A stretch of 39,384 nucleotides of DNA from a virus: positions 1 to 39,384 of the IMG/VR virus record IMGVR_UViG_3300025168_016986; one strand, given 5' to 3'. This document shows, one piece after another, positions 1-39,384 of the stretch. Numbering within the stretch: the first letter of the stretch is position 1; every line of letters begins with the position of its first letter. Made by a program: the position numbers and the translations under genes. Under the pieces are notes generated by a model. The model was given only the letters and a program-made list of their open reading frames with translations. It was not told the DNA's origin and ran no database searches.

Positions 1-879
1 TCCGAACACATCCATTGCCACTGATTGTGGGTCGGCTATGACATTAGTCTCGCCTTCTTTTCCGCTTCCGAACTGCAAATAAACACCACCCCGTTCGCGC
101 ACTACTACAAATTTGCGAGCTACTAGAATTGGCTTCATTATCGAAGGAACATTATCGTTCTTAAAGTTAGAGTTAGGGACTTCCCTGTACACCATATCTT
201 GAGATAAGTAATCGACTTCATAATATTCATTTCCTTCCGAGTCTACAACGGAAATTACCTCGTTAATACTTGGTGAGCCAAGCTTTATTCTCAAAAATCT
301 TTGAAAGTTGCCTATTTTCTTAGTAATACGGCCAAATCTACCGGAAACAACGTTGCCATAAGCTTTGATGGCGTAATATGTCGGCGAGCCAGTAGTACCA
401 TTCACTTGAGATGCAACGATGGGGTTTTTAGAATCACTAAAATCTATATTAGAAGTTAAAACAAAGTTGAGTCCGTTTTCAGATGTAAACCTAGTTCCCC
501 TCTTTAAAATAGGGATATAGTCTCGGTTAGGGCCCAGGCCAGCAGTTTCTGCCGGCACTTGTATGAATAACGCCACTTGGCCATATGTTGATGTCGGGCC
601 CGGTTCTTTATATCCCATCACTCTGCCGTGACGAGCGATATTGGTATAACTATATGCCGTGTCTAAAAATGACTCATTAACACTATAATCTAAATAAAAC
701 GATAACTGATCGCCCACATACGCTACGGCGTCCAGCATAAGAGAGCCGAAAGATGCTTCGCTGAAATCTCTAAAATTGTCAGGATAATATCGCGCAGCTA
801 GCTGTAACAGATCATTTCGTATAGAACGATAATCTCTGTGAGTGTAGTCAATAGGTGGGGTAAATTTCTCGTCTGGCAT
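1..879 (-). CDS. gp6: T4 gp6-like baseplate wedge protein (C-terminus beyond window)
   Basis: This 293-codon open frame starts at ATG 877-879, with the ribosome binding site GAGGA just upstream, and runs off the window without a stop. Residues about 33-60 (YPDNFRDFSEASFG, then LMLDAVAYVGDQLSFYLD) are the typical start of the T4 gp6 / baseplate J-like wedge family. In T4, gp6 dimers form the ring of baseplate wedges around the hub and take part in the conformational change on host contact. The gene directly upstream is gp25, which is also its structural neighbour in the wedge. Family assignment is from recognition of the N-terminal motif; about half of a normal gp6 is missing because of the window edge. 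Confidence 0.85.
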   Translation of the reverse strand, partial: MPDEKFTPPIDYTHRDYRSIRNDLLQLAARYYPDNFRDFSEASFGSLMLDAVAYVGDQLSFYLDYSVNESFLDTAYSYTNIARHGRVMGYKEPGPTSTYGQVALFIQVPAETAGLGPNRDYIPILKRGTRFTSENGLNFVLTSNIDFSDSKNPIVASQVNGTTGSPTYYAIKAYGNVVSGRFGRITKKIGNFQRFLRIKLGSPSINEVISVVDSEGNEYYEVDYLSQDMVYREVPNSNFKNDNVPSIMKPILVARKFVVVRERGGVYLQFGSGKEGETNVIADPQSVAMDVFG

Positions 880-893
880 AAAATATCCTCATT

Positions 894-1259
894 TTAAATA
901 GTAACGTTTAGCAAATCATTAACTCCAAGACCGGGTATAAAATAGCCAATTTGAATTTTTAAAATAGCCGAATCAGGTTCTGCTTGAAACCTAACCCCTT
1001 TAATATCGATAATAGGAAGATAGATTTTCACTTGAGAGCGTAATTTTTCTTCTATCTCTACTTGAACTCCTTCAGAATAATTTTCAAATAATACTGCACT
1101 GACTCCTACACCAAAGTTTGGTTCCATGACGCGTTCTCCGGGATTAGTAAGAACCAGCATTTTTAAATTTTGTCTTACCATGCCCTTTATGGTTTTGATC
1201 ATGGTAAAACCATCAGCTGAATTTTTAGTAATAGGTAGTTTGACGCCGATAGAGGCCAT
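894..1259 (-). CDS. gp25: gp25-like baseplate wedge protein (GPW/gp25 family)
   Basis: A complete 121-residue protein, the usual size for the family. The segment NPGERVMEPNFGVGV at about residues 39-53 is the family signature; this fold is shared by T4 gp25, phage P2 gpW and type VI secretion TssE. In T4, gp25 joins the wedge to the sheath and starts sheath polymerisation. It lies 33 bases downstream of the very large virion gene and 14 bases upstream of gp6, the expected order for baseplate wedge genes. The residual uncertainty is small. Confidence 0.9.
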   Translation of the reverse strand: MASIGVKLPITKNSADGFTMIKTIKGMVRQNLKMLVLTNPGERVMEPNFGVGVSAVLFENYSEGVQVEIEEKLRSQVKIYLPIIDIKGVRFQAEPDSAILKIQIGYFIPGLGVNDLLNVTI

Positions 1260-1292
1260 GTTCTTAATCTCCGTAATAATTAGGAATACGTT

Positions 1293-4200
1293 TCATTTTT
1301 CGCACAAATTGCCTTTAGCATCAAAAGGATTTCCAGTAATTCTGCTTCTGCTCCACTTTGGAATCTGTCGTTTTCCGCTTTTGGGTTTTATTCTTGATAG
1401 CATATTTCGCTTAACCATACTGAAGGGATTAGTGTCGTCTAGCGCTCGACTAATGTCGAAAGAGCGCGAGTTGTAGTAGTTTTTAAATATTCGTTTCATT
1501 TTACTACGACTAATTCTTAATAATTCTTGATCCCATTCGTCCCATCGAGTAACAAACAAGTTGGGCCCTGCTGCGACACTACGAATTATAGCCGATTCCC
1601 AACCAGGAACCGAATCGTAAGTGACCTCTGTATCGCTAGCGCTGACTGTGACGCCGGGCGTTTCAACACTATTGAATGGAACTGTTACTTGTCCAATAGA
1701 TAGTAAAAATCCCATATCATTATATAAAGCAGTCATGGCAACAGCTTTACGTGATGAGGAAATATAGCGAGACATTATTTGAAACTCTAAAGTTTCTGTC
1801 AGCTTTTTGAGGAGGCAAAGTAATATTTTACTATCTCCCTCAACGGGGGCGAACTCATCAATAGTTGTATCTAGTGCATCGATCTCTACATGAGCGATTT
1901 CAGCTTTAGTGATAGAGCCATCTTCTTCCATGTGTGCTATTGAAAAAGAAACTCCATATCTAACTCCCAGGTTACCTTTTAAGCCTACTACGATGTCATC
2001 TTCTGGCTCTAGTACTTCAGAAGTTGCATCCGACATGAAGACAAATTCCAAGTTGCCCGGATATACATCAGAAATATTTAAAGTTCCCTGATTGCTTCTC
2101 AAAATATCCAATGCTTCAGAGTTAGTAAATCTTAAATTGTCAATACTAATATATTTTTCAACAACAAAGGGTTTGTCTCCAATGCTTTCGGGGATGTAAC
2201 CTATTTCTTCTACATCTCCTATCTCAACAATTACTTTATTGGCATATAAGGTCAGCATATCGTGAGGCAGATTAGTGTGGTAGGGCCCTGACATATATTG
2301 TGTCGCGCCTTGATCTGTTATATGTACGTGAAAATACCCTACATAATCAGTCCCATCCGGGGAGGAGAACTGCCCTCCTGGGGAATATAGATCTTCTCCA
2401 GATGTTGGTATATCCTCTACTACTGTTTCTACAATCTCTTTATCCAATGAAAGATCAATGCCGCCATTTGAAAGATTGGTTAAAACAAAATAATCCATAT
2501 TAGTGTATTCGGGAGACATGTTCAGTTCTTTTAGGTTTTCAATAAAAATACTTCCAATCTCATTTAGCTCAAGTTTCAGCATTTCTCCTAGTACTAGTTT
2601 GGCATCCTCTTCTGTTCCCTTAATCGCTTCATAATTTTGTTCCTCTCGATATCTTTTGAGATTTATAGCGCGAGTAGGATCAGTAGGGTCTGATTTTGCT
2701 AATAAATATTGCTCTTTAGTGGGATACTCATAAGCCTCTTGCATATCATTAATTCTGATAATCGCCCTTTGTATTTCAGCAGAGGGCTGTGCGATGGTCT
2801 CATCGTCTACTATTCGACTATATGTTTGCACAACTTGTTCTAAAAAAGCATACCAAAACTCTTCATCTTTAAAAGGATTTAAAAACTCGAAGACGCCGGC
2901 TTGGGCATCTTTAAAGTCTTTTTCCATCTGCTCGACAATAAACTGTGGATATATAGAGCTACACACTTTATTGAAATCAGGTGCGAAGGTACTGAACGTG
3001 GCCAAACTTTTAATAATATGGACGCTTCCATATATTCTACAAGCTGCCTTTATTAAGCCCTGAATCCCTGCTTTTGCGGAGCGCTCAAGAATACGAGCAT
3101 ATGGCAACTCAACAATGCAATCGTCATTTTGTTGTAAGCGCTCATCTTCAGGAATAGAGTCATACGATGCTGCTATCTCATCTTCGATCTGCTTGAGATT
3201 AATAAAATCTGTTTTGCTTGGTGAGCAAGGGCTCATTTCCGGAAACAAAACATCTATTAAGCCGAGCCATCCTTCATTTTTAAGAGGTTTTATATATATT
3301 TTTGGACGAGTATAAGTTTTTCCATAAGTCGAAGGATCCAAATAATAAACTCTAACGTTTTCAGGCGTTGCTGGGCTATTAGCATATTCATTTATATATT
3401 GGTCGTAACTTATTCCCAATACAGCATCCTCATTGGTTAGCTTTTCACCATTTATAGTAGCCTTACTATATAGCGTACCGCCTGGACTATCAGTTTGGCC
3501 GGGCGCAACAACGTATTGGGCCAACTCTTTGGTAAGGTTATCATATTTTGCCCCATATTGCCAAGCAATATCGTTATTTGCAACTGCCTGATTTATGGTT
3601 TTGAATACTTTATTCAGCATGCTATCGTACATGCTTTTGGTCTCATCTTTTGATATATTAGAGCCGGCTTGTGTTAAAATCTCATGCAGCAAGATAACTT
3701 GCGGTTGAACATCTTGTTTAGTTAAAAAGCTATTCGTAAAGTTAGGGTATTTATCGAAGTTCAAAGTACTAAATGTATTATCAATAGCCAAAAATTCATA
3801 TGCTCTATCGGCAATCACATCATCTGTTCCGGTGACTGTCTTAAACAGATCAACCACACTTAATTCAGCATCATCAGGATCAACCACCATGGCAGCCGAA
3901 GGGATCTCTACCGCACTTTGATTCAAAAGCGTCGTTATGTTTATGCGTGCGTTGTCGCTATAAAGATTTGTAACTCCAGAGGATGAATCTAAAGAATCGT
4001 GAGTATGACTAGCAATCCCATCCATATATGAAGCGGAGGCGGCTTGAACAACTCCGTCCACAATCGTGTGACTGTGACCTAAAGTTATTAAGGTGCGGCC
4101 GTTGCCTGATGAATCTATAGAATATTGATGTATATGATCTTCTTCAAGTTCACTTTTAGCAGCAAACCCAGAATCCCACGTAATATCATTAGAGGTTATG

Positions 4201-7200
4201 GTAGGTGCAGATGACGGAGAGAACTCTGACAAGAAAAGATCGATGTCAAACCCTTCTGAATAGGTAGATCCCACCTCTTCTACAAGGCCTTTATTGTTGT
4301 CTTGAAATCTGAAAGATATATCGGGAGTCTTTTTTCTTGGCGATTTTATAAAGCTCACTTCTTTTTTAGTAACATCAACCACAGTTTGAACGTTATATCC
4401 AAAATCAGGGAGGTCTATTAGTTTAACACCTCTGGGAGATAAGTTTAACGAATCAAAAGATCTGACAATTGGGCGCGCCGGCTGATATTCATTATTAGAT
4501 AGGAAGTCTATTTCTAAATTCTCCATGGAGGTTCGCAACCATTCAGCCACATATTCGGGAAATTGTCCACGCTGGTTGACGGCCCATGTTTTAGCAAAGT
4601 CTACGTAATCCCTATTAAAAAATGATTTACGATAGTGAGCAGTTAATGGGGTGCCCATTGTATCAGATAATATCATGTTTAGCATGCCCCACCTTTTTTC
4701 ATTGGGCCCGTTACCAAGCATATCTTCCGAATAAGCTACCATTATTTGTTGCAAACTTCCGTTTAGTGCGTTGTGGGCGGCTGCTTGTTGCTCCGGAGAC
4801 TCAAACGGAATAAGACCATTATCACATCCGGGGTCTGATACGAGCGGCGGAAGAGAGGGGGTGGTGTCATTTTGCAACAAATCCGCTAGTGTTCCAAGAT
4901 CGTCTGCTATTCCGTCCTGATAGCTTCGGCACATTTCAGCTGATTGTTCAGGGGTTGCTCGGCCTCTCATTAGCTGACTTCTAAAAGCGCAAAAGTTATC
5001 AATATCCTCTGGGGATGCACACAACGACGGGTTGGCTGGGAGCATTTCTTCTTCATCCAAAGAATCTGCAAAATCTCTCATGTCTTTTTTCAGGCTTTCC
5101 GGAAACAAGTTGCCCATATTACCAAAGAAGGTTTTCATCGAATCTGCATCTGGAAGACCTAGCTCAAACTGTGGATATTCATTAGTTTTAATATCGTTAA
5201 CTAGGTTGGCTGCTTCATCTGGCATCTTTCCTAAAAACGACTCCATTAGTTCAGCACGGGTTAGAACACTCGATACGTCTCCCATAAAATTAATGACGTC
5301 TTCTTGGTTTTTGAGGGCGGCGCCGCCTACACCTAGCTTTTGGAACATATCAACAACTGTATCATTAACAGAGCCCGTTTCACCTTCACAAATAGCGTCC
5401 CGTATTGTATCCACAATAGCTGTGCGATCATTGGCAGACAAGGCGTTCATAGCAACTGCGCCGGCGGAGGCGCCTAGCTTGCATATTGAGCCCCCTAAAA
5501 TATCGCACACTTTTACAACCAAAGACATCAACATAGAGATAAGCGCCTCTTGAATCGCCAGTTTAAAGGCGAATTGGGCGATACCCCCTAAATCTTTCCA
5601 TTCAGGAATCCATCCAAATGGATTTTGTAGTTTAGGAAGTGTAAGCTCTTCTCCATTTTTGCACCATGGTAGCTCAATATCTCGTATAAAATCCATGTAG
5701 TTGGGCTCAAATGCTGGTGCGGTAGGGCAGTTCATGTAAGTTAAAACTTGTGCGATCAGTGGGGCGCCTGGAAACTTGTTCAGAGAATCTAACACTACTA
5801 GTGAATCTTCTTTGAAGACCTCTAAAAGTGACTGAATGTATACCTGCATCACTATTGAGCTGTTTACGGCAGAGGGTGAGCCTTTTTTTGAATCAAATGA
5901 TTGCCCTAGCGTTCTTCGATCTCCGGGAAGCTCACCCTGCTCTTCTGGGGTGGGCCTGGGCCTTTGTTCTCCGAGCTTAAAGGGCTCTGTCACCAACTGC
6001 TTTGCGGTGGCGCCACTTATCATTTTTTGATCTGCCTCACCAGACCATGGCTGAACATTTTCTATAGCGGTTCGGTCTGCTCCTTGATCAATGAGGGCGT
6101 TCAACTCTTCGTTAGAGCCGCCATCCTTAAAAACGTTGCCGCTTTCTATTTTATAAGCTACTAGTTGTTGAATCTCTGCTTGTTTATCGGCAGGCAAACC
6201 TACAAAAAGTTCTCCAAAGTTTTCTACGGACATGTTTTGGAGAGCTGCGTTCAATACTTTTGCCATGGCTTGTTCAAAAGTTAAACCAGCCATTAAACAC
6301 TTCATCGCATCAAGCATGAATTCATTAAGACCACATTTTTTTAATCTATCAAACGCTTGTGGCCATAGCTCCATTCCGGCGCCGACATTTCGATTACCGA
6401 ACTTGGCACCCACAAACTTAAAACACAACTCCGTAAAAACACCATCATTATCCTCAATCTCTCCATACGCCTGCTCTTTTGCTATTGTAAGCAAATCTTC
6501 AAAGGATTTTTGACCACTGGGGTCTGGCACTTGACCGAACTCAATCTGGCCTTGATTATACTCGCCGACGTTCGCTTTACAATTCCCGTCTCGAAACAAA
6601 TATGCAAATGAATCGGCAATACTGAAAGTATCGGATAATAAATCTTCACCCAGTTGAACTCCTTTCTTGGCCAAAGCCTCGCCTACACAGCTTTTAGGAG
6701 TAGCACTTCGAGCTGAAGTTGGGAGGGGCCAGCTAAAGGTCTCTATTACATTTGGGTATGTATGTTTTGTTAAAAATTCTAGCCAAGGAACAGGTTCGCG
6801 GCTCATCAAATCTTTTTCCATTTCTTTTGCGCGGGCGATATACGCCATGGCAGTCTGATTTTTCATTTCTGGTTTATTGTTGAGTGTCTTTAACTTTTTG
6901 GGCCCATAAACAAAAGGCTTGCCTCCACATCCGTGAGTGAGCGCTGCAATTTTTGTGAGCTTATATTTTGGGGAAAATGTTAAAGTTATGCTTGTGATCC
7001 TATTTTCCGCGAGGCCCACCAATGGGCCGCCGCGCAACAGCAGGCCTTTGCCATTTAGAAACTCTTCTATGTGCTCTTGGATTTTCTGTAGAGTTCCAAA
7101 GCCAGAAAACCCATTATCTCCATAATCTTCCAAGTTAAAAACGCGCTCGTCTCCGGAGAATATAAGATTACCTTTCTCAATACCCCGAAAAACGTTTAAA

Positions 7201-7802
7201 TAGCGAGAATATAGATGAAGGGATTTCCTAATCTTTAAAATGGTGGGGTTAAAATCCTCGCCATTAAAATTCACTGTGGAGATCGATGGACTGCTACTTA
7301 ATGTATCTTCTTCGTCTACCTCTTCTTGTTCGTCTTCTAGATCGCTAAAATCTTCACTATCGACGGAGTAGAGAAGTCTAACATAAGAAATAGCTCGCAT
7401 AGATAAGTCATATTCTTCATTTGTTATAAGCTGTTTTAGCTTATTCTTATTTTCAGTAGATTCTGATTTTTTATACGCTAATATTAAAGCTTCGACTGCC
7501 TCATCTACGTGATCAGAAAATAAAGTATTGGTGTATTCTTCAGCTTCTGCTTGGCTTGCACCTGCATGAGGCAATAACGAAGTATGTTTTGTGCTTATGG
7601 AAATCTGATACGTGCATGTTTTCTCGTTTAACCAAGGCTCTCCGGAGACATGTGCGGACGATCTCCAGTCAGGAGCTACGTATGTTAAGTTAGGAACACA
7701 TTTAAGACAAGTATTTACCGGTGCAGTATACACCAGCTCGTCGCACGTATCTAAAATTTTATTATAGTTAGAATCTTGATATTGTAAATATTTAGAACTC
7801 AT
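1293..7802 (-). CDS. Giant (2169 aa) virion protein of the baseplate/tail module, function unknown
   Basis: I do not recognise the family. The start is ATG at 7802, preceded by AAGGAG at good spacing. The protein is acidic and mostly non-repetitive. A stretch at about residues 755-790 (QFAFKLAIQEALISMLMSLV and onwards) is hydrophobic and could be a membrane or core helix. Two regions are rich in histidine pairs: about 1220-1270 (HIHQYS, GHSHTI, SHTHDS) and about 1825-1850 (HVHITD, PYHTNLPHD). HxH clusters in phage tail fibres and spikes often hold metal ions inside trimeric stems. Position between the hub/spike genes and gp25 argues for a baseplate or tail component, perhaps a huge wedge, tail-tip or ejected protein. 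The role is inferred from position only. Confidence 0.8.
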   Translation of the reverse strand: MSSKYLQYQDSNYNKILDTCDELVYTAPVNTCLKCVPNLTYVAPDWRSSAHVSGEPWLNEKTCTYQISISTKHTSLLPHAGASQAEAEEYTNTLFSDHVDEAVEALILAYKKSESTENKNKLKQLITNEEYDLSMRAISYVRLLYSVDSEDFSDLEDEQEEVDEEDTLSSSPSISTVNFNGEDFNPTILKIRKSLHLYSRYLNVFRGIEKGNLIFSGDERVFNLEDYGDNGFSGFGTLQKIQEHIEEFLNGKGLLLRGGPLVGLAENRITSITLTFSPKYKLTKIAALTHGCGGKPFVYGPKKLKTLNNKPEMKNQTAMAYIARAKEMEKDLMSREPVPWLEFLTKHTYPNVIETFSWPLPTSARSATPKSCVGEALAKKGVQLGEDLLSDTFSIADSFAYLFRDGNCKANVGEYNQGQIEFGQVPDPSGQKSFEDLLTIAKEQAYGEIEDNDGVFTELCFKFVGAKFGNRNVGAGMELWPQAFDRLKKCGLNEFMLDAMKCLMAGLTFEQAMAKVLNAALQNMSVENFGELFVGLPADKQAEIQQLVAYKIESGNVFKDGGSNEELNALIDQGADRTAIENVQPWSGEADQKMISGATAKQLVTEPFKLGEQRPRPTPEEQGELPGDRRTLGQSFDSKKGSPSAVNSSIVMQVYIQSLLEVFKEDSLVVLDSLNKFPGAPLIAQVLTYMNCPTAPAFEPNYMDFIRDIELPWCKNGEELTLPKLQNPFGWIPEWKDLGGIAQFAFKLAIQEALISMLMSLVVKVCDILGGSICKLGASAGAVAMNALSANDRTAIVDTIRDAICEGETGSVNDTVVDMFQKLGVGGAALKNQEDVINFMGDVSSVLTRAELMESFLGKMPDEAANLVNDIKTNEYPQFELGLPDADSMKTFFGNMGNLFPESLKKDMRDFADSLDEEEMLPANPSLCASPEDIDNFCAFRSQLMRGRATPEQSAEMCRSYQDGIADDLGTLADLLQNDTTPSLPPLVSDPGCDNGLIPFESPEQQAAAHNALNGSLQQIMVAYSEDMLGNGPNEKRWGMLNMILSDTMGTPLTAHYRKSFFNRDYVDFAKTWAVNQRGQFPEYVAEWLRTSMENLEIDFLSNNEYQPARPIVRSFDSLNLSPRGVKLIDLPDFGYNVQTVVDVTKKEVSFIKSPRKKTPDISFRFQDNNKGLVEEVGSTYSEGFDIDLFLSEFSPSSAPTITSNDITWDSGFAAKSELEEDHIHQYSIDSSGNGRTLITLGHSHTIVDGVVQAASASYMDGIASHTHDSLDSSSGVTNLYSDNARINITTLLNQSAVEIPSAAMVVDPDDAELSVVDLFKTVTGTDDVIADRAYEFLAIDNTFSTLNFDKYPNFTNSFLTKQDVQPQVILLHEILTQAGSNISKDETKSMYDSMLNKVFKTINQAVANNDIAWQYGAKYDNLTKELAQYVVAPGQTDSPGGTLYSKATINGEKLTNEDAVLGISYDQYINEYANSPATPENVRVYYLDPSTYGKTYTRPKIYIKPLKNEGWLGLIDVLFPEMSPCSPSKTDFINLKQIEDEIAASYDSIPEDERLQQNDDCIVELPYARILERSAKAGIQGLIKAACRIYGSVHIIKSLATFSTFAPDFNKVCSSIYPQFIVEQMEKDFKDAQAGVFEFLNPFKDEEFWYAFLEQVVQTYSRIVDDETIAQPSAEIQRAIIRINDMQEAYEYPTKEQYLLAKSDPTDPTRAINLKRYREEQNYEAIKGTEEDAKLVLGEMLKLELNEIGSIFIENLKELNMSPEYTNMDYFVLTNLSNGGIDLSLDKEIVETVVEDIPTSGEDLYSPGGQFSSPDGTDYVGYFHVHITDQGATQYMSGPYHTNLPHDMLTLYANKVIVEIGDVEEIGYIPESIGDKPFVVEKYISIDNLRFTNSEALDILRSNQGTLNISDVYPGNLEFVFMSDATSEVLEPEDDIVVGLKGNLGVRYGVSFSIAHMEEDGSITKAEIAHVEIDALDTTIDEFAPVEGDSKILLCLLKKLTETLEFQIMSRYISSSRKAVAMTALYNDMGFLLSIGQVTVPFNSVETPGVTVSASDTEVTYDSVPGWESAIIRSVAAGPNLFVTRWDEWDQELLRISRSKMKRIFKNYYNSRSFDISRALDDTNPFSMVKRNMLSRIKPKSGKRQIPKWSRSRITGNPFDAKGNLCEK

Positions 7803-7811
7803 CTTGCTCCT

Positions 7812-8831
7812 TTATGTCGAAAATACGTTTCGACTTGCAATATATTTAGAACCCATATAAGTGCAGTAATTAAGCTCCCAAAGACTTTTGTTAATTCTTA
7901 AGGCCCTTAAGCTTGTCTGCATGGAGCTAATATATTCTTGAACTGTGACCGATGATGCGCTGGCGCGCCATGGTTCAAGCATGGTAATTCCAGTAGCCGT
8001 CGCGAGGGCTGCCTGCGTATATGACATTCTTTCAATTGCGCCTATAAGTTGGCCCATTATATCTGATAGCTCTTTAATGCAGTCGCGCGTATTTTCCCCT
8101 CTTGCTATTCCCTGAAGCATTTTAACGGGCTGATCTTTTGTGAGCTTATTTCTTAGAAAGCCTAGTTTATGCTCTCCGGACTGATTGCCGGCATTTAGTT
8201 CAATAGGGGGCGCCACTTGAATTCTTTTTCCACCAGATGTTAACTCTCCATCTTTTCCAAAACCTTTAAAAGCAAAAGATCGGCCAGTGGTTATTTTAAC
8301 GCCAGTTCTGCCTATGATCCTTACCGCATCAGCCTTCATTCCAATAGCAGAAACTCCTGTTTTCATGCCAATATGACCAGCAGCTAATCCAAAATGTTTG
8401 TCAATATCCGTCTTTTCACTTATATATATGCGCGCAGCATCTGCTCCAAAGTTGGGGTCGACCCAGGAGTCGGGCGCGGGTCCTTGGCCTGTTCGGGCGC
8501 TGGCCATTGGACCGGCAACAATATCAATTGTGCGGCAGCGTTGGGCGCCTGGGCCGCCATAGCCAGATGCTAAATTGCTAGGGCGATCGTGACCAAACTT
8601 AATCGATGGAGATCCCGCTTCGCGAGGGCCTATTCGCATCTCTCCTTTAGCCTCGATCATATTTATCTTGGTTTCGGCCGGGTTACTTTGTAAAACTCCT
8701 GCATCATCAGGGATAATATTAACCGCTGTGGCTCCACGTCTATCAATTTTCTGTTGGAAATTGGTAAGAAGCTTTTGTCTTCTCGGGGAGAGGCGGCCAA
8801 TATCAAAAAGTGCTTTGTTATTCTTAGACAT
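7812..8831 (-). CDS. Baseplate-module structural protein, family not recognised
   Basis: A 339-residue protein starting at ATG 8831 that overlaps the stop of the upstream gene by one base (TAATG). It has a basic, Gln-rich N-terminus, a Gly/Pro/Ala-rich middle (GYGGPGAQRC, GPMASARTGQGPAPDSW), then a segment of short beta-prone repeats around residues 140-200 (ARIYISEKTDID, AVRIIGRTGVKITTGRS) that resembles the stacked strands of phage spike or fibre domains. The C-terminal part (about 240-339) is likely helical. I see no enzyme motif. Its place between the putative hub/spike protein and the giant virion protein makes a virion role likely. A spike or tip part is my inference. Confidence 0.75.
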   Translation of the reverse strand: MSKNNKALFDIGRLSPRRQKLLTNFQQKIDRRGATAVNIIPDDAGVLQSNPAETKINMIEAKGEMRIGPREAGSPSIKFGHDRPSNLASGYGGPGAQRCRTIDIVAGPMASARTGQGPAPDSWVDPNFGADAARIYISEKTDIDKHFGLAAGHIGMKTGVSAIGMKADAVRIIGRTGVKITTGRSFAFKGFGKDGELTSGGKRIQVAPPIELNAGNQSGEHKLGFLRNKLTKDQPVKMLQGIARGENTRDCIKELSDIMGQLIGAIERMSYTQAALATATGITMLEPWRASASSVTVQEYISSMQTSLRALRINKSLWELNYCTYMGSKYIASRNVFST

Positions 8832-10546
8832 TATTCTTCCACCGGCTCGAACGGCTCACCTTGACCGGGCGATTCAAAAACAAAATCACCTTGAGTGTAC
8901 CGGATCCACTCTGGGTCGACGTCGTACCAACCGGGGGCATTATTGGCCTCCAAGAAGGAGTCCCAGTCGCTAAATGTCCTGCCAGCAGAGTCACTATATG
9001 TCCAACCCATTTCAAACCATACGCTGCCGCCCGTGCCGACGAGGCCGGGGTGTGCAGGGACTTGAGTTGGTGCAGGATTTTCGGCAGCTGCGGCGGTGTC
9101 GGCGGCAGCAGCAGTCGTGGCTTCTTCTTCTGCTGTGGCGGATCCGACAGTCGCAAGTAGGCTTCCTCTCATAATTTCCGAGCCCGGGCGTGGTGTAACT
9201 TCTACGTGCACTGCACCATTAGCAGGTTCCATTTTCCACCCATCGGGCGCTACAAAGCCAGACGTGACGAACTCTTCTTGAAGTGTGCCGTTGGCTAACA
9301 AGGCGGGGTAGCCCTCGGGGCCAAGATCCGTTTTAAATCGTGAGAAGCCGGCGGAAATAGTAGAGATTGGGGCGCCTGAAACATCAAAGGCAATTTTTGT
9401 TCCCGAAGATCCTTCGCATCCGGGACCCACGCAATGATTGCTTCGGCGAGGATCAGCGATCGCTTTATTATATGGTGAGCTTGTCAGAATACCGCGAATG
9501 CGGTTAACTTCTGCAATAGGAAAACGCGTAACATCAGAGCGGGGGGCATCACCGGCGGGGGTAGGAACCGGCGGCAGGGTGCCCCCGGGATCCGGGTCGC
9601 GGGCCATTCTTATAATCATATTTGAGCCATACCCAACAGTTCTTCCTCTCGACGTCACGCGCGTACCTACAGGAAGAAAACGTGATGCAGCTGCAAAGAT
9701 ACGATCAATACGAGCGTTCCTTTCGGTTGATCTTGAATCTATTTGAGCGAGTTGGGAGGCTCCCAACTCGGAAGAATATGTGCTCATATCTGTGCTTCCA
9801 TCCCAGTGATCGAATATCGTCAGCAGGGTGTCACACTCTTTTTCTTGAAGTTCGTTTTCTATCTCTCGCATAGTAATGTCTGTGATTTCTTCAAAATAAC
9901 AATATTGCAAGTTATATCCCAGGTCGCTTTTATCAAGTATAACTTGCACTCTGTCCCCAACACGAGGCACAGGACCATCATATCCTGTTTTAGATATAAA
10001 TTGCGTATGACATTGAATCAACTGCAAGGCTAATGTTGGGTGCGTATGAATTGTTATGTTACACGGATCTTCCAGAAGAGCATGTGGAGATGGAAATACA
10101 TCATCATCTAGCATCTCAATTCTTCCATAAAACGAATAAGACCCATTATCGACAGCAGGAGGGTTGAGTTCTATAGCAGGAGGTGTAACACGGGCTGCCT
10201 GACGTCGGGAAGCTATTTGTGAAGTGATTACATCTATTTGCGCGCGGTATGTTATTTCTTCCAAATCAGTTCCGAAAGCCATAGCGGTAGCTAGATTCGC
10301 TTGTGCTAGCGCGAGGCTTGATTCTAAATCGGATGTGTCGGTTGCGGATTCGGATCCGGGAGAAAACGGCGGAATAGTGACCGAAATCGTAGTGAGGGTA
10401 GCAGGAGTCAGTACACGAACCTCAAACATAACCTTGTTCGTGGAGTGATCGTTACGTAAAGTTTGTCTTAATGTTTCAGCAGTTGCGGCCATTGCCACCG
10501 TTGCTGTGCCCTGTTCTCCCGGGGTAGTGTAATTTGTTATGGCCAC
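8831..10546 (-). CDS. Putative baseplate hub/spike protein with an M15-peptidase-like motif
   Basis: A 571-residue protein with GTG start at 10546, preceded by AGGAGA. Residues about 150-250 (THPTLALQLIQCHTQF, PRVGDRVQVILDKSDLGYN) resemble the small beta-barrel part of phage hub/spike proteins. A second region holds SNH at about 369-371, AFD at about 386-388 and VHVEV with H447 and E449. These could be the zinc ligands of a D-Ala-D-Ala (M15) peptidase, whose pattern is SxHxxGxAxD then HxE, but the H-to-D spacing here is 17 instead of 7 residues. If right, this protein would locally digest peptidoglycan during infection, a job done by gp5 lysozyme in T4. An Ala/Glu/Thr-rich linker follows (about 460-485), then a Trp-rich C-terminus. 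Function is tentative. Confidence 0.7.
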   Translation of the reverse strand: MAITNYTTPGEQGTATVAMAATAETLRQTLRNDHSTNKVMFEVRVLTPATLTTISVTIPPFSPGSESATDTSDLESSLALAQANLATAMAFGTDLEEITYRAQIDVITSQIASRRQAARVTPPAIELNPPAVDNGSYSFYGRIEMLDDDVFPSPHALLEDPCNITIHTHPTLALQLIQCHTQFISKTGYDGPVPRVGDRVQVILDKSDLGYNLQYCYFEEITDITMREIENELQEKECDTLLTIFDHWDGSTDMSTYSSELGASQLAQIDSRSTERNARIDRIFAAASRFLPVGTRVTSRGRTVGYGSNMIIRMARDPDPGGTLPPVPTPAGDAPRSDVTRFPIAEVNRIRGILTSSPYNKAIADPRRSNHCVGPGCEGSSGTKIAFDVSGAPISTISAGFSRFKTDLGPEGYPALLANGTLQEEFVTSGFVAPDGWKMEPANGAVHVEVTPRPGSEIMRGSLLATVGSATAEEEATTAAAADTAAAAENPAPTQVPAHPGLVGTGGSVWFEMGWTYSDSAGRTFSDWDSFLEANNAPGWYDVDPEWIRYTQGDFVFESPGQGEPFEPVEE

Positions 10547-10559
10547 AAGGCTCTCCTGC

Positions 10560-10847
10560 TTAGTTGTCCTGAATCATATCAAATAAACTATTCTTATCTT
10601 GTTCAGAGAGCACGGATTCCTCCTTGCTCCCTTTTAGTCTCAAAGCGATGATTTTTACAAGCTGTTCGTTCGATCTCTGGAGGGTTTCAATGTGTTTCGC
10701 AGCAACGGGACTTAAATATTTGTTTTGAGTAGCGTCAGTAGCAATTTGATTAGCTATTTCGTTCAGGAATTCTCTTGATAATTTTCGATCATTACGTACG
10801 TTATCAAGGGCTTCGTTAATCAATGATTCCAATTTAACACTACTCAT
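10560..10847 (-). CDS. Small hypothetical protein coupled to gp55
   Basis: A 95-residue protein. I take ATG 10847 as start because it overlaps the gp55 stop in the ATGA arrangement typical of translational coupling; a GTG six codons further upstream would lie inside gp55 and lacks better support. The product is helical and charged (for example NEIANQIATDATQ and ALRLKGSKEES), with no cysteines or membrane segment. I do not recognise it. Sitting directly behind the late sigma factor and before the hub gene, it could be a small regulatory or assembly protein, but nothing in the sequence shows which. Confidence 0.7.
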   Translation of the reverse strand: MSSVKLESLINEALDNVRNDRKLSREFLNEIANQIATDATQNKYLSPVAAKHIETLQRSNEQLVKIIALRLKGSKEESVLSEQDKNSLFDMIQDN

Positions 10848-11533
10848 AGTTGTCCGTTTTCCCACTCCCCTTTAAAGAGAAAGTACTTTTTTCTAAACTT
10901 TTTGAGAGAATTTACGATCTGTTTTGTATTCAGGCCCGTAATCTCTCTCAAGTATAAATAAATAGCTTTTTTATTAAAAATTTCAATATCATCTTTAGAT
11001 TCGAATAAAATCATAATTGCCTGGTACACCTTTAGATCATTTTCCTTCATCGAAGAGGTGTCCCAAGAACGAAGTTCTTGGTAAAAATGCTTCCAAAATT
11101 CATTTTCTTCGCGTTCTGTCAAATATGAATCATTAGTCGAAAGATATTCTTCCTCATAAGATTTTGAAATATTTTCATAATCCACTTCACGTCTGTTTCT
11201 TTTTTGTTGTCTTTTTACTTTGTGAATAAACCAGTTTTTTGTGATTACACTAAAATATGAAAACGCTTTCGACCCTTTTGATGGGTCGTATTTGTCTAAA
11301 ATAGTCATTAGCCATATTTTACATTCATCTCTGAGAGAATCACAGTTTGGTAAGTTTGTAAATTTATAAGTAAAAACAATCTTATCTACCATCTCATTGA
11401 ATGCTGGTTGGATATACTGAACATATAACTCTGTTCTTATTCTGATACAATCAGTATTGCTGTATTTTACTATAGCATCTTCATGCACCTGGGTAAAATA
11501 ATAGTTCTTTTTTCGTTTGCTAGTTCGTGGCAA
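10844..11533 (-). CDS. gp55: T4 gp55-like sigma factor for late transcription
   Basis: A 229-residue protein, somewhat longer than T4 gp55 (185). Residues about 60-120 match a minimal sigma-70 region 2: ECKIWLMTILDKYDPSKGSK, then an aromatic stretch AFSYFSVITKNWF and a basic segment KVKRQQKRNRREV. In T4, gp55 binds host RNA polymerase with the sliding clamp and gp33 and recognises the late -10 element TATAAATA. The start is TTG at 11533, chosen because AGGAG lies six bases before it and no better ATG exists; it overlaps the upstream gene by 14 bases. Its presence implies a T4-type late programme, although I found no convincing late promoter in the gaps of this window. Confidence 0.85.
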   Translation of the reverse strand: MPRTSKRKKNYYFTQVHEDAIVKYSNTDCIRIRTELYVQYIQPAFNEMVDKIVFTYKFTNLPNCDSLRDECKIWLMTILDKYDPSKGSKAFSYFSVITKNWFIHKVKRQQKRNRREVDYENISKSYEEEYLSTNDSYLTEREENEFWKHFYQELRSWDTSSMKENDLKVYQAIMILFESKDDIEIFNKKAIYLYLREITGLNTKQIVNSLKKFRKKYFLFKGEWENGQL

Positions 11534-11861
11534 TTTCTTCTCCTATATCTGTTTCTGCTTCTTGTTCTGCTGCCTCTTCTTCGGTTAAATAATAGACATA
11601 TTCAAACATCTCAATCTGTTCGTCTAAAGCACGCGTGTGTTCCAGTAAGCTTTCTAAAGTTTGATCTCCGTAAAAGCTTTCAAGCTGATATACGGAACGC
11701 AAGTGTTCGACAAAAGTTCGGATCATTGTTTGAAAATCACCTAGTTCTTCAGAAATACGAAGTAAGTTACTTACTACAGTGCGCGCATAAACGAAAAGCC
11801 CTATATTAAATGCAATAGAGAGTACCAACATAGCTGATAATATTAGTTCAAGTCGGCTCAT
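11520..11861 (-). CDS. Small single-pass membrane protein, hypothetical
   Basis: A 113-residue protein with an N-terminal membrane segment (about residues 5-27, LILSAMLVLSIAFNIGLFVY) followed by a soluble helical part and an acidic Glu-rich tail (EEEAAEQEAETDIGEE). The soluble part looks coiled-coil-prone. It overlaps the FmdB-like gene upstream by 14 bases and gp55 downstream by 14 bases, so all three are probably translated from one message. I do not recognise the family. An inner membrane location facing the cytoplasm is the simplest reading. Confidence 0.75.
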   Translation of the reverse strand: MSRLELILSAMLVLSIAFNIGLFVYARTVVSNLLRISEELGDFQTMIRTFVEHLRSVYQLESFYGDQTLESLLEHTRALDEQIEMFEYVYYLTEEEAAEQEAETDIGEEIATN

Positions 11862-12114
11862 GTTCTTCTTGTTGCGCTTTTATTTTTTCTTCTTCTAATA
11901 ACTCACGATTCATTTGTATATATTCGTTCGTAAGAGATCCTACGGCCGCGGCTGTTGGCGGTTTTGCAGTAGGTGCAATGTGTGGGGTAGATAGCATCTT
12001 TCTCATACTATCTTCTGCTTTGCACTCAACACAGTCTTTAACTGTCTCATCAATCATGTGAATAACAGAGGCTATTGTAGTACATTCATCACACATATAT
12101 CTATATCGAGGCAT
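11848..12114 (-). CDS. FmdB-like zinc ribbon protein
   Basis: An 88-residue protein beginning MPRYRYMCDEC, the usual N-terminus of the FmdB family of putative regulatory zinc ribbons. Two CxxC knuckles, C8/C11 and C28/C31, can bind one zinc. A hydrophilic tail follows (LEEEKIKAQQEEHEP). Such small ribbons are frequent in T4-like phages and are thought to act in transcription or nucleic acid binding, but no precise role is known. The gene overlaps its upstream neighbour by one base and sits one gene before gp55, which fits a transcription-related role without proving it. Confidence 0.8.
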   Translation of the reverse strand: MPRYRYMCDECTTIASVIHMIDETVKDCVECKAEDSMRKMLSTPHIAPTAKPPTAAAVGSLTNEYIQMNRELLEEEKIKAQQEEHEPT

Positions 12115-12347
12115 TACTTGACAAGTCCCTTTAGGTCCTTTTCTGTAATCTCTGAGCTATCCGTAACTCTAACTGTGGGTGGGTTAAGGACTACTAATCC
12201 TTGTTCTGTATCTTTTAGCTTAAAGCCTTTTAAAATTGGAACGATGTCCAACTGGTTTAAAAGCGACTCTTGAAGAGCCATCATGATTGAGCCTAGCGCC
12301 TGTGCAGAAAGCTCAAATGAATCATTATTTTGATTTTTGTTTTGCAT
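12114..12347 (-). CDS. Small hypothetical phage protein
   Basis: A 77-residue protein. The ATG at 12347 is preferred over a TTG four codons upstream because GGAG lies six bases before it. The N-terminus is rich in Asn and Gln (MQNKNQNNDSF), the middle is helical (QALGSIMMALQESLLNQLDI) and the end is charged. I see no motif for catalysis, metal binding or membranes. It bridges the glycan cluster and the gp55 group and overlaps the FmdB-like gene by one base. Confidence 0.7.
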   Translation of the reverse strand: MQNKNQNNDSFELSAQALGSIMMALQESLLNQLDIVPILKGFKLKDTEQGLVVLNPPTVRVTDSSEITEKDLKGLVK

Positions 12348-12348
12348 C

Positions 12349-13203
12349 TTATACTCCAAAAATTTGTTTTATGCATTGTTTTACATCTTTTTTTGCAAGC
12401 CATCCTAGATCTTTAAGCGGCTCAATATCGGCAACCGAGACTTTGACATCTCCTTTCCTTTCTTTATTATAAACCCATTCGTTCTTTTTTGACAACGAAA
12501 TAAGATTTTTAATTTCATTTAAACTAGTTGATTTGCCCGCACCTACATCATAATGTTCGCCTTTAAAGTTTTCTGGGTGAAGCATACAGAACACATTGCA
12601 GTCTATGATGTCTGATACGTGTATGAAATCTCTTGACTGATCGCCGTCACCGTTTATAATAAAAGGCCTTTTATTTCGCATCGCATGATTCCATGCAGAA
12701 ATAACAGTAGAATATGCACCACCATATTGTTGATCTTTAGAGAAAACGTTAAAATACCGTAAGGCCACAGTATCTATATCGTATAACTCGGCATAAACCT
12801 TACATTCAATTTCTGACATTCTTTTGTGAGCGCCGTAAGGATTACACGGAGTGCCATCGTTTCCATATATGGCAGCAGAACTAGAGAATATTACTCGATT
12901 AGCATTCACCATCTTGGCAAACTCTAATACCTGGGACGTTCCAAAGACATTGTGAGATAACGAGGTTGACGGATTGTCAACGCTCCACTGAACACTAGGC
13001 TTTGCAGCGCAATGAAAGATAAACTCTGGTTTAAATTGTTTCCAAATGCTGTTCGATTTTAAAAACTTTTCACTTCTTATATCACCCATATATTGTGTGC
13101 ATAAAAGATCAATGCCCATTGTTTCGTGACCATCTTCACTCAAGCGTTTTAATAGTTTAGAGCCAATATAACCTTTATGTCCAGTAACTAAACATCTAGC
13201 CAT
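12349..13203 (-). CDS. NAD-dependent sugar epimerase/dehydratase (extended SDR)
   Basis: A 284-residue extended short-chain dehydrogenase of the UDP-glucose 4-epimerase-like group. It shows the nucleotide-binding TGHKGYIG near the N-terminus and the catalytic YGAHK (YxxxK) with the serines FSSSA before it. It would act on a nucleoside-diphosphate sugar (4-epimerisation, dehydration or reduction). The start ATG 13203 has GAGGA five bases before it; a TTG one codon earlier is less likely. It overlaps the SIS-HAD gene by eight bases. It is the last gene of the glycan cluster in transcription order. Substrate cannot be told from sequence. Confidence 0.88.
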   Translation of the reverse strand: MARCLVTGHKGYIGSKLLKRLSEDGHETMGIDLLCTQYMGDIRSEKFLKSNSIWKQFKPEFIFHCAAKPSVQWSVDNPSTSLSHNVFGTSQVLEFAKMVNANRVIFSSSAAIYGNDGTPCNPYGAHKRMSEIECKVYAELYDIDTVALRYFNVFSKDQQYGGAYSTVISAWNHAMRNKRPFIINGDGDQSRDFIHVSDIIDCNVFCMLHPENFKGEHYDVGAGKSTSLNEIKNLISLSKKNEWVYNKERKGDVKVSVADIEPLKDLGWLAKKDVKQCIKQIFGV

Positions 13204-14170
13204 CAACTTCCTCTATCGCTTTAAATGTAGAATCCCAATCTGTAAATCTAATTGCCTTATCATCAATATAAAATCGTGCACGTGGCTTTTCAGCCGTTAC
13301 CTTGCTGACATATTGTGACATGTCGTGCTTTTTGAGCCACTCCCAAACCAATTCGGCACCGGTCTTACCATTTACTAAACCTCTGTCTGGCTTTGCCTTA
13401 CATGTATAAACAATAATCGTATACTTTTCAGCTAAACTCTTAAGAGCTTCGGGCGCTCCATCAACCGGTTCGTCATATATTGTTCCGTCGTAATAACCCT
13501 TTGAACACTTGTGAATAACCTTGTCAAAGTCAACTCCAATGTTTATTTGTTCATCTGGGTAACTGTGTTCTCTGATCTTGCCACCCTTCCAATTCAACTT
13601 TCTTAGCTCATCGGGAGAGTTCTGGCCAATCGGAGGACACACATTACCAGATCCGTGAGTAAGTTGATAAGTTAATAATAGTGTCAATACTTCAGCAGTG
13701 TGATAATAATCCGCACCTAGAACAACTTTAGTTAAATCAGGAATCTCTACGGGAAGATCTTTAGAGGTGATTATAGCAATTTGCATTCCGTTATCACTAG
13801 CCCATTGTAAGGCTTTTATAATATCTACCGAAGTACCGGAAGAAGAAATACCCAAAACTAAAGACTTTCGCATCTGTTCTTTGTTTTTAGAAATACACCT
13901 GCTGGAAAGCCATGACACCATCCACTGTTCAAAACCCAGATCATTAATTAAAGAAGTCGCAACAACTCCCGATCCAGGACACATTGCATTTTTAGTACCA
14001 TTTGATAGGCGCGTCATATCGACGGCGGCATGGTCAGCAACGGCAAGATTGCCTCCGTGGCCTAAAACAAAAATGTCGTCACAATCATTAAACTTTTGTT
14101 GTAGCTGCTCCCACTCGTCAGTGTGAACCACTTGTACAAATCTATCTCCAATGTTCTCAAAATTAAGCAT
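13196..14170 (-). CDS. Fusion of SIS sugar isomerase (GmhA-like) and HAD phosphatase-like domain
   Basis: A 324-residue two-domain protein. Residues 1 to about 185 are a sugar isomerase (SIS) domain like phosphoheptose isomerase, with GHGGN (37-41) and SSSGTS (109-114) as the phosphosugar loops. Residues about 205-324 are HAD-like: VDFDKVIH (D214, D216), YTCKAKPDRG and FYIDDKAIRF give nucleophile, lysine and final acidic pair. In the ADP- or GDP-heptose pathway, isomerase (GmhA) and phosphatase (GmhB) are separate enzymes; here both activities may sit on one chain. The usual G after the second aspartate is K, so phosphatase activity is not assured. It follows the aldolase gene directly. Confidence 0.8.
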   Translation of the reverse strand: MLNFENIGDRFVQVVHTDEWEQLQQKFNDCDDIFVLGHGGNLAVADHAAVDMTRLSNGTKNAMCPGSGVVATSLINDLGFEQWMVSWLSSRCISKNKEQMRKSLVLGISSSGTSVDIIKALQWASDNGMQIAIITSKDLPVEIPDLTKVVLGADYYHTAEVLTLLLTYQLTHGSGNVCPPIGQNSPDELRKLNWKGGKIREHSYPDEQINIGVDFDKVIHKCSKGYYDGTIYDEPVDGAPEALKSLAEKYTIIVYTCKAKPDRGLVNGKTGAELVWEWLKKHDMSQYVSKVTAEKPRARFYIDDKAIRFTDWDSTFKAIEEVDG

Positions 14171-14845
14171 TTATTGTAACTCCCTATATCCTTCTAATAA
14201 AATTGTAGTATCCATTCCTACGGCAATTATACCATAATCCTTATATTTTTTAATTTGTTTGTCAACATCAGTAGGTATATGAACCGCCATCTGTCGAATA
14301 GGTATAATATTCTTGATCTTTTCTAGTGCTCTCGCATATGCTTTGCACTCAAAATCGCCAGCTTTTCCTAAACTAGCAGATAGATCATAAGGACCAATCA
14401 TATAATAGTCAAATCCTTTTTGATGAATCTTATCTAAATTTTGTACACCCTTCTTTGTTTCGATCTGGGCAATAATAATAGATGGGCGGTTTACTAGTTT
14501 TCCATATCCCCATTGATTTTCCCTCACCAATCCAAGGCCGCGGCGACCGTGGTACTTTGGAAAGCTACACAGTTCTTGTATTTGTTGTGCTTGTGCTGCC
14601 GTTTCTACGGTTGAAAAAATCAAACCCGTTATACCGGCGTCTAAACAAATTCTAATGAGTGTCTTGTTGATTTCTGTAAGTCTAACGAAGCATTTCTTAC
14701 CAGATGCGGTGATTACTTGGATACACGTAAAAAGTGTTTCGTTGTTGTAGCAGCCATGTTCGGTGTCTAATACCACTCCATCCATGCCGCGGCACAGCAT
14801 TTCGGAGACAAGAGGGGATGGAATTTGTTGCCATGCTAATCTCAT
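14171..14845 (-). CDS. HpcH/HpaI family class II aldolase
   Basis: A 224-residue protein with the conserved blocks of the metal-dependent HpcH/HpaI aldolases: DTEHG (27-31), GRRG (100-103), QIET (127-130) and GPYDLSASLG (151-160). The family catalyses reversible aldol condensation of pyruvate (or oxaloacetate) with aldehydes, giving 2-keto-3-deoxy acids. It is shorter than typical members (about 250), lacking some N-terminal residues. It overlaps the GDPD-like gene by four bases. Within a sugar cluster it may build or cleave a keto-deoxy sugar acid, possibly the donor precursor activated by the cytidylyltransferase; that link is inference. Confidence 0.85.
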   Translation of the reverse strand: MRLAWQQIPSPLVSEMLCRGMDGVVLDTEHGCYNNETLFTCIQVITASGKKCFVRLTEINKTLIRICLDAGITGLIFSTVETAAQAQQIQELCSFPKYHGRRGLGLVRENQWGYGKLVNRPSIIIAQIETKKGVQNLDKIHQKGFDYYMIGPYDLSASLGKAGDFECKAYARALEKIKNIIPIRQMAVHIPTDVDKQIKKYKDYGIIAVGMDTTILLEGYRELQ

Positions 14846-15297
14846 TTATATTTTCCTATAAAGTCTGAACAAATACCAGCACATGATTGAAGATCTTGAA
14901 CGCTGTATATATCAGGTACCATCTCTGGCATTACACAGATTGAATCGGGAGTTAAAATAGCCCCCGGATAAGTCCAGATATACCCGTTTGTAGTTAAGGT
15001 GTATCTGTCAGTTTGGTGCCAAAAAGCTCGCAAGCCAACAGCCTGTTGTGAAAAAGAATGTAGCGCTCGAATATCTTTAGCGTGGATCCACAAGTTACCG
15101 GCACGTTCAAAAATCCATTCAGGTGTAATTTCAAACTGCGGCTCATCGTGACCTAAAGATAATGGGGTCGTAAACGACCCCCATATGTCTACTTCTACAT
15201 CATAACCCAAACTGATTGCTTTGTCAATATAGTCAGGATGATTTTCTTTTTCGGGTCTTGGGCCTTCGGTGTTTCCGCGATGTGCTATTAAAATCAT
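14842..15297 (-). CDS. Short glycerophosphodiester phosphodiesterase-like protein
   Basis: A 151-residue protein starting MILIAHRGNTEGP. The HRGN, a downstream EN, DVEVDIW and LGHDEP follow the order of catalytic His, Glu, Asp and His in the GDPD TIM-barrel family. It is well short of the usual 240 or so residues, so the barrel would be incomplete or compact. Such mini GDPD-like proteins recur in bacterial glycan clusters, where they may remove or transfer glycerophosphate; the true substrate is unknown. It is coupled to the aldolase by a four-base overlap. Confidence 0.7.
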   Translation of the reverse strand: MILIAHRGNTEGPRPEKENHPDYIDKAISLGYDVEVDIWGSFTTPLSLGHDEPQFEITPEWIFERAGNLWIHAKDIRALHSFSQQAVGLRAFWHQTDRYTLTTNGYIWTYPGAILTPDSICVMPEMVPDIYSVQDLQSCAGICSDFIGKYK

Positions 15298-15308
15298 TTT
15301 AAAACTCT

Positions 15309-16103
15309 CTATAAAATATTTGGCGAGTATCCAAATGTTTCAAAATCTTTCCTATAAAACTTATAAACAGCAATAGCTGTTTGTGGATTTTTATAATACT
15401 CTTGGTAAGGTGCTCTATTTTGGCTTTTATTAAGATGAGGAAGTTTTGGCGGATTATCGAGGCCTATAAAATCTGTCATTAAAGATTTAAACCCTTCGTT
15501 AATCTCTTCAAACTTATAAATCTGGTGTTGTTCCGGCGGTATAGAGGGGTGCAATACCCACATAAACTGAGGACACCACATATTTGGAAAATTTTGTTGA
15601 GTGCCCGATGGATCTTTGCCATCTAGATAGCTTATATTATATCTTCCATCGTTTGTGGCATGCAGAGTGACCCTATTGGATAGTTTTTGGACAAACAAAT
15701 CAAAATCGCTATATAAATCGGAAGCTTTTATCTCAGAATCTGTTTTTTCTCTTGAAATAGCATAATGATAAGACGAAACAAGTCTATCATATGGATTTCT
15801 GACAAAATACACTAACGGCAATTTCATAGATAAATCATAAGAATTTCCGTGACCGTCAGTGCCTTGGTCTATGATTAAATTGATAGAACGATGATTTCCG
15901 CTATCTCCAGCTAAAAAATCAGCCCCTTCTCCACCTAACATACGATGAATAGAGACCCCTCCTGTTTTGGGAATATGAATATAGAGAAAGTCTTTTTTAA
16001 TGGGTATAACTTTATAATGATGCGAACCTGTGGTGTTTAATGTATTCATGATCGCTGTCCCGTTATGGCTATACATGTGATATTTTTGTTTAATAATGCT
16101 CAT
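15309..16103 (-). CDS. Sulfotransferase family protein
   Basis: A 264-residue protein with the two PAPS-binding signatures of carbohydrate sulfotransferases: HIPKTGGVS (43-51, the 5'-phosphosulfate loop) and RNPYDRLVSSYHY (102-114, the 3'-phosphate site). Such enzymes move sulfate from PAPS to a sugar hydroxyl. PAPS would have to come from the host, since no PAPS synthesis gene is visible here. It overlaps the methyltransferase gene upstream by four bases. A sulfated glycan product would add negative charge to the host surface or the virion. The family is clear; the acceptor is unknown. Confidence 0.85.
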   Translation of the reverse strand: MSIIKQKYHMYSHNGTAIMNTLNTTGSHHYKVIPIKKDFLYIHIPKTGGVSIHRMLGGEGADFLAGDSGNHRSINLIIDQGTDGHGNSYDLSMKLPLVYFVRNPYDRLVSSYHYAISREKTDSEIKASDLYSDFDLFVQKLSNRVTLHATNDGRYNISYLDGKDPSGTQQNFPNMWCPQFMWVLHPSIPPEQHQIYKFEEINEGFKSLMTDFIGLDNPPKLPHLNKSQNRAPYQEYYKNPQTAIAVYKFYRKDFETFGYSPNIL

Positions 16104-16795
16104 TTCTTCACCACATACGCGCTAGGACAAATGTAGTTTAATGTTTTAAGCTCTACATCCTTATCAGCGAAGAATCTGTCGGCGCCGGCAGACTCGGACC
16201 ACTTGTGGAATGCGTACTCATCAAACACAACAATTCCACCTTTAACAACACGATCCCATAATGCGCGGAGCGTTTCGTATGTAGGCTCTTCTACATCCAA
16301 GTCAATGTAAAGCAAAGAGATTCTAAAACCAGGGCGTTCGGCAGCGTATTGTGCAGCTGTCTTTGTGATGTCACCGGGCACTAAATCAAACTCATGTTCT
16401 TCAAAGCCAGATTGGACGATGAAGTCTCTAAAAAAGTCTACTTGACCTTTGTCATGCTTATAGTTTCTTTTCTCAAACAACGTGCCCATAGCCTGCTTAT
16501 CGAGGCCAGAGAGACTCTCTACAAGCTTCTCTGAATCGAAGAAGTCAAATCCTACCACTTTCTTGCCGCTGTTGGGACATAAGAATCTTTTAAGCTTGAG
16601 AAATGTAAACATTCCTGTGCCTTTGAAAACTCCACACTCAACAATGTCGCCTGGCAGATGTTTAACGCTATCTACCAATAGTGTACGCGCCAAAAGCTTT
16701 CCAAACACCTTTGTGTCTGGACTAAGCATAAATCCATTAAAACAATCAAATAAGTGCTGGGTCGTGTTAACAATTTCTAATTCTTTGATTTCCAT
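16100..16795 (-). CDS. TylF-type SAM-dependent methyltransferase
   Basis: A 231-residue protein resembling the macrocin O-methyltransferase (TylF) group. It has the SAM-binding motif VECGVFKGTG (52-61) and the acidic motif YIDLDVEEPTYE, which in this family binds the metal next to the acceptor hydroxyl. TylF homologues methylate sugar hydroxyls on macrolides or surface glycans. The position beside sulfotransferase and sugar-nucleotide genes suggests a sugar acceptor here too. It follows the HAD-nucleotidyltransferase fusion with no gap. Confidence 0.85.
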   Translation of the reverse strand: MEIKELEIVNTTQHLFDCFNGFMLSPDTKVFGKLLARTLLVDSVKHLPGDIVECGVFKGTGMFTFLKLKRFLCPNSGKKVVGFDFFDSEKLVESLSGLDKQAMGTLFEKRNYKHDKGQVDFFRDFIVQSGFEEHEFDLVPGDITKTAAQYAAERPGFRISLLYIDLDVEEPTYETLRALWDRVVKGGIVVFDEYAFHKWSESAGADRFFADKDVELKTLNYICPSAYVVKK

Positions 16796-18163
16796 TTACT
16801 TCTCGTGAAACTTGTTAAAATAATCTAGATCTTCAGGAGTTCCGATTCCCCACATGCCATCAAAGTGGAAAGTCTTAATCTTCTTTCCATCGTTGATAGC
16901 CTCATTGAACACCGGACAGACATAGAACTCGTTGTTGACGCGAGTATTACTATCAATCATTTGCTCTGCATATTTAACGTAATCAGAACCGTGCTTCCAA
17001 TAATAGATGCCTGTAGTAGCTACATCGCTGATGGGCTTCTTCTCTGCCACCTCTGTGACAAATCCATCATCATCAAGTTTTGCAAAACTCCACTTCGGAT
17101 GCGTAGCAGTAAACGTGAGCATTCCCCCATCTACCTCATCAGCAATCATCGAATACATAAATTCATTACTGTTCCAATCTAAAAACTGATCCGAGTTAGC
17201 ATAAAGTAGAGGTTCATCGTTGTCAATGAATTCTTTTGCCAACAATGTGGTGCAGGCAGCGCCTTCTGTCATTCCATCCACTTGCACTATCTCACATCCG
17301 GGAGAAATCAACCCCAACAAATGCTTAAGGTTATACTGCTCATAGTGCTCTTTCTGCACAACAAAAATGTGCTTTGCATCAATGTTGAGGTTTTCCACCA
17401 CAACTTGAATCATAGGCTTTCCGTTTACCTCAATTAAGGGCTTGGGAAAGGTATAGCCGGCTTTCTGGAATCGGGATCCGGCGCCTGCCATCGGAATTAA
17501 AACGTTCATGTTGCCTCCTTGCCACTTGGGTCTGCTTTCTTTTCCATTCGCTTCATCAATAACTTTTCTAATCTTATTATAATCTACATCTTTACTATCT
17601 TTAACTGCACATAAATATGCACCACTGCTCATGGCAGCTTTTCTGCCGTGATGGGAGTCTTCAATAATAACTGTTTCGTCAGGATCTACGCCGGCCTTAA
17701 GCATACAGCGCAAATACATTTCCGTGCTGGGCTTTGGCTTATTGACGTCTTGATTTGAATATAGAAAATCAATGTGCTCAAAGAACCCTCTACGAATTAA
17801 CTGAAGCTTTGCTGTTTCTCTGATAGAGTTTGTGGCGCAAGCAACAACGTATCCTTCTTTCTTGAGCCTGCGTATAATTTGAGCCATACGAACATCAGGT
17901 GTAAATGTATCAATGATCTCTACTGTTTTCTTCTGCTTAAGGCGCCACACTGCATCGTGAAGCTCTTTAGGAAGTCCTTTCGCCTTAGTTAACATATTAA
18001 GTTTTTTAGTAGTAGAAAGTCCATCATAGGTAGAGAGGTGTTCTCCTCTGTGAATAATATATTTGGAATCAACGTCAGCTAAAGCTTCGTTTAATGCTTC
18101 ATAATGAAGTTCTCGGGCGTCAACTAGAACACCATCTAAGTCAAAGATTACTAACTTAATCAT
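16796..18163 (-). CDS. Fusion of HAD phosphatase/mutase-like domain and sugar nucleotidyltransferase
   Basis: A 455-residue two-domain protein. Residues 1 to about 205 are a HAD hydrolase of the beta-phosphoglucomutase type: FDLDGVLVD (7-15, D8 and D10), ATNS and IEDSHHG. Residues 219-455 are a GT-A-fold nucleotidyltransferase: IPMAGAGSRF (223-232), FPKPLIEVNGKPMI, and TEGAACTTLLA. The second domain would activate a sugar 1-phosphate with an NTP; candidates are HddC-like heptose or mannose 1-phosphate guanylyltransfer. The domain joint carries an AAGGAGG ribosome binding site five bases before Met219, described separately. The gene overlaps the GT2 gene upstream by four bases. Confidence 0.85.
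   Translation of the reverse strand: MIKLVIFDLDGVLVDARELHYEALNEALADVDSKYIIHRGEHLSTYDGLSTTKKLNMLTKAKGLPKELHDAVWRLKQKKTVEIIDTFTPDVRMAQIIRRLKKEGYVVACATNSIRETAKLQLIRRGFFEHIDFLYSNQDVNKPKPSTEMYLRCMLKAGVDPDETVIIEDSHHGRKAAMSSGAYLCAVKDSKDVDYNKIRKVIDEANGKESRPKWQGGNMNVLIPMAGAGSRFQKAGYTFPKPLIEVNGKPMIQVVVENLNIDAKHIFVVQKEHYEQYNLKHLLGLISPGCEIVQVDGMTEGAACTTLLAKEFIDNDEPLLYANSDQFLDWNSNEFMYSMIADEVDGGMLTFTATHPKWSFAKLDDDGFVTEVAEKKPISDVATTGIYYWKHGSDYVKYAEQMIDSNTRVNNEFYVCPVFNEAINDGKKIKTFHFDGMWGIGTPEDLDYFNKFHEK
17507..17521 (-). promoter_or_regulatory. Internal ribosome binding site and ATG inside the HAD-nucleotidyltransferase gene
   Basis: On the minus strand the sequence reads AAGGAGGCAACATG. This is a nearly perfect Shine-Dalgarno core five bases before the ATG at 17509, which is Met219, the first residue of the nucleotidyltransferase domain. 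It may allow the second domain to be made alone, or it may be a relic of two once separate genes. I infer function from position and strength only. Confidence 0.6.
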
Positions 18164-19086
18164 TTTCTAAATCTCTCGTTTTCTTTAAATGGGTGAACAT
18201 CGATATCGCACTCTTTACCACCGTCTAGCCATAAATCACCTTCTCGCCATCCAATGTAGTTTTTATCTTTTAAATCCATGTCTCGTTCAAAATAATAATA
18301 TTGTACAAAGTTAGGAACTTTGGGAGGGCTTGGTGGATTTTCAATAAAGTCAGGTGACCATCGTGTCAGCCATCCATAATACTGCGGTTGTGTTTTCCAA
18401 GTATCCTTCCATTTCCAATAAAAAACCTGGGATGTATGAAACCATCCTTCTTTTGAGATCTCATTAGACTTGATTTCGCGCCAAGTTGGCTCACCACCCT
18501 GATATTCAGATGTGTCCAATTGCAAGGCATCGTGCGCATTAAGTAGTCTACCATGAACTCTATCGTTTATCAATGACTTGTCTTTATTATAAATTAAAGC
18601 ACGAATATAATAATCAGCCTCTTTATTCGCGGGGGTCAAAAACCTTTCGTCCCACATACCAATCTTTTTAACGGCGTCAGGAAGATAACTAACAATATTA
18701 TCTCCAAGCTGTCCTGTTACAAAAGTATATTTCTGGTGCATCTTGAGCAAGTTCGTTGCCCAGTTAGGATCTAACACAATGTCATTTTGCATTGTTACAA
18801 CAATCTTTGCATCTGGATCATTGAGATTTTTAAAACCATGCAAAAGAGCTTCATTCCAATTGCGAGCAAGGTTTCCAGTATCCCAGTCCGGACGTGTATG
18901 ATTATGTAAGACAATAACTTTGTCGTTGAACTCCTCGTTAAGCTCAAACTCTGAATGATTGTTGATAATGGTAACTTCTGTATCTGGGATAGTGCTAAAA
19001 TCTGTTTTATTGAACAGTGTATCAAGGGTCTTGTTTAATATATCGACGCGTCGATAGGTAACAATAAAAACTTTCATATTCTTCAT
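18160..19086 (-). CDS. GT2-like (GT-A) glycosyltransferase
   Basis: A 308-residue protein beginning MKNMKVFIVTYRR, the usual first strand of GT-A glycosyltransferases, with an acidic metal-site segment MQNDIVLDPNW (about 99-109) in place of a classical DxD. The C-terminus is rich in Trp and Tyr (QVFYWKWKDTWKTQPQYYGW), suggesting an acceptor or carbohydrate-binding surface. It should transfer a sugar from a nucleotide donor in the cytoplasm. It overlaps the cytidylyltransferase-like gene by four bases, so donor synthesis and transfer may be linked. Confidence 0.8.
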   Translation of the reverse strand: MKNMKVFIVTYRRVDILNKTLDTLFNKTDFSTIPDTEVTIINNHSEFELNEEFNDKVIVLHNHTRPDWDTGNLARNWNEALLHGFKNLNDPDAKIVVTMQNDIVLDPNWATNLLKMHQKYTFVTGQLGDNIVSYLPDAVKKIGMWDERFLTPANKEADYYIRALIYNKDKSLINDRVHGRLLNAHDALQLDTSEYQGGEPTWREIKSNEISKEGWFHTSQVFYWKWKDTWKTQPQYYGWLTRWSPDFIENPPSPPKVPNFVQYYYFERDMDLKDKNYIGWREGDLWLDGGKECDIDVHPFKENERFRK

Positions 19087-19748
19087 TGATTCATCCTTTT
19101 GTAAAGATATTCAGCCAACATAAACTCATATTTAGTATCCACGTCTACAGCTTCGATTTCATCCAACATATAAGAATAAAACTTATCTCCTAAAATATTT
19201 CTATTTTTAATCATAAGCTCTCTGGGTAAAATGTTGGCTGCAAAGTTTAACGCATATATATCAGGCAAGTCTTGTGATCTTGGATGGTTTTTGGGATCAT
19301 AGTTTATTGCCTTGTCCTCAAGCCACAGATATTCCTTAATAATATTTGTAGTTACGACCGAATCGTAGTCAGCGTAAGTTTTATAAATCTCAATGCAAGC
19401 TTGCATAGACTGATCACGAATCAATGGACTAGTCACTGGAGTCCATAGGATATCTTTGCAGTCAAGCGTGGATGCTAGATGCACGTATACATCTCCCATA
19501 GGAACGGTATCGCTAGCATAAAACGGGTCTCGCTGCATTGGAAAAGCTCCGAGATCTTCTGCAATGTTAAGCATTTCTTCGTCTTCAGACGTTACTACTA
19601 CGCGTGAAATGTCTTTTAGGCGCAGTGCTTGTTCTATCTTTATCTCAAGCATTGTAGAGCCGCAAAATGAACGAATATTCTTTTTAGGAACTCGTTTAGA
19701 ACCTCCCCTCACTGCAATCAGCACATTTATATCAATTTCTCTCGACAT
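19083..19748 (-). CDS. Acylneuraminate cytidylyltransferase-like protein (CMP-sugar synthetase)
   Basis: A 221-residue protein of the NeuA/KdsB group. RGGSKRVPKKN (14-24) is the CTP-binding loop of CMP-acylneuraminate synthetases (consensus RxGSKRxxxKN), followed by the substrate-side motifs VVVTSEDEEMLNIA and the RDPFYASDTVPM stretch. It would couple CMP to a keto-sugar acid such as a nonulosonate or related acid. Length is normal for bacterial NeuA without extra domains. It abuts the SDR gene (one-base overlap) and precedes a glycosyltransferase. No NeuB homologue is visible, so the sugar acid's source is open. Confidence 0.85.
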   Translation of the reverse strand: MSREIDINVLIAVRGGSKRVPKKNIRSFCGSTMLEIKIEQALRLKDISRVVVTSEDEEMLNIAEDLGAFPMQRDPFYASDTVPMGDVYVHLASTLDCKDILWTPVTSPLIRDQSMQACIEIYKTYADYDSVVTTNIIKEYLWLEDKAINYDPKNHPRSQDLPDIYALNFAANILPRELMIKNRNILGDKFYSYMLDEIEAVDVDTKYEFMLAEYLYKRMNQ

Positions 19749-20473
19749 TAGAACTGCCCTCCGTTAACATCAATGGTAGCTCCTGAAATATATGAGGCTG
19801 CGCCCGAGCACAAAAATAGGATCGGGAGTGCCTGCTCTGTTACTGTGGCTATTCTACGCACTGGTATCTTGCTTCCTAAATCTTTTAGCTGTGCGGCTGT
19901 CATGGATTCAGTCAGCATATCAGTTTTGGTTTGACTTGGACAAACACAATTAACTAAAATATTATCTTTGGACACTTCTTGAGCCAGCTGCTTGGTCAGG
20001 CCTATAATTCCATATTTGCTAGCCGTGTAATGTACGCCACTAACAATGCTTTTGTGTCGGCCCGCTATAGAAGACACATTTACGATTCTTCCATATTTAC
20101 GAAGTCTCATTATAGAAACAGCGTGCTGGCAGATTAAGAAAAAGGACTTTAAATTTGTATTCATAACTCTGTCCCATTCATTACTATCGAGGTTTTCAAT
20201 AGGCTCGCAAAGATTAGTGCCAGCCATATTTATAACAAAATCAAGATTATAAATATTAGAAAAAAGATCATTAATATCGGATTCAAAGCTAATATCACAC
20301 TTGATGTGGCGGACTCCATACATCATAGGATCAGTCCGAGAAGCACATAACACTTCAGCGCCAGTAAACACAAACTGACGACATACTTCTTTGCCGATCC
20401 CTCGGCTTCCGCCTACTACTAAAACAACTTTGTCAGAAAAGTTAAATTCAATATCATCCGTCTTCATAGACAT
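19748..20473 (-). CDS. Short-chain dehydrogenase/reductase (FabG-like)
   Basis: A 241-residue classical SDR: GGSRGIG (21-27) for NAD(P), NMAG (82-85), catalytic serines near VNVSS (131-135), and Y149 with K153 in YTASK. The C-terminal SGATIDVNGG is typical of the family. It likely reduces or oxidises a sugar or sugar acid, because its neighbours are a CMP-sugar synthetase and a cupin. The start ATG 20473 lies inside the end of the cupin gene (20-base overlap). Substrate is unknown. Confidence 0.88.
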   Translation of the reverse strand: MSMKTDDIEFNFSDKVVLVVGGSRGIGKEVCRQFVFTGAEVLCASRTDPMMYGVRHIKCDISFESDINDLFSNIYNLDFVINMAGTNLCEPIENLDSNEWDRVMNTNLKSFFLICQHAVSIMRLRKYGRIVNVSSIAGRHKSIVSGVHYTASKYGIIGLTKQLAQEVSKDNILVNCVCPSQTKTDMLTESMTAAQLKDLGSKIPVRRIATVTEQALPILFLCSGAASYISGATIDVNGGQF

Positions 20474-20885
20474 GCTCTACATCTGGGCGTGTAACAGCAT
20501 ATCTCACACCGGGAGAATCTCCTACACATGTGATTTTGTGCCAAACGCCACGAGGCACCACGATAATGTCATGCTTTTTTACTCGCTGGGTGCCCATGTC
20601 TTCAATCCACCACTCCCACTCTCCATCTAAAATAACCCAATTTTCATCAGCATCTGGGTGAAAATGTTTTCGGTTGCCCTCGCCAGGGTGCTGTTGGATA
20701 ACTACACCTCCGAACAGATCATTATAAGCTATTCGTACGGCCCACGAACCCATCCCTAAATCATCGCGAAGTTCTTGAAGATTTACAGTCGTACAGTTTT
20801 CGTATTTTACTAACTCTGAAACTGGTACTCCATCTTGCTCAAGAACCCTGATTAGATCACTATCTGATTTTGTTTTTATTCCCAT
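20454..20885 (-). CDS. Cupin-fold protein
   Basis: A 143-residue single-domain cupin. KHFHPDADENW (73-83) supplies the two His and the Glu of cupin motif 1, and GVWHKITC the motif 2 His. WEWWIED is unusually Trp-rich. Small cupins in surface sugar clusters can be isomerases, epimerases or sensors. Next to the SDR and the CMP-sugar synthetase, an isomerase or oxygenase-like step on a sugar acid is possible. The gene overlaps the two-domain glycosyltransferase by one base. Confidence 0.8.
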   Translation of the reverse strand: MGIKTKSDSDLIRVLEQDGVPVSELVKYENCTTVNLQELRDDLGMGSWAVRIAYNDLFGGVVIQQHPGEGNRKHFHPDADENWVILDGEWEWWIEDMGTQRVKKHDIIVVPRGVWHKITCVGDSPGVRYAVTRPDVEHVYEDG

Positions 20886-22792
20886 TAACTTGTCTCGTGT
20901 TTAAATTTTGGAAGCTTTTGATATTTATTGATTCTTTCGGTCAACTCATCAGAATCAAGCTTGTCTTGTAAATATTTGTCTAAAACAATATTGCCCCTAT
21001 TGTTTAATAAAACATTTTTAAAATGTGTGATTTGTCCTAACTGATCATGAAGGGTTTTGTCTGGACCATAAGGTGTACCCTCTTTGCCAAACTTTTCAAT
21101 GTAGATTGGGTTATATTTTTCAGCAGCTGATTGTGGGATTCCGATATTATAAAAATCAATACCAGTTACATACAGCTCTTCTAAAGGATAACGACAGAGT
21201 ACATTTAAAGCACCGTAGCCAGAATTAAAATTAGCAGAGTTAACAGTATAACCTATCCCAGCAAACTTTTCAACATAAGATTTAGCATAAAGCTCCCAAT
21301 AAAGAGCCCAGCGATCCCAAGTGTCATCTTCGTTTTTAAGATGTGTAATTGGAATGCCATACTTTTTCAGATATGAATCGTATTCTGCTAACACGGTTCC
21401 CCACCTTCCGTCTGGCAAAGGTCGAGCATTTGTGTCGTTGCACATCAAATATTTAGGATAGTCACCTGGGGATAACTCCGATAAATACTTTTCTAGAGCT
21501 GGGCCATAGTTAGCATTCATACAACTTTGTATAATGTGTGTCTTTGAACCATAATCTTCTGGTTCAAAAATAGCTCCCTGAATACGGACAACTATATCAT
21601 AGTCATCGATCTTGCTTCCATTTCCGCTATTCATTAAATATGGTGAAGGACCAACGTAGGCAACTCTCTTGCCGGAAACCAAATCTGCAAATTGCTCATC
21701 TATGCGGCAATTATCGATAAAAAGATTTTTATTGTCTTCCATGGTTTGAAAGACTTCTACACACTCATTAGGCAGCAGCTTGCAACCATTTTGAATCTTG
21801 TTGTTAATGTCTCTTGTGATGGAGGGCCATGGATTAGTAAGAGTGCGTAACGTTTTAAAATCAACAGTTCTTAAATGTTCTTTAGCGATATCTTTGCTAT
21901 CAGTACTTGGGCCTTGTAGAATGATATTGAGGGGCACTTTTTGATTTATAAATCTTTCATGTGACAAATCAAAGAACTTTGTAACTCGCTCTATGTCCCA
22001 ATAATCTACATCACTATTTTCGGTTGCCGGCTTAACAGTTTTAGACATAAATATCTTTATAAATGCCTCCTTGATACTTAAAGAATCTTTAATGGCATCC
22101 GGAGTCGGTGCATAAAACTTAAGCACCCCTCTCTTCTTCCAGGCCGGCAAGATCCATGACCACATCTGATCCATACAATATTTATTATAGGCGCCGTCGA
22201 CGTTATGAGGAGCTTCGGTATCTGTATTGCCATTGTGATATATCATTTTGTGGCTGCATACCACGTTGCCAAGAAACGGTGTTTCTAAAATATTAAACAA
22301 ATGGCACGCTTCTACACCTCCACCGAAACGAGTTACCATGGGAAAAAACCAATCCATTAAAGTGTGATGGACCACTTTCATTCCACAATGACTAAAGGGT
22401 AGAATAGAGCTATCTAAAGAATCTCTATAAGCAAAGTTGGTAGCAAAGGGCGTAATCATACCGCTGCCAGGGTAATATGTCAGCACTGCAGGATTATATT
22501 CGTTTAGGTCTTCTAATATTTGAGCATCAGCGTCTAAATGTCGTAGTGGTTGAAAGTTATAATCATAATCTACAAATGCATAATAATCATATTGCTTTGG
22601 GACCATGGCCGCCAAGGTGTTTCTTGTATCAGTCCACGTAGTGTTGGGACAAAATGCTAATGCGTCATCATGAGGCGCATCATGGGTTACAAAGTAAAAA
22701 TCACTTTCATCTTTATCGGCAAACATTTTTACATGATCAGGATTGGGACTCTCTGGTGTTACTTGTAAAATACAAAATCTCTTCCTATTCAT
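20885..22792 (-). CDS. Two-domain glycosyltransferase with a GT29 (sialyltransferase)-like C-terminal domain
   Basis: A 635-residue protein. The N-terminal part (about 1-240) looks like a glycosyltransferase-like domain with an acidic aromatic motif YYAFVDYDYNF that may bind a metal-nucleotide. The part from about residue 375 carries GT29 sialylmotifs: a large-motif segment VAYVGPSPYLMNSGNG then DDYDIVVRIQGA (about 377-407), and a small-motif segment NSGYGALNVLCRYPLEEL followed by YVTGIDFYN (about 523-549). In GT29 enzymes these bind CMP-sialic acid. A CMP-sugar synthetase gene lies about 1.1 kb downstream in the same gene run. GT29 was defined on animal enzymes, so this arrangement is unusual. 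Motif recognition is by eye. Confidence 0.75.
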   Translation of the reverse strand: MNRKRFCILQVTPESPNPDHVKMFADKDESDFYFVTHDAPHDDALAFCPNTTWTDTRNTLAAMVPKQYDYYAFVDYDYNFQPLRHLDADAQILEDLNEYNPAVLTYYPGSGMITPFATNFAYRDSLDSSILPFSHCGMKVVHHTLMDWFFPMVTRFGGGVEACHLFNILETPFLGNVVCSHKMIYHNGNTDTEAPHNVDGAYNKYCMDQMWSWILPAWKKRGVLKFYAPTPDAIKDSLSIKEAFIKIFMSKTVKPATENSDVDYWDIERVTKFFDLSHERFINQKVPLNIILQGPSTDSKDIAKEHLRTVDFKTLRTLTNPWPSITRDINNKIQNGCKLLPNECVEVFQTMEDNKNLFIDNCRIDEQFADLVSGKRVAYVGPSPYLMNSGNGSKIDDYDIVVRIQGAIFEPEDYGSKTHIIQSCMNANYGPALEKYLSELSPGDYPKYLMCNDTNARPLPDGRWGTVLAEYDSYLKKYGIPITHLKNEDDTWDRWALYWELYAKSYVEKFAGIGYTVNSANFNSGYGALNVLCRYPLEELYVTGIDFYNIGIPQSAAEKYNPIYIEKFGKEGTPYGPDKTLHDQLGQITHFKNVLLNNRGNIVLDKYLQDKLDSDELTERINKYQKLPKFKHETS

Positions 22793-22995
22793 TTTAAGTT
22801 CTCCAAATAATAGCTATTAATCTGTACAATATCTTTTTTCTCATTTCTGTATACCCTATAATTTGTCGAGTGGCAATCAGACTTTTCAAGGATGACACCT
22901 GTTCCGGCATCCATCACCACTATATTATCTCCGCAAAGCACATACCACTTAACCAACTCACCATTTTTAAAATCTTTTATAGTTCGTTCATCCAT
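22789..22995 (-). CDS. Small hypothetical protein
   Basis: A 68-residue protein starting MDERTIKDFKNGELV. It overlaps the Gmd gene upstream by 19 bases and the two-domain glycosyltransferase downstream by four bases. The alternating hydrophobic pattern (WYVLCGDNIVVMDAGTGVIL) suggests a small beta-barrel, as in many tiny phage proteins. No catalytic or metal-binding motif is visible and I cannot name a function. Its tight packing between two real genes, with correct spacing, supports it being real. Confidence 0.6.
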   Translation of the reverse strand: MDERTIKDFKNGELVKWYVLCGDNIVVMDAGTGVILEKSDCHSTNYRVYRNEKKDIVQINSYYLENLK

Positions 22996-23948
22996 CTTTC
23001 GATCATTTCCTCAATCATGCTTTCAAATGTATACTCTGTCTGCCATCCCAATATCGCATGCGACTTCGAAGGATCACCTTTAAGGTATTTAAGTTCCTCG
23101 GGGCGCATGTATTTGGGATTTTGCACAACATAATCACGATAGTCCATATCTAGTTTTTTGAATACCGTTTCACACAAATCAGCTACTGAATGAGTTTCTC
23201 CTGTGGCTACAATAAACTCTTCCGGAGTTTCGTGATTGATTATCATGTGCATTGCGCGCACGTAGTCTTTAGAGTGCCCCCAGTCACGGTATGAATCCAT
23301 ATTACCAAGTTCTAGCTTATCTGTCAAGCCTTTTTTAATCTGCACTGCTGTTTTGACTACCTTGTTTGTTACAAAGTTAGATCCTCGCCTGGGCGATTCA
23401 TGATTAAATAAAATCCCATTGCACGCATGAAGCTTATAGGCATGTCGATAATGACGCACCAAATTGTATCCCATAACTTTAGCGCACCCATAAGGGCTAA
23501 CTGGGTTCATGGGAGTTGTTAGGCGCTGTACACCATCGTCATCTACAGAGTTTCCAAACATTTCTGAAGAACTTGCTTGGTAAAACTTGGCATTGGGGCA
23601 CAAGGTTCGGTACACCTCTAGCATGTTTAACACCCCTAGGGCATTCGTCTGAATTGTGAATGAGGGCATATCGAAACTTACTCGGACATGACTCATCGCG
23701 CCAAGATTATAAATCTCATCTGGCATAACAGAGCTAACAATTCTTACAAGCGAAGGGTAGTCTAGGAGATCTCCATAGTGCGTATGGAGGTGCTCTTCGC
23801 TGCCTAAACGGTGTAATCTAAAATTTTGGTTTTCAGCAACAGAGTGCCTTCGTACCATACCGTGTACCTCATAACCTTTTTCTAACAGAAGTTCGCTTAA
23901 GTAACTTCCGTCTTGGCCGGCAATACCGGTGATCAATGCCTTTTTCAT
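22977..23948 (-). CDS. gmd: GDP-mannose 4,6-dehydratase
   Basis: A full-length 323-residue enzyme. TGIAGQDGSYL (7-17) is the NADP-binding motif characteristic of Gmd; SSSEMFG and YGCAK give the catalytic Ser/Thr-Tyr-Lys set, and NHESPRRG is a Gmd signature. The enzyme turns GDP-D-mannose into GDP-4-keto-6-deoxy-D-mannose, the precursor of GDP-fucose, GDP-rhamnose and GDP-perosamine. The downstream-coupled neighbours are unrelated, but the aminotransferase gene just upstream would fit the perosamine branch. The phosphomannomutase at 36418-37221 may feed the pathway. Confidence 0.95.
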   Translation of the reverse strand: MKKALITGIAGQDGSYLSELLLEKGYEVHGMVRRHSVAENQNFRLHRLGSEEHLHTHYGDLLDYPSLVRIVSSVMPDEIYNLGAMSHVRVSFDMPSFTIQTNALGVLNMLEVYRTLCPNAKFYQASSSEMFGNSVDDDGVQRLTTPMNPVSPYGCAKVMGYNLVRHYRHAYKLHACNGILFNHESPRRGSNFVTNKVVKTAVQIKKGLTDKLELGNMDSYRDWGHSKDYVRAMHMIINHETPEEFIVATGETHSVADLCETVFKKLDMDYRDYVVQNPKYMRPEELKYLKGDPSKSHAILGWQTEYTFESMIEEMIERWMNEL

Positions 23949-24535
23949 TTAAAAACTCCCATTTTTCTTAAGTCTGGCCAATCGGTGACTTTCCATCGGA
24001 TTGGCTGTGTGTTGATAGCCTCTTCTATTTTTGAAAGACCCAGCTGGGCTGTTTCAGGGGTCATATAATAGTGGTATCCCATACTAATGATATTTTGTTC
24101 GCGCCATGGAACATCTGATACTCTGCCGTCATACGCCATCATTTTCAGCTCTTTAGCTGCTGTTGGATTATCTGTTAAGATCATTCCTCCGCGGCCAACA
24201 TTTAAATGTTTTTTATACTGAAAACTTAAACACATAAGAGTGTTTGAAATATACCCATCTTTCTTCCAAAAGACTGCTGCGTCAATGATATTGGTATTAC
24301 CTAGATAGTAATAGTCTTGCCACTCTTCATCGCGCCAATGAAAATCAATATTAAGCTTCTTTGCTAAAAATGGAACAGAGATATATGTTCTACATGGAGT
24401 CGAAAAGCTTTTTACTTCTTTATATCTCAAGCACAGTTCAATCGCATGAGTACAGCAATCAACAGCAACTGCGTAGGGAGCACCATAAAACTCCGCTACT
24501 CTTTGTTCAAATTTGTTGATTACATGAAAGCTCAC
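23945..24535 (-). CDS. Half-length DegT/DnrJ/EryC1-type PLP aminotransferase
   Basis: A 196-residue protein with the PLP-lysine region SFQYKKHLNVGRGGMI (104-119; likely K109), matching the SFxxxKxLxxGEGG motif of sugar aminotransferases, although the E is replaced by R. The N-terminal CCTHAIEL resembles the phosphate-binding GTxAL segment. Normal family members are about 370 residues; the C-terminal domain is missing. Start is GTG 24535, fused to the upstream stop (GTGA). If active it would aminate the 4-keto sugar made by Gmd, whose gene follows with a four-base overlap. It may instead be a reduced or inactive variant. Confidence 0.75.
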   Translation of the reverse strand: MSFHVINKFEQRVAEFYGAPYAVAVDCCTHAIELCLRYKEVKSFSTPCRTYISVPFLAKKLNIDFHWRDEEWQDYYYLGNTNIIDAAVFWKKDGYISNTLMCLSFQYKKHLNVGRGGMILTDNPTAAKELKMMAYDGRVSDVPWREQNIISMGYHYYMTPETAQLGLSKIEEAINTQPIRWKVTDWPDLRKMGVFK

Positions 24536-25074
24536 TTAACACACTCTATATTTAAGCTAACAAGAATTCCATTTTCTTTATCCATGTGTGGTAAATACGC
24601 CTGGGAATGATCATCAAACATGTGATGCTCTGTCTCTCTCCAATCATATAACCTACAATCCTCAAAATGGCAAGAAATTAATAATGTTTCCAAGCTTTTA
24701 AAATCATAAACATGCTTGTGGTATATGGTATCATTACCCATAGACATCCTTCCGTATAAAGGCCCAATAAAGTTATCAAGCAAAAAGGCACCTGTAGTAT
24801 ATAAGTGAGCCATAATCGCAAAGTTAGGAACCGCCACTCTTAAAATACCACCTTTCTTAAGGACACGATGCCACTCTTCAATAAGTGGAATCACTTCCTT
24901 TCTATCAAAATATTCTATCACATGTGAGGCATAAATTAAATCTATAGTTTCATTTTTAAACTGTGATAGATCGGTAATCGATTTATAGTCTGTATGATCA
25001 TAGTCACCAGAATCAATATGTATCCAATCAGAACCAAAATTGCGCCAACCACACCCCATATTAATTTTATTCAT
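24532..25074 (-). CDS. Class I SAM-dependent methyltransferase
   Basis: A 180-residue protein. INMGCGWRNFG near the N-terminus is the SAM motif I in the variant common to LPS-cluster methyltransferases, IDLIYASHVIEYF holds motif II, and EWHRVLKKGGILRVAVPNF is the typical post-motif of the Methyltransf_11 group. ATG 25074 is preferred over a TTG two codons upstream. It ends by overlapping the DegT-like gene by four bases. It may methylate a sugar or aminosugar. Confidence 0.85.
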   Translation of the reverse strand: MNKINMGCGWRNFGSDWIHIDSGDYDHTDYKSITDLSQFKNETIDLIYASHVIEYFDRKEVIPLIEEWHRVLKKGGILRVAVPNFAIMAHLYTTGAFLLDNFIGPLYGRMSMGNDTIYHKHVYDFKSLETLLISCHFEDCRLYDWRETEHHMFDDHSQAYLPHMDKENGILVSLNIECVK

Positions 25075-25486
25075 CCACAAACACCTTGTCTAGAGCTTGT
25101 CCATAATAGGGCCCTGTTTTGTATTCTAAAACGAGCGTGTCATCTTCTAGAATCTCGTAGTTATGACCGCCAAATAAAGTTATAGACAGATCGCCTTGAT
25201 TGAGGATCCTTTCGGCTATAATAGAATCGTCCTCATCATAAAAAATAGCTTTAACTTTACCATTTAGAACAACCCAGGATTCTTGTGCAATGCTTTGCTT
25301 TGGGACTGCCTTATAAACATGCTTGTGTGGTCTAAAAGTTTTACCCTTTTCGTACTTTAAGATAGCCAACTGAAGAAACTGTTCATCATCTACGACATCA
25401 TATCGAGGGGATGCCAAATATTGTGTTTGGCAGACAATGTGCAGCAATCGTTCTGGCTGGGCTTTTGAATAGATTTTTTCAATCAT
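25067..25486 (-). CDS. Cupin-fold protein (WbuC-like)
   Basis: A 139-residue cupin-like protein. RPHKHVYK and QESWVVLNGKVKAIFYDED fit cupin motif 1 with two His and a Glu/Asp; GDLSITLFGGHNYEILED fits motif 2 with a His. Cupins of this type (WbuC-like) sit in O-antigen clusters with no settled biochemical role. It overlaps the following methyltransferase by eight bases and the preceding glycosyltransferase-like gene by eight bases. This is a second cupin in the cluster, not closely similar to the one at 20454-20885. Confidence 0.75.
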   Translation of the reverse strand: MIEKIYSKAQPERLLHIVCQTQYLASPRYDVVDDEQFLQLAILKYEKGKTFRPHKHVYKAVPKQSIAQESWVVLNGKVKAIFYDEDDSIIAERILNQGDLSITLFGGHNYEILEDDTLVLEYKTGPYYGQALDKVFVDE

Positions 25487-26171
25487 TTAAGGCTTCCTCT
25501 AATGTCATTCTCTTAAAGCATCGCAGAGTAGTGATTGGGCTACAGTTAATCATCTCTATTCCAGCGTGGGACGCTTTATATGCGAATGCATTCCAGGTAG
25601 GGAGATGAAAATCAAGGCCGCGCGGAACGTTGTATTTATCGCCGGCTTGTTGATAATCATCAAACCAATAGTTAGGATTGGCATCCGGCGTCTCCTCTAT
25701 GACAAGGCCTGGGCCATCTTTTTTACTTCCTTCTACAAACTCCACATAGTTACAGTCGACACCTAATAAGATTATTTTAGTGTATCCCATACATACAGCC
25801 GCGGAGCACGCATTGGCCCCCGAATTGCCATTATCGTGAAATTGAGTAAAATCATTTGGCGAGGTATTCCATTTTTGTGTGCTTCCGTATTCTGCCATAT
25901 TTACATATTGTATTCCGGGCGCCTCAACAATAGGCATAATATAGAAGCACTTCTTGATTGGTGAATCATTAACAAGGCTAATAAACTTATCTTTATGACA
26001 TTCGGTGACCCTGTAGTCAAAGCAGCCATGGTACGTAGGGTACCAATCCAAGCGCTCGTAAGCGCGATATGCAGAATTTAAACCGAATGTATCAAACCCA
26101 TTTAAAGCTTTAAAATCCACGTCCCCTAAAGAAGGTCCGTTGCCCATCAATATTAATGTTTTATTCTTCAT
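25479..26171 (-). CDS. GT42/DUF115-like putative glycosyltransferase
   Basis: A 230-residue protein starting MKNKTLILMGNGPSL. The GNGPSL loop (10-15) and NSGANACSAAVCMGY followed by IILLGVDC (116-140) match the pattern shared by GT42 sialyltransferases (such as Campylobacter Cst) and DUF115 proteins. In GT42 the loop and the second block bind CMP-sugar. Activity is not proven: DUF115 members include non-transferases. Together with the GT29-like gene and the CMP-sugar synthetase it makes a CMP-sugar based glycan route attractive. It overlaps neighbours by 8-11 bases. Confidence 0.75.
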   Translation of the reverse strand: MKNKTLILMGNGPSLGDVDFKALNGFDTFGLNSAYRAYERLDWYPTYHGCFDYRVTECHKDKFISLVNDSPIKKCFYIMPIVEAPGIQYVNMAEYGSTQKWNTSPNDFTQFHDNGNSGANACSAAVCMGYTKIILLGVDCNYVEFVEGSKKDGPGLVIEETPDANPNYWFDDYQQAGDKYNVPRGLDFHLPTWNAFAYKASHAGIEMINCSPITTLRCFKRMTLEEALND

Positions 26172-27018
26172 AATGGTTCCAAAATTTTGTAGTTCGCTCT
26201 TTCATATAAACATAGCAGGCATCTTGATTAGCAAACCAATCTTCATTGATGTGTTGCACATTATCGTTCAAAATTAAATCACACCCCAATAGGCGCGCCT
26301 CTATAACGATACGTGGACAAGTATCTCCACCAAGAGGTTTAAAAATTAAACCTTTAGAAGTGGACATCTTTATCAACATCTCATGATATTGCAGCTTCTC
26401 GACCAGTTCATATTCTAGATTATTTTCAGTGGCATATGCTATACATTGTTGAGTGCCCTTAATCCACGATTCTGATTTTAAAATAAGATATTTATTATTT
26501 TTTTCGTTATCCTTGATGGATTCCATAAATCTTAAGTCACCTGGGGAGAAAATAGAACTCAATACCTCGCATTTTTCTTCTTTAAGAATGCCAATGCGGG
26601 ACATGAATATTTCTTTTTGTACGCTACTCATAAACCATATTTTTTTAGCATACCCATAGAAGGCTGTATTTAACTTTCCTTCGGTGGTATTTAAACAATC
26701 GCATTCTTCGCCAGTGATAGCCAGATGCTTTTCTATAGATCGAAACTTACACAGCTTATAATCATATTCAATGATCGAATAATCGGCATGTCGACACATA
26801 TAAAGCTTTGTTTCATCAGGAAGACCAGCAAAGTTACAAACGACCCAATGCGCATTCGAATGCTGATCGATCATAGCCGGGGTCAATCTAAAGCTTTGGG
26901 CGCCGCCAACTTTAGTTTTTAATTTTGAAGCTGCAGCCATTATTGCAGCAGTCGTAAGTTCTGCTCCGCCGGCATACTGCTCGACGAACATATCAGAAAC
27001 AAAAACTATATCTTTCAT
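26161..27018 (-). CDS. GT-B-type glycosyltransferase-like protein
   Basis: A 285-residue protein. The N-terminal IVFVSDMFVEQYAGGAELTT resembles the nucleotide-independent first half of GT4 enzymes (GGAE glycine loop). The C-terminal part has KGLIFKPLGGDTCPRIVIEARLLG, similar to the donor-binding E-x7-E region of GT-B transferases. It is shorter than usual (350-400) so one or both Rossmann lobes are reduced. It is coupled to the GT4 gene upstream by a four-base overlap. A transferase role is likely but not certain. Confidence 0.7.
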   Translation of the reverse strand: MKDIVFVSDMFVEQYAGGAELTTAAIMAAASKLKTKVGGAQSFRLTPAMIDQHSNAHWVVCNFAGLPDETKLYMCRHADYSIIEYDYKLCKFRSIEKHLAITGEECDCLNTTEGKLNTAFYGYAKKIWFMSSVQKEIFMSRIGILKEEKCEVLSSIFSPGDLRFMESIKDNEKNNKYLILKSESWIKGTQQCIAYATENNLEYELVEKLQYHEMLIKMSTSKGLIFKPLGGDTCPRIVIEARLLGCDLILNDNVQHINEDWFANQDACYVYMKERTTKFWNHYEE

Positions 27019-28265
27019 AACAAATCACTAAGCAAGTCGTCAATCTCTGCTTTCATCTCCTCTATATCTTTAAGAGAGATCACTTCATTTACAAATTGCG
27101 AATACATATTTTCAGACGCAAATCTTTTGTGAAGTTTCTTTGCATATTTTGCCGCTGGAAGCTTCTTTTTATCAGCATCCTTAACATCGTTATAACACTT
27201 CCTCATCTGTTCTTTAGATGAAGCTTCGCGTGGAACTGCCCACATTGATTCTTTAACTATAACACCTTCCCATATGAGTTCTTCCGGGATTGGTTGAATA
27301 TCAAAAGCAACATTATAAAAATGTTGCTTTTTCTTTTCGTCACACAAAAAGTCTAACTGTCCAGACCATCCGGGAGCGACTACAGGAACACCTGTATAAG
27401 CCGCTTCAAAAATCGGCAAACCAAACCCTTCACCGTGTGCCAGTGTTAGAAAGGCAGAGACTTTAGGATGCCCATACAGAGAGTGCATTTCTTCATCTGT
27501 CATATCCCCATGTAGAAGATATACTTTTGCCTTACTTTCCGGAAGAGACCGGATAAAGTTTTGCAACTCCATAAGCGTTGCCTCTCTATCTATCAAGCAA
27601 TTTTTTGCTTTGCTTGTTTTTAGAATAAGCCCCACATTGTCATTGGTAAATTCTTCCAAAAACCACTTTATCGTATGTAATAAGTTTTTCCGGGGTCCAT
27701 ATTGAGCAACACATAAAAAATTAGTATCAGTAGTGGTGTCAAAATCGAGCTGCTTAAGTTTCTTATAAGGCTTAACTGGGTAATTTACATGCGCAATCGG
27801 TGTCTGTAAAGATAAGGTGACGGATTGATTTGTACGCGTATCAGTCCCTTGATAATCTGTCGACTGAAAAACGTTCTTTGAATGTTCCGAAACAACAATT
27901 ATCTTATCCATTTCGTTTGCCTTGATAAGCCACTGGTGTGCTACTTTCGTAGTCTCAATGCCGGCAGTATAGCCTACATTATAGTCCGCTAAATCTTCAA
28001 ACTCGTTAGGGATCGTAACTTGAATTGAGATGTCAAACTTACCATTCTGCTGTATATATCCGATAGTCTTCTCAATGGTGTGGTCAATCCACTCTCTTTC
28101 TGGAGTGCTTTCATTAATCCAAGATGTTTGGCCCCATTGTAAGGGTTGAATATAAATATCAAAGACATCCGAACGACTCTGCAGAGACCTTAAGGCAAAT
28201 CTAGCCTGCTCTCCATATCCAGAGCGCGTCAAAAGCGGGCCCTTAAGTAATACTTTCTTTTTCAC
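27015..28265 (-). CDS. GT4-family glycosyltransferase
   Basis: A 416-residue GT-B glycosyltransferase. The donor-site motif HGEGFGLPIFEAAYTGVPVV (E-x7-E) near residues 300-320 is typical of GT4; the N-terminus KVLLKGPLLTRSGYGEQAR is the acceptor lobe. I set the start at GTG 28265, which overlaps the upstream stop as GTGA and has GGAGG five bases before it; an ATG at 28313 would extend 48 bases into the neighbour without support. It would transfer a hexose-type sugar from a nucleotide donor during glycan assembly. Confidence 0.88.
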   Translation of the reverse strand: MKKKVLLKGPLLTRSGYGEQARFALRSLQSRSDVFDIYIQPLQWGQTSWINESTPEREWIDHTIEKTIGYIQQNGKFDISIQVTIPNEFEDLADYNVGYTAGIETTKVAHQWLIKANEMDKIIVVSEHSKNVFQSTDYQGTDTRTNQSVTLSLQTPIAHVNYPVKPYKKLKQLDFDTTTDTNFLCVAQYGPRKNLLHTIKWFLEEFTNDNVGLILKTSKAKNCLIDREATLMELQNFIRSLPESKAKVYLLHGDMTDEEMHSLYGHPKVSAFLTLAHGEGFGLPIFEAAYTGVPVVAPGWSGQLDFLCDEKKKQHFYNVAFDIQPIPEELIWEGVIVKESMWAVPREASSKEQMRKCYNDVKDADKKKLPAAKYAKKLHKRFASENMYSQFVNEVISLKDIEEMKAEIDDLLSDLL

Positions 28266-29545
28266 GCTACCTCCATAAAGTGCCATCTCTTGTATCCGAG
28301 TCTTGTATCCCATGAGCCATGGCGTTCTACAATATCATCCATAGTTTCTACCCACTCTCTTTCATATTTTTCAAAATTATAGTTTTCTTTAACGTGTGCA
28401 CGTCCCTGCTCGGACATCTTTTTATATTTTGCATCACTTAAGTTCACGGCCTTTGTAAGGGTCTTAATAAAATCCTCTTTACTGATTCGATCTTCATAGA
28501 TATAAGGTACCTGCAGTGAACCAATTATAGATTTAGAGCTAGGCTGGATTCCCCAACCAAACCATTCTCTACCATTTGTTACTTGCTCTTGAAGGCCGCC
28601 GGTCATATTAACAACAATAGGGCTACCACAAGAAAGAGACTCTAATGTTGCCAAGCCAAACCCTTCAGCGTCTGAAATGTTGATAGTGAAGTCGGACGCG
28701 TTATAAAGCAACGCTAGCTCATGTGGGTCGACCTTATTAGTGGATAAGAAGACTTGGCCGCGATTTGCCTGGAGGTGCTCAATAATATGAGGAAGATCCT
28801 GCCCATGAGGATCTCGGGGATCCGTATGCATCAACAAAGTGGCCTTATCATGGCCAACTTTATCTAGAAACTCCTTAAACCACCAAATAAGTGTACCACT
28901 CTGCTTTCTTCTCGCGTTTCTATTGTTCCAAAAGAACAATTTTTTATTAGGAGAAGCAAAATCAGATTTGTTAACCAATAACTCTTCACGAATACCTTTA
29001 ATTTTTTCTACTGATTCGGGATCAGTAAGCTTTTTAAATATATCTCCGTGAACTGCGTGCGGCAAGTATTTGGATGAAACACTAGGAGCCACTTGTTTTA
29101 GGATCTCTGCTGTAACTTTCGAAATACAAATCACCTCATCTGTAGAGCGATAAAACCTTGCATTGAAATTAGGTGCGGGAAAGTTGTCCCATACATGATA
29201 ATAAACCAAGGGAACATTGACCCTGATTTCGTTTTCAATCTCCCACAACCATCCATAAAACCTAGGATCAGTCATAAACCAAATTACATCGGGTCGCTCT
29301 TTTTGCATAATAGAACGAAGCATCCCGGGTGTTCCATATCCATCTACGGGAAAGATCTTCCAATCTTCGCCGTGAGGCTGTACAGATTGAGGCGTATAAT
29401 CATGATGCTTAATAGCGCCTCCCAAGCATACAAATTGATAGCGCTGTGTTTTTAAAAGCGCTTCAATCATATATCTTGTTTGTGTGCCAACACCAGATGG
29501 TGATAGCGGGTGGTCGGATAAGACCAAAATCTTTTTCTTTGTCAT
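28262..29545 (-). CDS. GT4-family glycosyltransferase
   Basis: A 427-residue GT-B enzyme. The N-terminus has ILVLSDHPLSPSGVGTQTR (acceptor lobe), and EGFGLATLESLSCGSPIVV is the E-x7-E donor motif. KLFFWNNRNARRKQSG includes the basic site that in GT4 binds donor phosphate. ATG 29545 has GGAG at proper spacing. It is the first gene of the glycan cluster and lies seven bases downstream of the Cas4-like nuclease gene, so it shares that gene's sigma-70 promoter. It resembles its neighbour at 27015-28265, so the pair may be an old duplication. Confidence 0.88.
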   Translation of the reverse strand: MTKKKILVLSDHPLSPSGVGTQTRYMIEALLKTQRYQFVCLGGAIKHHDYTPQSVQPHGEDWKIFPVDGYGTPGMLRSIMQKERPDVIWFMTDPRFYGWLWEIENEIRVNVPLVYYHVWDNFPAPNFNARFYRSTDEVICISKVTAEILKQVAPSVSSKYLPHAVHGDIFKKLTDPESVEKIKGIREELLVNKSDFASPNKKLFFWNNRNARRKQSGTLIWWFKEFLDKVGHDKATLLMHTDPRDPHGQDLPHIIEHLQANRGQVFLSTNKVDPHELALLYNASDFTINISDAEGFGLATLESLSCGSPIVVNMTGGLQEQVTNGREWFGWGIQPSSKSIIGSLQVPYIYEDRISKEDFIKTLTKAVNLSDAKYKKMSEQGRAHVKENYNFEKYEREWVETMDDIVERHGSWDTRLGYKRWHFMEVA

Positions 29546-29552
29546 TTACTCC

Positions 29553-30317
29553 TCACGGGCATTCCTTTGTGTGTCTAAATGTACATCTATCACAGGAAAG
29601 CCTGTTCTTAATGTAACGCTTATTTTTAATATTGTATAATGCTTTGTGCAATAGTTTAAGAGCGTTTTCAGTTTTTCGCGGTCCGCTCGTAACCCTAAAT
29701 AGCTCTACTCTGTTTTTCTTTGCCGTTCTCTTAAGCAGTGCAAAGTGGGTTTCTACATCTTTCGGGTCGATATTCATTTTTTGCGCAAAGAAGTGTTTAT
29801 AAAGCGTAAGTTGGTAAGTTGTCATCTTTTCGCTGCGGCGGCGCGAGTCCCATCCCCAGCCGCAGGTCTTCCAATCAAAAATGTGCACTTTTCCATCAGG
29901 CGTTGAAACAATGGCGTCAATAAAGCCCTTGAACATATAATCATCTTCGCCGAGAACTGGCTCATAAAGCTTTAATTCTACTGCTTCGACTTTATATTCT
30001 CCGAAGTACTCGGAGACAGCTTCTTCAATTTCTGGAAGTATAGCCTTCCCTTGTCCCACCATGTCAGAGACAAGTCGATCATCCACATCCACATCGTCGT
30101 CCAATGAAGCAATACAATCAGAAAAGCTACTAACAAAAAATCCTTCATCGTCAATCTCTTCCTTTAATAGTTTCTTCTCGCACACAGCATGTATGGCTGT
30201 TCCGAATGCAGTAAATGCATTTCCTTTGAACCCTTTTAGCTTGTCAACGCGTGTAAGCTTATGATAAAACGCGCACGTTACCCAATCTTTGAGTTCCGAA
30301 TATGAAATATGTGGCAA
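29553..30317 (-). CDS. Cas4-like PD-(D/E)XK nuclease with four-cysteine cluster
   Basis: A 254-residue RecB/Cas4-type nuclease. H43 (GTAIH), D134 (GFIDAI), D148 and K150 (DWK) form the active site; QLTLY (169-173) is the RecB motif. C15, C242, C245 and C253 would hold a [4Fe-4S] cluster as in Cas4 and AddB. Such nucleases trim DNA ends and in phages may assist recombination or host DNA breakdown. The start is TTG at 30317, chosen because GGAGGG lies four to five bases before it and the sigma-70 promoter at 30340-30368 is placed to give a leader of about 16 bases. No CRISPR array accompanies it. Confidence 0.85.
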   Translation of the reverse strand: MPHISYSELKDWVTCAFYHKLTRVDKLKGFKGNAFTAFGTAIHAVCEKKLLKEEIDDEGFFVSSFSDCIASLDDDVDVDDRLVSDMVGQGKAILPEIEEAVSEYFGEYKVEAVELKLYEPVLGEDDYMFKGFIDAIVSTPDGKVHIFDWKTCGWGWDSRRRSEKMTTYQLTLYKHFFAQKMNIDPKDVETHFALLKRTAKKNRVELFRVTSGPRKTENALKLLHKALYNIKNKRYIKNRLSCDRCTFRHTKECP

Positions 30318-30339
30318 AATCCCTCCAGATTTATATTAT

Positions 30340-30368
30340 ATTATAACCACTTTTTTATTAGTTGTCAA
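30340..30368 (-). promoter_or_regulatory. Consensus sigma-70 promoter for the nuclease gene and glycan cluster
   Basis: On the minus strand TTGACA (30368-30363) and TATAAT (30345-30340) are separated by exactly 17 bases. Both hexamers are perfect. Transcription would start near 30333, about 16 bases before the TTG start of the Cas4-like gene. It fills most of the gap between that gene and the metallopeptidase-like gene. An early or constitutive host-polymerase promoter is the natural reading. Confidence 0.85.
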
Positions 30369-31053
30369 GTTTTTCTGGATTATGAAGAACTAATAGTTTT
30401 TTATAGAGTTCTGGGCTTATCTTTTGTAAAAACCCATGTTCATCAGAATGAAGGTAAAACTCTGTGAACGCCGTTGCAAAATATTCTCTTAACGAAGTTG
30501 CCGCATATGGAGACAGGAAGACGCCTTTCATGATTTCTGATAACTTGTTATAGCCCACTTTCTTGTGTAAGAAGTTATCAAACTCTTCATCATATTCCGG
30601 ATTCATAAACATAGCGGTTGGTGCCTTATACCCTAACTTCCATAAAATATCGTGAAGATACATTCTTTTTTTCAAGAATTCTTCCTCGACTTTTTTATCA
30701 CCGTAGATAAAATAACCATGAGGCTCTTCAAGCGAATGAGAGATCTCGTGTATTATATCGTCACACATGTCAGCTGCATCGTCTTGAATGTTAGAAATAT
30801 AAAGAGTTCCGCCATCGTAAAAAGCATTAAGGTTTCGTTCTTCAAACTCATCAAACCACCCAACGATGATCATTTCTACTTCATCTCGCAAGTGATCGGG
30901 CAAGATATCTTCAACCTTGCCTACAACTGATTCAACGTCTACGTTTTCAACCGGATCTTTAAAAAAAATATGAAGACCGGAAGATGTATAAAAATCAGTC
31001 TGCTTTCTGCGCAGATTTTCCTGTTGTTTCAATAAAAAGTCTTTCAGCATCAT
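30358..31053 (-). CDS. Putative zinc metallopeptidase (HEISH motif), otherwise unknown
   Basis: A 231-residue protein whose only recognisable feature is IIHEISHSLEEPHG. HEISH (102-106) fits the HExxH zinc-peptidase motif, with more acidic residues and a His behind it that could be the third ligand. REYFATAFTEFYLH near residue 200 may provide another acidic ligand (ExxxF helix). The start is ATG 31053 or the adjacent ATG 31050, preceded by AGGA; it overlaps the upstream gene by 59 bases. Phage metallopeptidases may process host or virion proteins. Function is inferred from a single motif. Confidence 0.7.
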   Translation of the reverse strand: MMLKDFLLKQQENLRRKQTDFYTSSGLHIFFKDPVENVDVESVVGKVEDILPDHLRDEVEMIIVGWFDEFEERNLNAFYDGGTLYISNIQDDAADMCDDIIHEISHSLEEPHGYFIYGDKKVEEEFLKKRMYLHDILWKLGYKAPTAMFMNPEYDEEFDNFLHKKVGYNKLSEIMKGVFLSPYAATSLREYFATAFTEFYLHSDEHGFLQKISPELYKKLLVLHNPEKLDN

Positions 31054-31288
31054 CTAATCCTGTTTGATATCCTCGCAAGAAGTTCTCTTCTGCGAATGAA
31101 AAAGTGAACTCTGGAAAATCTGATGCTAACACTTCAGCTATCATATTAACAGTCACTTCGTCAGCTTCTAGTTTTGTTCCCACATATTCTACCAAGTATG
31201 ATTTCAAATCTGAATCTGGCATCACTGGCATCGCTAATGTCTCATTAGTGTGTACATCTCTTTCATTTATAGTCTTTTCTTCACTCAT
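30995..31288 (-). CDS. Acidic hypothetical protein behind its own promoter
   Basis: A 97-residue acidic protein (MSEEKTINERDVHTNE...) without recognised domain. AAGGAG lies at proper spacing before ATG 31288, and a perfect sigma-70 promoter sits just upstream at 31310-31338. The protein has a helical C-terminal half (ENFLRGYQTGLDDAERLF). It overlaps the metallopeptidase-like gene. Strong promoter and strong ribosome binding site suggest it is made in quantity early in infection; what it does is unknown. Confidence 0.7.
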   Translation of the reverse strand: MSEEKTINERDVHTNETLAMPVMPDSDLKSYLVEYVGTKLEADEVTVNMIAEVLASDFPEFTFSFAEENFLRGYQTGLDDAERLFIETTGKSAQKAD

Positions 31289-31309
31289 TAAAAACTCCTT
31301 ATGTTAAAT

Positions 31310-31338
31310 ATTATAACATTACAACATTCATTTGTCAA
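31310..31338 (-). promoter_or_regulatory. Consensus sigma-70 promoter
   Basis: On the minus strand TTGACA (31338-31333) and TATAAT (31315-31310), separated by 17 bases, both perfect. Start of transcription would be about 31303, leaving a leader of roughly 15 bases that includes AAGGAG at 31300-31295. The -35 hexamer abuts the stop codon of the PhoH gene. Confidence 0.85.
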
Positions 31339-32673
31339 TCATAAAACTTTAGATGCTAAAGTTGCAAGCTCTGATCTTTCGCCCTTCTTGAACGTTACAT
31401 GGCCCGCGATTGGATATTGTTTAAAACTTTCAATAGCATGAGCTAAGCCATTTGATGTCTCATTCACATAAATATTATCGATTTGCTCAATGTCTCCTGT
31501 GAGGATGATTTTTGTTCCGTCGCCGATGCGCGTTATAATAGTTTTAATCTCGTGTTTTGTTAGATTTTGAGCCTCGTCGATTATAACAAAAGCATTGGCA
31601 ATCGAGCGGCCGCGAATATAAGTAAGGGCCTCAATCTCAATCTTTCCCTTGCCCATATACATCTCTAGGGATGTTCTATCCCCCATAAGAAATTTTAAGT
31701 TATCTTGAATGGGCATTAGCCAAGGGAGCATTTTTTCTTCCATAGTACCCGGAAGAAATCCAATATCTTTACCTAAAGGCTGAACAGGTCTAGATACAAT
31801 AAGTCTAGAATAGTGATTATATTCTGCGCGCATACCGATTGTTTGTTGTAAGCCGGCGGCGATGGCCATTAATGTTTTTCCTGACCCCGCGCGGCCAATC
31901 AAAGAAACAATCTTAATATTAGGATCCATCAACAAATCCATTGCAAACGCCTGCTCTTTGTTTCTTGAGTTAATATTCCAGTCTGGCAGCTTATCATGTA
32001 TAATTTTTCTTAAAGGGTCATGATGGCCCTTAAAACGTGCTAGCGCTGTTTTTTTCTCATTAGCATTAGACACCATCATAATAAACTGATTCGGGTGCCA
32101 GACCGCTCCTACTTCGTCTTGTTCAATGAGAATGTCCTCTCCTTCATAAAAACGATCAATAATTTGATCGTCTACCAAGTGTTCTACAAATCCGCTATAA
32201 AGATGATCTGAGGATTCGGCCGCTTTTTCGGTGATATAGTCTTCTGCTAGCATTCCAATTGAATCACAAATTACTCGCATATTAATATCACGAGAAACAA
32301 CAATCATTTTTCTATTTGGCTGTTCTTGTTGTACTGCTTTTGCAGTGGCAAGAATAACGTGGTCAGGAATTCTAAGATCTAAATCTGGAGGAAAAACTGA
32401 GCCAGCCAAGCAGCCGTATGACATTACTTTAATGAGGCCTTTTCCTTTTCCAAGGCGGATACCTTTTTGGAGATCACCCAAGATTCTTAGTTCGTCAAGG
32501 GTTCGAATTATTCGACGGGCATTGGCTCCAACTGAATCTTGGCGTTTTTTATGCTTGTCTATCTCCTCTAACACTTTAAGAGGAATAAAGATATCATGAT
32601 TATCAAAACGGAATATTGCATCTGCATCCGTTAAGTAAACGCTGGTGTCCAATAGATAGTTTTTCTTAGCCAT
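31339..32673 (-). CDS. phoH: PIN-PhoH fusion ATPase (PhoH2 type)
   Basis: A 444-residue protein. Residues 1 to about 150 are a PIN RNase domain (LLDTSVYL with D9, and later acidic D127-type residues), residues about 235-444 the PhoH ATPase: Walker A GRAGSGKT (260-267), Walker B FVIIDEAQN (362-370) and TGDIEQID (392-399). Bacterial homologues (YlaK or PhoH2) couple RNA unwinding with PIN ribonuclease cleavage. phoH genes are common in marine T4-like phages and often used as marker, although their benefit is unknown. The gene ends just before the promoter of the next operon. Confidence 0.93.
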   Translation of the reverse strand: MAKKNYLLDTSVYLTDADAIFRFDNHDIFIPLKVLEEIDKHKKRQDSVGANARRIIRTLDELRILGDLQKGIRLGKGKGLIKVMSYGCLAGSVFPPDLDLRIPDHVILATAKAVQQEQPNRKMIVVSRDINMRVICDSIGMLAEDYITEKAAESSDHLYSGFVEHLVDDQIIDRFYEGEDILIEQDEVGAVWHPNQFIMMVSNANEKKTALARFKGHHDPLRKIIHDKLPDWNINSRNKEQAFAMDLLMDPNIKIVSLIGRAGSGKTLMAIAAGLQQTIGMRAEYNHYSRLIVSRPVQPLGKDIGFLPGTMEEKMLPWLMPIQDNLKFLMGDRTSLEMYMGKGKIEIEALTYIRGRSIANAFVIIDEAQNLTKHEIKTIITRIGDGTKIILTGDIEQIDNIYVNETSNGLAHAIESFKQYPIAGHVTFKKGERSELATLASKVL

Positions 32674-32702
32674 CTGTTTTTAAATAGTCCCCTAAAGTAA
32701 TA

Positions 32703-32990
32703 CTAATCTGTTCTCTTATTCTTTCTTTTATTAACTTTGCGTTCTTTTCTAATTATGTTCGTTTCTAAAATAAGCGTTTCAATATTGTCAGGAAATTGAA
32801 ATGCAATATGCCATTCTTTTCTTAGTATAGTCGCTTCGCGCTCGCGTGTTAAATGAGTGCGCCAAATAACATAACTAGGATCCTTGGGTGGATTTCTAAT
32901 AATACGCTCTAACAACTTAACGTGAAAACGGGGAATAGCTTCACCCGCACAAGATTTCACCAATACGATATCACCCACCTTATACGTCAT
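32703..32990 (-). CDS. Small basic hypothetical protein coupled to thymidine kinase
   Basis: A 95-residue protein starting at ATG 32990 (MTYKVGDIVLVKSC), which overlaps the thymidine kinase stop by 11 bases; a longer start upstream would run through the end of that gene in another frame and is not supported. The N-terminus looks like a small SH3-type beta barrel (VGDIVLVKS..IPRFHVKLLERI), and the C-terminus is strongly basic (RKERKVNKRKNKRTD). Nucleic acid or RNA binding is possible. I do not recognise the family. Confidence 0.65.
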   Translation of the reverse strand: MTYKVGDIVLVKSCAGEAIPRFHVKLLERIIRNPPKDPSYVIWRTHLTREREATILRKEWHIAFQFPDNIETLILETNIIRKERKVNKRKNKRTD

Positions 32991-33531
32991 TAAAGTAACT
33001 ATGGTGCTTCCAACAGCGAGGTTCATAAAGTTCTGAACCTCCAACTGTTATTTCAGCAATATCTTCTACTTTTTTATGTGTATAATATGCGTCTTGGCCG
33101 CAGACTGTACAGACAGCAGGACACTTTTCAATATGAGTGGCCCATGGAAATAGTGCCTCAATCTCCTCAAATGCCTTTCCAGTCGCAGATAAATCCAAAG
33201 ACGATACTACAATCGTTTTACCTTTTTTAAACAAGTCAGTAAGCACCCAGGACGCTCCAGGTATCATAAAGGCCTCATCTACAGCAATCACATCGTACTC
33301 ATCATGGTGATTTATAAATTGATGAATCTCCATGCCACTATTAACAACCCGAGCAGGCATTGAGGCGCCCGAGTGTGTTGTAATGTTTGTTTCAGAATAG
33401 CGATCGTCAATGCTGGGCTTAAACGCAATAATCTTTCGCTTCTGATATTTATAGCGATCTAAAACCGCAAACAAACGGGTAGTTTTCGATCCAAACATTG
33501 GTCCAGTAAAAATGATGAACTTTGGATTCAT
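32980..33531 (-). CDS. tdk: Thymidine kinase (TK1 type) with a variant Walker A
   Basis: A 183-residue enzyme that phosphorylates thymidine with ATP for the dTTP pool during phage replication. FTGPMFGSKTTRL (8-20) is the P-loop region; note GSK in place of the usual SGK. AVDEAFMI is the Walker B, and KCPAVCTVCG with EPRCWKHH form the zinc-binding lasso. ATG 33531 is chosen because AGGG precedes it; the longer frame upstream runs into the tRNA-Gly gene and its translation (about 19 residues) is a shadow of the tRNA. It directly follows the tRNA pair. Confidence 0.9.
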   Translation of the reverse strand: MNPKFIIFTGPMFGSKTTRLFAVLDRYKYQKRKIIAFKPSIDDRYSETNITTHSGASMPARVVNSGMEIHQFINHHDEYDVIAVDEAFMIPGASWVLTDLFKKGKTIVVSSLDLSATGKAFEEIEALFPWATHIEKCPAVCTVCGQDAYYTHKKVEDIAEITVGGSELYEPRCWKHHSYFNDV

Positions 33532-33543
33532 GGTGCCCTTATA

Positions 33544-33618
33544 TGGAGCGAGTGACTGGATTCGAACCAGCGACCGCCACGTTGGCAACGTGGGGCTCTA
33601 CCACTGAGCTACACTCGC
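33544..33618 (-). tRNA. tRNA-Gly(GCC)
   Basis: The minus strand folds as a full cloverleaf: acceptor GCGAGTG/CACTCGC, D-arm GCTC/GAGC, anticodon stem CCACG/CGTGG with loop TTGCCAA, and T-loop TTCGAAT. The anticodon is GCC. CCA is encoded (33546-33544). The 3' end lies 12 bases before the thymidine kinase start. Confidence 0.93.
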
Positions 33619-33619
33619 C

Positions 33620-33695
33620 TGGAGCCACTTATAGGAGTCGAACCTACGACCTGCTGATTACAAATCAGCTGCTCTACCAACTGAGCTAAAGTGGC
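33620..33695 (-). tRNA. tRNA-Thr(TGT)
   Basis: On the minus strand: acceptor GCCACTT/AAGTGGC, D-arm GCTC/GAGC, anticodon stem GCTGA/TCAGC with loop TTTGTAA, T-arm GTAGG/CCTAT and loop TTCGACT. Anticodon TGT reads threonine codons. CCA is encoded. Only one base separates it from tRNA-Gly, so both are probably processed from one transcript. Confidence 0.93.
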
Positions 33696-33701
33696 GAAAG
33701 A

Positions 33702-33732
33702 ACCGGTTTTTTAGCGTCCAAGGAAAACCGGT
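33702..33732 (-). repeat. Inverted repeat upstream of the tRNA pair
   Basis: Two nine-base arms, ACCGGTTTT and AAAACCGGT, separated by 13 bases, can form a hairpin in the RNA. The arm is followed on the minus strand by TTCTTTC, only a weak U-run, so it is a poor intrinsic terminator. It may protect or space the tRNA precursor. Confidence 0.55.
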
Positions 33733-33738
33733 AAACCC

Positions 33739-33761
33739 CTGCCTACGTAAGGATCAGGCAG
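33739..33761 (-). repeat. Second small inverted repeat in the same gap
   Basis: Six-base perfect arms CTGCCT and AGGCAG enclose 11 bases. It lies between the lipoprotein stop and the repeat at 33702-33732. Together they occupy most of the 82-base gap before tRNA-Thr. No U-run follows. Confidence 0.4.
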
Positions 33762-33777
33762 CCACCTATTGTTATTA

Positions 33778-34002
33778 TTAGTCCGACGATACAGCGGATT
33801 CGCTACTGGTACTGGTGGTATCAGTAGTCTTTGCGGGGGTTGTAGGCGTAGTGCCTTCGGTAGTAGTTGTAGTTGTCTCAGTAACGGTGGTTTCCGTTTC
33901 AACGACGTCTGTTGTAGTTTCTGTTGTTTCTGTGGTGTTGTCGGTTGTTTCTTCTGTCTCGGCACAACCAACCAATACAGCCAACGCAATAATCGCTCTC
34001 AT
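33778..34002 (-). CDS. Thr/Glu-rich small lipoprotein
   Basis: A 74-residue protein from ATG 34002, preceded by AGGAG. It has a signal peptide ending LVGC (10-13), an acceptable lipobox, so Cys13 would be lipidated. The rest is almost purely Thr, Glu, Val, Ser and Ala (for example TTETTETTTDVVETETT), a flexible low-complexity chain. An ATG-like start far upstream in the same frame has no ribosome binding site and would overlap the neighbour. A surface or periplasmic tether, perhaps linked to superinfection control, is a guess. Confidence 0.75.
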   Translation of the reverse strand: MRAIIALAVLVGCAETEETTDNTTETTETTTDVVETETTVTETTTTTTEGTTPTTPAKTTDTTSTSSESAVSSD

Positions 34003-34012
34003 AATTTCTCCT

Positions 34013-34486
34013 CTAGTTAAGCGTAATAGTTCCATTTTCGGTAGGAACAGATACCGTCCAAGAGCCGACAAATGGCGACTCCATAATAAGATCATCTACG
34101 GGAATCTTTACTTCTGCAGTGAGAGTGCAAAATCCTCGCTTATGATCATACTTTTCAATTGAAGACTCGATAAAATCGAGATCATAAAAGTTTTCACGAA
34201 TAGTTTCGCTGATAAAATCAGAGAATCCAAAACTCCCTCTCTCGTATTCTTCAAGAAATCCGCCGCTGCGAAGATCTTCAATAATATTAGTACCAAACAA
34301 AGTTGTTACTGTAAGTCCAGGCGTAGCAATAAGTTCTGCAAACTGTTCTACTACGTTGGTATTCGACAAGGCAGTGTCCACCTCGTCTTCGTTCATAAGA
34401 AACACATCTGTTCCTTCACTGTATGTAAGAGTAGCCATGGCGTTTGGTGCCGTGCGCATGCTCTTTAGCTTTTGAGTAAATGACAT
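34013..34486 (-). CDS. Hypothetical protein
   Basis: A 157-residue protein with AAAGGAG well placed before ATG 34486. It is acidic, with beta-strand-rich segments at the C-terminus (TLTAEVKIPVDDL, GSWTVSVPTENGTITLN). The middle, LRSGGFLEEYERGSFGFSDF, is Gly/Phe-rich. No enzyme motifs or membrane spans appear. It ends ten bases before the lipoprotein gene, so the two are probably co-expressed. I do not recognise it. Confidence 0.75.
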   Translation of the reverse strand: MSFTQKLKSMRTAPNAMATLTYSEGTDVFLMNEDEVDTALSNTNVVEQFAELIATPGLTVTTLFGTNIIEDLRSGGFLEEYERGSFGFSDFISETIRENFYDLDFIESSIEKYDHKRGFCTLTAEVKIPVDDLIMESPFVGSWTVSVPTENGTITLN

Positions 34487-34693
34487 TTATTCTCCTTTAT
34501 TATATTCTAGCCAATCGAACCAAAAACCAAGCGCAACCATAATATGTATTATAGCCGAACTTGATAACTCTATTATATCATGGTAGTCATTAAGATGCAA
34601 GTGTACATGACCAATAATCCAAAACGGAATCGCAAATTGTTGGGTATACCAAATTAAAGCAAATTTGCTAAACTTATTTATTTTAGCTATCAA
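34487..34693 (-). CDS. Small membrane protein, hypothetical
   Basis: A 68-residue hydrophobic protein with two probable membrane segments (FALIWYTQQFAIPFWIIGHV and SSSAIIHIMVALGFWFDWL). The only start upstream of these is TTG 34693, without a visible ribosome binding site, though the frame begins inside the end of the neighbour (11-base overlap), which can allow reinitiation. His-rich HVHLHLNDYHD lies between the two segments. Function unknown; the start is uncertain. Confidence 0.5.
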   Translation of the reverse strand: MIAKINKFSKFALIWYTQQFAIPFWIIGHVHLHLNDYHDIIELSSSAIIHIMVALGFWFDWLEYNKGE

Positions 34694-34883
34694 CGCGCGT
34701 TGTAAGATACTTTACATCAGTTGCAACGTCGCTCTTAAAGCGACCAAGTTCTCCACGAAGCGTGTGAATATCATCAGACATTGCATTCATTCTGATTAAA
34801 AGTCGTGAAATCTGCTCCTTTTGATTGCTAATCTCTGTCTTAAGCGCCTTGACGGTGCGGGTTTCTGTTGTAGTTGTAGCCAT
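34683..34883 (-). CDS. Small coiled-coil protein
   Basis: A 66-residue protein from ATG 34883, preceded by AAGGAG at seven bases; a longer reading from 34931 would lack such a site and is rejected. After a Thr-rich start (MATTTTETRTV) the chain is a clear heptad-pattern helix (LKTEISNQKEQISRLLIRMN, then SDDIHTLRGELGRFKSDV). It should form a dimer or trimer. Role unknown. Confidence 0.7.
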   Translation of the reverse strand: MATTTTETRTVKALKTEISNQKEQISRLLIRMNAMSDDIHTLRGELGRFKSDVATDVKYLTTRVDS

Positions 34884-34915
34884 TTGTTTCTCCTTATTAA
34901 ATGTACAAAAGTCTT

Positions 34916-35182
34916 TTAGTTTTTTAAGCATTTCTCAATCCACACAACAATGTAGTCATCTTTAGTGGGAGGGGAAATGTTAATTTTAGTATTTTCTGTG
35001 ATATCTAGCGGCATAAGACATGATTTTAAAATCTTAATGGGGATTCGGTATCCTCCCGAGATCCATGCCACTTTTTCTGCTTCACAGTCTGCTTTAATTA
35101 GAAACTTATTCTCACTAGGGTACCAAAAGTTATTGTGACCCTTTTCAGAGATATAGCATACTGTATTCTTCTCAATTCTCAT
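34916..35182 (-). CDS. Hypothetical protein downstream of the HNH gene
   Basis: An 88-residue protein from ATG 35182, which overlaps the HNH stop by 11 bases. A GTG 33 bases upstream is possible but would lie deeper in the neighbour. It contains aromatic and Gly-rich turns (SEKGHNNFWYPSENKF, ISGGYRIPIKIL) suggesting a small beta fold. No motif recognised. Confidence 0.65.
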   Translation of the reverse strand: MRIEKNTVCYISEKGHNNFWYPSENKFLIKADCEAEKVAWISGGYRIPIKILKSCLMPLDITENTKINISPPTKDDYIVVWIEKCLKN

Positions 35183-35675
35183 TTTGTTCCCATAAATAGT
35201 TTTTCCACAAATCACTTATCATTGTAGTAGTTTTCAAAACACTAGTTTTAGGTTTTTTAGGTTTTCTTATTGGTATCATACCACATTCTTTTGGGGTTCT
35301 GCAACCTTTTTTTTGATTACATTTTTTACAAGCTGCGACCAAATTTGTCCATTTATTTTTGCCGCCGCGGCTTTTTGGAATCAGGTGATCAATCGTCAAC
35401 ATCTCTGTTGGTAACTTTTTTGTACAGTATTGACACGTATTTTGATCTCTCCAGATAACATTTTGTCTATTACACATAATGCCGCCAAAACGATATCTTA
35501 CAACATTTTTTAATACAATAACTGCTGGAACTTTAAAAGTTTTTGATGGAGAGTTTATTTCCCGGGCATAAGTTTCGATAGCTTTTGCTTTACCAATGAT
35601 ACACAAAACTAACGCCTCAAGTGCGTCAATAATCTCAATTGGACGATAGGTTGCATCTAGTTTTAATGCTTTCAT
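35172..35675 (-). CDS. HNH endonuclease
   Basis: A 167-residue HNH nuclease. The zinc knuckles CQYC and CKKC surround the catalytic core TIDHLIPKSRGGKNKWTNL, giving the His-Asn-His style ββα-metal site. The N-terminal MKALKLDATYRPIEI is common in this phage group. I set the start at ATG 35675 rather than ATG 35687, because the promoter -10 box ends at 35688 and transcription would begin near 35681. The resulting message would be leaderless or almost so. A role in DNA cleavage, mobility or packaging is possible. Confidence 0.85.
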   Translation of the reverse strand: MKALKLDATYRPIEIIDALEALVLCIIGKAKAIETYAREINSPSKTFKVPAVIVLKNVVRYRFGGIMCNRQNVIWRDQNTCQYCTKKLPTEMLTIDHLIPKSRGGKNKWTNLVAACKKCNQKKGCRTPKECGMIPIRKPKKPKTSVLKTTTMISDLWKNYLWEQNEN

Positions 35676-35687
35676 AGTTTCGTCCAT

Positions 35688-35716
35688 ACTATAACTACTT
35701 TATAAGCAGTTGTCAA
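35688..35716 (-). promoter_or_regulatory. Near-consensus sigma-70 promoter for the HNH gene
   Basis: Minus strand: TTGACA (35716-35711), 17 bases, TATAGT (35693-35688). It shares ACTTGACAACT with the promoter at 30340-30368. It lies so close to the HNH frame that the first ATG falls upstream of the expected transcription start. Confidence 0.75.
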
Positions 35717-35719
35717 GTA

Positions 35720-36220
35720 TTATCTTTCTGAATGTTTTGGTGATGTGCGCACTGGTGGTGCAAGTGATTGTTCAAAATCACGGGCATTTTGTACTAAATC
35801 TGACGAACTAGCTAGTTTTTTATCTCCACCAACTCCCCATAATAATTTTACTCCCATTTCTTCACAAACGGCCTGTTCGGGAGTGTTTGATCTTCCTCGA
35901 TCTCCACCATTTGCAAAAAAAACAGGCTTAAGCCTCCTGATGGCTTCACAAACTGTTCCATCAGTGTCATCAACAGAGTCTACGATAATAACACCTTTAA
36001 TCGAATTTAAAATTTCAGCGCGCTGTTCAAAAGTCATGAACACGAACCCTTTCTTTCTGAACAGCCAGTCATCAGAATTTGCTATAACAATAACATCTCC
36101 AAAATTAGCCGCATCTCTAATCATGCGGATATGGCCTGCATGCACTGGGTCAAAGCCCCCAGACACCATAACTGTTGGTTTTTCATTTTCTTTTTTAAAC
36201 ATATCTTGATGAACTGTCAT
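35720..36220 (-). CDS. HIGH-motif nucleotidyltransferase (RfaE C-domain-like)
   Basis: A 166-residue cytidylyltransferase-family enzyme: SGGFDPVHAGHIRMI (20-34) contains the HxGH nucleotide-binding motif, and SSSDLVQNA is the second (ISSTxI-like) block. Length equals the C-terminal half of HldE/RfaE, which transfers AMP to heptose 1-phosphate; FAD, glycerol phosphate or pantetheine types use the same fold. Given the SIS-HAD fusion and other sugar genes in this window, activation of a sugar phosphate is reasonable but unproven. It follows the small protein at 36222 by one base. Confidence 0.8.
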   Translation of the reverse strand: MTVHQDMFKKENEKPTVMVSGGFDPVHAGHIRMIRDAANFGDVIVIANSDDWLFRKKGFVFMTFEQRAEILNSIKGVIIVDSVDDTDGTVCEAIRRLKPVFFANGGDRGRSNTPEQAVCEEMGVKLLWGVGGDKKLASSSDLVQNARDFEQSLAPPVRTSPKHSER

Positions 36221-36221
36221 T

Positions 36222-36413
36222 CTATTTTCCTTTCTTTGGTTCCGGGAAGTGCTTTTTTACTTTAAATTGTGATCCGCCAGGGCCGCAACGACGAACTCTT
36301 ACTTCCAAAAGCCCACTATCATCAGCGTCTAACATTGCGCAACGTAAACTATTTGCATCAATATAAGTATCAAAAATTTTAACTTTTTGCCACTTCTTGG
36401 GTGTTTTTTCCAT
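36222..36413 (-). CDS. Small basic hypothetical protein
   Basis: A 63-residue protein (MEKTPKKWQKVKIFDTYI) that is Lys/Arg-rich at both ends, with RRCGPGGSQFKVKKHFPEP in the C-terminal half. It is squeezed with four bases to the phosphomannomutase gene and one base to the nucleotidyltransferase, as expected of a real operon member. No domain recognised; nucleic acid binding is possible given the charge. Confidence 0.6.
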   Translation of the reverse strand: MEKTPKKWQKVKIFDTYIDANSLRCAMLDADDSGLLEVRVRRCGPGGSQFKVKKHFPEPKKGK

Positions 36414-36417
36414 TTTT

Positions 36418-37221
36418 TTATGCTCCTAAATCTCTTAAAATATGAAAATCTATAATATCTACTGTTTCTTCTGGTGAGCCTACTTCGAAAGCGCGACCGG
36501 AATCTTTTAGTGCTGAAAAAATCTCATAATCATTTCCTATAGGGCTGCAGCGATCTCCTACAAACCAAAACACCCAACTGGGTCCATCAAAATGGCTTAA
36601 TGCAAATGTCTTGTCCCAACCATTAGGAAAGATGTCGAAAGAAGTATTGCCACCAAGTTTAACTGTTACATCCATTTTAGCAGCAGACAAATATTCGCTT
36701 AACATATCAAGATACTTCTTTCGTATATTGTATAAACCATCCAAAGCTTTGAAAATGTCTCTATCTTCTTGTTGGGCGTTTCTTCCGATTGGGCACCAGT
36801 TTATCATAGAGCCTCTATTCTGTACGAAGTTGCCAGTCAAAGGCAGGTCGTTGTTTTCTTCTATGATTTTTGCCTGATATGTACATAACACATTCATCAG
36901 TTTGTGGAAATCATCTTTTCCAATATGGTCGATCATAAATTCTTTTGACATTGCATTGAAGATTATCTCTTCATCTCCATATGGTACTACATATTCAGTC
37001 CCGTTGCAAGGCAAAAGATGACAGTTTTGGCGAATAATAGGATCTGCTAGCGCTGGCCATAGTTGTTCTTTGATATATTCAAGACCAGAACCGGTGAGAA
37101 ATCCAATTTCTGCATGTCGGCATATTTCTCGTAATGCCTTAAGCATGGCCTTTTGAATCGGCCTTCTCGCTTCAGTTAGAGTTCCGTCTACATCAAATAA
37201 TACAAGGTGTTGTGGATACAT
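36418..37221 (-). CDS. Eukaryotic-type phosphomannomutase (HAD superfamily)
   Basis: A 267-residue protein matching the alpha-PMM (PMM1/2, Sec53) group instead of the usual bacterial ManB. LFDVDGTLTEARR (8-20; nucleophile D10 and acid D12) starts it, TGSGLEYIKEQL follows, then CNGTEYVV, and SFDIFPNGWDKTFAL with FWFVGDRCSPIGNDYEIF near the C-terminus, all typical of PMM. It interconverts mannose 6-phosphate and mannose 1-phosphate, feeding GDP-mannose and so Gmd at 22977-23948. The length is normal (about 250). Confidence 0.88.
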   Translation of the reverse strand: MYPQHLVLFDVDGTLTEARRPIQKAMLKALREICRHAEIGFLTGSGLEYIKEQLWPALADPIIRQNCHLLPCNGTEYVVPYGDEEIIFNAMSKEFMIDHIGKDDFHKLMNVLCTYQAKIIEENNDLPLTGNFVQNRGSMINWCPIGRNAQQEDRDIFKALDGLYNIRKKYLDMLSEYLSAAKMDVTVKLGGNTSFDIFPNGWDKTFALSHFDGPSWVFWFVGDRCSPIGNDYEIFSALKDSGRAFEVGSPEETVDIIDFHILRDLGA

Positions 37222-37458
37222 TTATTCTCCCGGTAATACCCATACATCTGGATGAGGTGAGTCTTTTGGCGCACAATCACATCCAAACACAGACACGGAA
37301 TCCATACGATTGCCATTTGAACTACATGAAGTTTCACATTGAGTAATAACTTCTTGATCAACTTGGCAAGAGTTCACAAATACAATTATAATCACGGTTA
37401 AACAAATGTAAAGGATTCCTTTTGCTATAAAAGATAAATCTGGCAAATCAGGAGGCAT
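37222..37458 (-). CDS. Small cysteine-rich membrane protein
   Basis: A 78-residue protein from ATG 37458, preceded by GAAGG six bases away; longer starts would overlap the upstream gene. A Pro-rich N-terminus is followed by one membrane segment (FIAKGILYICLTVIIIVFV, about 10-28) and a C-terminal tail with several Cys (CQVDQEVITQCETSC, then FGCDCAP) that could form disulfides outside the cytoplasm. Such small membrane/Cys proteins are frequent in phages. No function known. Confidence 0.65.
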   Translation of the reverse strand: MPPDLPDLSFIAKGILYICLTVIIIVFVNSCQVDQEVITQCETSCSSNGNRMDSVSVFGCDCAPKDSPHPDVWVLPGE

Positions 37459-37468
37459 TGGCGGCCTT

Positions 37469-37759
37469 CTATTTGATTTGCCGTAGCCTGATGTATCGTC
37501 CAGTGGTCTCGTCGTAGATGAGTCGTTGTTTGGATATCTCGTCAATTGCATGCTCTCTAAAAACATTAGCCGCAGGCTTCTCTTCCTGCTTCAATGAAGC
37601 TTGATAATCTAGCTCCATCTCATCCAACATACATTGTACCTTATGATTGAGTTCTTGTATTCTATATTTTTTGTTTTTTCTAAATTGTATAAACTTGTAT
37701 CCAAAATATGAAAAAGTAATAGCGTTAATCCCCAAGATTAATAATAAAAAATCTAACAT
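37469..37759 (-). CDS. Small membrane-anchored protein
   Basis: A 96-residue protein with N-terminal membrane segment (MLDFLLLILGINAITFSYFGYKF) and a cytoplasmic or periplasmic helical tail rich in Glu, Gln and Lys (LNHKVQCMLDEMELDYQASL). It lies nine bases behind the vWA lipoprotein gene and ahead of the Cys-rich membrane protein. One could think of a holin or spanin-like unit given the nearby NlpC-like enzyme, but no motif supports this. Confidence 0.65.
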   Translation of the reverse strand: MLDFLLLILGINAITFSYFGYKFIQFRKNKKYRIQELNHKVQCMLDEMELDYQASLKQEEKPAANVFREHAIDEISKQRLIYDETTGRYIRLRQIK

Positions 37760-37768
37760 GTGTTCCCC

Positions 37769-38773
37769 CTATACACCTGTATCGGCCGTATCTCCTTCGT
37801 CTGGAAAATAGCGATACCCGACTTCTACTAAATCATTCCCGCCCGGGATGACCGTAAAGTAAATAGTATTATCTGTTGAAGAGTAATACCAATCGTAATT
37901 TAATGCTCCGTTTATAAAAACTCTGATTGATTCTTCAATTGGCTCATAAGTTAATTCTAAATATTCATAAGGCTCTAGACGAGTTGCTGCATCTATTACG
38001 CCAGCACTCCAATCTTCAGAGCAAATATCAACAATCTGTCCCATAAAATGATTAGTCGCCTCAATATATCTGTCGCCTGTGTTCATATCTGTAGTGTTGC
38101 ACAATGATTCTGCGGGCGGTAGATTAACAATACTTGATAAATATGCGGAGCCGGCGCGCTGGGTCATATACCAAGATATGTACTCATTAACTGAAGGGAA
38201 GTGATCATCACTTTGCTCTTCCTCATCTGATACGAATACCACCAGTAATGCAGAGTCGTGTCGAAGCCAAGTTTGTGCATAAGTATTGTTGACTAAATAT
38301 TCATATGACGCGTCGAAACCCTCTTCTCGATGGCCTCGACCCATATTATTATACATATTTTCTGCATCAACTATGTCATCGCCAGGAACCAGCGGAAACT
38401 GTGACTCTATAGAAGCGGCTCCCGGATCATTAGACATCATAGCCAAGCGCCATCCGCTTTCTGGTAGTGCCAGGAGCATCGCTTCGATGCCTGCCATTAA
38501 CTCGTCAGTATACCTACCCATCGAACCAGATGTATCTATAACCCAGATAATATCCACCCCATCAACTGATTGAGGCTGGGAAAAAGAATCTATCCATATA
38601 AGTCCTGGGTCTGTAGGCACTTCTTCGTACACATAAACAGGAACTTCTATCTCTTCATATACAACTTGTATTCCGGAACCTTCACCAACAAGATGGTAGT
38701 CCATATTAGTCGTGCAGCCTGATAAAACGGCTGCTACAAACACGAGCAGTTGTTTTAATAATTTATGTGCCAT
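37769..38773 (-). CDS. Von Willebrand factor A-domain lipoprotein
   Basis: A 334-residue protein. A signal peptide with lipobox LSGC (17-20) makes it a likely outer membrane or periplasmic lipoprotein. IIWVIDTSGSMG (75-86) is a complete MIDAS metal-binding motif (DxSGS) of vWA domains; VVFVSDEEE later gives the final Asp. vWA domains bind protein ligands through a metal ion. The C-terminus ends in acidic residues and repeated beta strands. A phage-encoded surface adhesion or exclusion protein is plausible. It follows a five-base hairpin-like sequence (CCCTA/TAGGG) that covers its start region. Confidence 0.8.
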   Translation of the reverse strand: MAHKLLKQLLVFVAAVLSGCTTNMDYHLVGEGSGIQVVYEEIEVPVYVYEEVPTDPGLIWIDSFSQPQSVDGVDIIWVIDTSGSMGRYTDELMAGIEAMLLALPESGWRLAMMSNDPGAASIESQFPLVPGDDIVDAENMYNNMGRGHREEGFDASYEYLVNNTYAQTWLRHDSALLVVFVSDEEEQSDDHFPSVNEYISWYMTQRAGSAYLSSIVNLPPAESLCNTTDMNTGDRYIEATNHFMGQIVDICSEDWSAGVIDAATRLEPYEYLELTYEPIEESIRVFINGALNYDWYYSSTDNTIYFTVIPGGNDLVEVGYRYFPDEGDTADTGV

Positions 38774-38828
38774 CCCTATTAGTAGGTAGGGTATGACTTA
38801 CCAAAAACGTCTTATTGATATAATTTTA
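38774..38828 (-). other. Short gap between the NlpC-like and vWA genes
   Basis: These 55 bases hold a small possible hairpin (CCCTA and TAGGG arms) touching the vWA lipoprotein start region. It could occlude ribosome binding, but the stem has only five pairs. No promoter with a good -10/-35 pair was found here. Confidence 0.35.
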
Positions 38829-39290
38829 TTATTTGACGCAAATCATATCATACAAAGTAGCCGGGGAAATTTTAACTCTTTCAAAAATTCGGGCTTTTTT
38901 CCAATCGATCACCCTGCTTACTCTTAAGGCATGCGCGATCCATTCACTACAATACCACCGGCCTCGTTGTTTTATTTTAAATGGCAGTATATGGGATAAA
39001 ATCATTCCCCACCAATCATAACCACACCCTTGAGTTCTTTCAAAAAAATCTTTTATTGTCTGAACTTGTTCTTCATCAACCATTAGCGTTACAAAATCCC
39101 ATTTGTCGGGATCCCATTTTTCGCGGGTTATAGCAGACAACTTTGATGAAGAAAAGGGACCGATTCTTATCCAAGTAACGCCATCGGGCAATATTAATTC
39201 CGTGTGAGAATATGGACTTTTTGTCCACCATCTAACGATTCTATTAAATAAATCGCCCCTGCCTTTATAAAACGCTACTTTTATTTCCAT
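38829..39290 (-). CDS. Permuted NlpC/P60-type (YiiX-like) cysteine hydrolase
   Basis: A 153-residue protein of the permuted papain-like amidase group: SPYSHTELIL (25-34) provides His29 and the acidic Glu31, and RWYCSEWIAHAL (111-122) the catalytic Cys114, in the reversed order of the permuted family. No signal peptide is present. Family members cleave amide bonds, for instance in peptidoglycan peptides or lipid-linked substrates. Start is ATG 39290; an in-frame stop (TAA) lies four codons upstream, so the N-terminus is fixed. A lysis or entry role is possible. Confidence 0.82.
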   Translation of the reverse strand: MEIKVAFYKGRGDLFNRIVRWWTKSPYSHTELILPDGVTWIRIGPFSSSKLSAITREKWDPDKWDFVTLMVDEEQVQTIKDFFERTQGCGYDWWGMILSHILPFKIKQRGRWYCSEWIAHALRVSRVIDWKKARIFERVKISPATLYDMICVK

Positions 39291-39384
39291 CTTTGTTTAG
39301 GTTCGTAATAAACGCCTCCATTAATACGTATCGGCAACGTTGTTTAATGATACCAAAAATTTTATTATTTTTATAAAAAAAATG
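39291..39384. other. Short window end with no gene
   Basis: These 94 bases are AT-rich, with long runs of A and T. I see no ribosome binding site, tRNA or terminator I can defend. A GGAGG at about 39318 is not followed by a usable start. The region is likely upstream leader of the NlpC-like gene. Confidence 0.4.

Follow-up and report, generated by a model that had tools for sequence, protein, structure and literature searches.

A giant protein of the gp25–gp6 baseplate cluster in uncultured phages, with conserved cysteines and two exchangeable histidine modules that probably bind metal

What does a gene of 6.5 kb encode when it stands directly beside gp25 in a phage baseplate cluster? The window, i.e. 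the whole stretch of 39,384 nucleotides analysed (IMG/VR record IMGVR_UViG_3300025168_016986), contains such a gene, whose product is called BIG below. The first-pass annotation had described it as a baseplate-module protein with two histidine-rich zones, and the open reading frame is real (Table 1). The gene order around BIG recurs in relatives, where BIG is encoded together with gp25 and gp6 and where the gp6 homologue is an ORF of its own (about 598 aa), separate from BIG. The gp55-type sigma factor profile also matches a gene of Immutovirus (E 3e-38). Profile searches with the 339-aa and 571-aa neighbours gave no useful PDB match; judged from their sequences, these products look like spike-type and hub-type proteins, respectively.

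Table 1 Features of the baseplate cluster and of BIG in the window (residue numbers refer to BIG).
Feature	Positions	Strand	Details
gp6-type baseplate wedge protein, N-terminal part, truncated by the record end	1–879	−	PHROG baseplate wedge subunit, E 4.8e-12
Baseplate wedge protein gp25, encoded immediately downstream of BIG	894–1259	−	Pfam PF04965, E 5.8e-12
BIG, giant baseplate-cluster protein	1293–7802	−	2169 aa, ATG start
Module B, YTxGGE..Y[VI]GYYHxH..YMxGExH..HDxL	2217–2396	−	residues 1803–1862; H1825, H1827, H1842, H1847
Variable loop holding module A in the window	3960–4220	−	about residues 1195–1281
Module A, HxHxYxxDxxGNG...HxH...HxH, three HxH pairs	3993–4145	−	residues 1220–1270
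Helical hairpin (predicted) with switching Cys pair	4872–5012	−	residues 931–977; C938 and C958 in the window
N-terminal four-Cys cluster C20, C32, C35, C63	7614–7745	−	54/54, 50/55, 55/55 and 53/55 of rows with a residue
339-aa gene immediately upstream of BIG, conserved	7812–8831	−	putative spike type, from the look of the sequence
571-aa gene, differs between relatives	8831–10546	−	putative hub type, from the look of the sequence
101-aa small protein of the cluster, conserved	10560–10865	−	
gp55-type late sigma factor, head of the cluster	10844–11533	−	phrog_234, E 1.2e-4

Relatives' loci were gathered from viral contigs with gp25 and gp6 as queries, and blastp matches to BIG comprise 108 ORFs in 160 loci, one being the window's own piece. 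Where 6 kb of sequence is available upstream of gp25 (73 loci), an ORF of 1500 aa or more lies directly upstream in 72; the upstream ORF is linked to BIG by blast in 47 of the 73, with no direct link in 26. This count omits gp25 loci with less than 6 kb upstream, including the 9 loci, of 159, in which the slot before gp25 holds a small complete ORF of 148–422 aa. The same slot is occupied by a 139-aa gene in Immutovirus and by a 224-aa gene in LR756508. Unique full-length members of the BIG family range from 1565 to 2985 aa and align over their whole length, with a mean column identity of 32%. Among 12 relatives' records, the sheath family is detected in 7 at E ≤ 1e-3 (above the curated cut-off in 3) and the T4 gp19-type tube family in 5 (above the curated cut-off in 2). 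The recurring place beside gp25 and gp6, together with the sheath and tube families on several relatives' contigs, bears out the assignment to the baseplate module. On sequence evidence, BIG is a core baseplate-cluster protein of many uncultured phages, unnamed in the family libraries searched. Immutovirus is the nearest cultured phage by gp6, and its record (Baltic Sea mesocosm) is the one pointer to a possible marine habitat.

Searches for known relatives of BIG returned no Pfam, PHROG (E ≤ 0.1) or NCBIfam match. In INPHARED, BIG had no annotated relative at E ≤ 0.01, and two segments of it had none at E ≤ 1; at E ≤ 0.001 there was also no match for three relatives that are distant or carry a module, or for a module-A protein from outside the family. 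Neither BIG nor its profile matched a PDB sequence. In structure comparisons the C half found no PDB chain at E ≤ 0.001, and VIA-align of the two half models against the PDB, the one comparison covering the N half, gave best Z scores of 4.5 and 4.2. A viral structure library yielded a strong match of the C half to the unnamed A0A516M7H3_2 (E 2.2e-24, TM 0.49), which gives no function. One of 18 aligned distant members matched phrog_77 (SbcC-like, E 3.9e-5), which we take as chance coiled-coil likeness. The literature searched, covered in part, yielded no published description of BIG or of the triple-HxH cassette presented below.

Given its size and its place beside gp25 and gp6, BIG might be a fusion or an expanded replacement of wedge proteins of the T4 gp7/gp8/gp10 type, with no metal chemistry and with histidine motifs that are simply drifting surface loops. 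The small gene in the slot of Immutovirus, LR756508 and the 9 gp25 loci would then mean that the slot has been expanded or replaced. However, no sequence similarity was found between BIG and T4 gp7 or gp53, the two proteins covered by the comparison (hhalign probability of 0.1% for both BIG halves against gp7, with a single T4 sequence as target). Furthermore, BIG belongs to one family aligned end to end, and its three-HxH modules are far from chance. We find this explanation rather unlikely, and fused T4 wedge proteins were set aside as the default reading because no similarity was found. The reading of an expanded gp53 in the BIG slot was rejected, since the weak match to phrog_232 (gp53) sits in a different ORF of 113–117 aa in 3 of 12 relatives. 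That BIG might combine several functions carried by separate T4 proteins is a suggestion and no more: gp25 and gp6 have genes of their own, another two genes resemble those for hub and spike, the gp53-type segment lies elsewhere, and BIG matched no solved fold.

The model of the N half is of low confidence (pLDDT 63.7, pTM 0.52) and mostly helical, whereas the C-terminal 560 residues are modelled with many strands, module B included. A mostly helical N half, a large size, a length that varies widely within the family and the lack of a fold match would also suit a tape-measure, ejection or tail-tip protein merely encoded beside the wedge genes. The many C-terminal strands and the place immediately before gp25 argue against such a protein, which we consider very unlikely.

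The total cysteine content of BIG is ordinary (1.15%), but 21 Cys are conserved in at least 90% of the family alignment rows that have a residue there. These conserved cysteines are a stronger signal than the histidine zones and were absent from the first-pass annotation. Residues 931–944 and 951–977 are modelled as two helices of a hairpin, in which Cys occurs at both 938 and 958 in 40 of 59 rows, at both 942 and 954 in 16, and never at both sets (Fisher tests, 3e-14 and 9e-15 for the two pairs, respectively). The 942/954 pair changes 8 times on the tree, and all 6 independent pairs agree (sign p 0.031); the 938/958 pair alone offers too few independent pairs (4, p 0.125). Replacement of one pair by the other, with never both present, is as expected of a disulfide staple, and we infer disulfides in BIG from the conservation of its cysteines and from this switching. 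The cysteines could instead bind zinc or another metal, and the N-terminal C20-x11-C-x2-C-x27-C cluster is indeed zinc-finger-like, with its four Cys together in most rows. Nevertheless, each of the switching pairs, 938/958 and 942/954, supplies just two Cys, the pairs lying one helix turn from each other in the predicted hairpin, and two ligands alone make no usual zinc site, so we hold metal binding by the conserved cysteines to be unlikely. On evolutionary grounds, the switching pair makes a clear case for disulfides in the virions of uncultured phages.

BIG is not rich in His overall (24 residues, 1.1%), and its densest 35-aa stretch holds 4 His, a value equalled or exceeded in 10% of shuffles. 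It contains 4 HxH pairs, compared with a shuffle mean of 0.25, and at least 4 were reached in none of 5000 shuffles. Because overall count and density are ordinary while the HxH number is never reached by shuffling, the histidine signal above chance lies in the HxH spacing. The motifs listed in the first-pass annotation are all present, namely HIHQYS (H1223/1225), GHSHTI (H1243/1245) and SHTHDS (H1266/1268) in the first zone, and HVHITD (H1825/1827), PYHTN (H1842) and PHDM (H1847) in the second. The first-pass observation holds, with the qualification that the spacing and not the density stands out. The HxH metal-site type is retained for both zones, but the idea of two like zones was dropped: they are different modules at different sites, and zone 1 is an insert. 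No sequence or fold test linked the zones to the metal-binding stems of fibres and spikes to which the first-pass annotation had likened them.

Module B (H-x-H..H..H) is an element of the BIG family, unlike the loop-inserted module A. Its four His are all kept in 46 of 79 rows, a tally that omits the 8 rows with module A at that place, and tree-aware tests of their joint loss stay below significance (median p 0.06–0.5). It occurs in 23 ORFs without a match to the BIG family profile and has no PDB sequence match. The model places strands at 1822–1828 and 1834–1838 within it. AlphaFold2 predicts the module A insert, where there are almost no aligned rows, as disordered (pLDDT ~30).

The window's module A insert scores 12.4 bits against the module profile when taken alone (at most 8.1 in 2000 shuffles) and just 6.3 bits when scored within full BIG. 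At the window's loop the insert is aligned in 1 of 87 family rows, and locus L310, outside those rows, also has one; in 8 of the 87, module A stands in place of module B. It is further present in 78 of 117 ORFs not matched by the BIG family profile. Exactly three HxH pairs are found in 90 of 95 distinct module A sequences, compared with three or more in 1.6% of shuffled tails. In the PDB, module A retrieves only calmodulin (E 1.6), through the D-x-x-GNG loop. Pfam YmaF (PF12788) is touched by 1 of 36 module A sequences (E 0.011), the other 35 having no match, and this likeness is only a lead. Taken together, the sequences mark modules A and B as exchangeable cassettes that probably bind metal. 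The modules might otherwise act as pH or trigger sensors; the module B His are missing in many relatives, and low pH has served to trigger AlgoCIS (PMC13314943). The three-pair rule of module A suits coordination better than titration, and we regard a sensor role as distinctly improbable.

The explanation we favour, and consider reasonably likely, is that BIG is a giant disulfide-stapled baseplate structural protein with two metal-binding plug-in elements. It would be a structural tail-baseplate protein present in the virions of a phage clade that has contractile tails and is distantly like T4, and, to judge from its place in the operon, would assemble with the gp25–gp6 wedge. Its helical N half and mixed C half would be held rigid by intrachain disulfides that presumably form after the particle leaves the reducing cytoplasm. 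Module B would be a beta-hairpin whose H-x-H and two further His bind metal, and the six His of module A would suffice for one octahedral ion in a single chain. As the cassettes occur at differing sites and in other phage proteins, they would be add-on stabilising or surface-contact units rather than the core function. A bolder and rather doubtful possibility is that a mobile single-chain cassette, with three HxH pairs for one ion, is shuffled among BIG and many other phage proteins, so that a single particle would show numerous redox-active iron sites on a baseplate stapled by disulfides, as a genetically swappable iron-display system. If the cassettes bind iron, they would offer a compact test of the virion-iron idea with no need for a cultured phage.

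The T4 wedge contains gp7 and gp53 besides gp25 and gp6; no sequence similarity of BIG to gp7 or gp53 was found, the weak gp53-type segment being in another small ORF. In AlgoCIS, the large baseplate part Alg11 contains a disulfide (C268–C1000) needed for firing, and the cage consists of domains III and IV of this wedge protein itself (PMC13314943). BIG would resemble Alg11 as a large baseplate part with disulfides, these being predicted for BIG, but here there is no cage from gp6-type domains, since gp6 and BIG are separate genes. The structural proteins of Agrobacterium phage Milano contain 2.1% Cys, and disulfides, seen as a network by cryo-EM, are proposed to lock the particle (PMC10811340). 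The two systems share cysteines in tail or baseplate proteins, those of BIG being conserved and co-occurring pairwise; in Milano the bonds join wedge, sheath and tube subunits besides being intrachain, whereas BIG is one chain with switching pairs and putative bonds.

At the tip of the T4 long tail fibre protein gp37, six ligands are supplied by the three chains of a trimer. The HxH pairs of this tip are said to coordinate iron, the fibre of Alteromonas phage R22Y has six predicted HxH pairs, and the Ferrojan or Trojan Horse hypothesis holds that virions carry iron (all PMC11705849). Module A, with three pairs and hence six His, would provide the same ligand set as gp37. In those phages the pairs lie in a trimeric fibre, whereas in BIG, a baseplate-cluster protein, a single chain carries three pairs, and the cassette that holds them occurs at several sites.

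The giant open reading frame proposed next to gp25 in the first-pass annotation was borne out (Table), and all six histidine motifs named there are present in it. The accompanying claim of histidine richness holds for the spacing of these residues and not for their abundance. Because the protein contains 24 His (1.1%), it is not His-rich overall, and its densest 35-residue stretch is matched or exceeded in 10% of shuffles; its H-x-H pairs, however, number four against a shuffle mean of 0.25, a count that none of 5000 shuffles reached. The giant gave no match in Pfam, PHROGs, NCBIfam, the PDB, or 50,697 phage records.

Two neighbors of the giant were recognized: gp25, matched to PF04965 at E 5.8e-12, and a wedge protein of the gp6 type, inside whose gene the 39,384-base record ends. 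Scanning viral contigs with gp25 gave 91 stretches, corresponding to 79 loci, and scanning with gp6 gave 132, of which 80 were kept. These loci contain 108 ORFs matching the giant by blastp (E≤1e-3), including the window's own piece. The 58 unique full-length members range from 1565 to 2985 aa and, together with the window's protein, make 59 proteins, 53 of which are joined through chains of blast scores of at least 60 bits. Among the 73 loci that extend 6 kb or more upstream of gp25, 72 have an ORF of at least 1500 aa immediately upstream, blast-linked directly to the window giant in 47 of the 73; the exception, L154, missed the distance rule and has a 3167-aa open-ended ORF before gp25. When all 159 loci are considered, 89 have 1500 aa or more upstream of gp25, 50 a shorter ORF that runs off the contig (blast-linked in 44), two short complete pieces blast-linked to the giant, and nine too little upstream DNA. 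A giant upstream of gp25 is not universal, since the slot of nine loci (L072-L077, L079, L080, L152) is filled by a complete ORF of 148-422 aa that is not blast-linked to it. The small ORFs of L072-L077, L079, and L080, which are more distant gp25 loci, are possible counterparts of the giant.

The longer loci show a recurring order (gp55-type sigma factor, 101-aa protein, variable hub-type gene, 339-aa gene, giant, gp25, gp6, 510-aa gene, second giant), with some gaps and insertions and a gp6 of about 598 aa. The second giant, found after gp6 and the ~510-aa gene in most long loci, often has 2000 aa or more, and 1200-1850 in some loci; that of L116 is LamG-like by eye. In the window, a run of sugar genes lies beside the baseplate cluster.

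Coordinates of the giant and associated features
Feature	Record	Position	Strand	Description
Giant ORF	window	1293-7802	minus	ATG start, 2169 aa
gp55-type late sigma factor	window	10844-11533		head of baseplate cluster
Sugar genes	window	12349-29545		two nucleotide-sugar epimerases, phosphoheptose-isomerase-type protein, HAD hydrolase, two sialyltransferase-type proteins, two glycosyltransferases
Second giant ORF (example)	locus L099	13328-20872

Judged by gp6, the nearest cultured relative is an Immutovirus phage of Flavobacterium (31% identity). One of its genes is matched by the gp55-type family profile (E 3e-38), the 101-aa protein has a weak match (E 0.001), and the order is gp55-type, 101-aa-like, two genes unrecognized by the neighbor profiles, a gene of 139 aa, a gp25-sized 'baseplate assembly protein', and gp6. 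LR756508 shows a similar order, with 224 aa in the giant's slot and a gp25 assigned by position only. These small slot genes imply that the giant represents either an expansion or a replacement within a shared slot. A relative of the giant with 38% identity (L246) was found in a Flavobacteriales MAG, on a contig of 4.6 kb with a stated coverage of 0.12, which is a weak host hint and possibly contamination.

Regarding the tail, a sheath (PF04984) was found at E≤1e-3 in seven of 12 giant-bearing records (above the curated cut-off in three), including G010 (locus L143), whose giant is not joined to the main blast group; a T4 gp19-type tube was found at the same threshold in five (above the curated cut-off in two). 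In three of the 12, a different ORF of 113-117 aa is matched over a short segment by the gp53 type (E 2e-4 to 7e-4). The sheath-matching open frames of records G001-G004 and G009-G011 are very long (930-1122 aa), the T4 sheath being shorter.

The C half of the giant gave a good model (pLDDT 80.9, pTM 0.80), with a strong match to one unnamed viral entry. For this half, none of 286 Foldseek matches to solved folds reached E≤0.001, and the VIA comparison with solved folds gave best Z scores of 4.5 (C half) and 4.2 (N half), neither counted as a match.

Cysteine conservation was counted over 59 N-half and 87 C-half rows of relatives aligned to the window giant. Twenty-one cysteines of the giant are retained in 90% or more of the rows with a residue there, several in all, and some of the variable ones occur as pairs. 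Of 59 rows, 40 have Cys at both 938 and 958, and 16 at both 942 and 954; the two sets are never found together (0/59), two rows having neither and one a single Cys. The sets are four residues apart on either side and are carried by model helices 931-944 and 951-977 (pLDDT 75-84 by blocks over 931-970), where they form one predicted staple shifted by one helical turn. The staple state changes at least eight times on the tree, and independent pairs agree in 6/6 cases for 942/954 (p 0.031) and in 4/4 for 938/958, too few for 0.05. Positions 860 and 890 are both Cys in 5/59 rows, never one alone. We interpret these pairs as putative intrachain disulfides. Crosslinks to gp25 or gp6 are not suggested, because the window's gp25 and its part of gp6 contain no Cys.

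Module A, the three-HxH-pair element of the first histidine zone, is an insert within a loop of the window giant; the 32 remaining full-length rows have 20-76 aa and no HxH across residues 1186-1285. The insert alone scores 12.4 bits against a model of other phages' modules (best of 2000 shuffles, 8.1), and 6.3 bits when searched inside the full giant. It fits HxHxYxxDxxGNG..HxH..HxH, the pattern of 35 modules from elsewhere, chosen for the first part and the three pairs. L310 has module A at the window's site, and the distant relatives L267 and L332, whose profile matches are weak, have it near the N-terminus. The D-x-x-G-N-G loop in the module A alignment (A11) is similar to loops that bind calcium (calmodulin, E 1.6).

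Scanning for the initial part of module A gave at least 119 stretches. The motif occurs in at least 117 ORFs, of which at least 39 are recognized by the family profile (E≤1e-3), some through a short domain only, and at least 78 are not. Some of the latter may be giants that have diverged too far for the profile; the single HxH of one of them (L261) is probably due to chance. Three or more HxH are present in 78 of the first 80 matches, and 74 bodies without module A form 18 clusters unjoined by blast. Among the matches listed, 90 of 95 distinct modules have exactly three pairs, three have one, one has two, and one has four, with eight cut short; three or more HxH appear in 1.6% of shuffled tails, the search pattern demanding the first pair only.

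Module B, the H-x-H..H..H element of the second zone, is a family element of the giant as judged from its distribution in the alignment. Eight of the 87 C-half rows hold module A at this site. The full set of four His is kept in 46 of the remaining 79, whereas 10 have lost H1827 alone, nine keep only the first His, three have none, and 11 show other patterns. Co-occurrence of His by column is strong (Fisher down to 6e-6, 64 distinct modules), and tree-aware tests point in the same direction without significance. The model places H1825 and H1827 together on a strand spanning 1822-1828, after which comes another at 1834-1838. Module B also occurs in 23 ORFs with no family match outside the module, several being near copies; L228 and L236 encode 272-aa proteins with two copies resembling module B, of which the N-terminal copy is degenerate. 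Ten module-bearing outside proteins (nine B, one A) gave no hits in Pfam (curated cut-off) or named PHROGs, and one sequence per module gave none in INPHARED (E≤0.01). Among 36 module A sequences compared with Pfam, one touches YmaF at E 0.011 and one touches C3_CUB2 at E 0.036.

The operon place, family, cysteine pattern, and modularity of the giant are observed features. We propose that it is most likely a wedge-associated scaffold, presumably present in the virion, which would assemble in the cytoplasm beside gp25-gp6, be locked by putative disulfides after release, and carry exchangeable candidate metal cassettes on its surface loops.

Giant virion proteins are already known, as are HxH metal sites and disulfide-locked tails individually; in the literature searched, we saw no description of their combination, of the switching staple, or of an exchangeable cassette made of a single chain. 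In T4 gp37, six His are drawn from three chains, and the three HxH of one module A chain likewise amount to six. Iron as the cassette metal is a guess, since it leans on the T4 gp37 comparison and this three-chain detail, and zinc or nickel would fit equally well. PMC11705849 describes HxH pairs holding iron in T4 gp37 and models an octahedral site for that paper's own phage. Module A would bring its three HxH pairs together as a putative metal site within a single chain.
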